In this document: one piece after another, positions 1-64,000 of the stretch
How the letters are laid out: the number at the start of each line of letters is the position of its first letter
How positions within the stretch are numbered: the stretch's first letter is position 1
Program-made: the position numbers and the translations under genes
Notes under the pieces: generated by a model
Database searches by the model: none
Seen by the model: only the letters and a program-made list of their open reading frames with translations
Told to the model about the DNA's origin: nothing
Source: Paludibacteraceae bacterium
Lineage (GTDB): Bacteria > Bacteroidota > Bacteroidia > Bacteroidales > Paludibacteraceae
Assembly (NCBI GenBank): GCA_017477325.1
Contig: JAFUWV010000001.1
Location: 62,001-126,000, forward strand
Length of the DNA stretch: 64,000 bases
Direction of reading: 5' to 3'

Positions 1-66
1 GCTGACAGGAAGGAACTCAGTGAGTCCCTGGATAACACCAAGAATAAGTGCTTGAAGCCAAGACAT
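1..66 (-). CDS. uppP: Undecaprenyl-diphosphatase UppP, N-terminal fragment cut by the window edge
   Basis: Only the first 22 codons are in the window, read on the minus strand from an ATG at 66. They translate to a start beginning MSWLQALILGVIQG and continuing LTEFLPVS, which is the characteristic opening of UppP/BacA with the conserved E in the LTEFLPVS segment. The family is an integral membrane enzyme that dephosphorylates undecaprenyl pyrophosphate to recycle the lipid carrier for peptidoglycan and O-antigen synthesis. It lies 12 bases after the DUF3098 gene, and ftsX, DUF3098, uppP is a usual Bacteroidetes order. The rest of the gene is outside the window. Confidence 0.85.
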   Translation of the reverse strand, partial: MSWLQALILGVIQGLTEFLPVS

Positions 67-78
67 AAGCGAGGAGTA

Positions 79-321
79 TTAGTCTTTTTTGATTTCGTTA
101 CTGTCTTTCTTTTTCGGTTTGTAGAGGATGGCAAAGACCATAGCCACAAAGCCGAAGAGGGCGATCATGGGGCCTAAGGTTATACGACGGAAAGAGAATA
201 TGTCGGGATTGTACTCTGTTGCGCCGGAAGGAGCACCAACCATGAGTGCGAATCCAACGATGATAATACAGAATGAGGCCAGAATGAGCCAGAGGTTTAA
301 CTTAGGTAAATTGAAATTCAT
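79..321 (-). CDS. DUF3098 family small membrane protein
   Basis: This 80-residue protein has two predicted membrane helices (about residues 10-30 and 48-67) joined by a loop containing NPDIFSFRRITLGP, the signature of DUF3098. It ends in a lysine-rich cytoplasmic tail. The family has no established biochemical role; in Bacteroidetes it normally lies between ftsX and uppP, which suggests a link to envelope growth (inference). Here ftsX and this gene are separated by about 2 kb holding three unrelated exported proteins. Confidence 0.85.
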   Translation of the reverse strand: MNFNLPKLNLWLILASFCIIIVGFALMVGAPSGATEYNPDIFSFRRITLGPMIALFGFVAMVFAILYKPKKKDSNEIKKD

Positions 322-386
322 GATGATTATGTTTGTATAGTATATATTATTGTTGAATGTATTATTCAGGTTTTATTCATTTTCTT

Positions 387-503
387 GCATAATTATACAG
401 AAATCTTAAAAATCGGCAATTTCAGAGTATGCTTAGAGATTGCTTACACTTTGCTTGACGCTTGCTTGACGGGAGTATTGTATAATTATACAAAATCTTA
501 AAA
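387..503. repeat. Pair of imperfect direct repeats in a 217-bp intergenic region
   Basis: Two copies of a roughly 24-bp sequence begin near 387 and 480. Both read ATAATTATACA, then a short A-rich run and ATCTTAAAA, with one or two small differences. Between them is a GCTT-rich stretch with two adjacent copies of GCTTGAC near 452-470. The pair lies between the end of the lipoprotein gene at 539 and the start of the DUF3098 gene, at one edge of the inserted island. I see no gene or clear promoter in 322-538. Confidence 0.5.
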
Positions 504-538
504 TTTGACATGTTTTTCGGCATTTCAATAATAGTAGT

Positions 539-1168
539 TTACAATGATTTATTTATTTGTTTCAGGAGCCACACTTTATTATTTGAGACATCTATATACT
601 TAGTGAGTCCTCTATTGGCGACAATCTCAGCAATTATATCATTTTTATAGAAATCATCATCTTCGTATGTGATTCGACTTAGTAACACCGTATCGGGCAA
701 AAGGTTAAACATTGCGTTATAATCCTGTTTCTTTACAATATCAGAATAGTTGTATTCAGTTCCTGCAAAAACGGGAGAATAATCATAATTAAATAAAAAC
801 AAATAATCATTTCTAATACAACGATATTCGATTATCATATTATTCTTATTCTCTTTCTCTACTGCGAGTAATTTAACTATTTTTTCAGCAATCTCAGCGG
901 CTACTTGGTGATTCGTGAACACTGGTTGAGAGCCAACAGGTTCAAAAGGCTCAAAAAATACATTAACATCCGAGACGACAAGGATATTTTGATTATTGGA
1001 GTCATTCTCATCACACATAATAAGAGTATCACCAACACTATATGGGAAATAGTCAGGCACTGACTCCCAGGGAAAATCACCTAACTGCTCTGCAATCTTA
1101 TGGTCATCCAACGTACACCCAATAAAAAGCGGTATTACCAATAATATAAGAACAAACTTCATTTTCAC
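539..1168 (-). CDS. Putative lipoprotein, paralogue of the 1709-2308 product
   Basis: This 209-residue protein begins with a signal peptide ending in a lipobox (LFIGC, Cys 18), so it should be a lipoprotein. I do not recognise a named family. It is a paralogue of the protein encoded at 1709-2308: both have FPWE followed by VPDYFPY and VGDT shortly after the lipobox, an EP[FY][ED]P element, and a DYNAMF.LLPDTV element in the C-terminal third. It lies 7 bases after the 1176-1691 gene on the same strand. The region is clearly richer in A and T than ftsX or the por genes, consistent with later acquisition (inference). Confidence 0.75.
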   Translation of the reverse strand: MKMKFVLILLVIPLFIGCTLDDHKIAEQLGDFPWESVPDYFPYSVGDTLIMCDENDSNNQNILVVSDVNVFFEPFEPVGSQPVFTNHQVAAEIAEKIVKLLAVEKENKNNMIIEYRCIRNDYLFLFNYDYSPVFAGTEYNYSDIVKKQDYNAMFNLLPDTVLLSRITYEDDDFYKNDIIAEIVANRGLTKYIDVSNNKVWLLKQINKSL

Positions 1169-1175
1169 ATGCGTT

Positions 1176-1691
1176 CTACCCGTAATATTTAATTGAATAT
1201 TGATTATTTTCTGTCCTTATACTGAGTATATATAACCCTCTTGCAAAGGAATCTTGTTCTATAGATGCCATGTTTGAAAATTCTTTTAGGAGTTTTCCAG
1301 ACACAGAGTATAAGTTAATTGCAATAATATTCTCGTCTTCAATTTGATTAAACAAATCATTAATATCACTAATATGAGTTTCCGGAGCTTCATTATATTC
1401 TTTCATTCGCCGTGGATGACTAACACTATTGCCATGAATCATGAGACTTGGATATCCAAAAAATATCATCTTCTTATATTGATTTCTACGGTAAGCAACT
1501 TTATCGGCATGATAATAATTAGATCCCCCATTGCACTCAATAGTATCATTGATTATATGAATGTAAGGACATTCATAGTGAATAGTATAAGAATAATCAG
1601 AGTGTGACAATGATATTGATTGAGAATACACAGTCATACTTACTCCCCAAAGAGTAAGTAATAAAATGATGTAGCGAATAGTATTACTCAT
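1176..1691 (-). CDS. Exported protein with a probable type IX secretion C-terminal sorting domain
   Basis: The start is taken at the ATG at 1691, since it opens directly into a signal peptide (MSNTIRYIILLLTLWG, ending near VYSQ); a longer frame would overlap the upstream gene. The protein is about 171 residues. The last 47 residues have the pattern of a type A T9SS sorting domain: a strand INLYSVSGKLLKEF, a short spacer, then FARGLYILSIRT and a terminal IKYYG. The central part is unrecognised. A T9SS operon starts 2 kb away, so it is a plausible cargo. It sits between the two paralogous lipoprotein genes. Confidence 0.7.
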   Translation of the reverse strand: MSNTIRYIILLLTLWGVSMTVYSQSISLSHSDYSYTIHYECPYIHIINDTIECNGGSNYYHADKVAYRRNQYKKMIFFGYPSLMIHGNSVSHPRRMKEYNEAPETHISDINDLFNQIEDENIIAINLYSVSGKLLKEFSNMASIEQDSFARGLYILSIRTENNQYSIKYYG

Positions 1692-1708
1692 AAGAAGATA
1701 TATTACTA

Positions 1709-2308
1709 TTAATAGTCTATAACTGTCCAATCCTGTTTATAAAACGCATCCCAAAAATGAATAATTCCAATGCCTTTAACTATAGTAGCTTTTGCGGAAT
1801 CCCCTTTAGAAGAACACCATTTTGATGATTCAACAGTATCAGGAAGCAAGGCAAACATAGCATTGTAATCCTCACTTTCTACCTTATCTTTAAAATTATA
1901 ACCTTTATAGGTGTTAATGCCTTGATTACCGACGGCAAAACTCATGCCGTATTCCATACGATGACACGTCCAACTCATAGAAAAATAGACTCCATCTTCA
2001 TCATATTTAACAAGTTTTACTTGTTTAGAAGCATATTCATTTTGAGTACCGCAGTTACACACCAGAAGTTTATACTTACCAGGGTCATACGGTTCATATT
2101 CTGATACAACGGAAGAAACTACGAATTTCACTTCTTCATCGTTATTTTTCATTATAACAGTATCTCCAACTTCATACGGAAAATAATCAGGAACCAGTTC
2201 CCATGGGAAGTTACCCAATAGCCGCTTTGTCCTATACTCATCAATAGTACAGCCACAAAAGAGAATAGCCAACGCAAGAATAAATAATATTGACGGAAGT
2301 CTTTTCAT
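1709..2308 (-). CDS. Putative lipoprotein, paralogue of the 539-1168 product
   Basis: The ATG at 2308 is preferred over an upstream in-frame ATG at 2341 because it gives a compact signal peptide MKRLPSILFILALAILF followed by the lipobox CGC. The mature protein carries the same FPWE, VPDYFPY and VGDT elements and the same DYNAMFALLPDTV element as the protein at 539-1168, so the two arose by duplication and then diverged. No catalytic motif is visible. The three genes at 539, 1176 and 1709 are tightly spaced and may be one transcript. Confidence 0.75.
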   Translation of the reverse strand: MKRLPSILFILALAILFCGCTIDEYRTKRLLGNFPWELVPDYFPYEVGDTVIMKNNDEEVKFVVSSVVSEYEPYDPGKYKLLVCNCGTQNEYASKQVKLVKYDEDGVYFSMSWTCHRMEYGMSFAVGNQGINTYKGYNFKDKVESEDYNAMFALLPDTVESSKWCSSKGDSAKATIVKGIGIIHFWDAFYKQDWTVIDY

Positions 2309-2366
2309 ACTATAACTTATGCTATTGATTAACGGGTGCAAACTTTATATAATTAATATTCGAGAA

Positions 2367-3227
2367 TCAGACATAATAGAGGTCATCGGTGCGCATGCGG
2401 ATGTAGTGGTTAGCTGCAAAGACAGAGGCAAGGAGAGTGATGAGAATGCCTGTGAGGAGGACAACACAGGAGACGACTGCTATATTCTGCCAGGTAAGCA
2501 TCATGAGGTTGAGACCGAAGCTATATCGGACATAAGCGATGGCAGCCGCGAGGAGTGCGAGAGCAAGGAGTCCTGCGAGGAGTCCCATGAGGACATTGCG
2601 GCGCACGATAGGAGCCTTGATGACATGAGGAGTGGCACCTACAAGTTTCATTGTGTTGATAAGGAAGCGCTTGGAATAGACATGCAGGCGAATGGTATTG
2701 ACAATGAGTGCGACAGCGATGAAGAGCAAGAGCAGTGCAGCCCCAAGGAGGGCGATGGAGAAGATGCTGACATTGCTGTCGAGCATGCTGACAACATCCT
2801 TCTGATAGACAATACGGCTGACAGAAGGAAAGACGGAGAGTGTTTGCTCGATGGCTGCAATACTGTCGGACTGAGCATAGTCGGCAGCAAGAAAGACCTC
2901 ATAGGAAGCCTGAAGCGGATTGAAACCAAGGAAGCTGACCGGATCTTCGCCGAGATACTCGATATGTTCGCGCAGTGCCTCGTCTTTGGAAATGAACTTA
3001 TGTTCACGGGCGAATGGTGCGATAGTGAGCAGGTTGTCGATGCGCTGGAGTTCGTCAGGCTCGGCATTGTCGTTGATGACAAGAGTGAGTGCAACATTCT
3101 CCTTGACCTGACGTATGAGGTCGTTGGCAGAGATAAGGACAACACACTCAATACCTACGAGGAAGAGTACCAGAGCCACTGAGATGGTGGTTGTGAGATA
3201 CATATTGAAGAAACGATGCTTAGCCAT
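2367..3227 (-). CDS. ftsX: Cell division protein FtsX (ABC transporter permease-like)
   Basis: This 286-residue protein has the FtsX layout: a first membrane helix at about residues 11-33, an extracytoplasmic domain to about residue 150, then three more helices (about 155-178, 208-232 and 250-272). With FtsE, FtsX controls peptidoglycan hydrolases at the division site. No ftsE is in the window; in Bacteroidetes it is often encoded elsewhere. The neighbours on one side are the por genes and on the other the inserted lipoprotein island, beyond which DUF3098 and uppP continue the usual order. The long plus-strand frame opposite this gene is a shadow. Confidence 0.9.
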   Translation of the reverse strand: MAKHRFFNMYLTTTISVALVLFLVGIECVVLISANDLIRQVKENVALTLVINDNAEPDELQRIDNLLTIAPFAREHKFISKDEALREHIEYLGEDPVSFLGFNPLQASYEVFLAADYAQSDSIAAIEQTLSVFPSVSRIVYQKDVVSMLDSNVSIFSIALLGAALLLLFIAVALIVNTIRLHVYSKRFLINTMKLVGATPHVIKAPIVRRNVLMGLLAGLLALALLAAAIAYVRYSFGLNLMMLTWQNIAVVSCVVLLTGILITLLASVFAANHYIRMRTDDLYYV

Positions 3228-3237
3228 GCGGAGTTAG

Positions 3238-3265
3238 TTGAGAGTAGAGAGTTTTGAGTTTAGAG
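3238..3265. repeat. Degenerate heptamer array between porN and ftsX
   Basis: Four consecutive 7-bp units are visible: TTGAGAG, TAGAGAG, TTTTGAG and TTTAGAG. Less regular AGTTTG and GAGTTGAG units follow to about 3290. The array lies between the porN stop and the ftsX start. It belongs to the set of short-period junction arrays described in the findings. Confidence 0.6.
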
Positions 3266-3305
3266 AAGTTTGTCAGTTGCGAGTTGAGAGCAGATAGTTA
3301 CACAA

Positions 3306-3340
3306 CAAGAATCAAGCGGGAATTGGCCTCTTGATTCTTG
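3306..3340. other. Perfect 11-bp inverted repeat downstream of porN
   Basis: CAAGAATCAAG at 3306-3316 is followed after 13 bases by its exact reverse complement at 3330-3340. It lies 24 bases beyond the porN stop, in the direction of transcription. The minus-strand sequence after the stem (TTGTGTAACT) has no good U run, so it may be a transcript 3' stabiliser or a weak terminator rather than a standard intrinsic terminator. Confidence 0.6.
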
Positions 3341-3363
3341 CTATGACAGATATTATGCGAATA

Positions 3364-4311
3364 TTAATATTCCCAAAGGTCCTGTTCGAAGGTAAGCAGT
3401 TCGTCAAAGATACGTTGTTGCTCTTTCTTAATCTCATCGGCAGTCTTGGCATAGTTAGGAATCATGCGGTTGTACATATTGCTATCACCAAGGATGTATG
3501 AGGTATAGAGTTTCTTAGCGAAGAACTCGTCGAAAGTGAGTCGTTTGTTATCGTTGCTCTGCGGAATCATGTACTGCTTAGCCAGATAGGGGCGCAGTGC
3601 GTCGAACGGAATCCAGAAGAGGAGTGACTCATGGAGTGCTGCCATAACCTGGTCGCTCTCAGTAGAGAAGATTTTATCGGACTGCAGAGGTGCAATGGCG
3701 ATAATCTTCGAGTAGAGGCGGGAGGTGTGACGGTCGAAGAAGATAATCTCCTGAATGAGATACTTGAGCTGGTTTTTGACGAAGCTCTCGTAAGGATAGA
3801 AGTGGAATGACATCTTGTCAGCCTTCTTATCATAGTGGAGAAGCATAGCGTCGGAGCACTCGACATTATAGTGGCAAGTATCCTCGGAATAGTCAGCGGT
3901 GGGGTCATCAACCATGAAGAGCGTAGGAATCTCTTCCATACCGATTAGGTTGGCATCTGCAAACTCCGGTTTGATATTGTCCTGTGCCTTACGATAGACA
4001 GGCAGTCCGTCAACTATACCATCGACAATGACTTTGAAGAGCGAGCGATACTGCGGGTCATCGTAGCGTACAGGGAAATAGAGCTGGTAGTTCTGCTTGT
4101 AACGCATATCGATGATGCGATATACTACGCGGGACCAAACGATATCATCAGCACGGTGAAAGACACTAACAAGGGTATCGGCAGCATCGTTAAGTTCGAC
4201 AGTTTCGATACGTACGGCACCTTTATCATCGAAGAAAGGATAGATCTGGTGCTGTGCACTTGCAGACATGAAAGCTATCAGCAAGCATGCTATTACACTT
4301 AATTTCTTCAT
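3364..4311 (-). CDS. porN: Type IX secretion system protein PorN/GldN
   Basis: This 315-residue protein opens with a signal peptide (cleavage near ASAQ, residue 19) and has the GldN signature: a DDIVWSRVVYRIIDMRYKQN segment near residues 55-75 and LYFP shortly after, then a C-terminal region including FDEFF..K.. and YNRMIPNY. PorN associates with the lipoprotein PorK in the large periplasmic ring attached to the outer membrane. It is the last gene of porP-K-L-M-N, the same order as in Porphyromonas gingivalis. The gap to porM is 24 bases. Confidence 0.95.
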   Translation of the reverse strand: MKKLSVIACLLIAFMSASAQHQIYPFFDDKGAVRIETVELNDAADTLVSVFHRADDIVWSRVVYRIIDMRYKQNYQLYFPVRYDDPQYRSLFKVIVDGIVDGLPVYRKAQDNIKPEFADANLIGMEEIPTLFMVDDPTADYSEDTCHYNVECSDAMLLHYDKKADKMSFHFYPYESFVKNQLKYLIQEIIFFDRHTSRLYSKIIAIAPLQSDKIFSTESDQVMAALHESLLFWIPFDALRPYLAKQYMIPQSNDNKRLTFDEFFAKKLYTSYILGDSNMYNRMIPNYAKTADEIKKEQQRIFDELLTFEQDLWEY

Positions 4312-4335
4312 ATTATATCTGTTTAGTTATCTTAA

Positions 4336-5889
4336 TTAATTGAGTTGGAGAGGAATACCGCGCAAGCGAATCTCCTTTCCTTCAGGACCTTTAGCACGTA
4401 TATCAACGATGTTGACCATAGCACCGGGTTTGAGTTTGCTGAGCTGATCAATCTGTGCTTTGGAGAACTTATTTCCGGCAGACTGAGAATAGCCCATCGA
4501 AGTCTGTAGCTGGAAGGAAGTGATGTTATACTTGAGGTCAAGCAGACCTTCGGAGCCGTAACTTGCAATGACAGAAGCCTGCGGATTGAGCAGTGCGTTA
4601 CGTGCAATCTTTCCTTCGTTATACTCGGTGGAACCACTCTTGAAGTAAGCACCAGGTTTGGGCAACTCCTTAACACGGTAGCTCAGGCTACCCATAGACT
4701 GTACGCGTCCGTCGAGTTCTGCAGAGACGGAGATGGTGACTTCCCGAGCAGAAGAGCCCGGCTTGATGTACCACATACCTCCACGCTGCGAGGCGGAAGC
4801 GCCATTGACAGAGACTTTAACTTTGTCGTTAGCCACACCAGGAACAGAGATAGAGAACTTATTCTCGTAGTCACGATACATGACATTGAGCTCGACATTG
4901 GAAACAGTGACTGAAGGCTCGCCTACGCTATAGTCGCTCTCGAACGGGAAACGAAGTTCCTCTTCGCCTTCGTTCTTTGGGGGAAGGACGAGTTCACCTT
5001 TGTACTTACGCAATCCGAGACCGGAAGCCACTACTTCGTAGATACCATTCTCATTGATTTTGTTGCCATCGATATAGTAGTCAGGACGTGCAGTAGAGTC
5101 AACAGCAGCGAGTACAATCTTAGCGCTGTACTTACCGCCACGGATGACATAGCGAGAGTTAGGAACCACAAACACTTCCATCTTGTTAACACGGAGGTCG
5201 GCAGCATCGGTACGATCACGCAGATACTGGATCATCTCACTCTGTGCAGCACGAACGTCGTTCTGCATCTTGGTAAGGATAGTGATACTTGCACCGACAG
5301 GCATACCTTCGAAGATAACGTGCTCCCAGTCGATAGAGTCACCGTCGGCAGTGGTACCGCCATCGGTAGAGAACATCTTCTCGAACTCGGCTTTCTTCTC
5401 GTTCTCAGTGAGAGCGATAATGAACTGACGATATTCGATGAACATATTCTTGAGCTCGGTAGCATGTCCTTCGTTGATAGCGTACTGAGCAGTGACATCC
5501 AGGTTGTCGCGGGCAGCAATAGTGCGCACACCTACGGCTTCCTTGGAAGGTGCTTTCTTCTGACCATCAGCGAGGACGCCGATATCGTATTTGAAAGTCT
5601 GTATATAGTCATAAATGCTGTCAGACTTCTGTTGCAACCGCAAAGCCTTTTGATACCACTCACCATTCTTCGCCTCATTCTGTTCAGCCGCAGCTTTGAA
5701 TGATTCCATCATCTCGTTGTTACGGGTTTCGATGGCATCGATGGTGAAATGGAGGCTGTCGTCAACAAGTCTGAAACCATTGAGGATATCGGTACTAACA
5801 TTCAGCGCCAACATAGCGGTCAGCACCAAATACATCATACCAATCATTTTTTGTCTCGGGGTTTCCGGACAGTTTTTTGCTCCACCCAT
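4336..5889 (-). CDS. porM: Type IX secretion system protein PorM/GldM
   Basis: This 517-residue protein starts with a short cytoplasmic segment rich in charge (MGGAKNCPETPRQKM) and one membrane helix (about residues 16-34), followed by a long periplasmic part with an N-terminal helical domain and later beta-rich domains (for example PGVANDKVKVSVNGAS near 360). That is the GldM plan. With PorL it forms the inner-membrane motor that spans the periplasm to the PorK/PorN ring and energises T9SS export. The gap to porL contains an octamer array. Confidence 0.95.
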   Translation of the reverse strand: MGGAKNCPETPRQKMIGMMYLVLTAMLALNVSTDILNGFRLVDDSLHFTIDAIETRNNEMMESFKAAAEQNEAKNGEWYQKALRLQQKSDSIYDYIQTFKYDIGVLADGQKKAPSKEAVGVRTIAARDNLDVTAQYAINEGHATELKNMFIEYRQFIIALTENEKKAEFEKMFSTDGGTTADGDSIDWEHVIFEGMPVGASITILTKMQNDVRAAQSEMIQYLRDRTDAADLRVNKMEVFVVPNSRYVIRGGKYSAKIVLAAVDSTARPDYYIDGNKINENGIYEVVASGLGLRKYKGELVLPPKNEGEEELRFPFESDYSVGEPSVTVSNVELNVMYRDYENKFSISVPGVANDKVKVSVNGASASQRGGMWYIKPGSSAREVTISVSAELDGRVQSMGSLSYRVKELPKPGAYFKSGSTEYNEGKIARNALLNPQASVIASYGSEGLLDLKYNITSFQLQTSMGYSQSAGNKFSKAQIDQLSKLKPGAMVNIVDIRAKGPEGKEIRLRGIPLQLN

Positions 5890-5899
5890 GATTTGAATT

Positions 5900-5930
5900 G
5901 TTTAAATGTTTAAATGTTTAAAAGTTTAAA
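5900..5930. repeat. Octamer array between porM and porL
   Basis: Four consecutive units are visible: GTTTAAAT, GTTTAAAT, GTTTAAAA and GTTTAAA. They start 11 bases upstream of the porM ATG, inside the T9SS operon, so they would be transcribed in the porL-porM intercistronic RNA. Confidence 0.7.
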
Positions 5931-5963
5931 GCGCCTGTTAAACGTTCAAAATATCTATATTGT

Positions 5964-7037
5964 TTATGCAAGGGCATTGAGCATATTGCCATAAACCTTG
6001 TTGAGGTCAGCTATTTGCTGAGCGAGTTTCTGCTGTGCAGTCTGATACTGTTTGCCTGCCTCGAGAGCCTGAGCGGCAGCAGCCTGAATCTGCTTGGTAT
6101 CCTGTGCGAGCTGGTCAACAGTAGCACTGACTCCGTTCACTTTCTCTGTCTGAGCGCGGAAGGCAGCTGCCTGTGCGTTGATTTCCTTGAGCTGGAGTTC
6201 GTAAACAGAGTTGAGAGAAGCTATCTGAGCATTGACTGACTCAAGTCCTTTACCATTAGCCTTGGTCTGAGCGATGACAGCATCCATATCAGCGATGACA
6301 GCCTGGTATTTCTTTGCAAGAGCGTCATAGTTCTCACCGAGCGACTGTGTATTCTTAGCAAGAGTCTGCTGCGATTCAGCAACAGCTTCGCCAGCCTTGG
6401 CGATATTGCCTGCAGCTGCAGCAACGGCAGCATCAACACCTTGACCAGCCTTACCGAGAGAACCGGCGAGAGCGACGGTAGCGTCTTCGATACCCTTTCC
6501 TGCCTTAGCCATATTGTCAGTGAGTCCGGCAGAAGCGGTCTCAAGTCCCTGACCGGCAGCAGTGATAGTCTTCTTCAGTTGGGCAGTAGCATCGGCCACT
6601 TCACCGAGAGATGCCAGTTGTCCGGCTGTCTTGCTCAGGTTCTGAATACCTTCTTTGAGAGCTTTGAGTTCTGCCTCAGGGAGAGCGGTATCAATAGTCT
6701 TTCTTTCAGGAGTGTCAGTCACATTGCCGGGGATACCATTGCCTCCGAGAAGTTCTTTTTCTTCATGACCAATCAGTTGCGGGAACACGTTTTCCCAGTT
6801 GTAAACTGCATGAGGTTTTTCGAATATACCGAGCATGAACAGGAACGACTCGGTGAACATACCTACCATAAGGACATAGCTTGCTCCGGGCCAGTGGAGG
6901 ATTTTGAAAAGAGCACCTACGATAACTACAGATGCACCCAAACTATATACCATGTTTACTGCGTAAGCGTGACGCGCATACCACGCAACTACTTTATCCC
7001 AACCTTTGAGTTCTTGGGGATTGTTTTGATTTGCCAT
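5964..7037 (-). CDS. porL: Type IX secretion system motor protein PorL/GldL, with a long coiled tail
   Basis: Two membrane helices are visible at about residues 28-48 and 53-72, followed by a long cytoplasmic tail. Helix 2 contains Glu 63 (GMFTESFLF), at the place of the acidic residue that GldL/PorL needs for proton-driven work (family knowledge). The protein has 357 residues, longer than the roughly 215 of flavobacterial GldL and the roughly 310 of P. gingivalis PorL as I recall them. The extra length is an Ala/Gly-rich region at about 150-215 with recurring AKAG.G and AGN.AKAG units, then a Gln-rich coiled coil to the end. Confidence 0.95.
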   Translation of the reverse strand: MANQNNPQELKGWDKVVAWYARHAYAVNMVYSLGASVVIVGALFKILHWPGASYVLMVGMFTESFLFMLGIFEKPHAVYNWENVFPQLIGHEEKELLGGNGIPGNVTDTPERKTIDTALPEAELKALKEGIQNLSKTAGQLASLGEVADATAQLKKTITAAGQGLETASAGLTDNMAKAGKGIEDATVALAGSLGKAGQGVDAAVAAAAGNIAKAGEAVAESQQTLAKNTQSLGENYDALAKKYQAVIADMDAVIAQTKANGKGLESVNAQIASLNSVYELQLKEINAQAAAFRAQTEKVNGVSATVDQLAQDTKQIQAAAAQALEAGKQYQTAQQKLAQQIADLNKVYGNMLNALA

Positions 7038-7085
7038 TTTTATATTAAAATTAGAAGTTTGTACCTTATTATATATATATCTAAA

Positions 7086-8432
7086 TTATTCACCTACGAA
7101 AGAGCGTACGCAGCGGAAGCCTATATACGGTTTGCTCTCATACTGATACTCATAGGTACGAGTGCCGCACTGCAGGAAATATGAGATATCTTTCCAGCTA
7201 CCGCCTTTGATGACTTTGCGTTTGAGCACGTCGGGGTCATCTTTGCGGGCCATATACTGCAACTCGGGATTGAGGTCGTTGACATAAGTGTTGGTAGCAG
7301 TGTTATATGCCGAAGAGGTCCACTCTGCCACATTGCCGGCCATATCGAACAGACCAAAGTCGTTCGGGCGGAACTGAGCTACGCGCATGGTAGCAGTACC
7401 GGTATCATCGACATAGCTGCCACGATAGGGTTTGAAGTTAGCAAGGAAGCATCCCTTGGCATCGCGTGCATAGTTGCCACCCCAAGGATAGGTAGCCATC
7501 TTACGTCCGCCACGAGCTGCATACTCCCACTCTGCCTCGGTAGGCAGACGGTACTTCTGAGCATCAACGACGCTGTTGCTCAGGAAATAGTCGGTACGCC
7601 ACTGGCAGAAGGCATGTGCCTGCTCCCATGTAACACCTACAACAGGATATTCAGCGAATCCGGGGTGAGAGAAATACTTGAGGAGCATAGGCTCGTTGTA
7701 AGCATACTGGAAGTCACGAACCCACACCATGGTATCGGGATAGACGTTGATAATCATGTATGTGTAGAGGTCGCTCGGCTCCTGAAGGGGCTTGGTGAGG
7801 GTGCTATCGTGAATAACATTGAACTCATCGACCCATGCGGTGTCAACACGTACGGATGCATTCTCAGGATAGCGTCCTTTAGACACATCGAAACGGTTAG
7901 AGGGCTTAGCAGCCTCATCATAGTTGAGCCAACGATAACTGAAATGGAAGCGTGTGGTATTGATGGAACCATCAGAATAGTATAGCGGAGACAAGGCGTC
8001 CACGATATCCTCTTCTTTGCTATTCCACGGAAGTTTCTTCTTCCAGTTGATGAGATAGTTCTCTTCGTCAAAATCTTCATCCTTAGGCTGAATGGCATAT
8101 TCAGTCATTCCTGCATCAACGAGCAGGCGATATGCTATAGAGTCACGAACCCAGTTGACGAACTGCTTGTACTCATTGTTAGTGATTTCAGTTTCGTCCA
8201 TCCAGAAGGCATCCACAGTTACCATTAGTGGATTGTCAGGTTGATTGAAAATAGCAGACTGAGTGTTGCTACCCATCATGAATGATCCTTTCTTGACATA
8301 GACCATTCCGTAAGGATTAGCTTCCTTGAAATTGCCTTTCGCACCTGCACCGACCAGTTCGCCTGCAGGCTTGTTACAACCAACAAGAGCGAAACCGAGT
8401 GCTACGATTAGCAGAATACTTCTAAATTTCAT
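7086..8432 (-). CDS. porK: Type IX secretion system lipoprotein PorK/GldK
   Basis: This 448-residue protein starts with a lipoprotein signal peptide (LVGC, Cys 19) and contains a formylglycine-generating-enzyme-like (SUMF1) fold: MVYVKKGSFMMGSN near residue 45, RLPTEAEWEYAARGG near 300, and GSWKD and GFRCVR at the end. GldK/PorK use this fold structurally, forming the outer-membrane-anchored ring with PorN. The position between porP and porL is the canonical one. Confidence 0.95.
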   Translation of the reverse strand: MKFRSILLIVALGFALVGCNKPAGELVGAGAKGNFKEANPYGMVYVKKGSFMMGSNTQSAIFNQPDNPLMVTVDAFWMDETEITNNEYKQFVNWVRDSIAYRLLVDAGMTEYAIQPKDEDFDEENYLINWKKKLPWNSKEEDIVDALSPLYYSDGSINTTRFHFSYRWLNYDEAAKPSNRFDVSKGRYPENASVRVDTAWVDEFNVIHDSTLTKPLQEPSDLYTYMIINVYPDTMVWVRDFQYAYNEPMLLKYFSHPGFAEYPVVGVTWEQAHAFCQWRTDYFLSNSVVDAQKYRLPTEAEWEYAARGGRKMATYPWGGNYARDAKGCFLANFKPYRGSYVDDTGTATMRVAQFRPNDFGLFDMAGNVAEWTSSAYNTATNTYVNDLNPELQYMARKDDPDVLKRKVIKGGSWKDISYFLQCGTRTYEYQYESKPYIGFRCVRSFVGE

Positions 8433-8475
8433 AATATCTTAAGTTTATATATTGTTATTCAAGTTTGTTTTTGCA

Positions 8476-9426
8476 TTACAAGTACCTCACACTCTTGTAC
8501 TTGTTTGTACGTTTGGGTTTAAGTATGTTGAATCCGTATGCCAAATATACCTCATGCGAGCCATAGCTCTCAAGCAGCAGTTTGGACGTCGGCAGTTCGT
8601 AGGTATATCCGAGTTGCAGCCCTGAGATAATATCCATTCCGAGCAACACAGCCACGCTGCCACCTATTCTGTATCCAAGCCCCCAACGATACTTGTCTTT
8701 GAACTCCGTCATGAATGTAAGATTCACATCCCATGAGGCGAAGTCGGTCATTATCATTGCGCTTGGACGAAGCACCCACTCTTTTTTCTTCAGCCGGAAG
8801 TTATATCCGCCGGAGATAAACATGGTGCCTCTGAGTTGCACGCTTGCGTAGTCAGTCCAGTCTATGGTAGGCATTGTGAGGTGCGAGTAGGAAATGCCTG
8901 CATACCATGTATTACACGTGTAGTACACTCCTATTCCCATGTCAAATCCCATGCCACTTTCCGCTCCCGAAGGTATAAACTCGTCATCAGCCTGATGATA
9001 GCTGCTACCTTTGAGGTCGTCCAGATTGACGCTATCGCCCTTAAACCCGACACTGACGAACCCCAGCTCCGTTCCCACACTCAGATAGCCCTTGCCCAAC
9101 TTCTGACGATATGCATACTGCACATGCAGCGTCTGATTGGTAAACAAGCCATACCGGTCGTTCATAAAACGGATGCCTGCGCCATGTCGCGTCTTGCCTA
9201 TCAGGAAGGGCGACTGGAAACTGAAGTAGGTAGTCATAGGGGCATTGGTTATACCCGTAAACTGCATGCGGTGCAAACCGCTCACTTTCATCAGGTCGCC
9301 TTCTCCTGCCGCTGCAGGGTTATAGGCTGTCGGCATATACATATATTGTCCTATCTGAGGGTCAAACTGAGCCAACACACATGCGGCAGCCGACACAAAC
9401 AAACACAGAGCAATATATCGTTTCAT
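8476..9426 (-). CDS. porP: Type IX secretion system outer-membrane protein, PorP/SprF family
   Basis: This 316-residue protein has a signal peptide (cleavage near VLAQ) followed by QIGQYMYMPTAYNPAAAG, the start typical of PorP/SprF proteins, and alternating strands to the end, as expected for an outer-membrane barrel. The family supports T9SS secretion, and PorP proteins pair with particular substrates or the PorE/PorKN complex. It is the first por gene, 43 bases before porK, and follows the DUF2795 gene by 43 bases; a shared transcript from the promoter near 9800 is plausible. Confidence 0.93.
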   Translation of the reverse strand: MKRYIALCLFVSAAACVLAQFDPQIGQYMYMPTAYNPAAAGEGDLMKVSGLHRMQFTGITNAPMTTYFSFQSPFLIGKTRHGAGIRFMNDRYGLFTNQTLHVQYAYRQKLGKGYLSVGTELGFVSVGFKGDSVNLDDLKGSSYHQADDEFIPSGAESGMGFDMGIGVYYTCNTWYAGISYSHLTMPTIDWTDYASVQLRGTMFISGGYNFRLKKKEWVLRPSAMIMTDFASWDVNLTFMTEFKDKYRWGLGYRIGGSVAVLLGMDIISGLQLGYTYELPTSKLLLESYGSHEVYLAYGFNILKPKRTNKYKSVRYL

Positions 9427-9469
9427 CCAACACTTTAAAACTTATCAATGTTCAACATGCATAAAGCAA

Positions 9470-9691
9470 TCAATACTCCTCTTCATTGAAGAAGAAGTCG
9501 TCTTTACTTGGGTAATCAGGCCACAAGTCCTCTATAGATTCGTAGGTTTCCTCCTCGTCTTCTATCTCATTAAGATTTTCAATCACTTCTATAGGCGCAC
9601 CTGTGCGTATTGCGTAGTCAAGCAGTTCATCTTTGGTTGCCGGCCATGGAGCATCTTCCAACTTCGAGGCCAATTCAAGAGTCCATACCAT
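9470..9691 (-). CDS. DUF2795 family acidic small protein
   Basis: This 73-residue protein begins MVWTLELASKLEDAPWPATK and continues with DELLDYAIRTGAP, the conserved DUF2795 motif in Bacteroidetes, and ends in a very acidic tail with YPSKDDFFFNEEEY. Its function is not established. It commonly follows the cobalamin adenosyltransferase gene in this phylum, as here. Confidence 0.9.
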   Translation of the reverse strand: MVWTLELASKLEDAPWPATKDELLDYAIRTGAPIEVIENLNEIEDEEETYESIEDLWPDYPSKDDFFFNEEEY

Positions 9692-9712
9692 AGTTAATAA
9701 GTCGTAAGTCGT
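9692..9712. repeat. Short heptamer array upstream of the DUF2795 gene
   Basis: Three 7-bp units are adjacent: AGTTAAT, AAGTCGT and AAGTCGT. They begin one base upstream of the ATG at 9691, so they would lie in the 5' untranslated region. Confidence 0.5.
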
Positions 9713-9787
9713 TAATTACAAATATATAACATTTAGCACTGAGGCAGTTTTCCTTAAATTCGGATACTACCTACTCAAAATACCGCG

Positions 9788-9818
9788 CAAAATTATAAAA
9801 AATAGTTGATATGAGCAA
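9788..9818 (-). promoter_or_regulatory. Predicted Bacteroidetes promoter upstream of DUF2795 and the por genes
   Basis: On the minus strand TTG (9816-9818) is followed by 20 bases and then TAATTTTG (9788-9795), a match to TTG-N20-TAnnTTTG. It sits just beyond the stop of the adenosyltransferase gene (9828) and about 95 bases upstream of the DUF2795 start. It is the only good promoter match I see before porP. Confidence 0.55.
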
Positions 9819-9827
9819 GAGTAGAGT

Positions 9828-10373
9828 TTATTTTTCCCACAAAAAAACTTCACATTTGTCAATTTGTGACAACTTTTTCGACAATATGAAGAAATAGTCA
9901 CTCAGTCTATTTACAAATTGTAAACCCGGTTCACTGCCCTCGAACGCACCGCCAAGCTCCACCATTCTGCGCTCAAGACGCCTCGTCACAGTGCGGCAGA
10001 CATGAGCAAGCGAGACACGCTTATTGCCAGCAGGGAGAATAAAACTTCTTATTACGGGCAGATCCTCGCTCATTGCATCTATTTCATTTTCAAGCATTAC
10101 TATATCTTCCCGGCTAATGCACAGGTCTTTTACAAAATGCTGTTTGTCACTTTCCGTTGCCAGACATGCACCCAGATTGAAGAGTTTGTTTTGCACAATG
10201 TTCAGCGTCCTGTCTATATTCTCGGGCAGATGCTCGGCACGGAGCAAACCGATGAACGAATTCAGCTCATCGGCAGTGCCGTACGCCTCAAGACGAGGGT
10301 CAGCCTTGCTGACACGGGTACCTCCCACAAGAGAAGTAGTGCCGTTGTCACCTGTTTTCGTGTAGATCTTCAT
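9828..10373 (-). CDS. Cob(I)yrinic acid a,c-diamide adenosyltransferase, PduO type
   Basis: This 181-residue protein begins MKIYTKTGDNGTTSLVGGTRV and continues with AYGTADELNSFIGL, the ATP-binding start of PduO-type adenosyltransferases. The C-terminal part holds RR.ER..V and FVNRLSDYFF, also conserved. The enzyme transfers the adenosyl group of ATP to reduced corrinoid, making coenzyme B12 or salvaging it. No other cobalamin gene and no cobalamin riboswitch is visible, so it probably serves salvaged corrinoid. It is followed by the DUF2795 gene. Confidence 0.93.
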   Translation of the reverse strand: MKIYTKTGDNGTTSLVGGTRVSKADPRLEAYGTADELNSFIGLLRAEHLPENIDRTLNIVQNKLFNLGACLATESDKQHFVKDLCISREDIVMLENEIDAMSEDLPVIRSFILPAGNKRVSLAHVCRTVTRRLERRMVELGGAFEGSEPGLQFVNRLSDYFFILSKKLSQIDKCEVFLWEK

Positions 10374-10401
10374 ATAGCGTAGTATTTGTTTGTATATTCA
10401 A

Positions 10402-11196
10402 TTATCTATACCGCAGCTTATAGTGCTTCTTCTGCAACTGCTTGTCGAAAAACACTATTCCGACATCGTACAAATCCAGCGTTGCAGTAGTCTTCGCATG
10501 CTTCTTAATCTCCGCCCAGGCACGTCCCATCTCTCTGCTATAATGTATATCATCAAGCACAATGAACGATTTTCTTGTGCACTTGGACGCCAGAGATTCG
10601 AAATACCTGACAGTGGCATCATAAGTATGATTGGCATCTATCAAGGCGAAATCCACAGAATCAACAGTCTCAAGAAAAGGTTCAAGAGTCGCGTCGATAT
10701 TCCCCTCTATTACATTTATATTTTTGCAACCAAGACTTTTCCAGTTCTCCCCGGCTCTTGAAATCAGGCTCTTGCTTCCTTCGAACGTGAACACCTGCGA
10801 CTCTCCGCCTGCAGCTTTGGCAATGTACGCCGTGGTTATTCCGAGATTTGTCCCCAATTCCACACAAACCTTCGGGTGTACATTATTTACTAATCGGAAA
10901 AGCAACTGCGAGTACTCGCGAGGCATAAGCGAATCGGAGGCTATTCTGCTGACCTGCCTTTCGCCCGAGTTGCCCGTACCGAAATCCTCCACATATATCC
11001 TGCTGCCGTCAAGCAGCATACGGCTCCGGCATTTCTCAATGTCAGAAAAGCAATAGAAAGGGTTATTGTCATAGACAAGGAATCTGACAATATAAAAAAG
11101 AGAAGGCGAGTGGATACCGTACCCAAGCGTGTTATTGGCGGTAAAGCGGTGAACGAGCAAAGAACTCACCCTATAATATAAATCAGATATCGACAT
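10402..11196 (-). CDS. Class I SAM-dependent methyltransferase
   Basis: The ATG at 11196 is preferred to an in-frame TTG at 11211 that would overlap murI. The 264-residue protein has a SAM-binding motif VCVELGTNLGITTAYIA near residues 110-125, an acidic post-II residue in VFTFEGS, and a DFALIDANHTYD segment followed by FIVLDDIHYS, as in O-methyltransferase-like families. The substrate cannot be told from the sequence. It starts 4 bases after the murI stop, so the two are probably co-transcribed. Confidence 0.8.
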   Translation of the reverse strand: MSISDLYYRVSSLLVHRFTANNTLGYGIHSPSLFYIVRFLVYDNNPFYCFSDIEKCRSRMLLDGSRIYVEDFGTGNSGERQVSRIASDSLMPREYSQLLFRLVNNVHPKVCVELGTNLGITTAYIAKAAGGESQVFTFEGSKSLISRAGENWKSLGCKNINVIEGNIDATLEPFLETVDSVDFALIDANHTYDATVRYFESLASKCTRKSFIVLDDIHYSREMGRAWAEIKKHAKTTATLDLYDVGIVFFDKQLQKKHYKLRYR

Positions 11197-11200
11197 CAAC

Positions 11201-12055
11201 TTACAAATCAATATGCTTTACACAGATATCCTCTCCCATAAATATAGCAGCCGACTGAGCGAATTTGTCCTCCGACTCCGTAGTCAGATAACTGCAATTG
11301 CCGCCCTTCGAGAGCTGCTTCTCAAGCTCCTGATGACGATTGAGATAGTCACTTAGCGACTCTGCGACCAAACGGCCCTGAGCAAGCAGGCAGACAGGGT
11401 GCATGCCGGCCTCTCTTCGCTTCTGCAAAGCCTTCTCTATCTTTCGCATAAGCAACGGATAGTGTGTGCAGGCAAGAATAAGAGTGTCTATTTCAGGATC
11501 TTTCAGGAAAATCTCATTCAGATATTTCTCTACGAAATAGTCAGCGCCATCGCCATCGAACTCGGCATTTTCCACTATCGGCACCCACATCGGGCAAGCC
11601 TGTTGCGTAACGACCACTTCAGGCAACAAATGGTGAATCTCAATCGGATAGGACTCCGACGCCACAGTACCCGGAGTCGCCAGCACTCCCACATGACCGT
11701 TTTTCGTATACAAACCCACCGATTCGGCAGTAGGCCTTATGATTCCCAACACCCTCTTCGAAGGGAGTCCTGAGGAATCGGCCACAGGAACCAGAGTCGG
11801 CAAATCGCGCTGCTGAATAGTACGCAACGCCTTTGCCGAAGCGGTATTGCATGCCAATACCACCAACCGGCAACCCTGAGAAAACAGATAACGTACCGCC
11901 TCAAGAGTATATTCATAAACCACATCAAAAGAGCGCGTACCATAAGGAGCACGGGCATTGTCGCCGAGATACAGGTAATCGTACTGCGGCAACTTGCGGC
12001 GAATATCCTTCAGGATAGTAAGTCCGCCAAATCCACTGTCAAAAACACCTATCAT
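11201..12055 (-). CDS. murI: Glutamate racemase MurI
   Basis: This protein begins MIGVFDSGFGGLTILKDI, with the conserved DSG, and has both catalytic cysteines in context: VLACNTASAKAL near residue 75 and LILACTHYPLL near residue 195. MurI makes D-glutamate for peptidoglycan. The ATG at 12055 is chosen because the longer frame begins at a TTG (12067) that is part of the promoter itself. The length of 284 residues is normal. Confidence 0.95.
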   Translation of the reverse strand: MIGVFDSGFGGLTILKDIRRKLPQYDYLYLGDNARAPYGTRSFDVVYEYTLEAVRYLFSQGCRLVVLACNTASAKALRTIQQRDLPTLVPVADSSGLPSKRVLGIIRPTAESVGLYTKNGHVGVLATPGTVASESYPIEIHHLLPEVVVTQQACPMWVPIVENAEFDGDGADYFVEKYLNEIFLKDPEIDTLILACTHYPLLMRKIEKALQKRREAGMHPVCLLAQGRLVAESLSDYLNRHQELEKQLSKGGNCSYLTTESEDKFAQSAAIFMGEDICVKHIDL

Positions 12056-12064
12056 AAGAGTGCG

Positions 12065-12096
12065 CAAAGATAGTACAAAATATCCGAATATCCAAA
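12065..12096 (-). promoter_or_regulatory. Predicted murI promoter very close to the start codon
   Basis: On the minus strand TTTG (12093-12096), 20 bases, and TATCTTTG (12065-12072) form a full consensus match. The murI ATG follows only 9 bases after TATCTTTG, so the untranslated leader would be at most a few bases. Confidence 0.8.
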
Positions 12097-12405
12097 TTAA
12101 AAAGCAGCAATCTGCATCAATATCATTATGTCAGCATATTCGCAGTTTGCCCGACAAAGTGCAAGCCGGCGGATTACTAAAATCATGCTCAACCCAAGCC
12201 GAGTGTTTGCATACTTGCCATTTTGACATTATGTCGCGCTTTTGGCACTTCCGCTTGCATTCTGTCAAATCGCGAACATTTTCTGCAAAACAATTCCCCA
12301 CCGGACAAAACAAGAATTCAGTTTTTTCACATTATGACACCCCCAGCCGGCATTACTTTAATATATAATTATGACAGTCACACAACAAAAATATAGCGAA
12401 AAACT
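12097..12405. other. Intergenic region between murI and dnaN promoters without a recognised feature
   Basis: About 310 bases separate the divergent promoters. I see no convincing gene, tRNA or DnaA box; the only open frames are short and have no family resemblance. The sequence is moderately rich in TTTGC-like words but shows no clear repeat. Confidence 0.6.
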
Positions 12406-12445
12406 GTACAAGTGTTGTACGATTGAAATAAAAGTTGTATATTTG
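12406..12445 (+). promoter_or_regulatory. Predicted dnaN promoter with an overlapping palindrome
   Basis: TTG (12415-12417), 20 bases and TATATTTG (12438-12445) match the Bacteroidetes promoter. The TTG lies inside a perfect inverted repeat GTACAA-GTG-TTGTAC (12406-12420), positioned where a bound regulator would block the -33 element. The leader to the dnaN ATG is about 115 bases and contains a 14-codon open frame (12500-12544). Confidence 0.65.
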
Positions 12446-12565
12446 CACGATAATTTGGAGTAGCAGGCAACCTGATTACGCTACACTAAAAATACACCCA
12501 TGATTGGCACAGACAAACAGCGCTACCGCCAACGAAATAATTAACATATAAATATATTAAGCATT

Positions 12566-13687
12566 ATGAAATTTCAAGTATCAAGCAGCCGCCTACTGCA
12601 ACAAATGCAGGCATTAAACCGAGTTATCGCTGCTAAGAACAGTTTGCAAATTCTTGAGACAGTACTATTTGACTTAAATGGCAACCAACTCGTGCTCACC
12701 GCTTCCGATGGCGAGACCACCATGCGGACAAGTATCGAAGTGGAAGGCGAAGGAGCAGGCAAAGTAGCTTTCGATGCAAAGCGTCTTCTCGACACACTCA
12801 AAGAATTTCCAGAGCAACCTCTTACTTTCGACATCAACGACCAGAACTTCGGACTCAACATTACCAGTTCCAACGGTAACTATAGTTTTGTAGGCGTCAA
12901 CGGCAACGAGTATCCCGAGATGGCACAACAGCTTCAAGGAGCCCAGACTTTCACTATCGCGGCTTCCACACTGCTCGGAGCACTCAACAAGACCGTGTTC
13001 TGCACTGCTGACGACGAACTGCGTCCTGTGATGAACGGCGTGTTCTTCGACCTGGCTGAAGACAAGATAACCCTTGTTGCCACCGATGCCCACCGCCTGG
13101 TAAGATACATCAATGTGACCGCTCACACTGATGCTCCAGCCAACTTCATCCTTCCAAAGAAACCCGCCAACCTGCTGCGCAGTGTACTGCAGAAAGAGCA
13201 AGACGACGTGCAAGTTAGTTTCACCGACAAAAACGTCAGCTTCGTATTCGGACAGACCATAATCACTTGCCGTCAGATAGAAGGCCGCTTCCCAAACTAC
13301 AACGCCGTTATTCCGCAGAACAACAAGAACAAGATTGTAGTTGACCGTCAGACCATCCTCATTGCCGCCAAGCGAGTATCGGTATTCGCCAATCCGGGAA
13401 CAGGACTCATCAAACTGTCACTCAACACCAACTCCATCAACATCTCCGCACAAGATATCGACTTCTCTACATCCGCAGAAGAAACTATCGAGTGCAACTA
13501 CGACGGAGAGCCAATGAACATCGGTTTCAAAGCTCCATTCCTGATTGAAATACTCGCTGCCGTGCAGTCAAACGATGTGGTCATCGAACTTGCCGACCCG
13601 AGCAAAGCAGGACTCATACTCCCATTCGAAAACGAAGAAGGAGAAGACATCGTAATGCTGCTCATGCCTATGTTGCTCAACGACTAA
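12566..13687 (+). CDS. dnaN: DNA polymerase III sliding clamp, beta subunit
   Basis: This 373-residue protein has the three-fold repeated clamp plan. It begins MKFQVSSSRLLQQMQALNRV, has LVATDAHRL near residue 175 and FPNYNAVIPQ near residue 245, and ends in the MPMLLND segment close to the usual LMPM tail that forms the partner-binding groove. The ring clamp gives processivity to the replicase and recruits other DNA enzymes. The next gene is an exonuclease of the proofreading type, spaced 19 bases away. Confidence 0.97.
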   Translation: MKFQVSSSRLLQQMQALNRVIAAKNSLQILETVLFDLNGNQLVLTASDGETTMRTSIEVEGEGAGKVAFDAKRLLDTLKEFPEQPLTFDINDQNFGLNITSSNGNYSFVGVNGNEYPEMAQQLQGAQTFTIAASTLLGALNKTVFCTADDELRPVMNGVFFDLAEDKITLVATDAHRLVRYINVTAHTDAPANFILPKKPANLLRSVLQKEQDDVQVSFTDKNVSFVFGQTIITCRQIEGRFPNYNAVIPQNNKNKIVVDRQTILIAAKRVSVFANPGTGLIKLSLNTNSINISAQDIDFSTSAEETIECNYDGEPMNIGFKAPFLIEILAAVQSNDVVIELADPSKAGLILPFENEEGEDIVMLLMPMLLND

Positions 13688-13706
13688 CTGACGAGCAAGA
13701 GTAACT

Positions 13707-14474
13707 ATGCGATTGAAACTGACAAGACCTATAGTGATCTTTGATTTGGAAACAACCGGTCTGAACATAAGTTTGGACCGGATTGTTGAATTATCATATC
13801 ACAAAGTATTCCCTAACGGCAACAGTGAAAGCCACACTTACCGTATCAACCCCGAGATGCACATACCCGAAGAGGTCTCTCGGGTACACGGCATCTACGA
13901 TGAGGACGTGCGCGACTGCCCTGTGTTTGCTCAGATTGCCAAAGAGATAACAAACGTACTGGAAGGCTCTGACTTAGCAGGATACAACAGCAACAACTTC
14001 GATGTACCCCTGCTTGCAGAAGAACTGCTCCGTGCAGGCTCCGACTTCGACCTAAAGCGATGCAAGATGGTGGACGCATACGTCATTTTCATGAAGAACG
14101 AGCCGCGTAACCTCAGTGCAGCATATCACTTCTATTGCGGCAAGACGCTCGAGAATGCTCATACGGCCAATGCAGACACAGAAGCCACTTTCGAGGTACT
14201 GATGGCACAGATGGAGAAATATACGCATCTGCCAGACACTATTAGCGGGCTCGCGGAATATACCACTTTCAACCACTTTGCTGATTTTGCCGGAAGAATA
14301 GCATACGACAAACACGGGGTTGAGGTTTTCAACTTCGGCAAATACAAAGGGCAACCTGTAGCCGAAGTGCTCAAGAATGACACCGGATACTACGGTTGGC
14401 TCATGCAAGGCGACTTTCCTCAATACACCAAGAAAGTATTCACACGCATATTCATTGATAGTCGGAAAAACTAA
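13707..14474 (+). CDS. DnaQ-like 3'-5' exonuclease
   Basis: This 255-residue protein has the DEDDh exonuclease motifs: Exo I IFDLETTGL near residues 11-19, Exo II GYNSNNFDVPLL near 92-103, and Exo III HTANADTEAT near 151-160 with the catalytic His and Asp. A C-terminal segment (VFNFGKYKGQPVAEVL) resembles the short domain found after exonuclease domains in Bacteroidetes. It is adjacent to dnaN and may act with the clamp in proofreading or repair (inference). Confidence 0.88.
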   Translation: MRLKLTRPIVIFDLETTGLNISLDRIVELSYHKVFPNGNSESHTYRINPEMHIPEEVSRVHGIYDEDVRDCPVFAQIAKEITNVLEGSDLAGYNSNNFDVPLLAEELLRAGSDFDLKRCKMVDAYVIFMKNEPRNLSAAYHFYCGKTLENAHTANADTEATFEVLMAQMEKYTHLPDTISGLAEYTTFNHFADFAGRIAYDKHGVEVFNFGKYKGQPVAEVLKNDTGYYGWLMQGDFPQYTKKVFTRIFIDSRKN

Positions 14475-14476
14475 GG

Positions 14477-15394
14477 ATGGCGGTCAAAGTACACATATTG
14501 GGATCAGGCTCTGCTAAACCTACTGCAACACTCACTCCAAGCAGTCAGGTGCTACAGATGTGCGACAAACAGTTTATGATTGACTGCGGAGAAGGCACTC
14601 AGATCAACCTTGCCGTCATGGGTCTGCGGACACCGCGACTTGACAATATCTTCATCTCGCACCTTCACGGAGACCACTGCTTCGGGCTTATAGGCCTACT
14701 CTCCACATGGGCGATGACAGGCCGGACACGAAGCATCACTATTCATGCACACCCTGACTTGGAGAAGATTATGAATCCACTGCTCAACTACTTCTCTACT
14801 GACATGCCTTATGAAGTACGTTTCAACCATATCAACCCCCTGAAGCACGAACTCATATACGAAGACCGCACAATGACTGTCAAGACACTGCCGCTCAGAC
14901 ACAAAGTGCCCTGCTGCGGTTTCCTCTTCGAAGAAAAGCAACGCCCGCCGCACATTCAAAAAGAAATGATTGAGGCATACCATATACCCGTTGCCGAGAT
15001 ACCCAAGATAAAAGCAGGTGCCGACTTCAAGACAGAAGATGGTGTGGTGATACCAAACTCACAACTCACCTACCCCTCCGACCCTCCGTATCGCTATGCC
15101 TATTGCTCGGACACAGCGTACAACGAGAAACTTATTCCTCTGATAGAAGGTATTGACTGTCTGTATCACGAAGCCACATTCACCGACGAGTTTGAATCAC
15201 GATGCAAAGACACCATGCACTCCACCGCTCGTCAAGCTGCAACCATAGCGCAAAAAGCACATGTAGGCAGACTGCTGCTAGGACATTTTTCCTCGCGTAT
15301 TGCCGACTTCACGCCACTGTACAACGAGTCAAAGCAAGTATTCCCTAACACGATGCTTGTTCATGACAGAACAACATACTACCTGAAAGATTAA
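14477..15394 (+). CDS. rnz: Ribonuclease Z
   Basis: This 305-residue metallo-beta-lactamase-fold protein has the zinc motif HLHGDH near residues 62-67 and the RNase Z opening LGSGSAKPT and DCGEGTQI. Later zinc ligands include CSDTAY near residue 212 and HEATF near 231, and HSTARQAA and LGHFSSR near the end. The enzyme cleaves tRNA precursors 3' of the discriminator base. The start follows the exonuclease stop by 2 bases. Confidence 0.95.
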   Translation: MAVKVHILGSGSAKPTATLTPSSQVLQMCDKQFMIDCGEGTQINLAVMGLRTPRLDNIFISHLHGDHCFGLIGLLSTWAMTGRTRSITIHAHPDLEKIMNPLLNYFSTDMPYEVRFNHINPLKHELIYEDRTMTVKTLPLRHKVPCCGFLFEEKQRPPHIQKEMIEAYHIPVAEIPKIKAGADFKTEDGVVIPNSQLTYPSDPPYRYAYCSDTAYNEKLIPLIEGIDCLYHEATFTDEFESRCKDTMHSTARQAATIAQKAHVGRLLLGHFSSRIADFTPLYNESKQVFPNTMLVHDRTTYYLKD

Positions 15395-15428
15395 TTATTA
15401 GTGCCACCGTACATATAACGCCCGCCTC

Positions 15429-16139
15429 TTGTCAATCAAAGTAGAACATATTAGCAAATATATCGGTAGGACTCAGATACTGAGCGATATCAGTTTCTCC
15501 ATAGAGGATTGCGGCGTAATAGGTCTGCTCGGACCTAACGGAGCAGGCAAAAGCACCTTGATGAAATGCATGGTAGGACTATGGGATTTTCAGAGCGGAG
15601 AGATAGAAGTGTGCGGAATCAAAGCCTCTGCCAAAGGGAAAGGCTCTGTCATGCCGCATCAAGTGACAGAACACATCGGATATCTGCCTGAGCAAAACCC
15701 GCTATACGAAGACATGTATGTCAGAGAGTATCTTATGTTTATGGCTTCATTGAGAAGCAAAGACAAGAAGCTGAACGCTGAAAAGGTGGAAGACATCTGT
15801 CAGGCAGTGGGACTGAACAAGAATACAGACAAACTGATACGCGAACTGTCTAAGGGCTACAAACAGCGTGTCGGACTCGCACAAGCCATGCTTGGAGACC
15901 CGCAAGTACTGATTCTTGACGAGCCTACCACCGGTTTTGACCCTAACCAACTTGAGGATATACGCGCACTCATCAAAGAATTAGGCAAAAACAAAATCAT
16001 ATTTCTTTCTACTCACATACTGCAAGAAGTTGAGGCTATGTGCAACCGCGTGATAATACTTGCAGACGGGCAGATAAGAGAAGACACAACAGACCTGAGC
16101 GACCTGGAAACGCTCTTTAAAATAAAAACCAAAGGGTAA
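15429..16139 (+). CDS. gldA: ABC transporter ATP-binding protein, GldA-like
   Basis: This 236-residue ATPase has Walker [10 protein letters not shown], signature [14 protein letters not shown], and Walker [14 protein letters not shown]. The start [13 protein letters not shown] and the [20 protein letters not shown] segment are typical of GldA, the ATPase of the gliding-associated GldAFG transporter in Flavobacteriia. The start codon is TTG at 15429. No permease gene is adjacent, so its partner is unknown, and it is shorter than the roughly 300 residues I expect for GldA. A more general ABC-2 role is possible. Confidence 0.75.
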
Positions 16140-16144
16140 GCATT

Positions 16145-17161
16145 ATGGATTTCGATATACGTTCACAAATGACAGAAAAGGAGCAAGACAATGCCTTGCG
16201 CCCTCTCTCGTTCGACGATTTTCGCGGTCAGACCAAGATAGTAAACAATCTGCAGGTGTTCGTTCAGGCTGCCCGTATGCGTGGCGAGAGTCTTGACCAC
16301 GTATTGCTATTCGGCCCTCCGGGACTCGGCAAAACAACGCTCAGCAATATTATCGCCAACGAACTCGGAGTCGGTTTCAAAGTGACATCCGGTCCTGTTC
16401 TCGACAAACCCGGCGACCTCGCAGGACTTCTCACAAGCCTTGAGACTAATGATGTCTTGTTTATTGATGAGATACACCGCCTTTCTCCGGTAGTGGAGGA
16501 GTATCTTTATAGCGCTATGGAAGACTACCGGATAGACATCATGATTGACAAAGGTCCTTCTGCACGAACCATACAAATCGACCTCAACAAATTCACACTC
16601 ATAGGCGCCACCACCCGAAGCGGTCTTCTGACATCCCCGCTGCGTGCCCGCTTCGGCATCAATTGCCACCTTGAATACTACGATGCTGCAGTGCTCACGG
16701 AAATAGTCAAGCGCAGTGCACGTCTGCTCAATGTACATATCGACTCTCACGCTGCTGCCGAAATAGCACGCCGCAGCCGTGGTACGCCACGTATAGCCAA
16801 TGCCCTATTACGCCGTGTGCGCGATTTTGCACAAGTGAAAGGAGACGGAGCAATAGACCTTGAGATAGCCAAATATGCTCTTGAAGCACTGAATATTGAC
16901 ACCTTCGGACTTGATGAAATTGACAACAAACTGCTCAACACCATCATCGACAAGTTCAAAGGCGGACCTGTCGGTCTCACTACTATTGCGACAGCCATGG
17001 GTGACGACCCGGGCACTATAGAGGACGTTTACGAGCCTTACCTTATCATGGAGGGCTTTATCAAACGTACACCCCGGGGCAGAGAAGCTACCGAATTGGC
17101 ATATCGTCATCTCGGCAAGACTCCGTGGAAACAAAACGAATCAGGAACTTTGTTTGATTAG
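16145..17161 (+). CDS. ruvB: Holliday junction branch migration DNA helicase RuvB
   Basis: This 338-residue AAA+ motor has Walker [10 protein letters not shown] near residue 57, Walker B FIDEIHRL near 103, the sensor GATTRSG near 153 and the winged-helix C-terminus with GPVGL and TPRGR. RuvB drives branch migration with RuvA, which is not in the window. It lies 5 bases after the GldA-like gene. In related genomes a flippase gene usually follows; here three other genes come first. Confidence 0.97.
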
Positions 17162-17208
17162 AATACAAATTTATAAACATAAATATATAAACCGTAAAAC
17201 ATACATTT

Positions 17209-18546
17209 ATGAAAAAGATTCTCTTATTATTTGGAGCAATTTTGCTTTCCGTGACGTTGAATGCGGAAAACGAACTTGCCAGGTTCAACTCCATTCCATG
17301 GTGGGATAACGGTTATCTTACCGTTACATGGAGTGGAACGATACGCGTTTCTGAGGAAAGCAGAAAGACTGTTGATTATATCAATGGGCTTGTAAGCAAT
17401 CCCACCAATGTTGACAAGAGCTATTTCTACGGGTTGACTGACAAATCTATGTTGTTTGGCTCGCGACTACTGGAAGTGGATGGTAAAGAGGCAAAAGGTA
17501 TGACGGAAAATCAGATCAAAAGTATTCTCGCCGAGAAACATGGTCACAATTTCCTTCTCGACCATCCCACTCAAGGCGATTATATCGTTCAAACTGATGC
17601 GAAATTGCCTATTTGGATGCAAGCTTACGGATTCCATCCTCTTACCTGCGTTTGGGAAAAAGAAAGTAGAAAACTCCCTGAAAACTACGCGGTTAGAGTT
17701 AACAAAGAAGTGCCATGGAGGACTTTCAAAACCTATGATTTTCTGATTCTCAGCGATGACGTTCTGACAGACAAAGAACTACTTGAGAAGATAGCCAGGA
17801 AATATGAGGTTATGGGATTCACACGCAATGAGATCAATCCTGACATTCTTATTTCTGTAACAAAAGATGCCAATAAAAGTATTGACTACACCTACGTGCC
17901 TGAAACCGAGCAACAAGTTCACACAGGAACAAACTCCTATGCCATGTATGGTTGGAAAGGCACATATCTTGGCAATTTTTCGGTTGACAAATATAAAACT
18001 GTCAAATCTGGCGGTTATACACAGAAGACTGCCTCCACCTCTGTATATCTTGAGGTGTCGGTATTGCAAGCTTCGCGTCTTGGGGAGAGAGTTGTACCTA
18101 TGATCTACCAATTGAAATACAATTACAACAATAACACAGATGAGAATATTGACAACTTGTATTCTGCTGCTGTATCATGGGTGGAGCATCCGCTGTATGA
18201 TCCTTACAGTCTCTTCAGATATACATCTACTTCTTGTGGCAAATATTTCTGGGGAACTTTACCGCTCATCAATTTCGGCATCATAACTGATGCACAAAAT
18301 GTGGTTGTAGGACTTGATTCGAATTCTGATGTTGTCAAATCTTCCGGTTTGCAGAAAGGCGACAAGATTGTATCCATCAAGAGCACATACAAGAAAGCTA
18401 TGAGTGGCAGAACGAAAGACAACACCTATTCAGGTACTATCAACGTGCAGCGCAATAATAAGCCAATGCAACTAAATTTCAAACGTTGTCATCAGACCAA
18501 CAACTACACTATTGTTTTTGCAACAACATACAACACCGTCAAATAA
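17209..18546 (+). CDS. Exported protein with two PDZ-like regions
   Basis: This 445-residue protein has a signal peptide (cleavage near LNA, residue 19). Residues about 78-115 (LFGSRLLEVDGKEAKGMTEN...) look like part of a PDZ domain, and residues about 365-440 (VVGLDSNSDVVKSSGLQKGD, then KIVSIKS) look like a second. The middle section (about 205-310) resembles DUF4136-like lipoprotein domains with an NPDILISV segment. No protease triad is seen, so it is probably a scaffold or binding protein. It forms an 11-base-spaced pair with the next gene. Confidence 0.65.
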   Translation: MKKILLLFGAILLSVTLNAENELARFNSIPWWDNGYLTVTWSGTIRVSEESRKTVDYINGLVSNPTNVDKSYFYGLTDKSMLFGSRLLEVDGKEAKGMTENQIKSILAEKHGHNFLLDHPTQGDYIVQTDAKLPIWMQAYGFHPLTCVWEKESRKLPENYAVRVNKEVPWRTFKTYDFLILSDDVLTDKELLEKIARKYEVMGFTRNEINPDILISVTKDANKSIDYTYVPETEQQVHTGTNSYAMYGWKGTYLGNFSVDKYKTVKSGGYTQKTASTSVYLEVSVLQASRLGERVVPMIYQLKYNYNNNTDENIDNLYSAAVSWVEHPLYDPYSLFRYTSTSCGKYFWGTLPLINFGIITDAQNVVVGLDSNSDVVKSSGLQKGDKIVSIKSTYKKAMSGRTKDNTYSGTINVQRNNKPMQLNFKRCHQTNNYTIVFATTYNTVK

Positions 18547-18556
18547 ACCTACCATT

Positions 18557-19756
18557 ATGAAACGAATATTCATTATAGCAGCATTGTGTGTTATAGTATG
18601 CAATGCCTTTGCAGAGGAACTATATACAGTTTGTCTGCCTGTACCGGTAAGCGTATATGAAAACGCTATTACTGACGCGAAAATTATCGGCAGCCTCGCT
18701 CCAAAACAAGAAGTAGAAGTATATGTTGTTAATGGTGACTGGGCTATTATCAAGTACAACGGTGGTGTAGGTTATGTAGCAGCAGCATGTTTGAAGAAAG
18801 CAGAGACTAAACCAGTAGAAACAAATCAATCAGCTCAACAAATAGCACAACCATCGACACAAGAGCCACAGCAAACAGTTGCAGAGCAACCGTCTGTGCA
18901 GCAACCTGTGCAAGAAACGCCCACTACACAGAAAGAACAACCGAAGCCCACTGTTGTTAAAGAAGAGAGCAAACCTACAGCAGAGACCAATACAGGAAGT
19001 ACTAAAACGACCAAGAACTTGGCTTTGCCTCAAACCGACATATATGAATCATACGACACTTATACTCTTATAAGTAAGAAAAACCGTGTCGCCGACATAT
19101 TGGAGTGTAAAGGCAATATGTATATAACTTTCGATTATCTATTAGACACCAGGACAGACGGTTATTTGATGCCATATCACAACTCCGGACAGAACAAAAT
19201 CAACATGCATCTCGGTCAATTCAATTTCGGATGCATCGCTAAACTCTGGGGACCAATAGGTCTTGATTTCGGTTTTGGTCTCGGTGTAGGAGGAAACAAA
19301 TATGACATGCCTGCTCCTCCTTCTTCAGAAAACGATTGGACAGTTTTTGACAAAACTATAAGATTCAAACTTGATTTTAACCTTTATCTCCGCCCTGTAT
19401 TCTGGGTTAATGTTACTGATGACATATCTCTGCACCTTGTCACAGGTCCACGTTTTGACATAATATTTCTTGAGAGCGATTATTCCTCGGTTGACGGTGA
19501 CCGCAAGTTTGCAGGTGACGTGGATTACAACAGTCTCAATAAGAACGATCCTTATAGATTGGTTTCCATACCTTGGGCACTCGGACTCGGTTTTACCTAC
19601 AATCATATAGGTTTCCGTATTATGTATGAGTGGGAATTGTATGGAGGTTACAGAAATAAATATGCAGCATTGCATCCTGAGTTTGACCGCAATACAATGG
19701 ATGCTCATCACAACTGTTTAACCGCGTCTATATTCATACCTATTTTATATTTCTAA
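18557..19756 (+). CDS. Exported protein: SH3-like domain, Pro/Gln-rich linker and C-terminal beta-barrel
   Basis: The ATG at 18557 gives a signal peptide (MKRIFIIAALCVIVCNAFA). Residues about 20-75 form a bacterial SH3-like domain (VSVYENAITDAKIIGSLAPK; GDWAIIKY; GYVAAACLKK). Residues about 78-150 are a linker rich in Pro, Gln, Thr and Glu. From about residue 165 the sequence has alternating amphipathic strands with aromatic ends and terminates in Phe, as in outer-membrane barrels. The domain order suggests a periplasmic SH3 domain, perhaps touching peptidoglycan, anchored by a barrel (inference). I do not recognise a named family. Confidence 0.65.
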   Translation: MKRIFIIAALCVIVCNAFAEELYTVCLPVPVSVYENAITDAKIIGSLAPKQEVEVYVVNGDWAIIKYNGGVGYVAAACLKKAETKPVETNQSAQQIAQPSTQEPQQTVAEQPSVQQPVQETPTTQKEQPKPTVVKEESKPTAETNTGSTKTTKNLALPQTDIYESYDTYTLISKKNRVADILECKGNMYITFDYLLDTRTDGYLMPYHNSGQNKINMHLGQFNFGCIAKLWGPIGLDFGFGLGVGGNKYDMPAPPSSENDWTVFDKTIRFKLDFNLYLRPVFWVNVTDDISLHLVTGPRFDIIFLESDYSSVDGDRKFAGDVDYNSLNKNDPYRLVSIPWALGLGFTYNHIGFRIMYEWELYGGYRNKYAALHPEFDRNTMDAHHNCLTASIFIPILYF

Positions 19757-19784
19757 CAACTAAAATCATTTAGATTATGAAAAA

Positions 19785-20057
19785 TTGGCAATGATGCTGA
19801 TGACAGGTCAGCCATATAGTCTGATACTCTTCATTGGTTTTATCTGTCTGGTTGCTACCACGTTGGTAGCAGCTCTGGGAGTTCCGGGAGGAGCTATCAT
19901 GGCTGCTTTGCCAGTTATGTCATCTGTGTTAGGGTTCTTTCCGGAGATACAAGCATTGATCATCTCTTTATATATAGCAATGGATAGTTTCGGCACTGCA
20001 TGCAACGTAATGGGTGACAGAGCTTTGACCGTTATAATCGACAAACTGACTAAATAG
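19785..20057 (+). pseudogene. Remnant of a dicarboxylate/amino-acid:cation symporter (C-terminal part only)
   Basis: The 90-residue frame, beginning with TTG, matches only the C-terminal end of DAACS (GltP/SstT-like) symporters: GVPGGAIMAALPVMSSVLGF, a helix, then MDSFGTACNVMGDRALTVII. Complete members have more than 380 residues. The substrate-binding NxxGD-type motif is present but the first helices are absent. An ATG at 19777 opens MKNWQ and stops at once in another frame, which could be the original start joined to the C-terminal part by an internal deletion (inference). The fragment lies 4 bases before the flippase gene. Confidence 0.75.
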
Positions 20058-20061
20058 AATT

Positions 20062-21582
20062 ATGGCAAATACAAAAGAAATGCGCGGACTGGCTAAGGAT
20101 ACCGCCATCTATGGTCTGAGTAGCATCATCGGCAAATTCCTGAATTGGCTGCTTGTACCACTGTATACATACGTACTCAAACAACAGGCAGATTACGGTA
20201 TAGTCACCAACCTGTATGCCTGGACCGCTTTGCTGCTCGTAATTCTCACCTACGGTATGGAAACAGGCTTCTTCCGTTTTGCCAACCGTGATGACAAGAG
20301 TGCCTCCCAGGTATATACTACCATACTTACATGCATAGGCTTCACTTCGACACTCTTTGCCGTGCTTTGCTGCATCTTCTCGCAGTCAATTGCCAACCTG
20401 CTTGGATATGCCGAGCATCGCGAGTTCATCTCGCTGCTTGCCATAGTGGTGTCAATGGATGCATTTGCAAGCATTCCTTTTGCCTATCTCAGATATAAGC
20501 AGCGTCCGATTCGCTTTGCAGCACTCAAGTTGCTGTTTGTCGTACTTAACATCATTCTTAACTTATTCTTCCTCGTTCTCTGCCCCAAGATACAAGACTG
20601 GAGCATCATCTCGGCATGGTACAACCCCGACTATGGTGTCGGGTATGTGTTTGTGGCCAACATTATAGCCACTGCCATTCAGACACTATGCCTGCTGCCG
20701 GCAATCATAGCAGAGAAGTTCAGTTTCTCTTTCTCCCTCCTCAAAGAGATTCTGCATTATTCGCTACCACTGCTGGTGCTTGGTGTGGCAGGTATAATGA
20801 ATCAGACCTTAGACCGCATTCTGTTTCCATTCCTGTACGCCGGCGATGACGCACAGACTCAGCTGGGCATATACGGAGCTTGCTTCAAAGTGGCAATGGT
20901 CATGATGATGTTCACACAAGCATTCCGTTATGCCTATGAACCTTTCGTTTTCAGCAAACACAAAGACAAACAGTCGGTAGAAGCTTATGCAGACGCAATG
21001 AAATACTACATCATCTTCTCCTACCTGATACTACTCGGTATGATATTCTACCTTGACATACTGAAGTTTATAGTAGCGGAGAGTTACTGGAGCGGTCTGC
21101 GCATAGTGCCTGTAGTTTTGTGGACGTACATCTTCCAAGGTGTATATTTCAACCTCAGTTTCTGGTACAAACTAACCGACAGAACACAGTGGGGCGCATG
21201 GTTCAGTCTGATAGGAGTGGCTATCACATTCACATTGCAAATCATTTTCGTACCAAAGATAGGATATATGGCATCAGCAGCAAGCAGCACGGTATGCTAC
21301 TTTGTGATAATGCTGCTGTCGTATTTTGTCGGCAGGCGGTATCTTGTGATTCCTTATGACCTGAAAAGCATAGGCGGCTACACAGTGCTGACACTGCTAT
21401 TGCTTGGCATATATTATGCAGTGCGCCAATTGGTGCCGCAACATTCCATGTCGATAAGCATGGCAGTAGGTACTGTCTTGCTGATAATCTATCTTGCGGT
21501 TCTGATAAAGAAAGATTTTCCATTATCAGGCCTGCCGATAGTCGGCAAATGGTTCAAGAATAAAACACAAAACCAACAGTAA
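20062..21582 (+). CDS. Polysaccharide flippase (MATE/MOP superfamily, Wzx-like)
   Basis: This 506-residue protein has about 14 predicted membrane helices and the usual start of oligosaccharide flippases (GLAKDTAIYGLSSIIGKFLN, then LVPLYTYVL). The family moves lipid-linked sugars across the inner membrane. No glycan cluster surrounds it; in Bacteroidetes this subtype commonly follows ruvB. The ribE gene follows after 36 bases. Confidence 0.88.
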   Translation: MANTKEMRGLAKDTAIYGLSSIIGKFLNWLLVPLYTYVLKQQADYGIVTNLYAWTALLLVILTYGMETGFFRFANRDDKSASQVYTTILTCIGFTSTLFAVLCCIFSQSIANLLGYAEHREFISLLAIVVSMDAFASIPFAYLRYKQRPIRFAALKLLFVVLNIILNLFFLVLCPKIQDWSIISAWYNPDYGVGYVFVANIIATAIQTLCLLPAIIAEKFSFSFSLLKEILHYSLPLLVLGVAGIMNQTLDRILFPFLYAGDDAQTQLGIYGACFKVAMVMMMFTQAFRYAYEPFVFSKHKDKQSVEAYADAMKYYIIFSYLILLGMIFYLDILKFIVAESYWSGLRIVPVVLWTYIFQGVYFNLSFWYKLTDRTQWGAWFSLIGVAITFTLQIIFVPKIGYMASAASSTVCYFVIMLLSYFVGRRYLVIPYDLKSIGGYTVLTLLLLGIYYAVRQLVPQHSMSISMAVGTVLLIIYLAVLIKKDFPLSGLPIVGKWFKNKTQNQQ

Positions 21583-21618
21583 AACAGTAATAACAAAACA
21601 GTCAATATAAATATAGTT

Positions 21619-22239
21619 ATGTTCAGCGGAATAGTAGAAACAATGGCTCGTGTGGTAGCCATACAGCATGACCACACCAATATTCATTTCACCCTCACAT
21701 GCTCGTTTGCGGATGAACTCAGCATTGACCAGTCAGTGGCTCATAACGGTGTATGTCTTACAGTAGTAAAGGTGGACAAAAAAAAGAAAGAGTATGTAGT
21801 AACCGTAATGGAAGAATCTCTTCGCCGGAGCAACCTTGGTCTGCTCAAGGTCGGAGACCATGTGAACGTAGAGCGCTCAATGCTTCTTAACGAACGCCTT
21901 GACGGGCATATTGTCCAAGGGCATGTTGACCAGACAGCCACATGCATAGAAGCACGTGAAACAGACGGCAGTTGGTACTACCGCTTCTCATACAACTCAA
22001 CGAAAGAGATGATAAGACGCGGATACTTTTGTGTGGACAAAGGCAGCGTAACTATCAACGGCGTCAGCCTGACCGTATGTGAACCTGATGTAAAAGACAA
22101 TGAAGGCTTTGTCAGTGTATGCATCATACCGTACACTCATGAGATTACAAACTTCAAGTATATCGAAGAAGGCTCTGTAGTCAACTTAGAGTTCGACATT
22201 ATAGGCAAATATCTCAGTCGCCTGGCTGAGTTGGGATAA
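21619..22239 (+). CDS. ribE: Riboflavin synthase, alpha subunit
   Basis: This 206-residue protein begins MFSGIVET and has the two-fold repeated lumazine-binding domain: NGVCLTV and HIVQGHVD in the first half, and VSLTV and the second repeat in the second half. The enzyme dismutates two molecules of 6,7-dimethyl-8-ribityllumazine to riboflavin. The length is normal and no FMN riboswitch is seen upstream. Confidence 0.96.
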   Translation: MFSGIVETMARVVAIQHDHTNIHFTLTCSFADELSIDQSVAHNGVCLTVVKVDKKKKEYVVTVMEESLRRSNLGLLKVGDHVNVERSMLLNERLDGHIVQGHVDQTATCIEARETDGSWYYRFSYNSTKEMIRRGYFCVDKGSVTINGVSLTVCEPDVKDNEGFVSVCIIPYTHEITNFKYIEEGSVVNLEFDIIGKYLSRLAELG

Positions 22240-22262
22240 CTCATAATGTATAAACACATATA

Positions 22263-23369
22263 ATGCGCCTACGTAAATATTTTTCAATCATATTTTTCTT
22301 CTCCTCTCTCAGCATATACGCATCTGACACCCTGACCGTTGCTGTTGTCGGCGATATAATGATGGGTACCACGTATCCTACGGAACAATTACCTCCGGAC
22401 ACCGGCAAGCACCTGTTTGCCGATGTGCGCCATCTCCTTCTCAATGCCGACATAAGCCTTGGTAACCTTGAAGGTACACTTGCTGACGGAGGTCATTCAA
22501 CCAAAGGCAGCGGACCATATAGTTATGCTTTTCGCACACCTGTCACATTCGCGCCAAGACTGACAGAGGCAGGATTTGACTATCTGTCAATGGCAAACAA
22601 TCATGCCAACGACTTCGGACAAGAAGGTATAACCTCAACAGAACGATGTCTGCAGCAGCAAGGCATTGCATACTCCGGCATTTTCGGCAGACGACATTGG
22701 GCAGTGGTAGAACGAGAGGGCATAAGATTCGGTATTTGTGCATTCGGACATAACCGATATACACTTAAACACAGAGACCTGCAACGAGTAAAGCAGATAC
22801 TTGATACTCTCAGCACTATGAGCGATGTCATCATAGTTAGTTTTCATGGTGGTGCAGAAGGTAATCAGTACAGCCATCTGCCGGAAGGAGACGAAACTTT
22901 TATAGGCGAGGACCGTGGGAACCTGCGTGAGTTTGCTCATTTCTGCATTGATAACGGAGCAGATTTGGTTTATGGTCATGGTCCGCATGTAACACGCTGC
23001 GTGGAGGTATACAGAGGTCACCTGATAGCATACAGTCTTGGCAACTTCTGCACACCATACGGAGTGAATCTTGCCGGAGTAAATGCCTATGCACCTGTGC
23101 TTGTTGCCACTATCAACAGCAAAGGGCAGCTCTTGGAAGCACAGATACATTCATTCATACAGCAACGCGGCAAAGGACCTATATATGACCCCACCAACAA
23201 GGTGGCGCGACATATGAAAGCGCTTACTGAAACAGATGTACCACTCAGCGAAGCAAAGATAGACAGTAACGGGCACATATATAATCCCATATTCAAGACA
23301 ATCCCAGTACCTAAACAGCACATAAAAGTATCAAGCCTGAAAACAACAAAAACAATCAATGAGCAATAG
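22263..23369 (+). CDS. CapA-family metallophosphatase-like protein
   Basis: This 368-residue protein has a signal peptide (to about residue 20) and the CapA (PGA_cap) motifs: VGDIMMG near residue 30, LGNLEGTLAD near 73, YAFRTP near 90, MANNHANDFG near 110, VSFHGGAEG near 195 and VYGHGPH near 240. The family includes CapA of poly-gamma-glutamate capsule, but most members have no proven role. It overlaps the next gene by 11 bases. Confidence 0.88.
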   Translation: MRLRKYFSIIFFFSSLSIYASDTLTVAVVGDIMMGTTYPTEQLPPDTGKHLFADVRHLLLNADISLGNLEGTLADGGHSTKGSGPYSYAFRTPVTFAPRLTEAGFDYLSMANNHANDFGQEGITSTERCLQQQGIAYSGIFGRRHWAVVEREGIRFGICAFGHNRYTLKHRDLQRVKQILDTLSTMSDVIIVSFHGGAEGNQYSHLPEGDETFIGEDRGNLREFAHFCIDNGADLVYGHGPHVTRCVEVYRGHLIAYSLGNFCTPYGVNLAGVNAYAPVLVATINSKGQLLEAQIHSFIQQRGKGPIYDPTNKVARHMKALTETDVPLSEAKIDSNGHIYNPIFKTIPVPKQHIKVSSLKTTKTINEQ

Positions 23370-23943
23370 GCTGATACAAATATTGACATGTGCTGCAGCC
23401 ATAAGTGTGCTTCAAATAGAAACTATCAGCAGTCAACGACATGCCGCAGACAGTTTGATTAATATTGCACAGCATTATATAGGATGCAAATATAAATATG
23501 GAGCAACAGGTCCAAACACTTTCGATTGTTCGGGCTTCACCAAGTATATCTACCACTTTTTTAATTATGACCTGACCCGCTCTGCAGCCTCCCAATCACA
23601 TGACGGGCGAGAGATCGCCCTCACAGACTTGCAGAAAGGTGACATATTGCTCTTTGGTGCCAGAAAGAACCCTCACGTAGTGGGGCATGTCGGGATATTC
23701 ATTGAAAAAGACACCGCCAATGGCTCTTTTACCTTCATTCACGCAGCACATAACAGAGTGAAAATAAGCAATAGTAAAGAGACTTATTACAAACAACGCC
23801 TGCTTGGTGCCAGACGTATTCTTCGGGACTTCTCAGATGCTCAGAATGATAATGAGGAGGCAACCACTCACCCTGTAAAAGTAGTAGTTGCACTCTCTCC
23901 CCAGACAATTAAGATTCCACTTATCACGTGTCATATTCCTTAA
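23359..23943 (+). CDS. NlpC/P60 family peptidoglycan hydrolase
   Basis: This 194-residue exported protein has the C40 catalytic pattern: Cys in NTFDCSGFTKYIY near residue 55, His in VVGHVGIFIEKD near residue 115 and a third polar residue in FIHAAH near residue 131. These enzymes cut peptide cross-links in the cell wall. The start overlaps the CapA-like gene by 11 bases, so the two are likely translated together. Confidence 0.9.
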   Translation: MSNRLIQILTCAAAISVLQIETISSQRHAADSLINIAQHYIGCKYKYGATGPNTFDCSGFTKYIYHFFNYDLTRSAASQSHDGREIALTDLQKGDILLFGARKNPHVVGHVGIFIEKDTANGSFTFIHAAHNRVKISNSKETYYKQRLLGARRILRDFSDAQNDNEEATTHPVKVVVALSPQTIKIPLITCHIP

Positions 23944-24024
23944 TGCCTTAACACTTGCGGAAACCATTATACACATCTAAAAATTCTCATTATTATAAAA
24001 CATAAAAGCTTCATAGTAATTTTA

Positions 24025-25194
24025 TTGACAGCCTTGTGTATCAGTTCATATGCACAGACCGATTCCCTATCTCGCAAACAACGCGCTGCAGAATGGTTCT
24101 ACAAAGTAGAGGCATATCTTAAGAAGAGCGCTCTCAGCAAGGTAGATACCAACTACCTCGGGCTCCCCGAACATGGATGGGGAGTATCGCTTAACACTAA
24201 TATAGGGCAGTCTTACATGCATACAACAGGCAAGAACTTCGATATATTAGGAAACCCTGATATGCGCCTTCGTTCAGCTATCAACGCAAGACTTGGTGGT
24301 AGCATCGGCTACCAAACGCTACGTATATCTTTCTCTTACGACCTCAACAAAGGTTATTCTTCCCAACTACGCTTCAACATCATGCAGAATGCATGGGGTA
24401 TAGACGTGCATTGGCACAACAACTCCTCCCTACACGGTATCATATCTTCTCCATTAATAGAGACCACAGATATTAACAAAGGGAATATTCTCACAAACGA
24501 CTTTGCACTCACTACCTACTACGTGTTCAACTACCGCCGTTTTTCCCTGCCGGCTGCAATCACTCAGTCATATATCCAGCGTCGATCGGCAGGCTCTGCT
24601 ATAATACATGCAAAATTTACTAATACAGAAACCACTTATGACAATCTGCTTATTGAGATAGCCAATGCCGGTATAAAACAGATAAAACTATATCAAGCAT
24701 CTATCGGAATTGGCTACGGATACAATTATACGCCAAACAATGGTAAGTTCCTTTTCCATATCTCTGCCGCACCTGTACTTGTATTCATCAATAGAGGTCT
24801 AATAACAGCCGACACTTATATCATGCTTAAAGACAGCAGCATACACTACATTGAAGTACAACGAGAGATAAAACCACGTGTACCCGTATATGTGACAGGT
24901 ACTGCACGGCTTGCTGCTGTCTATTACATCAATCAGCGTTTCGTATTAGCCTTCAATGCCAACTTTAACAACATTAGGTTCAGCTCCGACAATAACATCA
25001 TTAAGCCAATTGAAACAAGTGCTAACATAGATGAGATGTGGAGAGGAGAACAAGCATCGCTCAAGATGAATAATATATCTTGGAATGCCACAATAACATT
25101 TGGTGTGCGCTTTGGACTTCTCAAAAAGCGTCCCCAGGAAGATTGGAAATACGGCAATATCACCTTCTGGGACCTTTTCAAAAAACAGAAATGA
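24025..25194 (+). CDS. DUF4421 family exported protein, start codon unclear
   Basis: The product (389 residues from the TTG at 24025) matches DUF4421: SKVDTNYLGLPEHGWGVSLN, GYGYNYTPNNGKFLFHISA and a barrel-like C-terminus with GVRFGLL. Function is unknown. The TTG start gives only a truncated signal peptide (MTALCISSYAQ). The same frame continues upstream to an ATA codon at 23995, giving KHKSFIVILLTALCISSYAQ, a complete signal peptide, but there is no ATG, GTG or TTG between the previous stop (23941) and 24025. The real start is therefore probably ATA/ATT or a mutated ATG. Confidence 0.75.
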   Translation: MTALCISSYAQTDSLSRKQRAAEWFYKVEAYLKKSALSKVDTNYLGLPEHGWGVSLNTNIGQSYMHTTGKNFDILGNPDMRLRSAINARLGGSIGYQTLRISFSYDLNKGYSSQLRFNIMQNAWGIDVHWHNNSSLHGIISSPLIETTDINKGNILTNDFALTTYYVFNYRRFSLPAAITQSYIQRRSAGSAIIHAKFTNTETTYDNLLIEIANAGIKQIKLYQASIGIGYGYNYTPNNGKFLFHISAAPVLVFINRGLITADTYIMLKDSSIHYIEVQREIKPRVPVYVTGTARLAAVYYINQRFVLAFNANFNNIRFSSDNNIIKPIETSANIDEMWRGEQASLKMNNISWNATITFGVRFGLLKKRPQEDWKYGNITFWDLFKKQK

Positions 25195-25198
25195 AAGA

Positions 25199-26095
25199 TT
25201 AAAGATTCCGGAATACTTTAGGACTCACTCCTGTCTCACGACGAAACCAAGTACCAAAATGACTTTGATTAAGGAAACCCAGGGTATCACCTATCTGTTG
25301 AATTGTCAGGTTAGTGGTAGTTAGCATTATTTTGGCGTAAATAAGCAGATTCTTGTTTATCCAATCTCCCGCAGACTTGCCTGTTTCATTCTTCACCACA
25401 TTGGCTATATACTTCGGTGTAAGACACATCTCATGAGCATACCAGTCTATGCTATGGTGCTGTTTGCAATGCATCTCTACCAACGCGAGGTACTGGTGTA
25501 CAATACTCTCAGAGCGACTCATCTGCGGACGTTGACGTTGCTCTTTGCCATACAAATCTGTCAACAGGTCTATAAACGAACGGACCAAGTTAAGCAACAT
25601 GCCATGTTTACCGGGTAAGTCCGGCATAAGGACTATAGATTTTATCAGATCCAAATAGGTATTGCAAACCTCCAACCATTCTACCGACATGTTTACTATC
25701 GGATCATGAAATAGCCGGTGCATGAAATCATAGTTGAGAGGTATATCCAGTTCATTGGCAAAAGACGCAGACATACAAAATACACGCAAACGACAGTCAG
25801 AAGAGTGCTCAAGCAATGAAAGTACATGATCAGGCAAGATCACATAAGCAGCAGGAGCCTTTATCGTGTGAACATTCAAATTGAAACGACCATTCAACCA
25901 GCCTTGTTCAACAAACAGTATCACATACTCATGGACACGAAAAAACTCAGGGTAATGCTCACTCCAAACATTCCTATCACCAATTAATAACTCATCACCA
26001 AAACGAGTTATGTCCAATATATCCGCACTCGCAGACATAACAGTTATATAGGGATTTTTCTTAGTGCGATCTATTGACATCTTATCATTCTTCAT
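25199..26095 (-). CDS. AraC family transcriptional regulator
   Basis: This 298-residue protein has a C-terminal pair of helix-turn-helix motifs typical of AraC/XylS: DWYAHEMCLTPKYIANVVKN and a second IQQIGDTLGFLNQSHFGTWF followed by RRETGVSPKVFR. The N-terminal part (to about 190) would bind a ligand or partner; its class is not evident. It is divergent from the GT4 gene with separate promoters in the shared intergenic region and converges on the DUF4421 gene (4 bases apart). Confidence 0.9.
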   Translation of the reverse strand: MKNDKMSIDRTKKNPYITVMSASADILDITRFGDELLIGDRNVWSEHYPEFFRVHEYVILFVEQGWLNGRFNLNVHTIKAPAAYVILPDHVLSLLEHSSDCRLRVFCMSASFANELDIPLNYDFMHRLFHDPIVNMSVEWLEVCNTYLDLIKSIVLMPDLPGKHGMLLNLVRSFIDLLTDLYGKEQRQRPQMSRSESIVHQYLALVEMHCKQHHSIDWYAHEMCLTPKYIANVVKNETGKSAGDWINKNLLIYAKIMLTTTNLTIQQIGDTLGFLNQSHFGTWFRRETGVSPKVFRNL

Positions 26096-26130
26096 AATAT
26101 AATATGTAGTTTAGAATAATCATTTGACTG

Positions 26131-26161
26131 CAAAAGTACAATAAAATCAGCACTCGCACAA
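26131..26161 (-). promoter_or_regulatory. Predicted promoter of the AraC-family gene
   Basis: On the minus strand TTG (26159-26161), 20 bases and TACTTTTG (26131-26138) match the consensus. The leader to the ATG at 26095 is about 30 bases. Confidence 0.7.
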
Positions 26162-26202
26162 GTACTAATATGAAAAATAGAACAATCTTTCATAATAATA
26201 GG

Positions 26203-26234
26203 TTTGTTATATACAGGAAAAAGCATTATCTTTG
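26203..26234 (+). promoter_or_regulatory. Predicted promoter of the GT4 glycosyltransferase gene
   Basis: TTTG (26203-26206), exactly 20 bases, and TATCTTTG (26227-26234) give a full match. The transcript would also carry the overlapping esterase gene. The distance to the AraC promoter is about 40 bases, so one regulator could affect both. Confidence 0.8.
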
Positions 26235-26283
26235 CAGCCAAATTATAACTAATACTATAAATTCACGTTTAATGTCAATCCAC

Positions 26284-27438
26284 ATGAAGATACTTTTCGT
26301 AATTGACACTTACGACACTTCCAACAACGGCACAAGCATTTCAGCGCAACGCTTTGCTGCAGAGTTGAGGCGAAGAGGACATGAAGTAAAGATTTTGACA
26401 GCAGGTCAAGCAGGAGAAGACCGATTTGCACTTCCCACTTTCAAGATGCCTGTTTTTCAACCATTGATGGATGAACATAATTTCAACTTTGCATACACCG
26501 AGATGCAAACCATCTATAGAGCTGTCGAATGGGCTGATGTAATACACTGTTTTCTTCCTTTTGCTATCGAGATAGAAGCAAAGCGCTATGCAGACAAGAT
26601 CGGCAAGCCTTCTACTGCTGCCTTCCATATACAGCCACAAAATATGACATCATCTGTCAATTTAGGAAAAGTTGACTGGGTCAATGAGATGTTCTATTTC
26701 AACTTCAGGAAGCTGCTATACAACAAATTCCGTCACATACATGCACCATCACAATTCATGGCTGACGAGATAAAGAAACGGGGCTACACTGCCAAGATTC
26801 ACGTTATCTCCAATGGTATTCAGGATGAATTCATGGAAGCGGGTCATAGGAATATGACTCAAGGCAAACCTAAGAAAGACCCTGAGTACATGGGTAAGAT
26901 ACTGATTATGATGGTTGGCAGACTCTCTCAGGAAAAACGTCAGGATGTGATAATCAATTCCGTACAGTACAGTAAATACAAAGACAAGATACAACTTGTG
27001 TTTGCCGGACGCGGACCTGAATACGACAAATACGTTGAGATAGGCAAACAATTGGCTAATCCGCCTCAGTTTGTTTACCTCGGAAGAGACGAGTTAATAC
27101 ACATGCTATCTGAGACCGATGTGTATGTGCATGCTTCTGACATGGAAAGCGAAGCAATCTCATGTATTGAAGCCTTCGCAACAGGTCTTGTGCCAGTTAT
27201 TGCAAACTCCGAGGTAAGTGCTACACCGCAGTTCGCACTTGACGGCCGTAGTCTGTTTATGCCGGGCAGTCCCAAAGACCTGGCTCGGGCTATTGATTAT
27301 TGGCTGGACCATCCCAATGAGCGTCATTATATGGAAGGGCTATATCAAAAGTCCGCAAAGCACTATTCACTCTCCAACTCTGTCCGTATGTTTGAAGAAA
27401 TGCTGATGGAAGAAATAGAAGACTGTGCAAAGAATTAG
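26284..27438 (+). CDS. Glycosyltransferase family 4 (GT-B fold)
   Basis: The start is taken as MKILFVIDTYDTSNNGTSIS at 26284; an ATG 12 bases earlier is possible. The 384-residue protein has the GT-B two-domain plan and the GT4 features MMVGRLSQEKRQDVII near residue 217, FAGRGPEY near 246 and the donor-binding ESEAISCIEAFATGLVPVI near 294. The acceptor cannot be told. The gene overlaps the next, an exported esterase, by 14 bases, so a glycolipid or surface glycan that is later deacylated is possible (inference). Confidence 0.88.
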   Translation: MKILFVIDTYDTSNNGTSISAQRFAAELRRRGHEVKILTAGQAGEDRFALPTFKMPVFQPLMDEHNFNFAYTEMQTIYRAVEWADVIHCFLPFAIEIEAKRYADKIGKPSTAAFHIQPQNMTSSVNLGKVDWVNEMFYFNFRKLLYNKFRHIHAPSQFMADEIKKRGYTAKIHVISNGIQDEFMEAGHRNMTQGKPKKDPEYMGKILIMMVGRLSQEKRQDVIINSVQYSKYKDKIQLVFAGRGPEYDKYVEIGKQLANPPQFVYLGRDELIHMLSETDVYVHASDMESEAISCIEAFATGLVPVIANSEVSATPQFALDGRSLFMPGSPKDLARAIDYWLDHPNERHYMEGLYQKSAKHYSLSNSVRMFEEMLMEEIEDCAKN

Positions 27439-28555
27439 TCTCATACTCTTGTTGTTACTATCACTGAACATCAGTGCTCAGATAGTATCAGTCGAGGTAC
27501 ACTCGGACAACTCTGTCACTTTCCGATATAAAGCTGACAATGTAGTTACTGCACGAGTGAAAAGCGACTGTCTGTTAAATAAAAAAGACAACAGTTGGTT
27601 CGGGGGAAAGATGCGCACAAAACGCATGCATCGTGACTCTACCGGTACTTTCACTCTTACAACAAAATCTCTTGAGCCGGAGGTATATCAATACCGATTC
27701 ATAATAAATGGCATATATCGCCATGACCCATGCAACAAAGACTCAGCCTATGTGCTACTACATCAGGAAAGCATAGTAGTAGTAGGTGGCAACCCACAGG
27801 CTGACCTATATCTAGACAGGACTGACATACCTCATGGTAGAATTGACACTGTAAGCTACTACAACGCGACACAAGAATTAACCCGCTACATATTGGTTTA
27901 CACCCCGCCGACAGAAACAGGAGGACTCTGTCAACAAGACAGCCTTCCGGTCCTTTATCTATTGCACGGTATCAGCGGAGATGAAGTATCATGGCTTGAA
28001 CTTGGCAGAGTCAGACAGATACTTGACAACATGATTTATGAGGGGCTTGTGCAACCTATGATAGTAGTCATGCCCGACTGTAACGTCAAAAACAAACTCA
28101 TGCCCAAACGCAGAACCAACCTGCTACATAACATGCTGAACTATGCTGCTCTGCAACGGGGTGATTTTGAAAAAGCATTCCCTGACATGCACCGCTTCAT
28201 ATCAGAAAACTATAAAATAAGTCACAACCGGCAGAACAGATATATAGCTGGACTCAGTTCGGGGGCCAAGCAAGCAGCTAATATAGTGAGAGACAACCCA
28301 TCTCTATTCTCGGTTGTAGGTCTTTTTTCACCTGTCCTCGGCAAGAAGCAACTGCCCTCAGAACCGGACTCAGCCGTATTCCATATATACGTAGGGAAGA
28401 ACGACTTATTCTATAAAAACGGTTGTAGATTCAACAGACGACTTGAGAAAGCCAATGTTGCTCATACCTTTTATGAACATGAAGGAGGACACTCTTGGCG
28501 CAATTGGAGAATATTCCTGACTGAGATGCTGAAAGTGCTGAATAATGAAGAATAA
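27425..28555 (+). CDS. Exported alpha/beta-hydrolase, esterase D-like
   Basis: The gene starts with GTG at 27425 inside the end of the GT4 gene. The 376-residue protein has a signal peptide (MQRISLILLLLLSLNISAQ), an N-terminal beta-sandwich of about 100 residues as in carbohydrate esterases with an E-set domain, and an esterase domain with LYLLHGISGDE near 180, the nucleophile motif GLSSG near 278 and HEGGHSWRNW near 357 supplying the histidine. Feruloyl or acetyl esterase activity is possible; the substrate is unknown. Confidence 0.85.
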   Translation: MQRISLILLLLLSLNISAQIVSVEVHSDNSVTFRYKADNVVTARVKSDCLLNKKDNSWFGGKMRTKRMHRDSTGTFTLTTKSLEPEVYQYRFIINGIYRHDPCNKDSAYVLLHQESIVVVGGNPQADLYLDRTDIPHGRIDTVSYYNATQELTRYILVYTPPTETGGLCQQDSLPVLYLLHGISGDEVSWLELGRVRQILDNMIYEGLVQPMIVVMPDCNVKNKLMPKRRTNLLHNMLNYAALQRGDFEKAFPDMHRFISENYKISHNRQNRYIAGLSSGAKQAANIVRDNPSLFSVVGLFSPVLGKKQLPSEPDSAVFHIYVGKNDLFYKNGCRFNRRLEKANVAHTFYEHEGGHSWRNWRIFLTEMLKVLNNEE

Positions 28556-28574
28556 TATGTTAATAGCAACTCTA

Positions 28575-30833
28575 TTACTCAACATTAAACTTCAAACTCT
28601 CTACATTACAGCTATTTCCACCCACCATTATTTCGAATTCTCCTTCAGGTTTTTGCCACTCACCGTCAGCATTGTAGAAGCCCAGAGTCTCCTCATCAAT
28701 ACTGAATTTCACCTTCTTACTCTCACCTGCCTTAAGATGAATACGTTGCCAGCCACGCAGCTCCTTTACAGGTCTTGCAGGCATACTCACTATGTCGCGT
28801 ATATACATCTGCACCACTTCGTCTGCATCTATACTTCCTGTGTTAGTCACAGTCAGAGTAACAACCGCAGGTGAGCTACTTACGGTAAAATGCGAATACT
28901 CAAAAGTAGTATAACTCAATCCGTAGCCAAAAGGATATAGAGGTGTTGTAGGCGAATCAATATAAGAGGAGAGGAACTTGGAGAATGTGTCCTGACCATT
29001 GGGCAGCGGACGACCTGTGTTATAATGACGATAAGTCATAGGCAATTGTCCTACCGAGCGCGGGAAGGCCGCAGGCAGTTTGCCAGAAGGTGAATAGTCA
29101 CCAAACAGCACATCAGCCACAGCATCGCCTGTCTCACTACCACCAAACCACACTTGGAGTATTGCAGGCAGATTCTCACTCTCCCAATTAAGTACTACAG
29201 GACGACCGGAGAAATTTAGAAGTACTATCGGTTTACCTGTCTTCTTGAGTGCGACTAACAAGTCATGTTGAGAGTCCGGCATGTCAAGATTAGTACGGCA
29301 GGCACACTCACCTGAGTACTCAGAAGACTCACCCATAGCAGCCACTATCACATCTGCCTTACGAGCTATACTGAGAGCCTCACGGCGCATCTCTTCTGCG
29401 CTACGACTATCGCGCATCTCACGACCAAACATAGTGGCATTAGCCTCAAGTTGTGCATCGTAAGTAAGATTGCAACCTTTGGCGTACAACACTTTTCCCT
29501 TGCCCTGCACTGCCTCTGTCAGTCCTTCCTTTAGCGTCTTATATCTCCACGGAGTTGCAGCCACCGCCCATGTGCCGGACATATTCGGACGAGTATCTGC
29601 CAAAGGCCCTATAAGAGCAATGGTAGCATTCTTCTTCAACGGAAGCAACTCATTTTCATTTTTCAGGAGTACAAAGGACTCGCGGGCAATACGCCGAGCC
29701 TCATCTCTATTCTGCCCGGTGAAAACTTCTTTTGCCACGCGGTCAGGATTGCAATATTTGTAAGGGTTATCAAATAGCCCAAGGCGATATTTGGCCTCAA
29801 GAATACGTCTGCAAGCCTTGTTTACAAGCGGCAACATTGTCTTGTCATCCTCCAAAAGGAAGAAACCTTCTGACACCATATCCATATCCAGACCGGCCTC
29901 AAGACTGAGCCTTGCAGCCTCACGTTTGTCAGCAGCCACTCCATGTTTAATCAACTCCTGCACAGCTGTATAGTCACTCACCACCATACCATTAAATCCC
30001 CAGTCCTCGCGTAACAAATCAGTCAACAGCCAATGATTACACGTAGCAGGCACACCTTCCACAGTGTTGAACGAAGCCATTGCAGACATCGCTCCTGCCT
30101 CCACAGCAGCACGATAAGGAGGAAAATAATCGTTGTACATGCGATAGCGGCTCATCTCTGCATTGTTATACTCAAGTCCGCCTTCAACAGCACCATACAG
30201 AGCGAAATGCTTTATACATGACATTATTGACGTACTATCAGCAAGATTGTCCGTTTGATAACCTCTCACCATTGCTGCTGCCATCATGCTGCTTAAATAA
30301 GGATCCTCGCCAAAGCCCTCACTTATACGACCCCAACGAGCATCTGAGCACACATCTGCCATAGGCGAGAATGTCCAGCATATACCATCAGCCGATGCTT
30401 CTTTTGCAGACACCCGGGCCATACACTCAGCCGCCTCAGTGTCAAAAGTGGCTGCTATAGCAAGAGGGATAGGGAACACCGTCTCGTAACCGTGAATAAC
30501 ATCCATACCAAAAAGCAAAGGTATTCCCATGCGGCTCTCTTCCACTGCTATGCGTTGCACCTCACGTATTGCCTGTGCACCCTTCAGGTTGAATAATCCG
30601 CCTACACGTCCTTCACGTATCTGCTGTGCGATGTCACTTGACTGTGCCTGACCCGTCACTATATTACCCGTCACAGGAAGATTCATCTGACCTAATTTCT
30701 CAGTAAGTGTCATCTCAGACATTACAGAGTCGATAAAATGGTTCATCTTCTGCTCATCAGAAGGACGGGTACAACCAATAAAACATAGCGAGAATACTGC
30801 TACTGATGCCAGAATTTGTTTTGTTGCTGTCAT
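28575..30833 (-). CDS. Glycoside hydrolase family 3 beta-glucosidase
   Basis: This 752-residue lipoprotein (LCFIGC, Cys 21) has the GH3 N-terminal barrel with the nucleophile Asp 287 in GMVVSDYTAV, the second domain with GESSEYSGE (acid/base Glu region) and a C-terminal fibronectin-III-like domain from about 640. GH3 enzymes of this type release glucose from beta-linked oligosaccharides. It overlaps the GH144 gene by 4 bases (ATGA). Bacteroides thetaiotaomicron BT_3567, a GH3 reported to prefer beta-1,2-glucooligosaccharides, is to my recollection in a similar locus. Confidence 0.9.
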   Translation of the reverse strand: MTATKQILASVAVFSLCFIGCTRPSDEQKMNHFIDSVMSEMTLTEKLGQMNLPVTGNIVTGQAQSSDIAQQIREGRVGGLFNLKGAQAIREVQRIAVEESRMGIPLLFGMDVIHGYETVFPIPLAIAATFDTEAAECMARVSAKEASADGICWTFSPMADVCSDARWGRISEGFGEDPYLSSMMAAAMVRGYQTDNLADSTSIMSCIKHFALYGAVEGGLEYNNAEMSRYRMYNDYFPPYRAAVEAGAMSAMASFNTVEGVPATCNHWLLTDLLREDWGFNGMVVSDYTAVQELIKHGVAADKREAARLSLEAGLDMDMVSEGFFLLEDDKTMLPLVNKACRRILEAKYRLGLFDNPYKYCNPDRVAKEVFTGQNRDEARRIARESFVLLKNENELLPLKKNATIALIGPLADTRPNMSGTWAVAATPWRYKTLKEGLTEAVQGKGKVLYAKGCNLTYDAQLEANATMFGREMRDSRSAEEMRREALSIARKADVIVAAMGESSEYSGECACRTNLDMPDSQHDLLVALKKTGKPIVLLNFSGRPVVLNWESENLPAILQVWFGGSETGDAVADVLFGDYSPSGKLPAAFPRSVGQLPMTYRHYNTGRPLPNGQDTFSKFLSSYIDSPTTPLYPFGYGLSYTTFEYSHFTVSSSPAVVTLTVTNTGSIDADEVVQMYIRDIVSMPARPVKELRGWQRIHLKAGESKKVKFSIDEETLGFYNADGEWQKPEGEFEIMVGGNSCNVESLKFNVE

Positions 30834-32179
30834 AATGGTGAGTATGTGATATTAAGTTTCTGTAATCCTTGTTGCACTTCAGGACAGGACATGAATAGCC
30901 TCCACATCAAGCCCGATCGATAGTTCTCTATCATGGGGGCAATGGTCAGTTGGTCTATAGCAAGATACCTCTGCGGATACCAACGCCTGTCTTGCGAGAA
31001 AGCATCATAGAAGCCATAAGTGCCCCATAACAGGTTCTTCTTAGTGTAGAAATACTTGGCTGCAGCCATAGATTCATCAGATGTATACGGGAAACTTGAC
31101 AATGCAGCAGTTGGAGTAATCACACCGAGGTCGTTGTTCGGAGCGTGAGCAGAATAGCCATCCACGCTATAGCTTGCCGTCAGTCCCCAACAACTGTCAC
31201 AATAATTGATATATCCCTTGGGATTTCTTACACAATACGCATAATTGCTCAAAGCGTGATTCTGCACTACTTTCCAATAGTCAGCATATTGGTCGCTCAA
31301 ACCCTTCGGACATAAACCGATCCAACTATAGTGTGCCCAGAACAGCGGTCCGCCGGTAGTCTCCGCCCCATTATGTTTTACACCAAGCGGATACCCCTCA
31401 GCCACGGCTGTTGAGCTTATTCCCCCACTGCGTGCCCAACCTTTGTGATAGCAGTCTGCAGATACACTGTGAGTAGGTGACGAGGCTGCAAGAATATAGA
31501 CTATCATACATTCGTTATAGCCCTGCAGAGGAAAGTTCATCTGCCACTCGTAGTCGGGAGACCAATGCCAGTATATCACATCCTGCCCGCCACGTGTAAA
31601 CCAGTCGAACTCCATCTCATGCCATAATTGGTTGATACCGTCATACACCTTTTTCTCCGCCTCTATTGTAGTGTCCATATACTGGCGGGCAATCAGCAAG
31701 CCTTGCATCAAGAAGCAACTCTCCACAAGGTCGGCTCCATTGTCCTCCTGACTGAAAGGAGCCACTCTTCCTGATGGGTAGAGCCAATGAGGCCACACTC
31801 CATGAAAACGCCTTGCCCTGGTAAGGAAACTGACTATCTTCTGCAATCGCTCCACACCCTGCCGGTGTGTTATGAAACCTCGGTGCATGGCAGTCACTAT
31901 GCCTGCTATACCAAATCCAGAGCCACCTGTGGTTATTATTGCAGGGTCATCATAACCATAGTCGCCATCCTCATGTATGCGCTCATAAGCCATACCTGTT
32001 TTCTCATCCGCACCTGTCCACATATAGTCAAAATGTGCACGTTGCAATGTGTCAAGGAAGGCACTATCCGTCATCTTATCATCTCCCTGCCGAGAAGGAT
32101 TGATATTAGGCTGAGGCTGACATGCACTCATCAGCATCATGGAATACAGTAAGGTGAATATATAGGTTGTACTTCTCAT
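30830..32179 (-). CDS. GH144-like glucanase (glucoamylase-fold lipoprotein)
   Basis: This 449-residue protein has a lipobox (LMSAC) and the Glycoamylase (PF10091) pattern: AHFDYMW, GSGFGIAGIVTAMHRGFI, ADLVESCFLMQGLL, and GLTASYSVDGYSAHAPNNDLGVITPTAA. GH144 contains endo-beta-1,2-glucanase and the sophorose-releasing enzyme of Parabacteroides distasonis. Its coupling to GH3 makes beta-1,2-glucan the leading substrate (inference). The stop overlaps the GH3 start, and the gene follows susD by 30 bases that hold a heptamer array. Confidence 0.85.
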   Translation of the reverse strand: MRSTTYIFTLLYSMMLMSACQPQPNINPSRQGDDKMTDSAFLDTLQRAHFDYMWTGADEKTGMAYERIHEDGDYGYDDPAIITTGGSGFGIAGIVTAMHRGFITHRQGVERLQKIVSFLTRARRFHGVWPHWLYPSGRVAPFSQEDNGADLVESCFLMQGLLIARQYMDTTIEAEKKVYDGINQLWHEMEFDWFTRGGQDVIYWHWSPDYEWQMNFPLQGYNECMIVYILAASSPTHSVSADCYHKGWARSGGISSTAVAEGYPLGVKHNGAETTGGPLFWAHYSWIGLCPKGLSDQYADYWKVVQNHALSNYAYCVRNPKGYINYCDSCWGLTASYSVDGYSAHAPNNDLGVITPTAALSSFPYTSDESMAAAKYFYTKKNLLWGTYGFYDAFSQDRRWYPQRYLAIDQLTIAPMIENYRSGLMWRLFMSCPEVQQGLQKLNITYSPL

Positions 32180-32180
32180 T

Positions 32181-32208
32181 ATGAATTATGAATTACAAAT
32201 TATGAAGT
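32181..32208. repeat. Heptamer array between susD and the GH144 gene
   Basis: Four adjacent units: ATGAATT, ATGAATT, ACAAATT and ATGAAGT. They fill nearly the whole 30-base gap between the two genes, so they are transcribed in the PUL messenger. Confidence 0.65.
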
Positions 32209-32209
32209 A

Positions 32210-33694
32210 TCATTCCGGTTGTTCTGCAAGATCAGGCAGGTTCATGAGTTGTGTGCCTGGCACAGGCCACCATGCTTTTTCCTTTGTCCACTCACCATTG
32301 GCAAAATCCCGCTGAAGGGCAGCGTCATTAAGCACCTCTTCAGCCTTATCCGTACGTACAAGGTCTATATATCTCAGCCCCCATTCACTGCAGAGTTCCA
32401 TTCGGCGTTCATCCAGTATCTGATCAACAGTAACACCTGTCAGCGTGGGCATTCCTGCACGGGTGCGGACCTCATTGAAACTAGCATCACCACTGCCTCC
32501 GTTTCTCACCTTGGCTTCTGCATTCATCAGTAACACCTCTGCATAACGGATCAGACGCACATTATTGTTTCTGCCCCACTCTGTCGAACCTTCAGTCATC
32601 TGCTCGTATGGCAGATATGCTTTACCATTATATATAGCAGAACCATCAATAGTGAAGCCTTCTTTTGTTGTCTCTCCTCCTACGAGAAAACTTGTCTCAA
32701 GTCTGACTGTCTCTCCGCGAGCCTTTGCCCAGTCAAAGAACTGACGATTATACTGCATGAAGTTCCACCCACCAATGCTGACAGGTTGTCCTCCGACAGT
32801 ACCATTGAGTGTGGCACCCATTGAGTTGAACCACTGGTCTATACCTATATAATCTCCTGTGGCTGCGCCAAAATCAGTACACTGCACCTCCATCAGGCTC
32901 TCCAAGCATAGTTTACCAGGTATCTTGAAAAGGTTGTAGTAATCAGGGTACAACTCAAATCCACCATTGATGATGATATCGTCAGTGTATGTTTCCACCT
33001 TCTTATAGTCACCTGTCAATAGAGCAAACCTTGCTGCAAGGGCCTCTGCTGTATAAGCTGTAAATGCTCCCATGTGAGGCATCTCGTTAGGACGCATTCG
33101 TTTCATGTCGGGTATCACAGAATCCAATTCGTGGAGAGCATACTCACAGACATGAGCCTGAGTGGAGCGGACAAAGCGTGTCTGACTGTTATCTTTCAGC
33201 AACACACAGTCACCAAATGAGGTTACAAGCATATAATATGCCCATGCCTCCATCACTTTCAGTTCGCCTTTATAACTAAGGTAGTTTGCATAGTCATCAG
33301 TGCCTGCGGTCAGATACTCTGCATATCTGTCAAGGGCAGTCTGGGCAGAGTTGCAAGTACGGATTATCTCATACGGTGTAACCCAGGCATTATTCAGTGC
33401 CCAGAATGAGTTGGGGCGCTGATAACCGCCACGATACCCAAACAGCAAAGCATCACCTTGATCATCTGTACGACCGGAAGTCATATCATCGTCTCTGCCA
33501 CTCCAGAGCATATTGTTTGCCCAGTGCATACCTGAAGTGCGCAACTGAGAATATGCACCTATCACAGGCTGATACATATCTGCTGTCTTAGAGTAGTCAA
33601 CCTCAGATGTTGCAATCTTATTCTCTGTGTCTATCTCAAGAAAAGAGCAGGACGAAACTGCACATATCAGAAATAAATAATATATCTTTTTCAT
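32210..33694 (-). CDS. SusD-like glycan-binding lipoprotein
   Basis: This 494-residue protein has a lipobox (AVSSC, Cys 16), the SusD helical repeats, and the conserved C-terminal block ILDERRMELCSEWGLRYIDLVR followed by WWPVPGTQLM. SusD caps the SusC channel and captures oligosaccharides at the cell surface. It lies 19 bases after susC, as usual. Confidence 0.95.
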   Translation of the reverse strand: MKKIYYLFLICAVSSCSFLEIDTENKIATSEVDYSKTADMYQPVIGAYSQLRTSGMHWANNMLWSGRDDDMTSGRTDDQGDALLFGYRGGYQRPNSFWALNNAWVTPYEIIRTCNSAQTALDRYAEYLTAGTDDYANYLSYKGELKVMEAWAYYMLVTSFGDCVLLKDNSQTRFVRSTQAHVCEYALHELDSVIPDMKRMRPNEMPHMGAFTAYTAEALAARFALLTGDYKKVETYTDDIIINGGFELYPDYYNLFKIPGKLCLESLMEVQCTDFGAATGDYIGIDQWFNSMGATLNGTVGGQPVSIGGWNFMQYNRQFFDWAKARGETVRLETSFLVGGETTKEGFTIDGSAIYNGKAYLPYEQMTEGSTEWGRNNNVRLIRYAEVLLMNAEAKVRNGGSGDASFNEVRTRAGMPTLTGVTVDQILDERRMELCSEWGLRYIDLVRTDKAEEVLNDAALQRDFANGEWTKEKAWWPVPGTQLMNLPDLAEQPE

Positions 33695-33713
33695 ATCTTC
33701 GCTGATTATACTG

Positions 33714-36700
33714 TTAGAACTTCATTTGTACTGCAAACGACCAAGTTGATGTAAGAGGATAAACTTCGGTATCCCATCCTTCTGTATCACTAATCTCAGG
33801 AGTCATAGAGTGAGCAGAGAATGCGGTGAAAGGCTTCTCCGCACTCAGACTAAGTCTTATGCTCGGCATCTTGTATGTGCCTGTACCTACATTGGTAAAG
33901 GTATAGCCCAGAGTGATGTTTTGAATACGGAAATAGTCTGACTTCTCCACGAAATAACTGGCATTCTGACTATCACCTATATTCCAGCTTCGCATCAAGG
34001 CAGCCGATGATGGATTAGAGTTTGAGGTACCGGCTCCATGCCAACGGTTTTTGTATTGGTCAAGGTCGAAGTTATAAGTGTTGCTTGCATAGCGAAGAGC
34101 ACGTTTTCTGTTCCAAAGTTCACCGCCTGCCTGACCGGTGAAGACCACTGTCAGGTCAAGTCCCTTATAGCGGAATCCCATATTCATTCCGTATGTCACA
34201 TCAGGCACATACGAACCAAGAATCTGCTTGTCGCTCTCATCGATGACATTATCATGATTGACATCTTCATATCTGAAGTCACCAGGCTTCAGCCCGTTTG
34301 CTACTGCCACAGGGTCTGCAGCACACTCTTCTTCTGTCTGATAAATACCTTCCACCCGGAAACCATAGTAACTATTCATCTTCTCCCCTACTTTCTGTAC
34401 TGTCTTGCCGCCCTTTACCATCTGCAGGTTATCACGCAGCGACTTCACTCTGTTCCTGAGCCATGAGACATTACCACCTATGAAGTAAGTCCAGTCTTTA
34501 TCAACTTTGTGTTCCCAATTGAGATTGATATCAACACCCATGTTCAGTATCTCACCCCAGTTGCCTGCCACTGTCTCATTCTGCATGGGCACTGTAGGAG
34601 AGATAACGGCATTCTGTGTCAAGCGATAGTACCAGTCAATATCACCTGTCAGTCTGTTCTTCAAGAAGGCAAAGTTGGCACCGACATTGGTCTCGTTTAC
34701 CATCTCCCAGCTGAGCCATGAGAAGTTACTTGAGTTGATATAGCCGCTAAGAGCATTGTTAGTACCGAATACGGCACGAGTCACATTGCTGCTTGTTGTA
34801 CCATAGCTTGCACCTATCTTGTCGTTACCAAGCAGACCCCAGCTTGCACGCAACTTTAGATAATCCACTCCTTCTATTCCCCGCATCCAGTCTTCATTGG
34901 TCAGCACCCAGGCCAAACCTACCGAAGGGAATGTGCCCCATTTCTCATTGTACTTGCTACTGCCATCCCTACGGAGTGTGAACATAATCATATAACGGTC
35001 TGCATACGAATAGTTAATACGCCCAAAGTATGAAAGGGCACGATTGCGTTCTCCTCCATCACCTGCTGCCCGGCCTTCGGTACTGCCAAGATTGATATAC
35101 TTGTAACTATCTTTTCCTGCAGGCACATCCTGAGCCACTATCCATTCGTTATAGTTCCTTTCTTCACGCATACTGAGACCCAACATCACTTTCAGAGAGT
35201 GCTTGCCCCAGTTGTCTGCATAGGTAAGAGTGTTGTCCCATATCCAGTTGTTGAACGAAGTGGTACTACGGGTCAGGTTGGAGGTCTCATTCATCTGATT
35301 GTTGCTAATGTAATATTCAGGAATGAATGTCACAGCCTGCATACCTGTATAGTCGTAGTTGTAAGAAGTACGCAGGAACAGTTTTTCAGGCAGAATATTA
35401 AACTGTGCATACACATTCGCCATCATCTGGTTGTTCCTGTTTGTGCTGTCATAGAAGCGGGCTGTTGCAACAGGGTTGTAGAAGTTGCTTGTCAGTTTCA
35501 GCGTCAGTGGTGAAGCAAAACCGTCAGTATAGAGGTCAGCTGTTGTAGGGTCATACACAGGGAATATACCGGGCATGTTATAGGCCTGCTGCCATGCTGC
35601 ATTATTGGGGAATTGCTGCTGACTATTGATAAATATTCCATTGAACCCTACAGTCAGCCAAGTGAAAGGCTTATACTCCACATTGCCGCGGATATTAAGA
35701 CGCTTATAGCTGTTGTCGGTATTCATTATACCATTCTGATACAAGTAGCTAATACCTACTCCGTAAGTAGCCTTCTCTCCACCACCATTGATGCTCAGGC
35801 TGTGATTAGTGATGATAGCCGGACGAAGCAACTCTTTATACCAGTTGGTATTCTGGTCAAGACTATACAGACCCGTAGCTTCATCGTATGTACCACCATA
35901 CAGCTTCATCGAGTTCTGTATCATACGGGTATAAGAACGTTTGTTGGCTTCCAGCATCATCTCGGCATACTGGCTTGAAGATGCCATCTCAAGCAGATTG
36001 CTAACAGTCTGCAAGCCTACATAACCGTCATAGGTTACATCTGCCCTCTGATTTTGCTTGCCACGCTTGGTAGTGATAATAACCACGCCATTGGCAGCAC
36101 GCACACCATAGATAGCTGCAGCAGAGGCATCCTTCATTATCGACATCTCCTCTATATCACTGTTGTTGAGGAAATTGATATTGTCATAGAACATTCCGTC
36201 AACCACATACAGAGGTGTGTTGTTACTAAACGAGCCAATACCGCGTATCTGCACTGTAGGTCCTGCACCGGGGACACCGGAATTGACAATATTCACACCT
36301 GACACTTTGCCCTGCAATGCTGACATCGGGCTTGAACTGGGTATAGCCACCAGTTTCTCCCCCTTCACCATCTCAATTGGTGATGTCAGGTCCTTTATTT
36401 TGGCAGCACCATAACCGACCACCACAACCTCCTCCAGGTTCTGCGTATCTTCTCTCAGACTCACACGCTGCAGATTCCCGGAAGGTTTGAGTTGCTGAGG
36501 CAGATAGCCCATATAACTGACTTCAACAGTAGCATCGTCAGCTACACCTGACAGTTCAAACTGTCCGTCAAAATCGGTTATAGTTCCTACATCAGAGCCT
36601 ACCACGCGTACTGTAGCACCAATAAGAGGCTCCCCCTGCTCATCTGTCACTACACCGCGCACTGTCTGCTGAGCCATCATCACTAACGGCATTATAAACA

Positions 36701-36728
36701 GACACAGAGATAAAATGTATTTGTTCAT
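33714..36728 (-). CDS. SusC-like TonB-dependent outer-membrane transporter
   Basis: This 1004-residue protein has a signal peptide (cleavage near MAQQ), a carboxypeptidase-like regulatory domain (VRGVVTDEQGEPLIGATV), a plug with a TonB-box-like segment near LEEVVVVGYG, and PLYVVDGMFYD and the ANGVVIITTKRG block typical of SusC, then barrel strands ending in a terminal Phe (WSFAVQMKF). It imports oligosaccharides with SusD. No FecI/FecR pair or hybrid two-component sensor is adjacent. Confidence 0.95.
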   Translation of the reverse strand: MNKYILSLCLFIMPLVMMAQQTVRGVVTDEQGEPLIGATVRVVGSDVGTITDFDGQFELSGVADDATVEVSYMGYLPQQLKPSGNLQRVSLREDTQNLEEVVVVGYGAAKIKDLTSPIEMVKGEKLVAIPSSSPMSALQGKVSGVNIVNSGVPGAGPTVQIRGIGSFSNNTPLYVVDGMFYDNINFLNNSDIEEMSIMKDASAAAIYGVRAANGVVIITTKRGKQNQRADVTYDGYVGLQTVSNLLEMASSSQYAEMMLEANKRSYTRMIQNSMKLYGGTYDEATGLYSLDQNTNWYKELLRPAIITNHSLSINGGGEKATYGVGISYLYQNGIMNTDNSYKRLNIRGNVEYKPFTWLTVGFNGIFINSQQQFPNNAAWQQAYNMPGIFPVYDPTTADLYTDGFASPLTLKLTSNFYNPVATARFYDSTNRNNQMMANVYAQFNILPEKLFLRTSYNYDYTGMQAVTFIPEYYISNNQMNETSNLTRSTTSFNNWIWDNTLTYADNWGKHSLKVMLGLSMREERNYNEWIVAQDVPAGKDSYKYINLGSTEGRAAGDGGERNRALSYFGRINYSYADRYMIMFTLRRDGSSKYNEKWGTFPSVGLAWVLTNEDWMRGIEGVDYLKLRASWGLLGNDKIGASYGTTSSNVTRAVFGTNNALSGYINSSNFSWLSWEMVNETNVGANFAFLKNRLTGDIDWYYRLTQNAVISPTVPMQNETVAGNWGEILNMGVDINLNWEHKVDKDWTYFIGGNVSWLRNRVKSLRDNLQMVKGGKTVQKVGEKMNSYYGFRVEGIYQTEEECAADPVAVANGLKPGDFRYEDVNHDNVIDESDKQILGSYVPDVTYGMNMGFRYKGLDLTVVFTGQAGGELWNRKRALRYASNTYNFDLDQYKNRWHGAGTSNSNPSSAALMRSWNIGDSQNASYFVEKSDYFRIQNITLGYTFTNVGTGTYKMPSIRLSLSAEKPFTAFSAHSMTPEISDTEGWDTEVYPLTSTWSFAVQMKF

Positions 36729-36764
36729 GGTATCTATATATTCAAGGCTTCAAGCCTATAGAAA

Positions 36765-36800
36765 ATACTCAAGCCCTACTTATGATAGGGCTTTGAGTAT
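36765..36800 (-). terminator. Strong hairpin between the first PUL gene and susC
   Basis: ATACTCAAGCCCTA (36765-36778) and TAGGGCTTTGAGTAT (36786-36800) pair over 14 bp with a single bulged base and a 7-base loop. On the minus strand the stem is followed by TTTTC, so it may act as a leaky terminator that sets the ratio of the 36819 gene to susC, or as an RNA processing site. A second small palindrome, AGGCTT-C-AAGCCT, lies at 36745-36757. Confidence 0.65.
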
Positions 36801-36818
36801 AATGTTTGTATTTTGTGA

Positions 36819-38084
36819 TTAGAGTTTTGCACCAAGAGCATTGTAGCGCACACCGTTAACTTCAATCTCCAGTTTACCATCTACAATACGCTTATTTGCT
36901 TTCTTGTTCGAGATTTCCACCTTCTCAACAGCGGAGTCGGTAGATCTGTAGAAATACGCATTTGCAACACCCACAGCAGTGCCTTCAGCAGAACTGTTAT
37001 CAGGTTTCTGGAAGCCTTCGAAGATAAGCACCTTAAGGTCTTTGAAGGTATAATCCTGATAAGGAGCATTGAGCAAATCAATGTCAATACTATTCCACTG
37101 GTTAGCTTTCAATTCCTGATGTGCTCCGTTTTTCCAACCTGTACCACCGTCAGCAGCTCCCAATGCCTCAAATGTAACCTTCATCTTGCTATCAAGAGTA
37201 ACATAGATATCTACATGGAACATATCGAAGTCATCTGCAAGCTCTACTAACGTCCAATCCGCATTTGCAAATGCATCCCAACCAAAATTATCAGTAAAGA
37301 ATACCTCCTGACCATCAGCGTAAGCAGCTTTCTGCCATGAAGCACCCCAGTTCATTGGAACAAAGTTCTTCGTGGTAGAAGCATACTTGCTTGAGAACAA
37401 AGGAACAACATTGGCTTCTACGCGTTTAGGAGCTACAGGACCCGGTTCGGGCAGTTTAACAGCCGGAGTCTTCCACCAGTAGATATTGGCGAATGCAAAA
37501 GCAGTTCCTTCTGCAGATGTACACTCTTCAACAGTCTCTTTGTCAGCAAGCTTGTAGCCTTCAAAGATAATGTACTTCACGTCTTTCCAGTCATAAGTTA
37601 TATCTTTCGTGCCATCGTTGTAGTTCCACCAAGCAGGGTCAGCATCGATAGTGTTCCAACCTTCGTTTACCACAAAGTCAACACCATGTTTGTAACCACT
37701 GCCTCCATCGGCAACACCGAGAGCCTCGATAGTAAGCATGATGTGTGATTTCTGAGGTACCCATACGTCAAAGTGCAGTTTCTCATAAGCACTTACATCG
37801 TATGATGCTTTATCCCAGTTGGTCAAGGCCTCCCATTTCATATCTTGGCATGCAAGTATGTCGGTGCCGTCTATTTGAAGAGTCTGCCATGTGGTAACTC
37901 CACCCCAACCAAGGACATTGAACTTGAGGTTGTTTTCATTGTAATGGCTGCAGTAAGCTGCCAGAATATCAGCAGACTCATGAGTAGGAGCTGCAGGAGC
38001 TGTTTCGGGCTTCAGAGGAGTCTGCGCCAATACTGAAAGAGAGAAAACTGCTGCAACGGCAGCAAAGAGTAAACGTGTTTTCAT
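36819..38084 (-). CDS. Exported two-domain glycan-binding-like protein of the PUL
   Basis: This 421-residue protein has a signal peptide (cleavage near VLAQ) and no lipobox. Two similar domains occupy about residues 40-205 and 220-375; each has a W-rich strand, DMFHVDIYV or KLHFDVWVP, then EALG.ADGG.G and W..ID, so they arose by duplication. They resemble carbohydrate-binding beta-sandwich domains, but I do not recognise a numbered family. The C-terminal 24 residues end in DGKLEIEVNGVRYNALGAKL, a motif shared with the endonuclease at 42132. It is the first gene of the PUL and may bind the glycan. Confidence 0.75.
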   Translation of the reverse strand: MKTRLLFAAVAAVFSLSVLAQTPLKPETAPAAPTHESADILAAYCSHYNENNLKFNVLGWGGVTTWQTLQIDGTDILACQDMKWEALTNWDKASYDVSAYEKLHFDVWVPQKSHIMLTIEALGVADGGSGYKHGVDFVVNEGWNTIDADPAWWNYNDGTKDITYDWKDVKYIIFEGYKLADKETVEECTSAEGTAFAFANIYWWKTPAVKLPEPGPVAPKRVEANVVPLFSSKYASTTKNFVPMNWGASWQKAAYADGQEVFFTDNFGWDAFANADWTLVELADDFDMFHVDIYVTLDSKMKVTFEALGAADGGTGWKNGAHQELKANQWNSIDIDLLNAPYQDYTFKDLKVLIFEGFQKPDNSSAEGTAVGVANAYFYRSTDSAVEKVEISNKKANKRIVDGKLEIEVNGVRYNALGAKL

Positions 38085-38139
38085 GTTTTAATAGTTTTAA
38101 AAGTTAATATTATTGTTTATTGCGATTCAATTTCGCGTA

Positions 38140-38169
38140 CAAAGATACAATATTTTTCTCATATACAAA
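38140..38169 (-). promoter_or_regulatory. Predicted promoter of the PUL
   Basis: On the minus strand TTTG (38166-38169), 18 bases and TATCTTTG (38140-38147) match the consensus, with a spacer two bases below the usual 20. The leader to the 38084 start is about 50 bases. It is the only strong promoter seen for the five PUL genes. Confidence 0.65.
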
Positions 38170-38191
38170 AAATATTTTTCTACATATTTCT

Positions 38192-38878
38192 TCACAGAAC
38201 ATCCTTCAATTGTCCTATCTCTGCCACTCTGTATGTTGACGGTCGCGGGTCTGTAAGGTCCTTAGTCAGCCAGAGTTGGTCTATACCTGCATTGATTGCC
38301 CCCTGAATATCCGAGTTGTAGCTGTCTCCAATCATAAGCACATCCTCTTTTTTGAGACCATTCAGTTGCAAAGCCTTTTCATAGATAAGCGGGTTCGGCT
38401 TCTGTGCCCCCACTTCTTCCGAGAGCACTATATGCCTGAAGCAGTTGCTCAGACCAGAGAAGCGTATCTTAGTGTACTGGACCTCCACAAAACCGTTGCT
38501 CACTATCGTCAAAGGATATTTCCCAGCCAGATATCTTACCACATCTTCCACATCATCAAGAAGGCGGAAATGGCGGGTTGTATATTTCAGGAAATCCTCT
38601 GCCATACGTTTTGCAAGACTCTCTCCGTCAGTCAGGCTCTCTACAGGATGATAGAATCTGAGGAATGCCAGCTCTTCCTTCTTTATCTCACTCCGCCCGT
38701 ACAATTCCCACAGATGAATATTATATGGATGGTAGCAATTGTAGAAATCATCAAAATTGGCATACAGTCTCTCAAGGTGATATACAGAATAAATATCACG
38801 CAGGGCGCAATGCTCTGCGTGATGAAAATCACCTATAGTGTCATCCCAATCAAGGAATATGGCTTTGTATTGCTTCAT
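38192..38878 (-). CDS. HAD family hydrolase, YjjG-type nucleotidase
   Basis: The ATG at 38878 gives MKQYKAIFLDWDDTIGDFHH, the HAD motif I with the two catalytic Asp residues, and overlaps the rsmI stop as ATGA. Motif II VSNGF is near residue 127, and the motif III/IV region AQKPNP...IGDSYNSDIQGAINAG is near 160-195. The 228-residue protein fits the YjjG subfamily, which removes non-canonical pyrimidine nucleotides. It is translationally coupled to rsmI. Confidence 0.88.
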   Translation of the reverse strand: MKQYKAIFLDWDDTIGDFHHAEHCALRDIYSVYHLERLYANFDDFYNCYHPYNIHLWELYGRSEIKKEELAFLRFYHPVESLTDGESLAKRMAEDFLKYTTRHFRLLDDVEDVVRYLAGKYPLTIVSNGFVEVQYTKIRFSGLSNCFRHIVLSEEVGAQKPNPLIYEKALQLNGLKKEDVLMIGDSYNSDIQGAINAGIDQLWLTKDLTDPRPSTYRVAEIGQLKDVL

Positions 38879-39540
38879 TGCCTGCCTGCCACACATATCA
38901 CTATCTCACCTTTGGGAGGTGTCTCTTTGAAATAAGCAGCCAGCTGCTGAAGTGTACCCCGACAGGTCTGTTCATGGAGTTTGCTTATCTCTCTGCTGAC
39001 AGAGGCCTGTCTCTCTGCACCGAGATACTCAGCCAACTGTTCTAAAGTCTTCTGAAGGCGGAAGGGAGACTCATAGATAATGAATGTATGCTCCAGTTCT
39101 GCCAGTTGTCTGAGTCTGGTCTGACGTCCTTTCTTCTGAGGGAGAAAGCCTTCAAAGAAGAAACGGTCGTTGGGTAAACCTGAGTCAACCAGTGCCGGTA
39201 CAAAAGCAGTAGCACCCGGTAGACACTGAACCTCCACTCCTGCTGCCACAGCCTCTCTCACCAACAGAAATCCGGGGTCAGAGATGGCGGGAGTACCTGC
39301 ATCCGAGACCAATGCTATAGTCTTTCCCTCAAGCAATTCCTGAACTATACCTGCTGCCGTCTGATGCTCATTGAACTTATGATGTGAGCGGAGAGGGGTA
39401 TGAATGTCATAATGCTTGAGAAGAACACTGCTGGTGCGAGTATCCTCTGCAAGAATAAGGTCTGCCTCCTTCAGAACCTTTATTGCCCTGAAGGTCATAT
39501 CTTCAAGATTGCCTACCGGTGTGGGAACAATATAAAGCAT
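38875..39540 (-). CDS. rsmI: 16S rRNA (cytidine(1402)-2'-O)-methyltransferase
   Basis: This 221-residue protein has the RsmI signature: MLYIVPTPVGNLEDMTFRA at the start, EDTRTSSVLL near 32, LVSDAGTPAISDPG near 77 and LPGATAFVPAL near 107. It methylates the ribose of C1402 in 16S rRNA with SAM. The ATG shares a base with the TAA of the upstream gene (TAATG) and its stop overlaps the HAD gene, so the three genes are coupled. Confidence 0.95.
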   Translation of the reverse strand: MLYIVPTPVGNLEDMTFRAIKVLKEADLILAEDTRTSSVLLKHYDIHTPLRSHHKFNEHQTAAGIVQELLEGKTIALVSDAGTPAISDPGFLLVREAVAAGVEVQCLPGATAFVPALVDSGLPNDRFFFEGFLPQKKGRQTRLRQLAELEHTFIIYESPFRLQKTLEQLAEYLGAERQASVSREISKLHEQTCRGTLQQLAAYFKETPPKGEIVICVAGRQ

Positions 39541-40217
39541 TAGAATCTGCGCTTCAAGATGTTCAGGAACAGTTCATACGCCTGGCTCTCAGTATCCCAC
39601 TGGAAACGTTTGCCTATATACAGCATAGCCTCATCCATATTTTTGAGGCTGTTCAGTTGGTCTATAGTCTTGTTCATCTTCTCCCCGTCACCCTGAAACA
39701 ACTCTCTTTGGAACAGGAAACGGTCACCAAGCGACATAGCCTTACGCATATCATCCACATGAGGCAGATTGACACCTATGTTGTTCTGACCAACAGACTG
39801 ACCAGAAGCCGGTTTACTTAGAGCAGGTTCAGGAGCAGGCTCTGTAACAACTTCTGCGGGAGCCTCCGTCTTCTCTTCAACCTTCTCTTCTTCAGGCTGT
39901 ACCTCCACCTGTTTCGGAGCTTCTTTTTCTATCTCCTCCACCAGAGCGTCTTCCACACTGTCTTCCACCTCCAACTCTTCGTCAGTAAGCAACTCTTCAT
40001 CCTCCTCACCGAAGATGTCATCCACATAGAACTCCATCTCCACTTCAGGGAGGTTGCTCTCATCGGTGTCTACAGCCTGTTTCTCACACTCTGCGAGTCT
40101 CTGTTCAAGTGCATCCAGAGTCTGCTTTATCTGATTGGCACGTTTCTCAGCCAAGTCCAACTCCTCGCGCAACGCATCTATATCATGTTTAAGATTCTCA
40201 ATAATAATATTCTCCAT
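39540..40217 (-). CDS. Conserved hypothetical protein with N-terminal coiled coil and acidic linker
   Basis: The start is the ATG at 40217 (MENIIIENLKHDIDALREE). An in-frame extension to 40316 is only the translation of the nonamer array and gives repeated FTN. The 225-residue protein has a coiled coil at about 5-45, a very acidic Glu/Pro linker to about 135, and a C-terminal domain of about 80 residues (MSLGDRFLFQRELFQGDGEK; NMDEAMLYIGKRFQWD; LFLNILKRRF) conserved in Bacteroidetes. Function is unknown. Confidence 0.75.
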   Translation of the reverse strand: MENIIIENLKHDIDALREELDLAEKRANQIKQTLDALEQRLAECEKQAVDTDESNLPEVEMEFYVDDIFGEEDEELLTDEELEVEDSVEDALVEEIEKEAPKQVEVQPEEEKVEEKTEAPAEVVTEPAPEPALSKPASGQSVGQNNIGVNLPHVDDMRKAMSLGDRFLFQRELFQGDGEKMNKTIDQLNSLKNMDEAMLYIGKRFQWDTESQAYELFLNILKRRF

Positions 40218-40232
40218 AGGGGGTGATATTAA

Positions 40233-40352
40233 GTTTGTTGAGTTTGGGAAGTTTGTAAAGTTTGAGATGTTTGTAAAGTTTGTATAGTTTGTAAAGTTTG
40301 CAAAGTTACTTATCAAACTTATCGAACCTATCGAACTTATTTAACTTACCGA
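40233..40352. repeat. Two abutting nonamer arrays of opposite orientation
   Basis: Eight consecutive 9-bp units fill 40233-40304: GTTTGTTGA, GTTTGGGAA, then mostly GTTTGTAAA with variants GAGAT, TATA and CAAA. After four bases, five units of ACTTATCGA-like sequence fill 40308-40352 (ACTTATCAA, ACTTATCGA, ACCTATCGA, ACTTATTTA, ACTTACCGA). The second set is close to the reverse complement of the first, so the whole could fold. They lie between the peptide transporter stop and the 40217 gene. Confidence 0.8.
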
Positions 40353-40364
40353 ACTTCTCTTTTG

Positions 40365-41894
40365 TTACTTAGTTGCTTCTTCCAGTTTTGGCATCATGAC
40401 AAACATAAACAGTGCCGATACAAGGCACAATGCCACGAATACTGTCCATACAGCCCACAGTGGCAGACCGCCCCAGAGGAAACCACCGACTGACACGAGG
40501 AAGTTACCTATAGCAGTAGCCACAAACCAGCCTCCCATCATCATTCCTTTATACTTCGGAGGAGCAACTTTGGAAACAAATGAGATGCCCATAGGGCTAA
40601 GCAGCAGCTCACCGAAAGTAAGTATCAGATAGGTGCCGATAAGCAGGTTAGCACCGGTGTATGTCGGGTCACCACCAGCCTCAATGACTGCTTTCTGTTC
40701 ATCAGGAGTGTTGAGCCCAATACATCCCACAGCCATCACCACATAAGCCAGAGCTGCCACAAGCATACCGTATGCTATCTTTCTTGGAGCACTCGGTTCC
40801 TTACCTTTCTTAGCCAATGCTCCGAATATTGCCATAGAGACAGGAGTCAGAGCTACCACATAGAAGGGGTTGAACTGCTGGAAGATAGGAGCAGAGAGAG
40901 TGATTCCTTCGGGAGTTATCTTAGTGTATTTGTATGCCAACACTCCACAAGCTGCAGCTATCACTACAGCAGCTACTGATTTACCCCGGACTGATTTGGA
41001 CTGGAACAAAGCAAAACATCCATACACTATGAATACCAGCATCAGCAGATTGATTATGTCGAATGCCATAGACTGTATGCCTGTACTGACAGGATTGGTA
41101 AACTCATTGGCGAAATATGTCAGTGTGAGTCCGTTCTGATGGAATGCCATCCAGAAGAAGATAACCACAGCAAAGACCAGACACAGTGCTATCACACGTT
41201 TCTTGGTCTGTTCTGCCGAGAGTTCTTCTACAGCCTGCCCTGCAGCAGCTGCCTGTTTAGCCGTATTCTCTACATGTTTGAACCAAGGACGGCAGGCATA
41301 ATAAATCACTATAGAGAGCACCAGTGATGCACATGCCACCATGAAAGCAAAGTGGTAGGAGTCGTTTACACTATATCCAAGACCTTTCTGTGCCCATTCC
41401 ATTATCTTCACAGCAGCAGTAGGAGCAAACATGGCACCTATGTTGATAGCCATATAGAAGATAGAGAATGCTGCATCACGGCGGTCAGCATATTTGGGGT
41501 CATCATACAGATTGCCCACCATCACCTGCAGGTTACCTTTGAACAATCCGGTACCGAAGCTGATAAGCACCAGTGCAGCAAGCATGGCAGCCATAGCCAC
41601 CCCTCCTCCTCCAAGAGGTACTGCAAGCAGCAGATAGCCTATAAACATTATCACGATACCGATAGTCACACACCTGCCATAGCCAATCTTGTCCGCCAAG
41701 ATACCTCCTACAAGAGGCAGGAAATAGACCAGTGCAAGGAAAGATGAATAGATAGCACCTGCAGCTCCGGGTTCAAGACCAAAATTGGCACGCAGAAAGA
41801 GTGCAAACACGGCTAACATAGTGTAGTAGCCAAATCGCTCTCCGGTATTGGCGAGAGCAAGAGCAAATAAACCTTTTGGTTGATTGTCGAACAT
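40365..41894 (-). CDS. Peptide MFS transporter (POT/PTR2 family)
   Basis: The ATG at 41894 gives MFDNQPKGLFALALANTGER followed by FGYYTMLAVFALFLRANFGL, the first POT helix with its ExxERFxYY-like motif. A longer frame to 42080 only translates a repeat array and promoter. The 509-residue protein has 12 or more helices and the DKIGYGRCVTIG loop and GTGLFKGNLQ segment of the family. It imports di- and tripeptides with protons at the inner membrane. Confidence 0.92.
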   Translation of the reverse strand: MFDNQPKGLFALALANTGERFGYYTMLAVFALFLRANFGLEPGAAGAIYSSFLALVYFLPLVGGILADKIGYGRCVTIGIVIMFIGYLLLAVPLGGGGVAMAAMLAALVLISFGTGLFKGNLQVMVGNLYDDPKYADRRDAAFSIFYMAINIGAMFAPTAAVKIMEWAQKGLGYSVNDSYHFAFMVACASLVLSIVIYYACRPWFKHVENTAKQAAAAGQAVEELSAEQTKKRVIALCLVFAVVIFFWMAFHQNGLTLTYFANEFTNPVSTGIQSMAFDIINLLMLVFIVYGCFALFQSKSVRGKSVAAVVIAAACGVLAYKYTKITPEGITLSAPIFQQFNPFYVVALTPVSMAIFGALAKKGKEPSAPRKIAYGMLVAALAYVVMAVGCIGLNTPDEQKAVIEAGGDPTYTGANLLIGTYLILTFGELLLSPMGISFVSKVAPPKYKGMMMGGWFVATAIGNFLVSVGGFLWGGLPLWAVWTVFVALCLVSALFMFVMMPKLEEATK

Positions 41895-41904
41895 AATATA
41901 TTCA

Positions 41905-41958
41905 GTTTGATGAGTTTGTAAAGTTTGTTGAGTTTGTTGAGTTTGTTGAGTTTGGTTG
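41905..41958. repeat. Nonamer array in the leader of the peptide transporter gene
   Basis: Six 9-bp units are in register: GTTTGATGA, GTTTGTAAA, three exact GTTTGTTGA, and GTTTGGTTG. They begin 11 bases upstream of the ATG at 41894 and lie within the predicted transcript leader, so copy-number change would alter the 5' untranslated region. Confidence 0.8.
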
Positions 41959-41991
41959 TAAGGAATCTGTAACAGATAACCATTCACCCTG

Positions 41992-42022
41992 CAAAGGTAC
42001 AAATATTTTTCTTTTTGTACAA
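41992..42022 (-). promoter_or_regulatory. Predicted promoter of the peptide transporter gene
   Basis: On the minus strand TTG (42020-42022), 20 bases and TACCTTTG (41992-41999) match the consensus. The leader to the ATG is about 90 bases and contains the nonamer array. Confidence 0.75.
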
Positions 42023-42039
42023 GTATTAGTATTACCTTA

Positions 42040-42067
42040 TTAAAAAAGCGAGCATATTGCCCGCTTT
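42040..42067 (-). terminator. Intrinsic terminator downstream of the endonuclease gene
   Basis: On the minus strand AAAGCGGGC, a 5-base loop, and GCTCGCTTT form a 9-bp stem with one G-U pair, followed by TTTAAT. It lies about 65 bases past the endonuclease stop (42132). Confidence 0.75.
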
Positions 42068-42131
42068 CTTTTCGATGCATTTTTTAACTTTCCCGGCTTT
42101 ATTAAATTATGCTTACTATTAGCATTAGCAG

Positions 42132-44321
42132 CTATCTTTTCATATATTCCACCACTTTTTGGCCAGTAATGGTGTACTGCTGTCCATTATGGAGGATGAT
42201 AAGTTGCCCATCTATAAGGAGTTTAGAGGCCGACGAATTTGTAGGACTTGACTTGAAACCAGAATCCTGAAACTTGAAACTTTCAACACTTGTGCCTGTA
42301 CAGGTACATCCTGAGAGGTCTGTGGTAGTGGAGTATTCATGCGAGGTAGTAGAGAGCAACTCCGCGAGGAGGACTTGCTGTGTCTGTCTCTCTCCCCAGA
42401 TATACTCAGCCAGACAGGGGTAGTCAATGAAAGGGTTGCGGTTGTGCTGTATTCGTGCCACCTCACTCTGTCTTTTTATTTCTTTTTGAGATACAGGGTC
42501 TTGCCGATGCCAGTCAAGGAGCAGTTGTTCAGCCCAAGGCTGCAACAGTAAGGGTTTATGCGTGTCAAGGAAGCTTGCAGCAGGAGTAGTCATATCCCAC
42601 TGAAGGTCAGGATAAGCGGTAAGGATATAGAAGTAAGCTCTCGCGAAATCGCCTTTATACTCATCAGCAGGCGAGAATACCCTTACAGCCGGACAGTCAG
42701 CCTGAGGTTGTCCAATAATCATAGAGCCATTGTCAAAGCCGGGATATAGGACCTCCCCTGGTGCATCATTTCCCTTGCTTCGGTTGGCAGAATAGTCAGC
42801 AGGAACAAGATGATGAAGGTCTTTGTAGGCATTATTGACTGTGCCTCCCCACCATGACTTGGGGAACATGTGCTCTATATCAAGTTCAGAGACTGAGGCA
42901 ACGGGGTTTTGCTCTGAGAAATAACGTTTGTTATTGGAATACATATCGAGCACGAGCATACTATTTTCTTCTCTGTCAGTATGATAGAAGGCATCCCATG
43001 TATGGTGTGTTCCTGAGCCGTAGGTATATCGTATTCCCCCACTAATGATTCTGCCGAGCAGTCTGAACAGTGCAGTGTCGGAAGAGAGGTTGATGGATGA
43101 GTAGTAGTCAGCTTGCAGTTGGCTCCAGTCAGTAGCAGGTATATCCTCACTGACAAGGTGTCCCATATAGACCTCTTTGTGGCTTTGCTTGTATCCCACA
43201 TAGTTCTGCAGACGGCTGTAAATGAGCAGTGTATCACCTTTGTGAATACTACTCGGCTCAATGATGGCTCCCCCCGCAGCAGTAAGGGCATAGACATAGA
43301 TAGTATCGTTGTCCCAACAGAGGTTGAATGTGAGTCCTCCTGTAGAAGTGCTGACAGCGATAGTGTCTGATGCCACACATCCTCTGATATACCACCATTC
43401 AGTGCTAGTCTCGTTGTCTGTTAGTTCTTCCATCCGGCTGAGGGCGTCTTGCACAGTGTAAGGGTCATCCGCCTCACCTGAGTGATATAATTCAGAGCAT
43501 ACATTGATGCTGACAGGCACTTCTTTTCTGACAAGTTGCTCATCTAATCCTGTGGCAGACATGATGAGAGTGGCACTATACCGTTCTTTCTTTGTAGTAC
43601 TGAAATTGAGTTGCAGCACTCCTCCTTCTTTAGGCAGTGAACGCATACTGACAGAGAAACAGTGAGTAGTATCAGCCACAGACAGATTGATGTTAGAGGC
43701 GAGGTTGCGGCTGCTTACATCTACCTCCACCATTGTCTCAACCCTGCCCGTTGAGAGGTGTTCGTGTCCAAGGTCAATAGTTTTCAGACAGACTATCTCT
43801 CCTCTAAGCGGAGCTGGGTCAGGAGCATCTATGACAATCTTACTCAGATAGAAGCGGTTGTAAGAATTGTTTTGTGCGGCAATGGTGATAGTGTTGACCT
43901 CTGTATTGCCATCAAACGAGAACTCATAGTCAGTAAGTGTAGCACCCCCTGTGAAGGGCTGAGAGAGGTCACCCAGTAGGAAGGACTTATTGGTAGTGTC
44001 TTGTTTGGCACTATATGCGGCAGCTGTGATGGTAATCTTTGTTGGTTGGTATGTATCTTTAAGAGTGACAGTTATACTTCCCGCAGCAGAGGTTGTACCA
44101 AGTTTTAATCCATATCCTGTTTTAGCAAGGTAGCAGTTCTGAGAACTGACGCTCTCAGCATAGTCCTCTCCCTGAGCAATATAGTCTGCGGGTGAGGAGG
44201 ATGTCAGGCGCTGACTCTTGTCAGAACCGGTGCCACTATCTTTGAAGACGAGGGTGTAGTTGTCTGCTAAACATAAATATGAGATGGCAGAGCAGAGGAG
44301 TATAACCAATGTGCGCTTCAT
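42132..44321 (-). CDS. Secreted endonuclease I family protein with OB-fold domain and possible T9SS tail
   Basis: The ATG at 44321 gives a signal peptide (MKRTLVILLCSAISYLCLA). The 729-residue protein has an N-terminal beta region (20-165), an Ig-like segment (176-275), an OB-fold region resembling DUF6359 (288-392), and an endonuclease I domain (about 405-635) with DIEHMFPKSWW (482-492), DLHHLVPADYSANRSKGN (501-518) and RNPFIDYP. A linker at about 680-692 is encoded by a heptamer array. The last residues (DGQLIILHNGQQYTITGQKV) match the tail of the PUL protein at 36819. It probably degrades extracellular DNA or RNA. Confidence 0.85.
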   Translation of the reverse strand: MKRTLVILLCSAISYLCLADNYTLVFKDSGTGSDKSQRLTSSSPADYIAQGEDYAESVSSQNCYLAKTGYGLKLGTTSAAGSITVTLKDTYQPTKITITAAAYSAKQDTTNKSFLLGDLSQPFTGGATLTDYEFSFDGNTEVNTITIAAQNNSYNRFYLSKIVIDAPDPAPLRGEIVCLKTIDLGHEHLSTGRVETMVEVDVSSRNLASNINLSVADTTHCFSVSMRSLPKEGGVLQLNFSTTKKERYSATLIMSATGLDEQLVRKEVPVSINVCSELYHSGEADDPYTVQDALSRMEELTDNETSTEWWYIRGCVASDTIAVSTSTGGLTFNLCWDNDTIYVYALTAAGGAIIEPSSIHKGDTLLIYSRLQNYVGYKQSHKEVYMGHLVSEDIPATDWSQLQADYYSSINLSSDTALFRLLGRIISGGIRYTYGSGTHHTWDAFYHTDREENSMLVLDMYSNNKRYFSEQNPVASVSELDIEHMFPKSWWGGTVNNAYKDLHHLVPADYSANRSKGNDAPGEVLYPGFDNGSMIIGQPQADCPAVRVFSPADEYKGDFARAYFYILTAYPDLQWDMTTPAASFLDTHKPLLLQPWAEQLLLDWHRQDPVSQKEIKRQSEVARIQHNRNPFIDYPCLAEYIWGERQTQQVLLAELLSTTSHEYSTTTDLSGCTCTGTSVESFKFQDSGFKSSPTNSSASKLLIDGQLIILHNGQQYTITGQKVVEYMKR

Positions 44322-44337
44322 ATAGATTATATATAAG

Positions 44338-45543
44338 TCAAAGTGATTGCATAAATGTGTCAAACAGCAGTTTCTGACTGCCTGAGACTATGATGTGATG
44401 ATTTCCTATAGGGTCATTAAGGAAATATCCGGCAGAGCCAGGCAGACTAATCTTGACCTGTGTACGGCAGAGGTGAGTCTCATTCATATTTTCTATAAGC
44501 AGTCCTTGTGCGGCATAGTGTCTTTTCAGGTCACCGCTGACTTTCAAGAGTGTAACCAGCCCTGTAGGCATTTTTCCTTTTATAGCGACCCCTATACCGG
44601 ACTCGAAATGAGTGTCATATTCATAGGATGTTATCATGTCCAGAGGAATAGTGCAGTGAGCAAAGACGCACTCGTCATTCTCGGGATTGATACGTGAAGG
44701 ATTAGCCTGGAACCCCGTCTGCTGAGTGAGAGCATGAGATATCATCATAGTAACAAGTGCAGGCACATCTCCCTCACAACCTGCAGGTATACCCTCCTGA
44801 TTAAGCAGAGCCAGAGCCAGGCAGCCAGTGTTTTTGACAGAGGTCAAGAGGTCAAAACAGCGCAGTGTGAGTCCACTGAGATTGTGCTTGTCCACAAGTC
44901 TGCGAAGTGCTCCGTATATCTCCAGAGCCCCTATAAAATAGTCACTCGGACAAGTTTTTATCCGTTTTCTTGCAGCAACAGGATAGTCACGCCTGCGTAT
45001 TTCCTCCAGCAGTTCTGTCATGCTGATTTCCTCTATCCCTACACCCAGTTTCTGTTGTATGGCTTGAGCATCATAATCAGATGAAATAAGCCAGTCGGAT
45101 GGTTTGCCGATGACACCTATCTTCTTTCCTCTGAGCTGAGCCTTTGCCGCTTCCACCCCGGCAAGCAGCATCATTTGTCTTCCTACATATTCTGCAGTAC
45201 CATGCAATATCTGCGCCTCTTTGCCTTGTCCTCGGAGCCATGAGAGAATCTCCATGCTGGCAGCCAGAGAGTTGCTTGAGCCTGAAGTGAGTAGCAGGAC
45301 TTTGCGGCTTCTAACAGCCTCATTCTCACTGAAGAGTGTTTTGAACAGTCCTTCCGTGCCACCTGTGCGGATATAAATAAGACTCAGGTCGGCAGTGCCA
45401 TAACTGCTATAGTCGTCTTCGTGATTAACAAGAACGCCCTGCCCTGTGATTTTTTCAATAGCACCAAGCCACCGTGCTGTGGCATCAGCTACCGCCTTCT
45501 TGTTGTGGATAGGCGATGTAAGAGTAAAGATGTTAATTGTCAT
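44338..45543 (-). CDS. Fucose/arabinose isomerase-like protein
   Basis: The ATG at 45543 is used (MTINIFTLTSPIHNKKA). The 401-residue protein has sequence like the middle and C-terminal domains of L-fucose/L-arabinose isomerases: IGVIGKPSDWLISS near 147, LTLRCFDLL near 220, and GCLALALLNQEGIPAGCEGD near 237. Complete FucI has nearly 600 residues, so this is a shorter family member; the C-terminal portion contains HCTIP. The substrate is unknown. It ends 16 bases before the endonuclease start, so the two may be co-transcribed. Confidence 0.7.
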   Translation of the reverse strand: MTINIFTLTSPIHNKKAVADATARWLGAIEKITGQGVLVNHEDDYSSYGTADLSLIYIRTGGTEGLFKTLFSENEAVRSRKVLLLTSGSSNSLAASMEILSWLRGQGKEAQILHGTAEYVGRQMMLLAGVEAAKAQLRGKKIGVIGKPSDWLISSDYDAQAIQQKLGVGIEEISMTELLEEIRRRDYPVAARKRIKTCPSDYFIGALEIYGALRRLVDKHNLSGLTLRCFDLLTSVKNTGCLALALLNQEGIPAGCEGDVPALVTMMISHALTQQTGFQANPSRINPENDECVFAHCTIPLDMITSYEYDTHFESGIGVAIKGKMPTGLVTLLKVSGDLKRHYAAQGLLIENMNETHLCRTQVKISLPGSAGYFLNDPIGNHHIIVSGSQKLLFDTFMQSL

Positions 45544-45553
45544 TGCTATTAAT

Positions 45554-45602
45554 AGTTTCAAGTTCCAAGTTTCAGGTTTCAGGTTTCAGGTTCCAGGTTT
45601 CA
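45554..45602. repeat. Heptamer array upstream of the isomerase-like gene
   Basis: Seven exact-register 7-bp units: AGTTTCA, AGTTCCA, AGTTTCA, GGTTTCA, GGTTTCA, GGTTCCA and GGTTTCA. The array starts 10 bases beyond the isomerase-like ATG (45543), in the region between it and the divergent NadR-like gene. Confidence 0.85.
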
Positions 45603-45614
45603 GGTCCGAAAAGT

Positions 45615-45700
45615 ACTTTACAAACTTAACTAACCTGAGACGTTCCGGTGCAACGTCTCTACGAACTTTACAAACTCTCCAAACTTTACAAACTTATAAA
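45615..45700. repeat. Nonamer array interrupted by a palindromic element
   Basis: Units ACTTTACAA and ACTTAACTA (45615-45632) and then ACTTTACAA, ACTCTCCAA, ACTTTACAA and ACTTATAAA (45665-45700) surround the palindrome at 45637-45659. ACTTTACAA is a rotation of the reverse complement of the GTTTGTAAA unit seen at 40233-40304. Confidence 0.75.
45637..45659. repeat. 23-bp palindromic element inside the nonamer array
   Basis: GAGACGTT (45637-45644), a CCGGTGC loop and AACGTCTC (45652-45659) form a perfect 8-bp stem. The sequence resembles the short GTAGAGACG-type palindromes that are dispersed in some Bacteroidetes and other bacterial genomes (from memory). It breaks an otherwise continuous array. 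Confidence 0.7.
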
Positions 45701-45712
45701 CTTATTTTTTCG

Positions 45713-45744
45713 TTTGCAAAGATAATACTTTTTTTCTACTTTTG
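45713..45744 (+). promoter_or_regulatory. Predicted promoter of the NadR-like gene, almost leaderless
   Basis: TTTG (45713-45716), exactly 20 bases and TACTTTTG (45737-45744) match the consensus. The ATG at 45749 begins 4 bases after TACTTTTG, so transcription would start at or within the first codons, implying a leaderless messenger or a start further downstream. Confidence 0.75.
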
Positions 45745-45748
45745 CACT

Positions 45749-46261
45749 ATGAAAAAGAAAATAGGCATTCTCGGAGCTGAATCAACAGGCAAAAGCACTC
45801 TTGCAAAGCAGTTGGCAGAACATTTCTCGGGCATATATATAAAGGAGTATGCACGCGAGTATGTTGAGGCACTAAATCACCCATACACAGAGAGAGATGT
45901 GGAAACTATTGCCCGAAGACAGATAGAGGAGTTGTCGGAACAGTATGATGCAGACTATGTATTCTTCGATACCGAGCTGATAATCACCAAGGTGTGGTTT
46001 CAGGACAAGTACGGTATTGTGCCCGAATGGCTGGAGGAGGCCATGCTCACACTACGCCCTGACTTCTGCCTGCTTCTCATGCCTGACCTAAGGTTTGTAG
46101 ATGACCCTGTCAGAGAAAACCCCCACAGAAGAGAGTATCTGACCAGGCTATACGAGTCTGAACTGACGCATTATTCCATTCCATACACTTGCATATCGGG
46201 CTATGGCGACAAACGACTTCAGTATGCCATCAGAGCTATAGAGAATGTTGCCTGCAAATAA
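45749..46261 (+). CDS. NadR-like P-loop ATPase/kinase
   Basis: This 170-residue protein begins MKKKIGILGAESTGKSTLAK, with a Walker A loop GAESTGKST, and continues with YIKEYAREYVEALNH and VFFDTELIITKVWFQDKYG, as in the kinase domain of NadR (AAA_28 family). NadR phosphorylates nicotinamide riboside, but this protein lacks an adenylyltransferase domain, so its substrate is unproven. The longer frame upstream from 45446 is repeat sequence. Confidence 0.85.
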   Translation: MKKKIGILGAESTGKSTLAKQLAEHFSGIYIKEYAREYVEALNHPYTERDVETIARRQIEELSEQYDADYVFFDTELIITKVWFQDKYGIVPEWLEEAMLTLRPDFCLLLMPDLRFVDDPVRENPHRREYLTRLYESELTHYSIPYTCISGYGDKRLQYAIRAIENVACK

Positions 46262-46289
46262 TAAAACATTGCTCTATTTTAAGAAATGA

Positions 46290-46320
46290 TTGGATATTTG
46301 AAATAAAAGCAGTACCTTTG
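46290..46320 (+). promoter_or_regulatory. Predicted promoter of the hypB operon
   Basis: TTG (46290-46292), 20 bases and TACCTTTG (46313-46320) match the consensus. The leader to the hypB ATG is about 50 bases. The downstream genes to 51893 are all on the same strand, with no other good promoter seen. Confidence 0.7.
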
Positions 46321-46371
46321 CACTCTGTATAAGAAAACTTATTCTAATTAGTGGAAAACACATAATCCGAA

Positions 46372-47043
46372 ATGGACGAAGTAAAGATTATTGAAATCAA
46401 GAAGAGTATCTTTGCCGATAACGACCTTGATGCTGAACATTTGCGCGGTGAACTGAAGAGCCGCGGAGTATATCTTCTGAACTTGATGTCTGCCCCCGGC
46501 AGCGGGAAGACAACCACTCTGATACAGACAATCAACCGCCTGAAAGACCAACTGCATATAGCAGTAATGGAGGCTGATATTGACAGCGATGTGGATGCTG
46601 TCAAGATAAAAGAAGCCACAGGCATTCCCTCAATTCAACTTCATACAGGAGGCATGTGCCATCTTGATGCAGAGATGACACGCCAAGGACTGGATAACGT
46701 ACAGATAGATGGTACGGACCTTGTCATACTGGAAAATGTAGGCAACCTGGTGTGCCCTGCGGAGTTTGACACAGGTGCTGTCAGGAATGCCATGATACTG
46801 TCTGTGCCCGAAGGTCATGACAAACCGCTTAAGTACCCATTGATGTTCTCTGTGTGCGATGTGGTGGTCATAAACAAGATAGATGTCATGCCATATTTTG
46901 ACTTCGACCTTGAGAAGTGCAAAGAATACATCCACATGCGCAACCCCAAGGCAACTGTCATTCCTGTCTGTGCCAAGACGGGTGAAGGAATAGACAAGTT
47001 TGCCGACTGGCTCCTGACAGAAGTGAGAAACTGGCAGAAATAA
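46372..47043 (+). CDS. hypB: Hydrogenase nickel incorporation GTPase HypB
   Basis: This 223-residue GTPase has Walker A SAPGSGKTTTL near residue 42, the switch EADIDSDVDA near 66, the family motif LHTGGMCHLDAEM near 92, and NKID near 165. HypB with HypA delivers nickel to metalloenzyme precursors, classically [NiFe]-hydrogenase. No N-terminal His-rich nickel store is present. No hydrogenase subunit or HypC, D, E, F gene is in the window. Confidence 0.95.
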   Translation: MDEVKIIEIKKSIFADNDLDAEHLRGELKSRGVYLLNLMSAPGSGKTTTLIQTINRLKDQLHIAVMEADIDSDVDAVKIKEATGIPSIQLHTGGMCHLDAEMTRQGLDNVQIDGTDLVILENVGNLVCPAEFDTGAVRNAMILSVPEGHDKPLKYPLMFSVCDVVVINKIDVMPYFDFDLEKCKEYIHMRNPKATVIPVCAKTGEGIDKFADWLLTEVRNWQK

Positions 47044-47072
47044 TCTTCACAGAGGAGTGCCATTCCCCCTCC

Positions 47073-47104
47073 AATCTTTAATTTTTAAATCTTTAAATCT
47101 CCAA
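47073..47104. repeat. Octamer array between hypB and the flavoprotein gene
   Basis: Four 8-bp units in register: AATCTTTA, ATTTTTAA, ATCTTTAA and ATCTCCAA. They lie in the 76-base gap, ending 15 bases before the next ATG (47120). Confidence 0.6.
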
Positions 47105-47119
47105 ATACTTATATCTACC

Positions 47120-49960
47120 ATGCCCCAGATGTCTGACAAGTTTGTCCCAAAGCACATGGGTGACAAGAATCCGAATCCGAAACTCTTAAAGTTTGTACAA
47201 CAAGTTACTGACCGTGTCCCTGGAAAGATAAAGATGACCACCGAAGCCCCTGAGTATTGGGGACTGGCTTGCATCTTTGAAGACGAGATGGATGCCACCA
47301 CCCGTGAAGCCTCTCTTGACCTCCTGCTGGATATGCTCTCGAAAAAGTTCCTGCAGGTGCGCGAGCATCATAAGTATCAGGAACTGGTAGAATGGAACCG
47401 TCAGAAACACTATACCCCTGATGACAAGTCGTTTGATGAGTTGCTTCAGACCCTTGCCAACTTAGGTATTGTAGAGTTCGACTATGGAGACCGCTACACC
47501 AAAGATGGTCCTATACCGGGCACTACATATAACTTTGAAGACCGTGAATACTGGGTGCCGATGTTTGTTCCGGGTAGTGCTGAATATACCAACATGAGCA
47601 CCTATCTCATGGACAAACACCCCGAACTGGCAATGTTCTTTGAGCGCATGACCTTCCTGCCGCTGGAGAAGATTACGCCTATGGTACCTATGGGTGGAGC
47701 CGGTATAGGTATGCATGTTATTCCTGTAGAGAAAGCCATCTCTATGGAGAACGAGACAGCAGACATAGAACATATCTCCTATTGGATGAAGCGCTATGAA
47801 GGTCACTTGGCAGTTGGTATATGTTCATGCCGCTATGGAAGAAAGAAACTTGACGAAGGTTGTGCAGACGACTATCGTGACTGGTGTATAGGTGTAGGAG
47901 ATATGGCAGAATACTTGGTAGAGACCAATCGTGGACACTATATAACCTACGATGAGGCAATGGCTATCCTGAAGAAAGCGGAAGACAACGGTTTTGTACA
48001 CCAGATAACCAACATAGACGGTGAAGGTAAGATATTCGCTATCTGCAACTGCAATGTCAAGATATGCAACGCCCTCCGTACTTCACAACTCTTCAACACT
48101 CCCAACATGTCCCGCAGTGCATACGTGGCCAAGGTTGACCCCAAGAAATGTGTGGCTTGCGGACGTTGTGTGGAATATTGCCCTGCAGGAGCAGTCAAAC
48201 TGGGACAGAAACTCTGCACCTCTCATGGTGAGATTCAGTATCCGAAGCAGGAACTGCCTGATGCAGCCAAGTGGGGCCCAGAGAAATGGACAGAAGACTA
48301 TCGCGACAAGAACCGCATCAACTGCTATCCTACAGGTACTTCACCCTGCAAGACAGCCTGTCCTGCACATATAGCAGTGCAAGGATATCTGAAGAAAGCA
48401 GCAGAAGGCAAATATCGTGAGGCTCTTGAACTCATCAAACGTGAGAATCCGTTCCCTGCAGTGTGTGGCCGTATATGCAACCGCCGCTGTGAAGATGCAT
48501 GTACCCGTGGAACAATAGACAACCCAGTAGCAATAGATGCTGTTAAGAAATTCATTGCAGAACAAGACCTGCATGCTGAGACGCGCTTTGTTCCTGAGAT
48601 AAATATAGCTTCCAGTGTACAAAAACATTGGGAGGAGAAGATCGCAATCATCGGTGGCGGTCCTGCCGGTCTTAGCTGTGCATATTATCTTGCTGTGGCA
48701 GGATACAAACCCACAGTGTTTGAGAAGAACGAAATGCCCGGAGGTATGCTCCGCTATGGCATTCCTTCATATAAACTGGAGAAAGAAGTGATAGATGCCG
48801 AGATAGACATCATGCGTGAAATAGGAGTAGAGATAAAAACAGGTGTAGAAGTAGGCAAAGACATCACTATCCAGCAACTGCGAGAACAAGGTTACAAAGG
48901 TTTCTATGTAGCCATCGGCTGCCAGGGTGGACGCCTGCCGGGAATACCCGGTGAGACCCTTGAAGGCACTACTACTGCTATTGATTTCCTGCACAATGCC
49001 AATTGTGGCAAGGTGAAAGTAAGTGGTAATGTTGTGGTAGTAGGTGGAGGCAATGTGGCTATAGATGCTGCAAGGGTAGCAATGCGCAGTGGTGCTGCTA
49101 CAGTTACCATGCTCTCGCTTGAGACAGAAGACATCATGCCAGCTTCCCATGAAGAACGCCGTGAGGCAAGAGAAGACGGAGTGGTTATCAATCCAGGCTG
49201 GGGACCAATGAAAGTAGAAGGGCAAAAGTCGAAAGTGGAAAGTATCACTTTCAAGAAGTGTGTTTCTGTCTTTGACGACCAGCATCGTTTTGCACCTAAG
49301 TTTGACGAGAACGAGACAATCACACTGGATGCAGATATGGTTATCTTCGCCATTGGTCAGACAGTAGTACTGAAAGACCTTCTGAAAGACACCAAGGTAG
49401 AATTCTTCCGCGGTGTATATCCTGTGGCAGACAAACTTACATATCAGACAGCAGAACCTGACATCTTCGTAGGCGGTGATGTATTCACAGGTCCCAAGTT
49501 TGCCATAGATGCCATTGCTGCAGGCAAAGAAGCAGCCGAGAGCCTTCACCGCTTTGTACAGCATGGCCACATGACAATAGGCAGGAACCGTCGTGACTTC
49601 ATTGAACTCAACAAACAGGATATAGTTGTAGAGTCGTATGACAACAGCTCCCGCCAACAGGCTGCAGATGTGGCTCAGGCTAACCGTTTTGCCGAGTATA
49701 ATGGTACTCTTACTGAAGAGCAGGTGCGTCTTGAGACAGCCCGCTGCCTTGGCTGCGGTGCTTCTGTAGTAGATGAGAACCGTTGTATAGGTTGTGGTAT
49801 TTGTACAACCAAGTGCGGTTTTGATGCTATTCATCTGCACCGTGAGCATCCTGAGGCAAGTCACATGGTAACTTCAGAAGACAAGTTCAGTGCTATTCTG
49901 CCCTACATGATCAAGCGTGCAGGCAAGATAGCAATCAAGGGTCTCAGCCCGAAGAAATAA
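47120..49960 (+). CDS. Multi-cluster iron-sulfur flavoprotein, GltD-like oxidoreductase
   Basis: The ATG at 47120 gives 946 residues. Residues 1-230 are unrecognised. Cysteines at 235, 237, 248, 256, 309, 311 and 316 suggest one or more Fe-S or metal sites. A 4Fe-4S ferredoxin motif (CVACGRCVEYC) is at 344-354. From about 400 a GltD-like module has CGRICNRRCEDAC (449-461), an FAD motif IGGGPAG near 511 and an NAD(P) motif VVGGGNVAIDA near 640. A second ferredoxin segment (CIGCGICTTKC, 889-899) ends the protein. It should move electrons between NAD(P)H and other carriers. It lies between hypB and hypA. A heptamer array encodes part of 697-708. Confidence 0.85.
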   Translation: MPQMSDKFVPKHMGDKNPNPKLLKFVQQVTDRVPGKIKMTTEAPEYWGLACIFEDEMDATTREASLDLLLDMLSKKFLQVREHHKYQELVEWNRQKHYTPDDKSFDELLQTLANLGIVEFDYGDRYTKDGPIPGTTYNFEDREYWVPMFVPGSAEYTNMSTYLMDKHPELAMFFERMTFLPLEKITPMVPMGGAGIGMHVIPVEKAISMENETADIEHISYWMKRYEGHLAVGICSCRYGRKKLDEGCADDYRDWCIGVGDMAEYLVETNRGHYITYDEAMAILKKAEDNGFVHQITNIDGEGKIFAICNCNVKICNALRTSQLFNTPNMSRSAYVAKVDPKKCVACGRCVEYCPAGAVKLGQKLCTSHGEIQYPKQELPDAAKWGPEKWTEDYRDKNRINCYPTGTSPCKTACPAHIAVQGYLKKAAEGKYREALELIKRENPFPAVCGRICNRRCEDACTRGTIDNPVAIDAVKKFIAEQDLHAETRFVPEINIASSVQKHWEEKIAIIGGGPAGLSCAYYLAVAGYKPTVFEKNEMPGGMLRYGIPSYKLEKEVIDAEIDIMREIGVEIKTGVEVGKDITIQQLREQGYKGFYVAIGCQGGRLPGIPGETLEGTTTAIDFLHNANCGKVKVSGNVVVVGGGNVAIDAARVAMRSGAATVTMLSLETEDIMPASHEERREAREDGVVINPGWGPMKVEGQKSKVESITFKKCVSVFDDQHRFAPKFDENETITLDADMVIFAIGQTVVLKDLLKDTKVEFFRGVYPVADKLTYQTAEPDIFVGGDVFTGPKFAIDAIAAGKEAAESLHRFVQHGHMTIGRNRRDFIELNKQDIVVESYDNSSRQQAADVAQANRFAEYNGTLTEEQVRLETARCLGCGASVVDENRCIGCGICTTKCGFDAIHLHREHPEASHMVTSEDKFSAILPYMIKRAGKIAIKGLSPKK
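49211..49245. repeat. Heptamer array inside the flavoprotein coding sequence
   Basis: Five 7-bp units are in register: AAAGTAG, AAGGGCA, AAAGTCG, AAAGTGG and AAAGTAT. They encode the KVEGQKSKVES segment in frame, between two conserved parts of the GltD-like module. Confidence 0.6.
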
Positions 49961-49987
49961 TTGTCGCGACATAAACTTGCTCTCACG

Positions 49988-50344
49988 ATGCACGAACTTG
50001 GAATAGTCTTTTATATTATCCGCGATGTGAAGAAAGCCGCAGAGGAGAACAGCGTGAAGCATGTCTCAGCTGTGGTGATGAACATAGGTGAGGTATCGAC
50101 CATTGTGCCCGAGTATCTCACCGACTGTTGGCGTTGGGCGGCAGACAAGGAAGAGTTGCTCAAAGGTTGCGAACTAAAGATAAACACTATTCCGGCTCTT
50201 ACCCATTGTGACAGTTGCGGCAGAGACTACCCTACAGTCAAGCACGGCAAGACTTGTCCGCATTGCGGCAGCACTGAAACATGGCTTCTCCAAGGAAGAG
50301 AAGTAGAGATAAAAGAAATAGAGGTTAAGCCACAGTGCTGTTAA
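49988..50344 (+). CDS. hypA: Hydrogenase nickel incorporation protein HypA
   Basis: This 118-residue protein begins MHELGIVFYII, with the N-terminal Met-His-Glu nickel-binding motif, and has the zinc-binding cysteines CDSCG near residue 76 and CPHCG near 95. HypA receives nickel and passes it with HypB to a target enzyme. The ATG at 49988 is chosen over the earlier TTG at 49961 because it creates the conserved MHE. It follows the flavoprotein gene by 27 bases, separated from hypB by that gene. Confidence 0.93.
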   Translation: MHELGIVFYIIRDVKKAAEENSVKHVSAVVMNIGEVSTIVPEYLTDCWRWAADKEELLKGCELKINTIPALTHCDSCGRDYPTVKHGKTCPHCGSTETWLLQGREVEIKEIEVKPQCC

Positions 50345-50407
50345 GAAAAAACACAAGAACAAAATACAGAAGAACCAAATACTAATTTATATACTCTCAA
50401 TACAATC

Positions 50408-50734
50408 ATGGCCTGTTTTATAGTACCCCTTACTCAGGCGATAGCAACCTCGGTCTATCGCAAATATGCAAAGCATACCGACAATTTTGCAGGTCGCAAT
50501 CTGCTTACCCTTGAGAAGATGCTCTGGGGTGGCTCGGTGATGCTTATTGTTGACCACATCATCAACGGAGAACTCACTTGGCGTTTCCCCTTCTTCACCG
50601 CTCTTGAGACAGACGGCGGCGGGGCTGTGATGCTGCATGAGATTCTCACCGTAGGTCTGCCCATCTCTCTTGCAGTCACACTTGTTTGGGCCGCATGGTG
50701 TTTCTTTAAAGAACGCCGTGCTGTCAACGCATGA
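50408..50734 (+). CDS. Small predicted membrane protein, unknown function
   Basis: This 108-residue protein has three predicted hydrophobic segments (about 1-15, 38-55 and 78-98) and a central PFFTALETDGGGAVMLHEI loop. It is not a family I recognise. It lies 63 bases after hypA and 55 bases before the DUF5692 gene. It begins MACFIVPLTQAIATSVYRK. Confidence 0.7.
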   Translation: MACFIVPLTQAIATSVYRKYAKHTDNFAGRNLLTLEKMLWGGSVMLIVDHIINGELTWRFPFFTALETDGGGAVMLHEILTVGLPISLAVTLVWAAWCFFKERRAVNA

Positions 50735-50789
50735 CTATAAATAACAACCAATTAACAATAATTTAATAACCAATTAAAACAATCACTTT

Positions 50790-51893
50790 ATGTTTTTTCA
50801 AGTTTATGGAGAACATGCCCTTGCACAATGGGGTATGTTGATTGTAGTCCTCGTTGGACTTATTCTCTTCAATGAGTTTGCCCGCCGTACCAAATGGGGC
50901 GGAGCTATCACTTTCTTTGCCATTCCTCTGGCACTGACAGTTTATTTCATTGCTATTGCCATCGGTGCACGCATGGGTGCTGAGTGGGCACTGAACAATC
51001 AGACCCATGTTTACATGAACGGCTGGTTCCACTACGCAAAACTCTATGCTGCTCTGACAGGCTGTATCGGCTTCATGATGATCAAGTATGAGTGGGGCAT
51101 CGGCAAGCAACACTGGTTCAAACCATTCCCCTTCATCATCGTGGCTATCAACATTCTGATTGCTGTTTGCTCAGACTTCGAGTCTGCAATCATGGGTTGG
51201 AACAAGTGGTGGCTCTCATCAGAAGGCGTTTGGCTCTATGGTGGCTGGCACAATGTATTCAACGGTGTTGCAGGTATCCTCAACATCTTCTGTATGACCG
51301 CATGGTGGAATGTGTATCCTTCAAAAGACCGCAAGGATATGATTTGGGCCGACATGACCTGGGTTTACATCCTTGTTTATGACATCTGGAACTTTGCTTA
51401 CACCTACAACTGTCTGCCTACTCACAGCTGGTATTGCGGTATTGCACTGCTGCTTGCTCCTACAGTTGCTGCTCTGCTTTGGAACCGCGGCGGTTGGATT
51501 CAGAACCGTGCTAACACCCTCGCTATCTGGTGCATGTTTGCTCAGGTATTCCCACTCTTCCAAGAGACCTTCTTCAACGGCAAACAATTCTTTAATTGGG
51601 CTGTTCTGCCAACACAGTATGTAAACGGTATTGAGACAATCAACGCTATCTACGCACAATCAGGTCTTGGCGAAGAAGTAGTTGCTCACACCACAGTTGC
51701 TGCCGAAGGTGCTACAGCAGCAGACCCGACTGCAATGCTTGTAATCAGTGCTTTGGCTCTCATTACCAACGCTGTTGCTCTCTGCTACATCATCTATCAG
51801 GCTAAGGTTCGTCATATCAATCCTTACAAGGAAGATGTGTTCATCGACCAGAAGTACTACAAAGATTCTATTGCACGTGCAGAAATCAACTGA
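50790..51893 (+). CDS. DUF5692 family multi-pass membrane protein
   Basis: This 367-residue protein has about eight predicted membrane helices and many Trp residues. Conserved-looking polar motifs are GWFHYAKLYAALTGCIGFMM, YGGWHNVFNGVAGIL and TYNCLPTHSWYCGIALL, which carry several His and Cys. DUF5692 has no known function. Its place at the end of the hypB-flavoprotein-hypA transcript suggests a role linked to nickel or electron transfer (inference). Confidence 0.85.
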   Translation: MFFQVYGEHALAQWGMLIVVLVGLILFNEFARRTKWGGAITFFAIPLALTVYFIAIAIGARMGAEWALNNQTHVYMNGWFHYAKLYAALTGCIGFMMIKYEWGIGKQHWFKPFPFIIVAINILIAVCSDFESAIMGWNKWWLSSEGVWLYGGWHNVFNGVAGILNIFCMTAWWNVYPSKDRKDMIWADMTWVYILVYDIWNFAYTYNCLPTHSWYCGIALLLAPTVAALLWNRGGWIQNRANTLAIWCMFAQVFPLFQETFFNGKQFFNWAVLPTQYVNGIETINAIYAQSGLGEEVVAHTTVAAEGATAADPTAMLVISALALITNAVALCYIIYQAKVRHINPYKEDVFIDQKYYKDSIARAEIN

Positions 51894-51936
51894 TAACGTG
51901 TGTTACAGAATATAGATTAGCAGATAACCGCTAATT

Positions 51937-51969
51937 AAAAGAAGAGGCGCCGAGCGTCTCTTCTTTTTT
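51937..51969 (+). terminator. Intrinsic terminator after the DUF5692 gene
   Basis: AAGAGGCGC, a CGA loop and GCGTCTCTT pair with one G-U pair and are followed by CTTTTTT. The A-rich upstream side means it can also serve the convergent yifB gene (bidirectional). Confidence 0.85.
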
Positions 51970-51992
51970 ATAAAATATGTAATCAGGAGGAG

Positions 51993-53549
51993 TTAACCTG
52001 CCCAGTTCGAACGGTCGAGAGAACGATATGCAATAGCTTCGCTCAGATGTTTCAGTGAGATATCTACAGGTTTTTCAGGCGTGGACAATGGGTCGAGGTC
52101 AGCTATGGTGCGGGCCACCTTGAGTATTCTGTCGTAGGCCCGTGCCGAGAGACCAAGATGCTCTATGGCATTGCGTATGAGAGAGGTGCATTGTTCATTG
52201 AGAACGCAGTACTTGCGTAGCATACGAGGCGTCATCTGAGCATTCGAGTGAATATCTGTACCTTGAAAACGCAACTCTTGTATCTGTCGTGCTTTTACAA
52301 CTCTTTTACGTATGTCTGCACTATGTTCACCGGGCTCTTGCTTGTTGAGTTCGTTGAAAGGCACTGGGGTAATCTCCACCTGAATATCAATGCGGTCAAG
52401 TAACGGACCTGATATACGACTCAGGTATCGCTGTCTTATAGCGGGTGTACACGTGCATTCGTGAGTAGGGTCGTTGTAGTGTCCGCATGGGCATGGGTTC
52501 ATGGCTGCCACAAGCATGAAGGCAGCAGGATACTCAACCGACATCTTCACTCGCGAGATACATATTTTATGGTCTTCCAGCGGCTGACGCATCACTTCTA
52601 GTGCAGAGCGCTTATATTCGGGCAACTCGTCAAGAAAGAGAACACCATTGTGTGCAAGGCTTATCTCTCCGGGCATAGGATTGACGCCTCCACCTACCAG
52701 TGCAACATCAGACACCGTGTGGTGAGGTGATCGGAACGGACGAATAGTGATAAGCGACTGACGAGCAGCAAGTGCACCGGCCACAGAATGTATCTTGGTT
52801 GTCTCTAAAGCCTCGGCAAGTGTAAGCGGAGGCAGTATTCCCGGCAGGCGTTTTGCCATCATACTCTTACCTGCACCCGGAGGGCCGACCATCAGTAAGT
52901 TATGAGAGCCTGCTGCTGCCACCTCAAGCGCACGCCTCACATTATGTTGACCTCTAACATCGGAGAAGTCGAGGTCGGTGACACTTTCCTGATGCTCAAA
53001 AAGACTCAAGATATCTATATGCATAGGCTCTGGTTGTTGCAAACCATTAAGCATACGAACCACATCTTGCAGTGAATTCATGCCATATATCTCTATACCC
53101 TCCACCACTGCGGCTTCGGCGGCATTGTCTCCAGGCAGAATAACACCCTTAAAACCTTCTTGCTTAGCCCTGACTGCAATATTAAGAGCGCCTCTGACAG
53201 GTCTCAGTGAACCATCAAGCGACAGCTCGCCAAGAAGCAGATATTGACTGAGGCGCGCTGTAGCAACTTGCTCTGATGCGGCAAGAATGGCTATGGCCAG
53301 ACTAAGGTCGAACGATGCCCCTTCTTTCTTTAAATCGGCAGGAGCCATGTTGATGACAACACCTTTCTGCGGAAATTGATAAGCATTGACAGCTATCGCT
53401 GAGCGTATTCGTTGTTCACTCTCTTTGACTGCATTGTCAGGCAGCCCGACAATGTCAAATTCACCAGCGAAATGTGTAAGATTAGCTTCTACATCGATGA
53501 TGACCGCATCAATGCCAAGCAAAGCTGCCGTGTAGGTTTTGACGAGCAT
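51993..53549 (-). CDS. yifB: YifB/ComM-like magnesium chelatase AAA ATPase
   Basis: This 518-residue protein has the YifB plan: N-terminal domain with [20 protein letters not shown] near 32 and [18 protein letters not shown] near 70, then Walker [13 protein letters not shown] near 222, Walker B and [19 protein letters not shown], and a C-terminal domain. ComM in other bacteria is a helicase promoting branch migration during transformation. The function in this phylum is not shown. Confidence 0.93.
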
Positions 53550-53569
53550 ACAAGGTTAAGTTTTTGATA

Positions 53570-53596
53570 AGTTTGACAGGTTAGGAAAGTTTGTTA
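53570..53596. repeat. Nonamer array between tamB-like and yifB genes
   Basis: Three 9-bp units, AGTTTGACA, GGTTAGGAA and AGTTTGTTA, follow a longer related unit beginning near 53559. They lie in the 59-base gap. Confidence 0.5.
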
Positions 53597-53608
53597 ATCT
53601 TGATTATC

Positions 53609-56600
53609 TTATTCTTCTTTAGTCTCTTTAGATGTGCCTACTTTCTTTGTTTTCTTAGGTTTGGCGTCAGCACCATTGAAGTCGTACTTGAACATCAGTC
53701 CGACTCCTTGAATAGTGTGCGCCTCGCGCAGAGAGTACTTGTCCACAGTATGCGTGTAAGCCTTTGCCCGCCATCTGCCAGCAGGATCGAGCAAGTACTC
53801 CACATCAAGATTACCAAAGACAGGCCTGTTACTGATATCGTTGTATCGGTATCCGAGGTTGCCATTAAGAATCAGCCTGTTGTTAGGAGTATATTGGAAC
53901 TGAGTCTCATATTCCTGTGATGACTCTTTATCGAACCCTTCTGCGCGTATGTTGAATCCTACAGTGAAGTTGTTGGTGAGTTTTCTTATCCAGTTATTGA
54001 TTTGGCTGGTTACTGTGTTTGTGAGTAGCGAATAGGTCTCGTTTAGCCCTACATTGGTGTTAGTCTGAAGATATTCAGGTGTGTAGAAGCGGTTGAAAAC
54101 AAGCAGGTAGATTATCTCGCGCATCATCATCTCGTCAGTGTTGATGATTGATTTCACTTGCGAGGATACCGACTCGTCAGATTGTGGCAGTTCTATACCG
54201 AATGAGATGAGCGGGTTAAGAATATTGTCGCGCAGATAGATGATACAGTTGACTGGCACCGATGAGCGATTGGTGGCTACGTTGGAGTAGTCAGAACCGA
54301 AAAGATCGCGCAAAGCAGCAGTTGTTGAGTATACAGCAGAAGCGTCTATCTGAAGGTTGAGCGGGTCACCGGAGAAAGTGACGGTAGAGCCATTGCGTAT
54401 AGTAAACTCCTTACGGATGAGATTTTCCAGCGTAAACTGGAATGTGCCCGAGTTGAGAGTATAAGTGCCATAGAGTGCCACATCGTCAGCACTAACATCA
54501 TATTGGAAACGCAGGTTGCCTTCGCCACGACCTTTCAACTTGTCACCTGTCTTGGGGTCAATGACAATAGACACTTCGAGGTCTGGTGTTGCTTCAACTT
54601 GCACGTCAACATACACTTTGGTTGTAGGCTTTGGTGTCTGAACAACAGGTTTGGCTTGGTTGGTTTGCTTTATGGGCCTATGGTCAACAAAGGTGATGAA
54701 ATTGTTCTCTTTTGCAGTTGTGGCGGTCGCAGTCGAGAATGCAAAGGTGGAGTTCTTGTTCGTACGCGCATTTGCATTTATGCGGCACTCTTTCTCATTA
54801 CCTTTGATATTGACCTCTCCCGTACCGAAAATGCGCCCGTAGAACATGTCTTTTTTGTTCTCAGGCAGGTTCATCACAAGAGTGTTCTTGACAGAGGCAT
54901 TGATTTCATATGAGAAATCTTTAAACTTGTCGTGGTGCACAATGCCGTCAAGATAAAGCAGATTGCCGAGTTCATCATACAATGTAAGGTTTTGGAAAGT
55001 GATGTTGTCAAGTCCGAGCACAACAGAGTCGTTGAGATGATAGATTGTGCCTAAGAAAGGTATGCCGATAGTAGCATCTTTAGCAAAAGCACGTCCTTCC
55101 ACCCAGGTATCCTTACCTATGCCATATACGTGTACCCAGCCGAATCCTCGGCCTGTGATGTTATCAATGAATCCTTCAGTCCAATGGTTGATGAAGGCAA
55201 GGTTGGCTGAGTCGGGATAGATGAACAAGTCCCAACGTTTCTCTGCCAGCCGTACTACCCCATCCAGTTTGGCAACAGTGTCTCCCTGTTCTGTCACTCC
55301 CGCCCAGATGTCGATAGTCTTCTCTTCCCGATTGAGCATCGCCTTGGCATGTGCATCGCCAAGAACGGCATTGTTGATGGCGGCCTGCTGCATCCATACC
55401 TCAGCTTCAAACATAGGCTGCGAGAAAAGCGAATAAGCAGTAGCATGACCGGTTATGGCACCTCCGAAGGAAATAGAATTCTTGACGTTGGTGTACTCAA
55501 GAATATAGTCAAGCACAATGTTGCTCAACTCAACATTGATTGAGTCCGTTTCACGGCGTGAAGCAAGTCCATCGGCATACACATACTCATACTCTCCTCC
55601 GAAGCGGAAGTCGTTGACTTGCAGCGTAGTGTCTGCTACAGTGTAAACAATATGGCTGTCGCTGATAGTCCAAACCGAGTCGGCAATCATAATCTCAGAT
55701 GGCAGTATATGGCAGTCAATGAGAGGCTTGCGTGCATATTGGGTAAAGTGAGTAGCGGTACGCAGTATGCCCTCTGTGCGTGATGAGTCCGTATTCTGCA
55801 GACCAAGGTCCAGATAGAGCGAGTCGTTACGCGCTACAGCATGCAACAGAAGATCAAGGTCACCCATCTTGTCTCCCGCCGGATTGTCTGACGCATGTTT
55901 GTATGCAGACAGACCGAGGTTGAGTTGCTGATGACGGTTGTCGATATTAAGGGTCAGGTCGTCAAACTGCTGCGAACCTGCCTTCAGTCTAGGCACTGCC
56001 ACCTGCAGAGCATGCTGGTTTGTGTGCTCATTGATAAAGCCTTTCACAGTCGGCATCTGAGGAATCTCAAGAGGAAGGTCAAGCACAGAAGTGATGGAAT
56101 CCAAGTTCTTGAAATATGCGTAGAAATCCATCTGGTTCAGTTCGCTGTTTTTGACTGCTTCCTGCCGCTCGTTTTCTGCCAAAGCTCTTGGTACATGCTG
56201 GGCAATAAGGCGGCGGATAGTGAGAGGCAAGGTGGAATAACGGTAGTTGCCGGCAAGATTTGCATTCAGAAAGTCAGAATTGATTTTGAGTATCGTGGGT
56301 TCATCATCATCGGTCTGCGCAAGCACACGAAGTTGACGCATAAATAGACGTTTATCTGTGCGTTGCATTGTCAATGAGTCGATATATATATAGCCGTCAA
56401 GGTTGTCAAGACTATTGCCGGAGGCATTCACAGTGACCAAAGCAGAGATATCGGCATCAGCATATTTTTCTGACAGGTTGAGCGGACCAAGACGCAATCG
56501 AGAGAGACGCGCCTCCGCATTAACAAGAGGCAACTCCTGAGTCATGTCAAGCAAACCGTCAACTGACAGTTGCAGATTCTCATCGTTGATGCGTATCTCT

Positions 56601-58102
56601 CCATCAAACTCGTCTGTGCGATATTTACCATTGACATGTATGTTACGATAGTTGTATCCGAGCAGTTGTATGCTGTTGATATCGCCTTTCAGTTTTGCCC
56701 GCAGGGGTTCTTCCTCACCAACAGACGCATCAGCTTGCATGCGGAAAGCAATGTTTCCAATCTGCTTCGAGCCTGCAAGCCTGCCTACGTTGAAGCGACG
56801 AGTCTGCACAAGTCCCCGGAATTGCATATTCTGATAGTTGCTGTCTGCAAGCAGTTGACCATCAGTCTGTATATTGCCCAATCTGGAAGAAAACTGGCCG
56901 TTGAGTGTCAGACTGTCAAGACGACCGTCAACAATACCACGATAGTGCATATCACCGAGCTGGGCAAGATTCTTGGGCAACACAAACGGTTTTCCTTTTA
57001 TGTCGGAAACAAAATCCTGTATGATAGCCTTGTTCAGCGCAAGATCTGTCAGGTCGGCATGGACATATGAGGTGTCAAGACGAGGCAAACCATAGAAATT
57101 AATATCACCTTCAAGAATATTTTTATCTTTGTAGCGCAGGTTGAGATTCTCGGCATGAAGATTCTCCAGTGTTCCGGATACATTTCCGTTGAAACTGATT
57201 TTACCGCGCATATTCCTGAGTTCAGGCACAAAGCGACTGATGTCCTTGCCTACCAGTTCCGCCTTGTCTATATCAAGATTGACACTTGCAGATGACAGAT
57301 TCTCAAGGTCAAACAGATGTGAGAACATGTTTTCAGCAGCAGAATCCATGTGCTGGTGTACAATTGAGTCCATGCTATGGCAGATGCTGCCGCTCAGGTC
57401 GAGTTCTGAGTTGGGCAGTTGGATAGCAAGGCGCCGTATCTGTGCCTGCTCTTTGTTAATAAAGACTTCGGTCTGAAGATCATTCAGAGCGAAGCCACCT
57501 TGCTCGGTAAGGCTAAGGCTGTTGACAGAAGCATGAAGCGAATCCTTCGAGAAATGATGTAAGTCGAGCGAAGCATTTAAAGGGTTCACATGCCAGTCGT
57601 TATATCGCAGTCTAAGGTCAGATAGAGTTACATTTTTCACCTCTACAACCTCTTGCATTTGTTTGTTCTCGTTTGTTGAAGCAGGGATTAGGTCTATTAA
57701 AAAGTCATAGTTCATCCGCACTTTGTCAGACTCGCCTGTCACGCCCGATTCGGGCAGTTCGTAGGCATTGACGTAGGCATGCCGCAAAGCCACTTCCCGA
57801 AACAGAATCTTTTGGTCGGTGAAGCCGAGAAGTGAAAAGCGGGCATGCAGAGTGTCAGCGTAAAGCAGTGTGTCGCCCTGCTGATCTTCAATGTAAATGC
57901 CCGTAGCAGTGAGACTATTGGGAAAATTGTAGTCAACATTACCTATTTGAAGTTGAGTTCCCAAAGCACGCGACAATTCCTGCGTAACCACGCGAACGGC
58001 TGCCGTCTGAACCTGACTGCTCTGAACAACGGCAAACAGCATGCCCAGCGTGAGCAAGATGCACGCCAAAACTATCAGCAATATGTAAGCAGCACGCTTC
58101 AC
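53609..58102 (-). CDS. TamB-like translocation and assembly module protein
   Basis: This 1497-residue protein has one N-terminal membrane helix (about residues 5-28), a very long region of beta repeats with many DL and NL strand patterns, and a C-terminal TamB/DUF490 domain (about 1050-1440) including SGTFQFTLENLIRKEFTI and SGDPLNLQIDA. Such proteins bridge the periplasm and carry lipids or help outer-membrane assembly. The start is GTG at 58102. It lies on the same strand after the AsmA-like gene but with a terminator and its own promoter. Confidence 0.9.
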   Translation of the reverse strand: MKRAAYILLIVLACILLTLGMLFAVVQSSQVQTAAVRVVTQELSRALGTQLQIGNVDYNFPNSLTATGIYIEDQQGDTLLYADTLHARFSLLGFTDQKILFREVALRHAYVNAYELPESGVTGESDKVRMNYDFLIDLIPASTNENKQMQEVVEVKNVTLSDLRLRYNDWHVNPLNASLDLHHFSKDSLHASVNSLSLTEQGGFALNDLQTEVFINKEQAQIRRLAIQLPNSELDLSGSICHSMDSIVHQHMDSAAENMFSHLFDLENLSSASVNLDIDKAELVGKDISRFVPELRNMRGKISFNGNVSGTLENLHAENLNLRYKDKNILEGDINFYGLPRLDTSYVHADLTDLALNKAIIQDFVSDIKGKPFVLPKNLAQLGDMHYRGIVDGRLDSLTLNGQFSSRLGNIQTDGQLLADSNYQNMQFRGLVQTRRFNVGRLAGSKQIGNIAFRMQADASVGEEEPLRAKLKGDINSIQLLGYNYRNIHVNGKYRTDEFDGEIRINDENLQLSVDGLLDMTQELPLVNAEARLSRLRLGPLNLSEKYADADISALVTVNASGNSLDNLDGYIYIDSLTMQRTDKRLFMRQLRVLAQTDDDEPTILKINSDFLNANLAGNYRYSTLPLTIRRLIAQHVPRALAENERQEAVKNSELNQMDFYAYFKNLDSITSVLDLPLEIPQMPTVKGFINEHTNQHALQVAVPRLKAGSQQFDDLTLNIDNRHQQLNLGLSAYKHASDNPAGDKMGDLDLLLHAVARNDSLYLDLGLQNTDSSRTEGILRTATHFTQYARKPLIDCHILPSEIMIADSVWTISDSHIVYTVADTTLQVNDFRFGGEYEYVYADGLASRRETDSINVELSNIVLDYILEYTNVKNSISFGGAITGHATAYSLFSQPMFEAEVWMQQAAINNAVLGDAHAKAMLNREEKTIDIWAGVTEQGDTVAKLDGVVRLAEKRWDLFIYPDSANLAFINHWTEGFIDNITGRGFGWVHVYGIGKDTWVEGRAFAKDATIGIPFLGTIYHLNDSVVLGLDNITFQNLTLYDELGNLLYLDGIVHHDKFKDFSYEINASVKNTLVMNLPENKKDMFYGRIFGTGEVNIKGNEKECRINANARTNKNSTFAFSTATATTAKENNFITFVDHRPIKQTNQAKPVVQTPKPTTKVYVDVQVEATPDLEVSIVIDPKTGDKLKGRGEGNLRFQYDVSADDVALYGTYTLNSGTFQFTLENLIRKEFTIRNGSTVTFSGDPLNLQIDASAVYSTTAALRDLFGSDYSNVATNRSSVPVNCIIYLRDNILNPLISFGIELPQSDESVSSQVKSIINTDEMMMREIIYLLVFNRFYTPEYLQTNTNVGLNETYSLLTNTVTSQINNWIRKLTNNFTVGFNIRAEGFDKESSQEYETQFQYTPNNRLILNGNLGYRYNDISNRPVFGNLDVEYLLDPAGRWRAKAYTHTVDKYSLREAHTIQGVGLMFKYDFNGADAKPKKTKKVGTSKETKEE

Positions 58103-58121
58103 GGCAATTTATAATACCTTG

Positions 58122-58153
58122 CAAAGGTACAACAATTATTCCAAACTGACAAA
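58122..58153 (-). promoter_or_regulatory. Predicted promoter of the TamB-like gene
   Basis: On the minus strand TTTG (58150-58153), 20 bases and TACCTTTG (58122-58129) give a full match. The GTG start is about 20 bases downstream of the element. Confidence 0.8.
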
Positions 58154-58182
58154 AAGAAAAGATCCTTCTTAAATGAGAAGGA
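58154..58182 (-). terminator. Terminator between the AsmA-like and TamB-like genes
   Basis: On the minus strand TCCTTCT and AGAAGGA form a 7-bp stem with a 6-base loop, followed by the T-rich run TCTTTTCTTTTTG. The run joins the -33 TTTG of the next promoter, so termination and initiation are packed together. Confidence 0.65.
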
Positions 58183-58261
58183 GAATAAGTGAAGGAAAAG
58201 AGGGGTAATAAAAGAAAGAAATTGAAAGTAAAAAGCCGAAAAAAACAAAGCCAAAAGAATC

Positions 58262-60115
58262 CTACTTGGTCTTATTGCGCTTCTTTTGTTGATTTTCTTG
58301 CTTCTTTTCTTTGCGTTGTTGCCTCTTTTCTTGTCGTTCTTTTTTGCGTTGTTCGCGTCGAGAGAGTGTGGTATTATCCTCTTGTTGGTCAGAAGTATCC
58401 TGCTCTACCGAGGCAGGGTCATCGCTGAGCACATGACGTATTTCTTCGAGTTCTTCTTCGCTAATTTTGTCTTTTCGGTTTTTGGTTGTCATCATTCGTC
58501 CGAAACTTGCCTGCATAAGCGATTTAGAGAGTATCTTGACAAAATTGAACTTTTTCCTGGTAGCATCGGCCGATACGGGTGCATTGATGATGACACGGTT
58601 TTCTGAGTCGGAAAGCATTTTGACTGTAGAGCGTACCGGCAGAGTTTTGTGTGGTGCTTTGGTGCCTTTCTCTCGCTTATCAACTTGAGCGTTCTCGATG
58701 ATAATTTTGGTATTGCCATCGAGTTGTCCGGAGATAAAATTCATCTGGCTCTCAAGGTTTAGGATACCGGATATGATAGGGTAGCCCGTATAGTTTCGGC
58801 AAGCGGCATCGAAGTCTCTGAGGTCAACATTCTGAAGTGAGAGCGAGATGCGGGTGTTTTGCCTTTTAAAGTTGAGTCCTCCCGTGAATTCACCTTTCAG
58901 TCTGGCGTTGCTTGTAAGAGTTGCTGATGCTCTTAGACTATTTCTTCCATTGCTTGCAACATTCTTGCCTTCTACTAGTAGCGATTTGATAGCATAGCAC
59001 CAGTCGTAGTCCATTGAGTAGTCTTGATAGGTGATATCATGCCCTGTGAGAATGGCTGTTCTGGCTTGCCAGACGAGAGGTTTGGAGGACTTTGAAAATT
59101 TGCCCTTACTCAAGGAGGCAACGGGCTCATTTGATTTTAGAAGCCGTGAGAGGGTATTCCAGTTTTTGTGGACTTCGTATTTAGCAGTGAGCCCATAGAG
59201 CATCAAGGAATCTAGGATATAAGTGTTGGTGTTGATGTCACAGCGATCAATTACAGCACGCAACTCATTGAGTGAGGCTACTTCGTTATTGTGACCATCT
59301 TTCAAGCATAGTCCGTGCATCTTGATGTCGCCACTGACTTGAATACTCTGAATGTTGTCGAGTACTGCCTGCAGTAGCAATCTGCCACTGAGCTTGGCAC
59401 CCAAACCGGATACATCGATATAGTCTTGCACAAGAGGCAACATGACATCGGAATGAACTTCATACAAATTGAGGATTATTGAGATAATATTGGTTGACAT
59501 TAGATAATTGGCAGATATGCCAACTCTTCCGCCAGTAGGCAGACAAAACTCAAGACCTGCTTCCGTCTGCTTCTTTCCAAAGTCCAGTCCCTGCACCGAC
59601 ATGCTGATATCTTCAAGCTCCCAATGCTTGTTTTTTGTAACATCAAGATAGCGCACAGTACTATGTGAGATACGAATATCATCAAGAATGACATGCCATT
59701 TGCTGTCATCATAGTCATCTGTGTTGTCTGACGAAAAGCGTTTTATCAGGTCGGAAAAGTTTATTTCTCCTTTCTCCTGAAGCACCTGACCATTGAATCC
59801 ATTGAGATGTATATGCTTAATATTGACGCGCTTGAATAGCAGTTGCGGATAGGCAATCTGCACATATAACTGCTCAAAACTGACGAAATCGGTATCCGTA
59901 GAGAGCTCTTTGCAATGAAAATCATGAATCTTGACTTTCCCATTGAACAAATTGGCTGTTACTTTCTCGGCATGCAACTCTCTGCCTAACAGAGCCTCGC
60001 CTTTGTGGTTGATTATATACTTGGCAATGGGCGATAAAAGAGTAGCAGCAATAAGAAAAAGAAGAATTATTGCGGCACCGGCAGATAGAGATATTTTAAA
60101 TGAGCGAGGAAGCAT
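58262..60115 (-). CDS. AsmA-like protein
   Basis: This 617-residue protein has an N-terminal membrane helix (about 12-32) and a long beta-rich part with the AsmA opening EALLGRELHAEKVTANLFNG and repeated L.L....D..... strands. The family is related to TamB and is linked to phospholipid transport to the outer membrane in other bacteria. The last 35 residues are very basic (many K, R and Q), which is unusual. A plus-strand copy of about 70 bases of purine-rich sequence follows the stop. Confidence 0.8.
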   Translation of the reverse strand: MLPRSFKISLSAGAAIILLFLIAATLLSPIAKYIINHKGEALLGRELHAEKVTANLFNGKVKIHDFHCKELSTDTDFVSFEQLYVQIAYPQLLFKRVNIKHIHLNGFNGQVLQEKGEINFSDLIKRFSSDNTDDYDDSKWHVILDDIRISHSTVRYLDVTKNKHWELEDISMSVQGLDFGKKQTEAGLEFCLPTGGRVGISANYLMSTNIISIILNLYEVHSDVMLPLVQDYIDVSGLGAKLSGRLLLQAVLDNIQSIQVSGDIKMHGLCLKDGHNNEVASLNELRAVIDRCDINTNTYILDSLMLYGLTAKYEVHKNWNTLSRLLKSNEPVASLSKGKFSKSSKPLVWQARTAILTGHDITYQDYSMDYDWCYAIKSLLVEGKNVASNGRNSLRASATLTSNARLKGEFTGGLNFKRQNTRISLSLQNVDLRDFDAACRNYTGYPIISGILNLESQMNFISGQLDGNTKIIIENAQVDKREKGTKAPHKTLPVRSTVKMLSDSENRVIINAPVSADATRKKFNFVKILSKSLMQASFGRMMTTKNRKDKISEEELEEIRHVLSDDPASVEQDTSDQQEDNTTLSRREQRKKERQEKRQQRKEKKQENQQKKRNKTK

Positions 60116-60171
60116 AAAATATTTTGTTTAAATTTTAAGGTGGTTATATCATTTTTTTGCAAAAATAATGT

Positions 60172-60233
60172 TTTTTGTTAAATTGAGCAATAGGTGGTAT
60201 AATTTTTGTCAAATTGAGCAACAGGTGGTATAA
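60172..60233. repeat. 31-bp tandem duplication upstream of dapB
   Basis: Two adjacent 31-bp copies (60172-60202 and 60203-60233) differ at only two positions (T or C). Each begins TTTTTGT, contains AAATTGAGCAA and ends GGTGGTATAA. They lie between the AsmA-like gene start and the dapB promoter. The period is unlike the 7 to 9 bp arrays elsewhere. Confidence 0.85.
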
Positions 60234-60290
60234 TAATTATACACAAGTATTCGCGGCAGGTTATCGGATTAATAATGAAATATAGCGTTT

Positions 60291-60321
60291 TTTGTTATTT
60301 CAACTATTCTTTGTAACTTTG
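60291..60321 (+). promoter_or_regulatory. Predicted dapB promoter
   Basis: TTTG (60291-60294), 19 bases and TAACTTTG (60314-60321) match the consensus. The leader is about 15 to 20 bases. The 31-bp duplication ends 57 bases upstream. Confidence 0.75.
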
Positions 60322-60343
60322 CACGCTAAAAATCAAAATAGGT

Positions 60344-61015
60344 ATGAATATAGCGATAATAGGTTACGGCAGAATGGGCAGGTTGATTGAGCAGAAGGCT
60401 CTTAATCGAGGTCATCAGATAGTCTGCATCATCGACAAGGACAATCTTGACGATTTCTCATCAGAGGCATTCCGAAGTGCCGATGTAGCAATTGAGTTCA
60501 CCACTCCACAGACGGCTGAAGAGAACATCAGGAAAGCTTGGGCTTCAGGAGTAAACGTGGTCTCCGGAACAACAGGCTGGCAGAATCGGTTGCCTGAGTT
60601 GAAACAAGAGTTACTTACCAACGGCAAGGCACTCTTTTGGTCTAGCAACTATTCTATCGGGGTCAATCTGTTTTTTGCCTTGAGCAAACGCATGTCAGAA
60701 CTCATGCAACCCTACAAAGACTATAGCGCACTCATAACCGAGATTCACCATATTCACAAGTTGGATGCGCCTTCCGGCACTGCTGTCACACTGGCGGAAC
60801 TCACAGGAATTCAAGCGGAGGAGATAAAGAGTATTCGTCAAGGAGAAGTGCCCGGTACACACATACTCACCTACGAAAGCGATGTTGATAAACTAGAGTT
60901 GCGACATGAAGCAAAAAGCCGCGAGGGCTTCGCTGTGGGAGCAGTCTTGGCGGCAGAATATCTGAATGGCAAACGGGGCTTCTACACAATGAACGATTTA
61001 CTCAAGATACAATAA
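60344..61015 (+). CDS. dapB: 4-hydroxy-tetrahydrodipicolinate reductase
   Basis: This 223-residue protein has the Rossmann motif IGYGRMGRLI near residue 5, SGTTGW near 75, and the signature EIHHIHKLDAPSGTAVTLAE near 136. It reduces 4-hydroxy-tetrahydrodipicolinate in the diaminopimelate and lysine pathway. It is shorter than the roughly 250-270 residues of many bacteria but normal for Bacteroidetes. It is followed by lepB after 13 bases. Confidence 0.96.
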   Translation: MNIAIIGYGRMGRLIEQKALNRGHQIVCIIDKDNLDDFSSEAFRSADVAIEFTTPQTAEENIRKAWASGVNVVSGTTGWQNRLPELKQELLTNGKALFWSSNYSIGVNLFFALSKRMSELMQPYKDYSALITEIHHIHKLDAPSGTAVTLAELTGIQAEEIKSIRQGEVPGTHILTYESDVDKLELRHEAKSREGFAVGAVLAAEYLNGKRGFYTMNDLLKIQ

Positions 61016-61028
61016 CTCCATAAATCTT

Positions 61029-62462
61029 ATGAAACCGAATCTGAAAGAAAGGCTGAGCAATATCAGCACAAAACAATGGATAAAAGCGGGAGTGTGGGGC
61101 ACGCTGTATGTACTGTTTCTCCTTTGGCACGGCAACTGGTGGTGGATTTTGCTCTTACCCGTCATATTGGATATGTTCACTACGAAGTTCATCAATTGGA
61201 CTTGGTGGAAGCGCTATCGACCCGCACGGGAAGGAGAAGAACCTAATCCGAAAGCCAACAAGACACTCTACACCATCTGCTCATGGATTGACGCCATAGT
61301 GTTTGCACTCGTCGCCGTGTATTTCATCAACCTGTATCTTTTCCAAAACTATCAGATACCCAGCAGTTCACTCGAGAAAAGTCTTAGAGTGGGCGACTTC
61401 TTGTTTGTCTCAAAGGCAAGTTATGGTCCGCGTGTACCAAATACGCCACTCAGTTTCCCCCTTGTTCAGCACACTTTTCCTAAGTGGCTCGGAGGTGGCA
61501 AAAGTTACATAGAAAAACCGCAATGGGAATACCGCCGACTCAAAGGCTGGGACAAACCTGAGAAAGGCGACATTGTAGTGTTCAATTTCCCCACAGGAGA
61601 CACGGTATGCACAAAAATGCAGAACCCCGACTACTACACACTCTGCCATTACTATGGAAAGCAGAATGTGCATCAGCGAAAAAATGTGTTCGGCGATATT
61701 GTCTATCGACCTGTCGACCGGCGGGAAAACTATGTAAAGCGCTGTGTAGGAGCTCCGGGCGACACACTACAGATTATTGACAATCAGGTGTATGTCAATG
61801 GCATTACGCTTGAGGACAAACAGGGTGTTCAGTATAACTACTACGTTCAAACCAAAGGTGCACTGCTCTCTGCTTATACACTCGACAAACTTGGTATTTC
61901 CAAAGATGACCGGCACCTCCTGCCGCAAACTCAGGCGGGTATCGAGGAGAAACTTGCTCTTGGACTTAACCCCGACATGCCCGTCTATCATTTCCCACTT
62001 ACGCAACAGATGAAACTCAAACTTGAGATGAACCCCTCTATAGATACTATAGTCATTGAGCCCGACTGGCGTGGCGGTGAAGTATATCCGCTTGGTGCAG
62101 TCTTCACGCAAGGCGATTCTCTTGTACGCTGGACTCGCGACAACTACGGACCCGTATATATTCCAAAGAAAGGTGAGACCATCACTCTCACGCCCGACAA
62201 CTATCAGATTTACAGCAGGGTCATTGACGCATACGAGCACGGCACAGCCAAGATTGGAGACAAATATACCTTCAAGATGGACTACTATTGGATGATGGGT
62301 GACAACCGTCACAACTCAGCCGACTCACGTTACTGGGGATTCGTACCGGAGGACCACATCGTTGGCAGACCAGTATTCATCTGGCTCTCTATCGAGAAAG
62401 ACAAACCATGGATGCAAGGGCATATACGCTGGGATCGTCTTTTCCGCAGCGCAGAAGAATAA
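61029..62462 (+). CDS. lepB: Signal peptidase I
   Basis: This 477-residue protein has two N-terminal membrane segments (about 17-46 and 80-100) and the catalytic motifs QIPSSSLEKSL (nucleophile Ser) near residue 114 and NYVKRCVGAPGD (general-base Lys) near 236, and MGDNRHNSADSRYWG near 427. The protein is long compared with enterobacterial LepB because of a large insertion, as in other Bacteroidetes. It removes signal peptides at the outer face of the inner membrane. Confidence 0.95.
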   Translation: MKPNLKERLSNISTKQWIKAGVWGTLYVLFLLWHGNWWWILLLPVILDMFTTKFINWTWWKRYRPAREGEEPNPKANKTLYTICSWIDAIVFALVAVYFINLYLFQNYQIPSSSLEKSLRVGDFLFVSKASYGPRVPNTPLSFPLVQHTFPKWLGGGKSYIEKPQWEYRRLKGWDKPEKGDIVVFNFPTGDTVCTKMQNPDYYTLCHYYGKQNVHQRKNVFGDIVYRPVDRRENYVKRCVGAPGDTLQIIDNQVYVNGITLEDKQGVQYNYYVQTKGALLSAYTLDKLGISKDDRHLLPQTQAGIEEKLALGLNPDMPVYHFPLTQQMKLKLEMNPSIDTIVIEPDWRGGEVYPLGAVFTQGDSLVRWTRDNYGPVYIPKKGETITLTPDNYQIYSRVIDAYEHGTAKIGDKYTFKMDYYWMMGDNRHNSADSRYWGFVPEDHIVGRPVFIWLSIEKDKPWMQGHIRWDRLFRSAEE

Positions 62463-62490
62463 CACGAAATACCCCAAACAGGACTCCAGC

Positions 62491-63012
62491 ATGCTGCTTC
62501 TACCTACATCATATTTTGCTCCCACAGCGTGGTATAAGGCTTTCCTTTCCGAGCCTTCTATGATAGAAGTATGTGAGAGTTTTCCCAAGCAAACCTATCG
62601 CAATCGCTGTATGATAGCATCACCCAATGGTGAAGTAATGCTCTCCGTACCTGTCTGCAAGGTGGAGAGCAAGCAACTGACGCGTGACGTCCGGATAAGT
62701 TATCAGCAGCACTGGCAGCATCAACACAAGATAGCACTCGTCTCGGCATACAAACGTACACCGTATTTTGACTACTATCAAGACTATCTGCTACCCTTAT
62801 ACGATAAACAATTCAAATATCTGAAAGACCTGAATGATGCATGCCACTCTGTGGTGATGAGCCTAATGCAAAACCACCCGCCAATGCAAACACAGTCCCT
62901 GCCGGCTACCGATGATTGGCAAAACAAAGACATTGACCAACATTGGGGCAATGGCAGCAGCATACTCAACTTACTGATGCAATATGGACCGCAAACAACC
63001 TTATATCTATAG
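62491..63012 (+). CDS. WbqC-like family protein
   Basis: The ATG at 62491 begins MLLLPTSYFAPTAWYKAFLS, the typical WbqC opening with a Y-phi-P segment. The 173-residue protein also has FPKQTYRNRCMIASPNGEV and YKRTPYFDYYQDYLLPLY. WbqC-like proteins occur next to glycan genes but their reaction is not established. It follows lepB by 28 bases, an order common in Bacteroidetes. Confidence 0.9.
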   Translation: MLLLPTSYFAPTAWYKAFLSEPSMIEVCESFPKQTYRNRCMIASPNGEVMLSVPVCKVESKQLTRDVRISYQQHWQHQHKIALVSAYKRTPYFDYYQDYLLPLYDKQFKYLKDLNDACHSVVMSLMQNHPPMQTQSLPATDDWQNKDIDQHWGNGSSILNLLMQYGPQTTLYL

Positions 63013-63039
63013 ACCTGTATCTGTAAAAGAACAAAGATT

Positions 63040-64000
63040 ATGAAACAAATCGATTGGAGTAAACTGGGATTTCATTATACTGAAACCGACTACATAGTCC
63101 GTTGTGAATATCACGACGGCAAATGGGGTGAGCCCTATCCTACAGCTGACAAGACTATTCAGCTGCATCTCAGTGCCACCTGCTTGCAATATGGCCAGGA
63201 GGCTTTTGAAGGGCTTAAAGCTTTCCGGGGAGCAGACGGCAAGGTGCGAATATTCCGTATGGAGGAGAATGCAAAACGCCTGGCTCGCTCGGCAGAAGGC
63301 TTATATATGGCTCCTGTGCCGGAAGAGCTCTTCCGTCGTTCGGTGCTTATGGCACTTGAAATGAATATGGATTACCTGCCACCCTATGAGACAGGCGCGA
63401 CACTCTATTTCCGACCTCTGCTTATTGGAACTACCCCGCGTCTGGGAGTAGGACCCGGCAGGGACTTTCTGTTTACTATTATTCCTTCACCGATAGGACC
63501 TTATTTCAAGGTTGGTTTCCACGGCACCCCGTTCATTGTGAACAGACATGTTGACCGCGCAGCCCCATTGGGCACCGGACAATTCAAGGTAGGTGGCAAC
63601 TATGCTGCTTCGTTTCGCGCTACTGAGGCTGCACATGCACAAGGACTCTCGTGCCTTTTCCTCGACTCTGTAGAGAGAAAATATATTGATGAATGCGGGG
63701 CAGCTAACTTTTTCGGAATCAAACAAGGCAAATATGTAACGCCAAAATCCACTTCTATTCTGCCAAGCATAACCAACAACTCGCTCATGCAACTGGCAAG
63801 AGACAACGGCATTGAGGTAGAACAAAGGCCAATATTGCTTGAAGAATTAGCAGAGATTACGGAATGCGGTGCTTGTGGCACTGCAGCAGTCATTTCACCT
63901 ATCTCAAGAGTTATCGACCCCGACAACGGGCGAATATACGAGTTTGGGGATGAACCAGGTGAAGTCAGCAAACTTCTGTATAATGCTCTGCAAGATATTC
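63040..64000 (+). CDS. ilvE: Branched-chain amino acid aminotransferase, 3' part outside the window
   Basis: The ATG at 63040 opens MKQIDWSKLGFHYTETDYIV; no stop occurs before the window edge, so about 320 residues are present. The PLP-binding lysine is in GQFKVGGNYAASFRA near residue 182, and YIDECGAANFFGI and TECGACGTAAVISPI are family blocks of fold-type IV aminotransferases. It interconverts branched-chain amino acids and 2-oxo acids with glutamate. It starts 27 bases after the WbqC-like gene. Confidence 0.92.
   Translation, partial: MKQIDWSKLGFHYTETDYIVRCEYHDGKWGEPYPTADKTIQLHLSATCLQYGQEAFEGLKAFRGADGKVRIFRMEENAKRLARSAEGLYMAPVPEELFRRSVLMALEMNMDYLPPYETGATLYFRPLLIGTTPRLGVGPGRDFLFTIIPSPIGPYFKVGFHGTPFIVNRHVDRAAPLGTGQFKVGGNYAASFRATEAAHAQGLSCLFLDSVERKYIDECGAANFFGIKQGKYVTPKSTSILPSITNNSLMQLARDNGIEVEQRPILLEELAEITECGACGTAAVISPISRVIDPDNGRIYEFGDEPGEVSKLLYNALQDI

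Follow-up and report, generated by a model that had tools for sequence, protein, structure and literature searches.

Intergenic tandem arrays of 7, 8, 9 and 11 bp in a Bacteroidota genome and its genus, probably minisatellites amplified from genome-specific word libraries

The intergenic DNA of the genome studied here carries short tandem arrays of fixed period that are real and far above chance. Judged from sequence comparisons, they are probably minisatellites that are largely neutral, turn over fast and are amplified by slippage from a library of words peculiar to the genome. What is directly demonstrated is the excess of arrays, the choice of period, the recurrence of units, the species specificity and the presence of differing arrays at one orthologous junction.

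Our census covered 464 kb of the genome (G000, a Bacteroidota draft of 71% completeness), namely the window, that is, the whole 64,000-nucleotide stretch analysed, in which GldL and GldM genes mark the host as Bacteroidota, and 20 further stretches. An array was called at three or more units and 75% lag identity, TRF was the second method, and 20 dinucleotide shuffles of the intergenic DNA provided the null model. Intergenic arrays of periods 7, 8, 9 and 11 numbered 56, 19, 31 and 4 against 5.3, 4.0, 0.8 and 0 in the shuffles, the 9-bp count being possibly inflated because the 20 non-window stretches were picked after the 9-bp hits were known. Periods 10, 12 and 13 were at chance in the same 464 kb (1, 0 and 0 intergenic arrays), periods 5 and 10 showed no excess over randomised sequence, and period 6 was about twofold in excess (55 vs 28.5). 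Multi-unit periods of 14, 18 and 21 bp occurred in 19, 13 and 6 intergenic arrays, with almost none in the shuffles. The arrays are small, with a median of 4.1 copies. The first-pass annotation of the window had described fixed-period arrays of several periods, scattered over gene junctions and found in either orientation; this description is borne out, as is an excess over shuffled sequence. The arrays and related features of the window are as follows.

424..456, + strand: 11-bp array AGTTTGCTTAG, 3 copies, absent from the earlier list
3236..3290, + strand: degenerate 7-bp arrays AGTTNAG / AGTTGNG (lag rule, 3240-3261 and 3270-3290)
5893..5930, + strand: 8-bp array TGTTTAAA, 4.8 copies, between the GldL and GldM genes
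32178..32210, + strand: 7-bp array ATTATGA of the ATTATGN family, 4.7 copies by TRF (lag rule, 32178-32202)
39540-40217, - strand: gene B
40229..40307, + strand: 9-bp array, unit AAGTTTGNN, about 8 copies, at the PTR2/gene B junction
40308..40356, - strand: inverted 9-bp array, AAGTTCGAT on the - strand, abutting the 40229..40307 array
40365-41894, - strand: PTR2 gene
41902..41956, + strand: 9-bp array, unit AGTTTGTTG, 6 copies, upstream of the PTR2 start
45554..45605, + strand: 7-bp array, unit RGTTTCA, 7.4 copies, at a divergent-gene junction
45637..45659, no strand assigned: dispersed palindrome GAGACGTTCCGGTGCAACGTCTC, with a 9-bp array beginning at its edge
45657..45702, - strand: 9-bp array, unit CTTTACAAA (AGTTTGTAA on the - strand; lag rule, 45657-45695)
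47073..47106, + strand: 8-bp array ATNTTTAA, 4.2 copies

Eight of the eleven places originally listed hold as stated. The 9-bp array placed at 45615 is displaced, since only about two units precede the palindrome at 45637-45659 and the true array runs from 45657; the supposed 7-bp array at 9692 is merely a two-copy TAAGTCG, and the 9-bp array proposed at 53570 consists of three ill-matching units called by neither the lag rule nor TRF. By the lag rule a single array at 40229-40348 spans the two places listed at 40233 and 40308, which TRF splits. The arrays at 40231 and 41904 sit within long mechanical ORFs; we read them as intergenic because the PTR2 alignment begins only at residue 43-62 in the 23 closest relatives and codon scoring places the gene starts at 40217 and 41894.

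It is hardly credible that the arrays stem from faulty assembly or arose by chance in A+T-rich spacers. The draft state of the genome would favour such an origin, yet it is contradicted by the shuffle controls and by a reversed-pattern control (85 vs 8), as well as by the distribution of arrays among other genomes. Most of 20 separately assembled relatives of the same genus carry them, with periods 7, 8, 9 and 11 found 49, 19, 1 and 13 times and periods 7, 8 and 11 in excess, and arrays of period 7-12 occupy 79 of their 179 junctions against 5% in shuffled sequence. Other families of the order are far weaker, with few arrays in 18 stretches (periods 7-9, 14 vs 6.7); the G004 set and two stretches of other families shorter than 2,000 bases were excluded from these period counts. 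The choice of period is not absolute, as seen in the twofold excess of period 6 in G000 and in G019, which has two arrays each of periods 10 and 12 against 0.1 and 0.

The proposal that many units have one (A/G)GTTT core in common was only partly sustained. GTTT is enriched, being present in 38 of 113 units compared with 10.9% of random intergenic words, but it is missing from the ATTATGA array at 32181 and from the ATNTTTAA array at 47073, and the units of G000 fall into several unrelated families, among them AGTTTGNNN, ATTATGN, GGTTACN, RGTTTCA and AGTTCTAGT. The main families consist of a six-base core plus one or three variable bases. By our own tally, GTTT-type arrays at co-directional junctions lean antisense to the genes (21 vs 9), a lean that neutrality does not require.

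In a test restricted to arrays whose unit is unambiguous (58 of 113), units recur across junctions in 101 pairs, compared with 19 expected (maximum 39 of 200). A word is common to 100 of 709 same-genome pairs, compared with a fraction of 0.077 under permuted labels, a level reached in none of 500 permutations; with G000 left out, 19 of 92 same-genome pairs have a common word and 5 of 500 permutations reach this. The families are also very unevenly distributed. That of the 9-bp array at 40229..40307 is all but confined to G000 within the genus; AGTTTGNNN in three copies has 75 matches in G000, and among 36 genomes of the genus matches (7) occur in G035 alone. Three copies of ATTATGN occur in 12 of 61 genomes (127 matches in G019, 63 in G000 and 34 in G071), with none in the closest relatives, G020 and G024, and three copies of GGTTACN occur in 12 of 41 (48 in G000). 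In the GGTTACN family, the only one checked for base bias, T occupies the first variable position in 30 of 48 rows from G000 and in none of 74 printed rows from G035, G026, G003 and G006, as tallied by eye on overlapping rows. At the orthologous junction before PTR2, 11 of 15 relatives have arrays, of period 7 or 8 and of several words, and in several relatives the array extends across the stop codon. The closest relatives could be compared at a single junction, that behind PTR2, and neither G020 nor G024 carries an array there.

We suggest that such arrays arise and turn over quickly through local amplification, either by replication slippage or by multi-unit duplication, with favoured steps of 7, 8 and 11 bp in the genus and also of 9 bp in the species of the window, and that coding sequence largely excludes them. 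Each genome would use a limited word library of its own, the words turning up again at numerous unrelated junctions, and that library would be built by some step that spreads words or favours particular ones; a general function would be lacking. Signs of local multi-unit duplication are the presence of periods 14, 18 and 21 and the homogenisation of variant units within arrays, where repeated variants number 34 against 15.3 expected (maximum 25 of 2000 shuffles). Simple two-copy duplications in array-free intergenic DNA show almost no excess at periods 7 (6 vs 5.3) and 8 (1 vs 1.8), with 2 vs 0.3 at period 9 and 2 vs 0 at period 11; because slow stepwise slippage predicts such an excess, array births must be rare or involve several units at once. 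A one-base indel changing the period inside a junction found no support: 30 different-period pairs within junctions have word sharing of 0.093, compared with 0.085 in 3,944 pairs between junctions (P = 0.42). Loss of mismatch repair does not explain the arrays, since 38 of 41 genomes, G000 among them, have MutS.

It is conceivable that slippage acts purely locally and that slippage-prone words recur by convergence, although we consider this rather unlikely. Identical words do recur in distant taxa: in a wide scan, 14 of the 65 loci lying outside long ORFs have (AGTTTGTAA)n as their first match. The named loci of that scan had best matches of 60-64% identity, to Bacteroidales, Paludibacter, Paludibacteraceae and a Prevotella. 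A preference for heptamers extends to many bacteria (Mrazek 2007, as cited in PMC4679880). However, word sharing is greater within than between genomes, and close relatives, which presumably have the same replication machinery, differ in their words. An active process that spreads words to new intergenic sites and favours steps of 7, 8, 9 and 11 over 10, 12 and 13 might account for the per-species word sets and the variable-base bias, a suggestion that we put forward tentatively. Different arrays do not clearly have their variant units in a common order (dimers, P 0.40; trimers, P 0.06), and block copying between arrays is therefore not demonstrated. An all-against-all comparison of intergenic DNA with the arrays masked, run as a test for flanks of a mobile carrier, gave 52 similar pairs. 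RVT_1 had no match in the 71% complete G000, leaving reverse-transcriptase copying without support.

Hairpin-stalled replication could instead seed arrays at dispersed palindromes, making them by-products of REP- or MITE-like elements, but this appears quite unlikely. The palindrome GAGACGTTCCGGTGCAACGTCTC occurs at 12 places in the genome with at most two mismatches, 45637..45659 included. Of the 12 copies of GAGACGTT..AACGTCTC, 5 have an array at most 8 bp away, compared with 15.9% of random intergenic intervals (at most 20 bp; P 0.03), the L220 case being read off the sequence because its computed distance is an overlap. Hairpins with a stem of at least 8 lie within 20 bp of the array in 7 of 45 cases vs 6.1% (P 0.019), and the 9-bp units at C4:4409 and at 45657 of the window prolong the end of the palindrome. 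Both proximity tests are nevertheless weak, uncorrected and mutually dependent, and most arrays have no such palindrome nearby.

No function was found for the arrays. It is unlikely that they are regulatory binding sites or RNA elements, acting for example in translation control or termination, with each species using its own protein and word. The six-base cores with variable bases, the same words at many loci of one genome, the antisense lean of GTTT-type arrays and the proposal of MacGregor 2015 for TAACTGA repeats would all be consistent with such a role, as would the crowding of mismatches into a small number of columns, seen in 19 of the 48 arrays that could be tested, which local amplification of variants would also produce. 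Against it, the arrays at co-directional, divergent and convergent junctions (91, 15 and 7) match the expectation from length (87.7, 17.5 and 7.8), with neither a preferred arrangement nor clustering beyond junction length, and the absence of an array behind PTR2 in G020 and G024 points the same way. A hairpin function is not general, since z < -2 was reached in 6 of 74 arrays and 6 of 80 controls. Two bipolar islands do fold strongly, at 40229-40360 of the window, where the abutting arrays can pair into one long hairpin (MFE -18.3, z -3.6), and at L012 13620-13765; the fold of 45548-45706 of the window is not strong (z -1.0). Supply of stop codons by the non-triplet periods also found no support: sense and antisense units with stops number 33 and 33 of 75 in G000 and 43 and 34 of 95 in the relatives (P 0.21), no significant excess in the sense unit, and arrays within 15 bp of a stop have a sense lean of 13 vs 7 of 20 and 24 vs 18 of 51 (P 0.18 and 0.26).

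Heptamers were recognised in 2007 as the leading class of long tandem repeats in bacteria, with a cause only suggested (as cited in PMC4679880). In a genus with many species-level genomes, arrays at so large a share of the sampled junctions, favoured periods and words that differ by species, it becomes possible to measure how bacterial minisatellites are born, spread and lost. Should words truly spread, this would imply an intragenomic copying process. The arrays may also serve as strain markers.

The first-pass annotation knew of no described element of this sort, which is too strong: long simple sequence repeats (LSSR), the cyanobacterial and Xanthomonas heptamer arrays and the TAACTGA repeats all belong to this kind. 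STRR is the name given to cyanobacterial heptanucleotide repeats, which form several word families in a given genome. The arrays described here resemble them in being intergenic, with seven-base units and several families per genome, and differ in their Bacteroidota host and in having periods 8, 9 and 11 besides 7. Calothrix PCC 7601 has three tandem heptanucleotides (cited in PMC4692102). LSSR, with units of 5-11 nt, exceed expectation, with heptamers most abundant and slippage proposed (Mrazek et al. 2007, as cited in PMC4679880 and PMC4692102). Here, too, units in this range exceed randomised sequence, at periods 7, 8, 9 and 11, and heptamers are the top class in G000 (56 vs 19/31/4) and in the relatives (49 vs 19/1/13); unlike LSSR, our arrays are degenerate, have period 9 as a major class in one species and draw on genome-specific word libraries across one genus.

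MacGregor 2015 (PMC4679880) describes TAACTGA direct repeats in Beggiatoaceae, some Cyanobacteria and five Bacteroidetes, with long arrays in a few Bacteroidetes, including two sets in Paludibacter; the BOGUAY genome has a single dominant word, placed just before start codons. Save for these heptamers in five Bacteroidetes including Paludibacter, none of the paper titles and abstract openings surveyed describes period 7, 8 or 9 arrays or word libraries in Bacteroidales. Our arrays are likewise intergenic, heptameric in part and patchily distributed, but use many words and have no fixed position, and the 71% complete G000 has no exact match to TAACTGA in two or more adjacent copies. The Xanthomonas GGGAATC-type and Nostoc GGGGA(C/T)T heptamers are described in PMC4692102 as G-rich quadruplex formers, mostly flanked by the same genes in two species of Xanthomonas. 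They share with our arrays the intergenic location, heterogeneity and variable positions, whereas ours are mostly A+T-rich and the compared junctions differ between species.

In the satellite library of eukaryotes, a common pool of words is amplified differently in each species and variants are homogenised. The related species considered here similarly hold the same families in very unequal counts, as for ATTATGN and GGTTACN, and the variant units are homogenised within arrays; the difference is that our arrays are tiny and interspersed between bacterial genes. The kind of tandem repeat is thus known from STRR and LSSR, and what is new is the library behaviour across a genus.

The host belongs to the Bacteroidota, with GldL and GldM genes in the window, and its draft genome (G000) has a size of 1.89 Mb and a completeness of 71%. 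Gene calls came from a home-made codon score, which leaves the limits of junctions approximate. We defined an array as at least three units with 75% identity at the lag, and by this rule the window holds 10 intergenic arrays, of period 7, 8, 9 or 11, and both TRF and a lag-identity scan recover arrays there. These methods bore out eight of the 11 places where the first-pass annotation had seen 7-, 8- and 9-bp arrays; 9692 and 53570 were not confirmed, and the array placed at 45615 lies at 45657, where it begins at a palindrome's edge.

The window and 20 further stretches of 20 kb gave 464 kb with 238 junctions, 71 kb of it being intergenic. In this intergenic part, arrays of periods 5 to 13 numbered 24, 55, 56, 19, 31, 1, 4, 0 and 0, against 35.7, 28.5, 5.3, 4.0, 0.8, 1.1, 0, 0.1 and 0.1 in 20 dinucleotide shuffles, although the period-9 count may be inflated because the 20 stretches were selected once 9-bp matches had been seen. 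The claim that arrays are commoner than in shuffled sequence thus holds for periods 7, 8 and 9, and period 6 is also in twofold excess. Coding DNA (about 376 kb) contained 21, 12 and 7 arrays of periods 7, 8 and 9. Whole-genome pattern searches were concordant with the intergenic excess; three tandem copies of AGTTTNNNN gave 85 matches versus 8 for the backwards pattern. Arrays occupy 4,466 of 71,062 intergenic bases, with a median of 4.1 copies and a maximum of 20.

The arrays are built on several unit families, not on one core. The proposed shared core survives in part, as GTTT is enriched (38 of 113 consensus units versus 10.9% of random intergenic words), and several other families stand beside it.

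Unit families in G000, among others
7 bp: ATTATGN, GGTTACN, RGTTTCA, AGTTTAA (N, variable base)
8 bp: GGTTTGTA, TGTTTAAA
9 bp: AGTTTGNNN, AGTTCTAGT, AGTTNCTTA
11 bp: CGTTTACGTCT

In the 9-bp family, the triplet following AGTTTG took 23 distinct forms among 120 units of 35 runs, an analysis based on the 85 exact matches that misses degenerate units. Recurrences of an identical triplet within an array numbered 34 in total versus 15.3 expected (maximum 25 in 2000 shuffles), and therefore variant units are amplified locally. Triplet order was not clearly common to different 9-bp arrays (dimers, P 0.40; trimers, P 0.06). Four units of AGTTTGNNN occur at no fewer than 99 loci of many phyla in public genomes; taking the first match of each of 99, 34 lie inside ORFs of at least 150 codons and 73 have identical triplets, which makes mixed triplets such as those of G000 unusual in that set.

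The repeat words are genome-specific. Among the 58 of 113 G000 arrays with an unambiguous unit, pairs at different junctions had a six-base word in common in 101 cases, versus 19 expected from random intergenic words. Over all pairs, sharing was 143/829 within genomes versus 200/3,192 between them, a comparison that takes in stretches of G019, a related genome, chosen for ATTATG matches. With those stretches and all 9-mers excluded, 100 of 709 same-genome pairs shared a word versus a fraction of 0.077 with permuted labels (reached in 0/500 permutations); leaving out G000 as well, 19 of 92 did (5/500). Whole-genome counts agree. AGTTTGNNN had 75 matches in G000 and seven in G035, and no other of 36 same-genus genomes had a match; 24 further genomes from the order yielded a single one. 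ATTATGN was counted 127 times in G019, 63 in G000, 34 in G071 and 1-6 times in nine others; it was absent from 49 of the 61 genomes searched, including G020 and G024, the closest by PTR2 identity. GGTTACN was present in 12 of 41 genomes, from 48 matches (G000) down to 1, while its reversed control gave 1 or 2 in five genomes. By eye, and in overlapping rows, its first variable base was T in 30 of 48 G000 rows and in none of the 74 rows printed for G035, G026, G003 and G006; one later base in G026 was T.

A regime of periods 7, 8 and 11 occurs across the genus, since 20 same-genus stretches (14-20 kb) selected solely for the PTR2 gene held 49, 19, 1, 1 and 13 arrays of periods 7 to 11 versus 3.0, 2.6, 0.3, 0.3 and 0.2 in shuffles. 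The signal was weak in G020, the closest relative (2/3/4 versus 0.8/0.8/0 at periods 7/8/11 in 110 kb). Among sampled genomes period 9 is a major class solely in G000, with 4 arrays in G019 (0.1 shuffled) and 2 in G017 (0.2). The 18 usable stretches from other families of the order held 14 arrays of periods 7-9 versus 6.7 shuffled, and five of period 10 versus 0.4. These five all belong to G060, in one 20-kb stretch (L217, 1-20000) that also contains three period-7 arrays, so that another step length may be preferred in this lineage.

In the relatives, 79 of 179 junctions carry an array of period 7-12, versus 5% in shuffles. The junction before PTR2 is comparable in the 15 with a common upstream gene, which G000 and its closest relatives lack at that position. 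Eleven of the 15 have an array there (nine period-7 and three period-8 calls), a rate above that of all junctions (P 0.02, uncorrected). The words include AAACAAT, AATTGAG, ACGAGACC, AGAAGACC and AAGATTG, and several arrays extend over the stop codon. Some were probably inherited, because G018 and G034 have one word in common and G004 has a near match. Behind PTR2 the junction is short and array-free in G020 and G024; G000 has a 9-bp bipolar array there.

Features near PTR2, and other repeats
Window 39540-40217, minus strand: gene B, adjoining PTR2; C-terminal part kept in 20/20 relatives examined, N-terminal part strongly divergent, with coding repeats in some
Window 40229-40360 and L012 13620-13765: bipolar 9-bp arrays, one unit in both orientations; predicted to form long hairpins (z -3.6 and -5.4) whose rhythm is 9 bp
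Window 60172-60234: 31-bp direct repeat, two copies, 93% identity
L010 3180-3479, L012 14767-15112, L017 5856-6190 and L017 11867-12137 (sampled stretches): further dispersed intergenic repeat, separate from the arrays; 33-83 bp matches, about 85-97% identity

The palindrome GAGACGTTCCGGTGCAACGTCTC (window 45637-45659) occurs at 12 places in G000 with at most two mismatches (reversed control, 2), some of which have related GAGAC..GTCTC palindromes, differing in their centres, close by. Five of the 12 copies are associated with arrays (P 0.03), as are hairpins (7/45, P 0.019), both weak associations uncorrected for multiple testing.

Gene arrangement (91/15/7 arrays observed versus 87.7/17.5/7.8 expected), clustering, folding and stop-codon content lent no support to a general function of the arrays; GTTT-type arrays lean antisense, 21 to 9 by our own tally. 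Arrays at periods 14, 18 and 21, together with the homogenised variants, speak for local multi-unit duplication. Outside the arrays, two-copy duplications are lacking, and this counts against simple stepwise slippage. Of 41 genomes, 38 have MutS, and G000 is one of these. Because a general function is unsupported and local multi-unit duplication is indicated, we favour reading the arrays as fast-turnover minisatellites with favoured step lengths, which would draw on a word library specific to the genome, the step lengths perhaps being set by the polymerase.

The G000 arrays are of the same kind as several repeats already described. Repeats built from units of 5-11 nt were found by Mrazek in scattered species, with heptamers foremost, a lead for which a seven-nucleotide contact of the polymerase was the suggested cause (both as reported in PMC4679880). 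The same source describes TAACTGA arrays in five Bacteroidetes, some adjoined by other heptamer repeats, and heterogeneous heptamer arrays are described in Xanthomonas and Nostoc (PMC4692102). Some bacterial satellites are reported to derive from heptamers (PMC6749651), and 6-11 bp repeats are reported as over-represented in archaea, strongly in a few genomes and more weakly in several more (PMC4060949). What the present arrays add to this known kind is the choice of period, the word libraries and the comparison across one genus.
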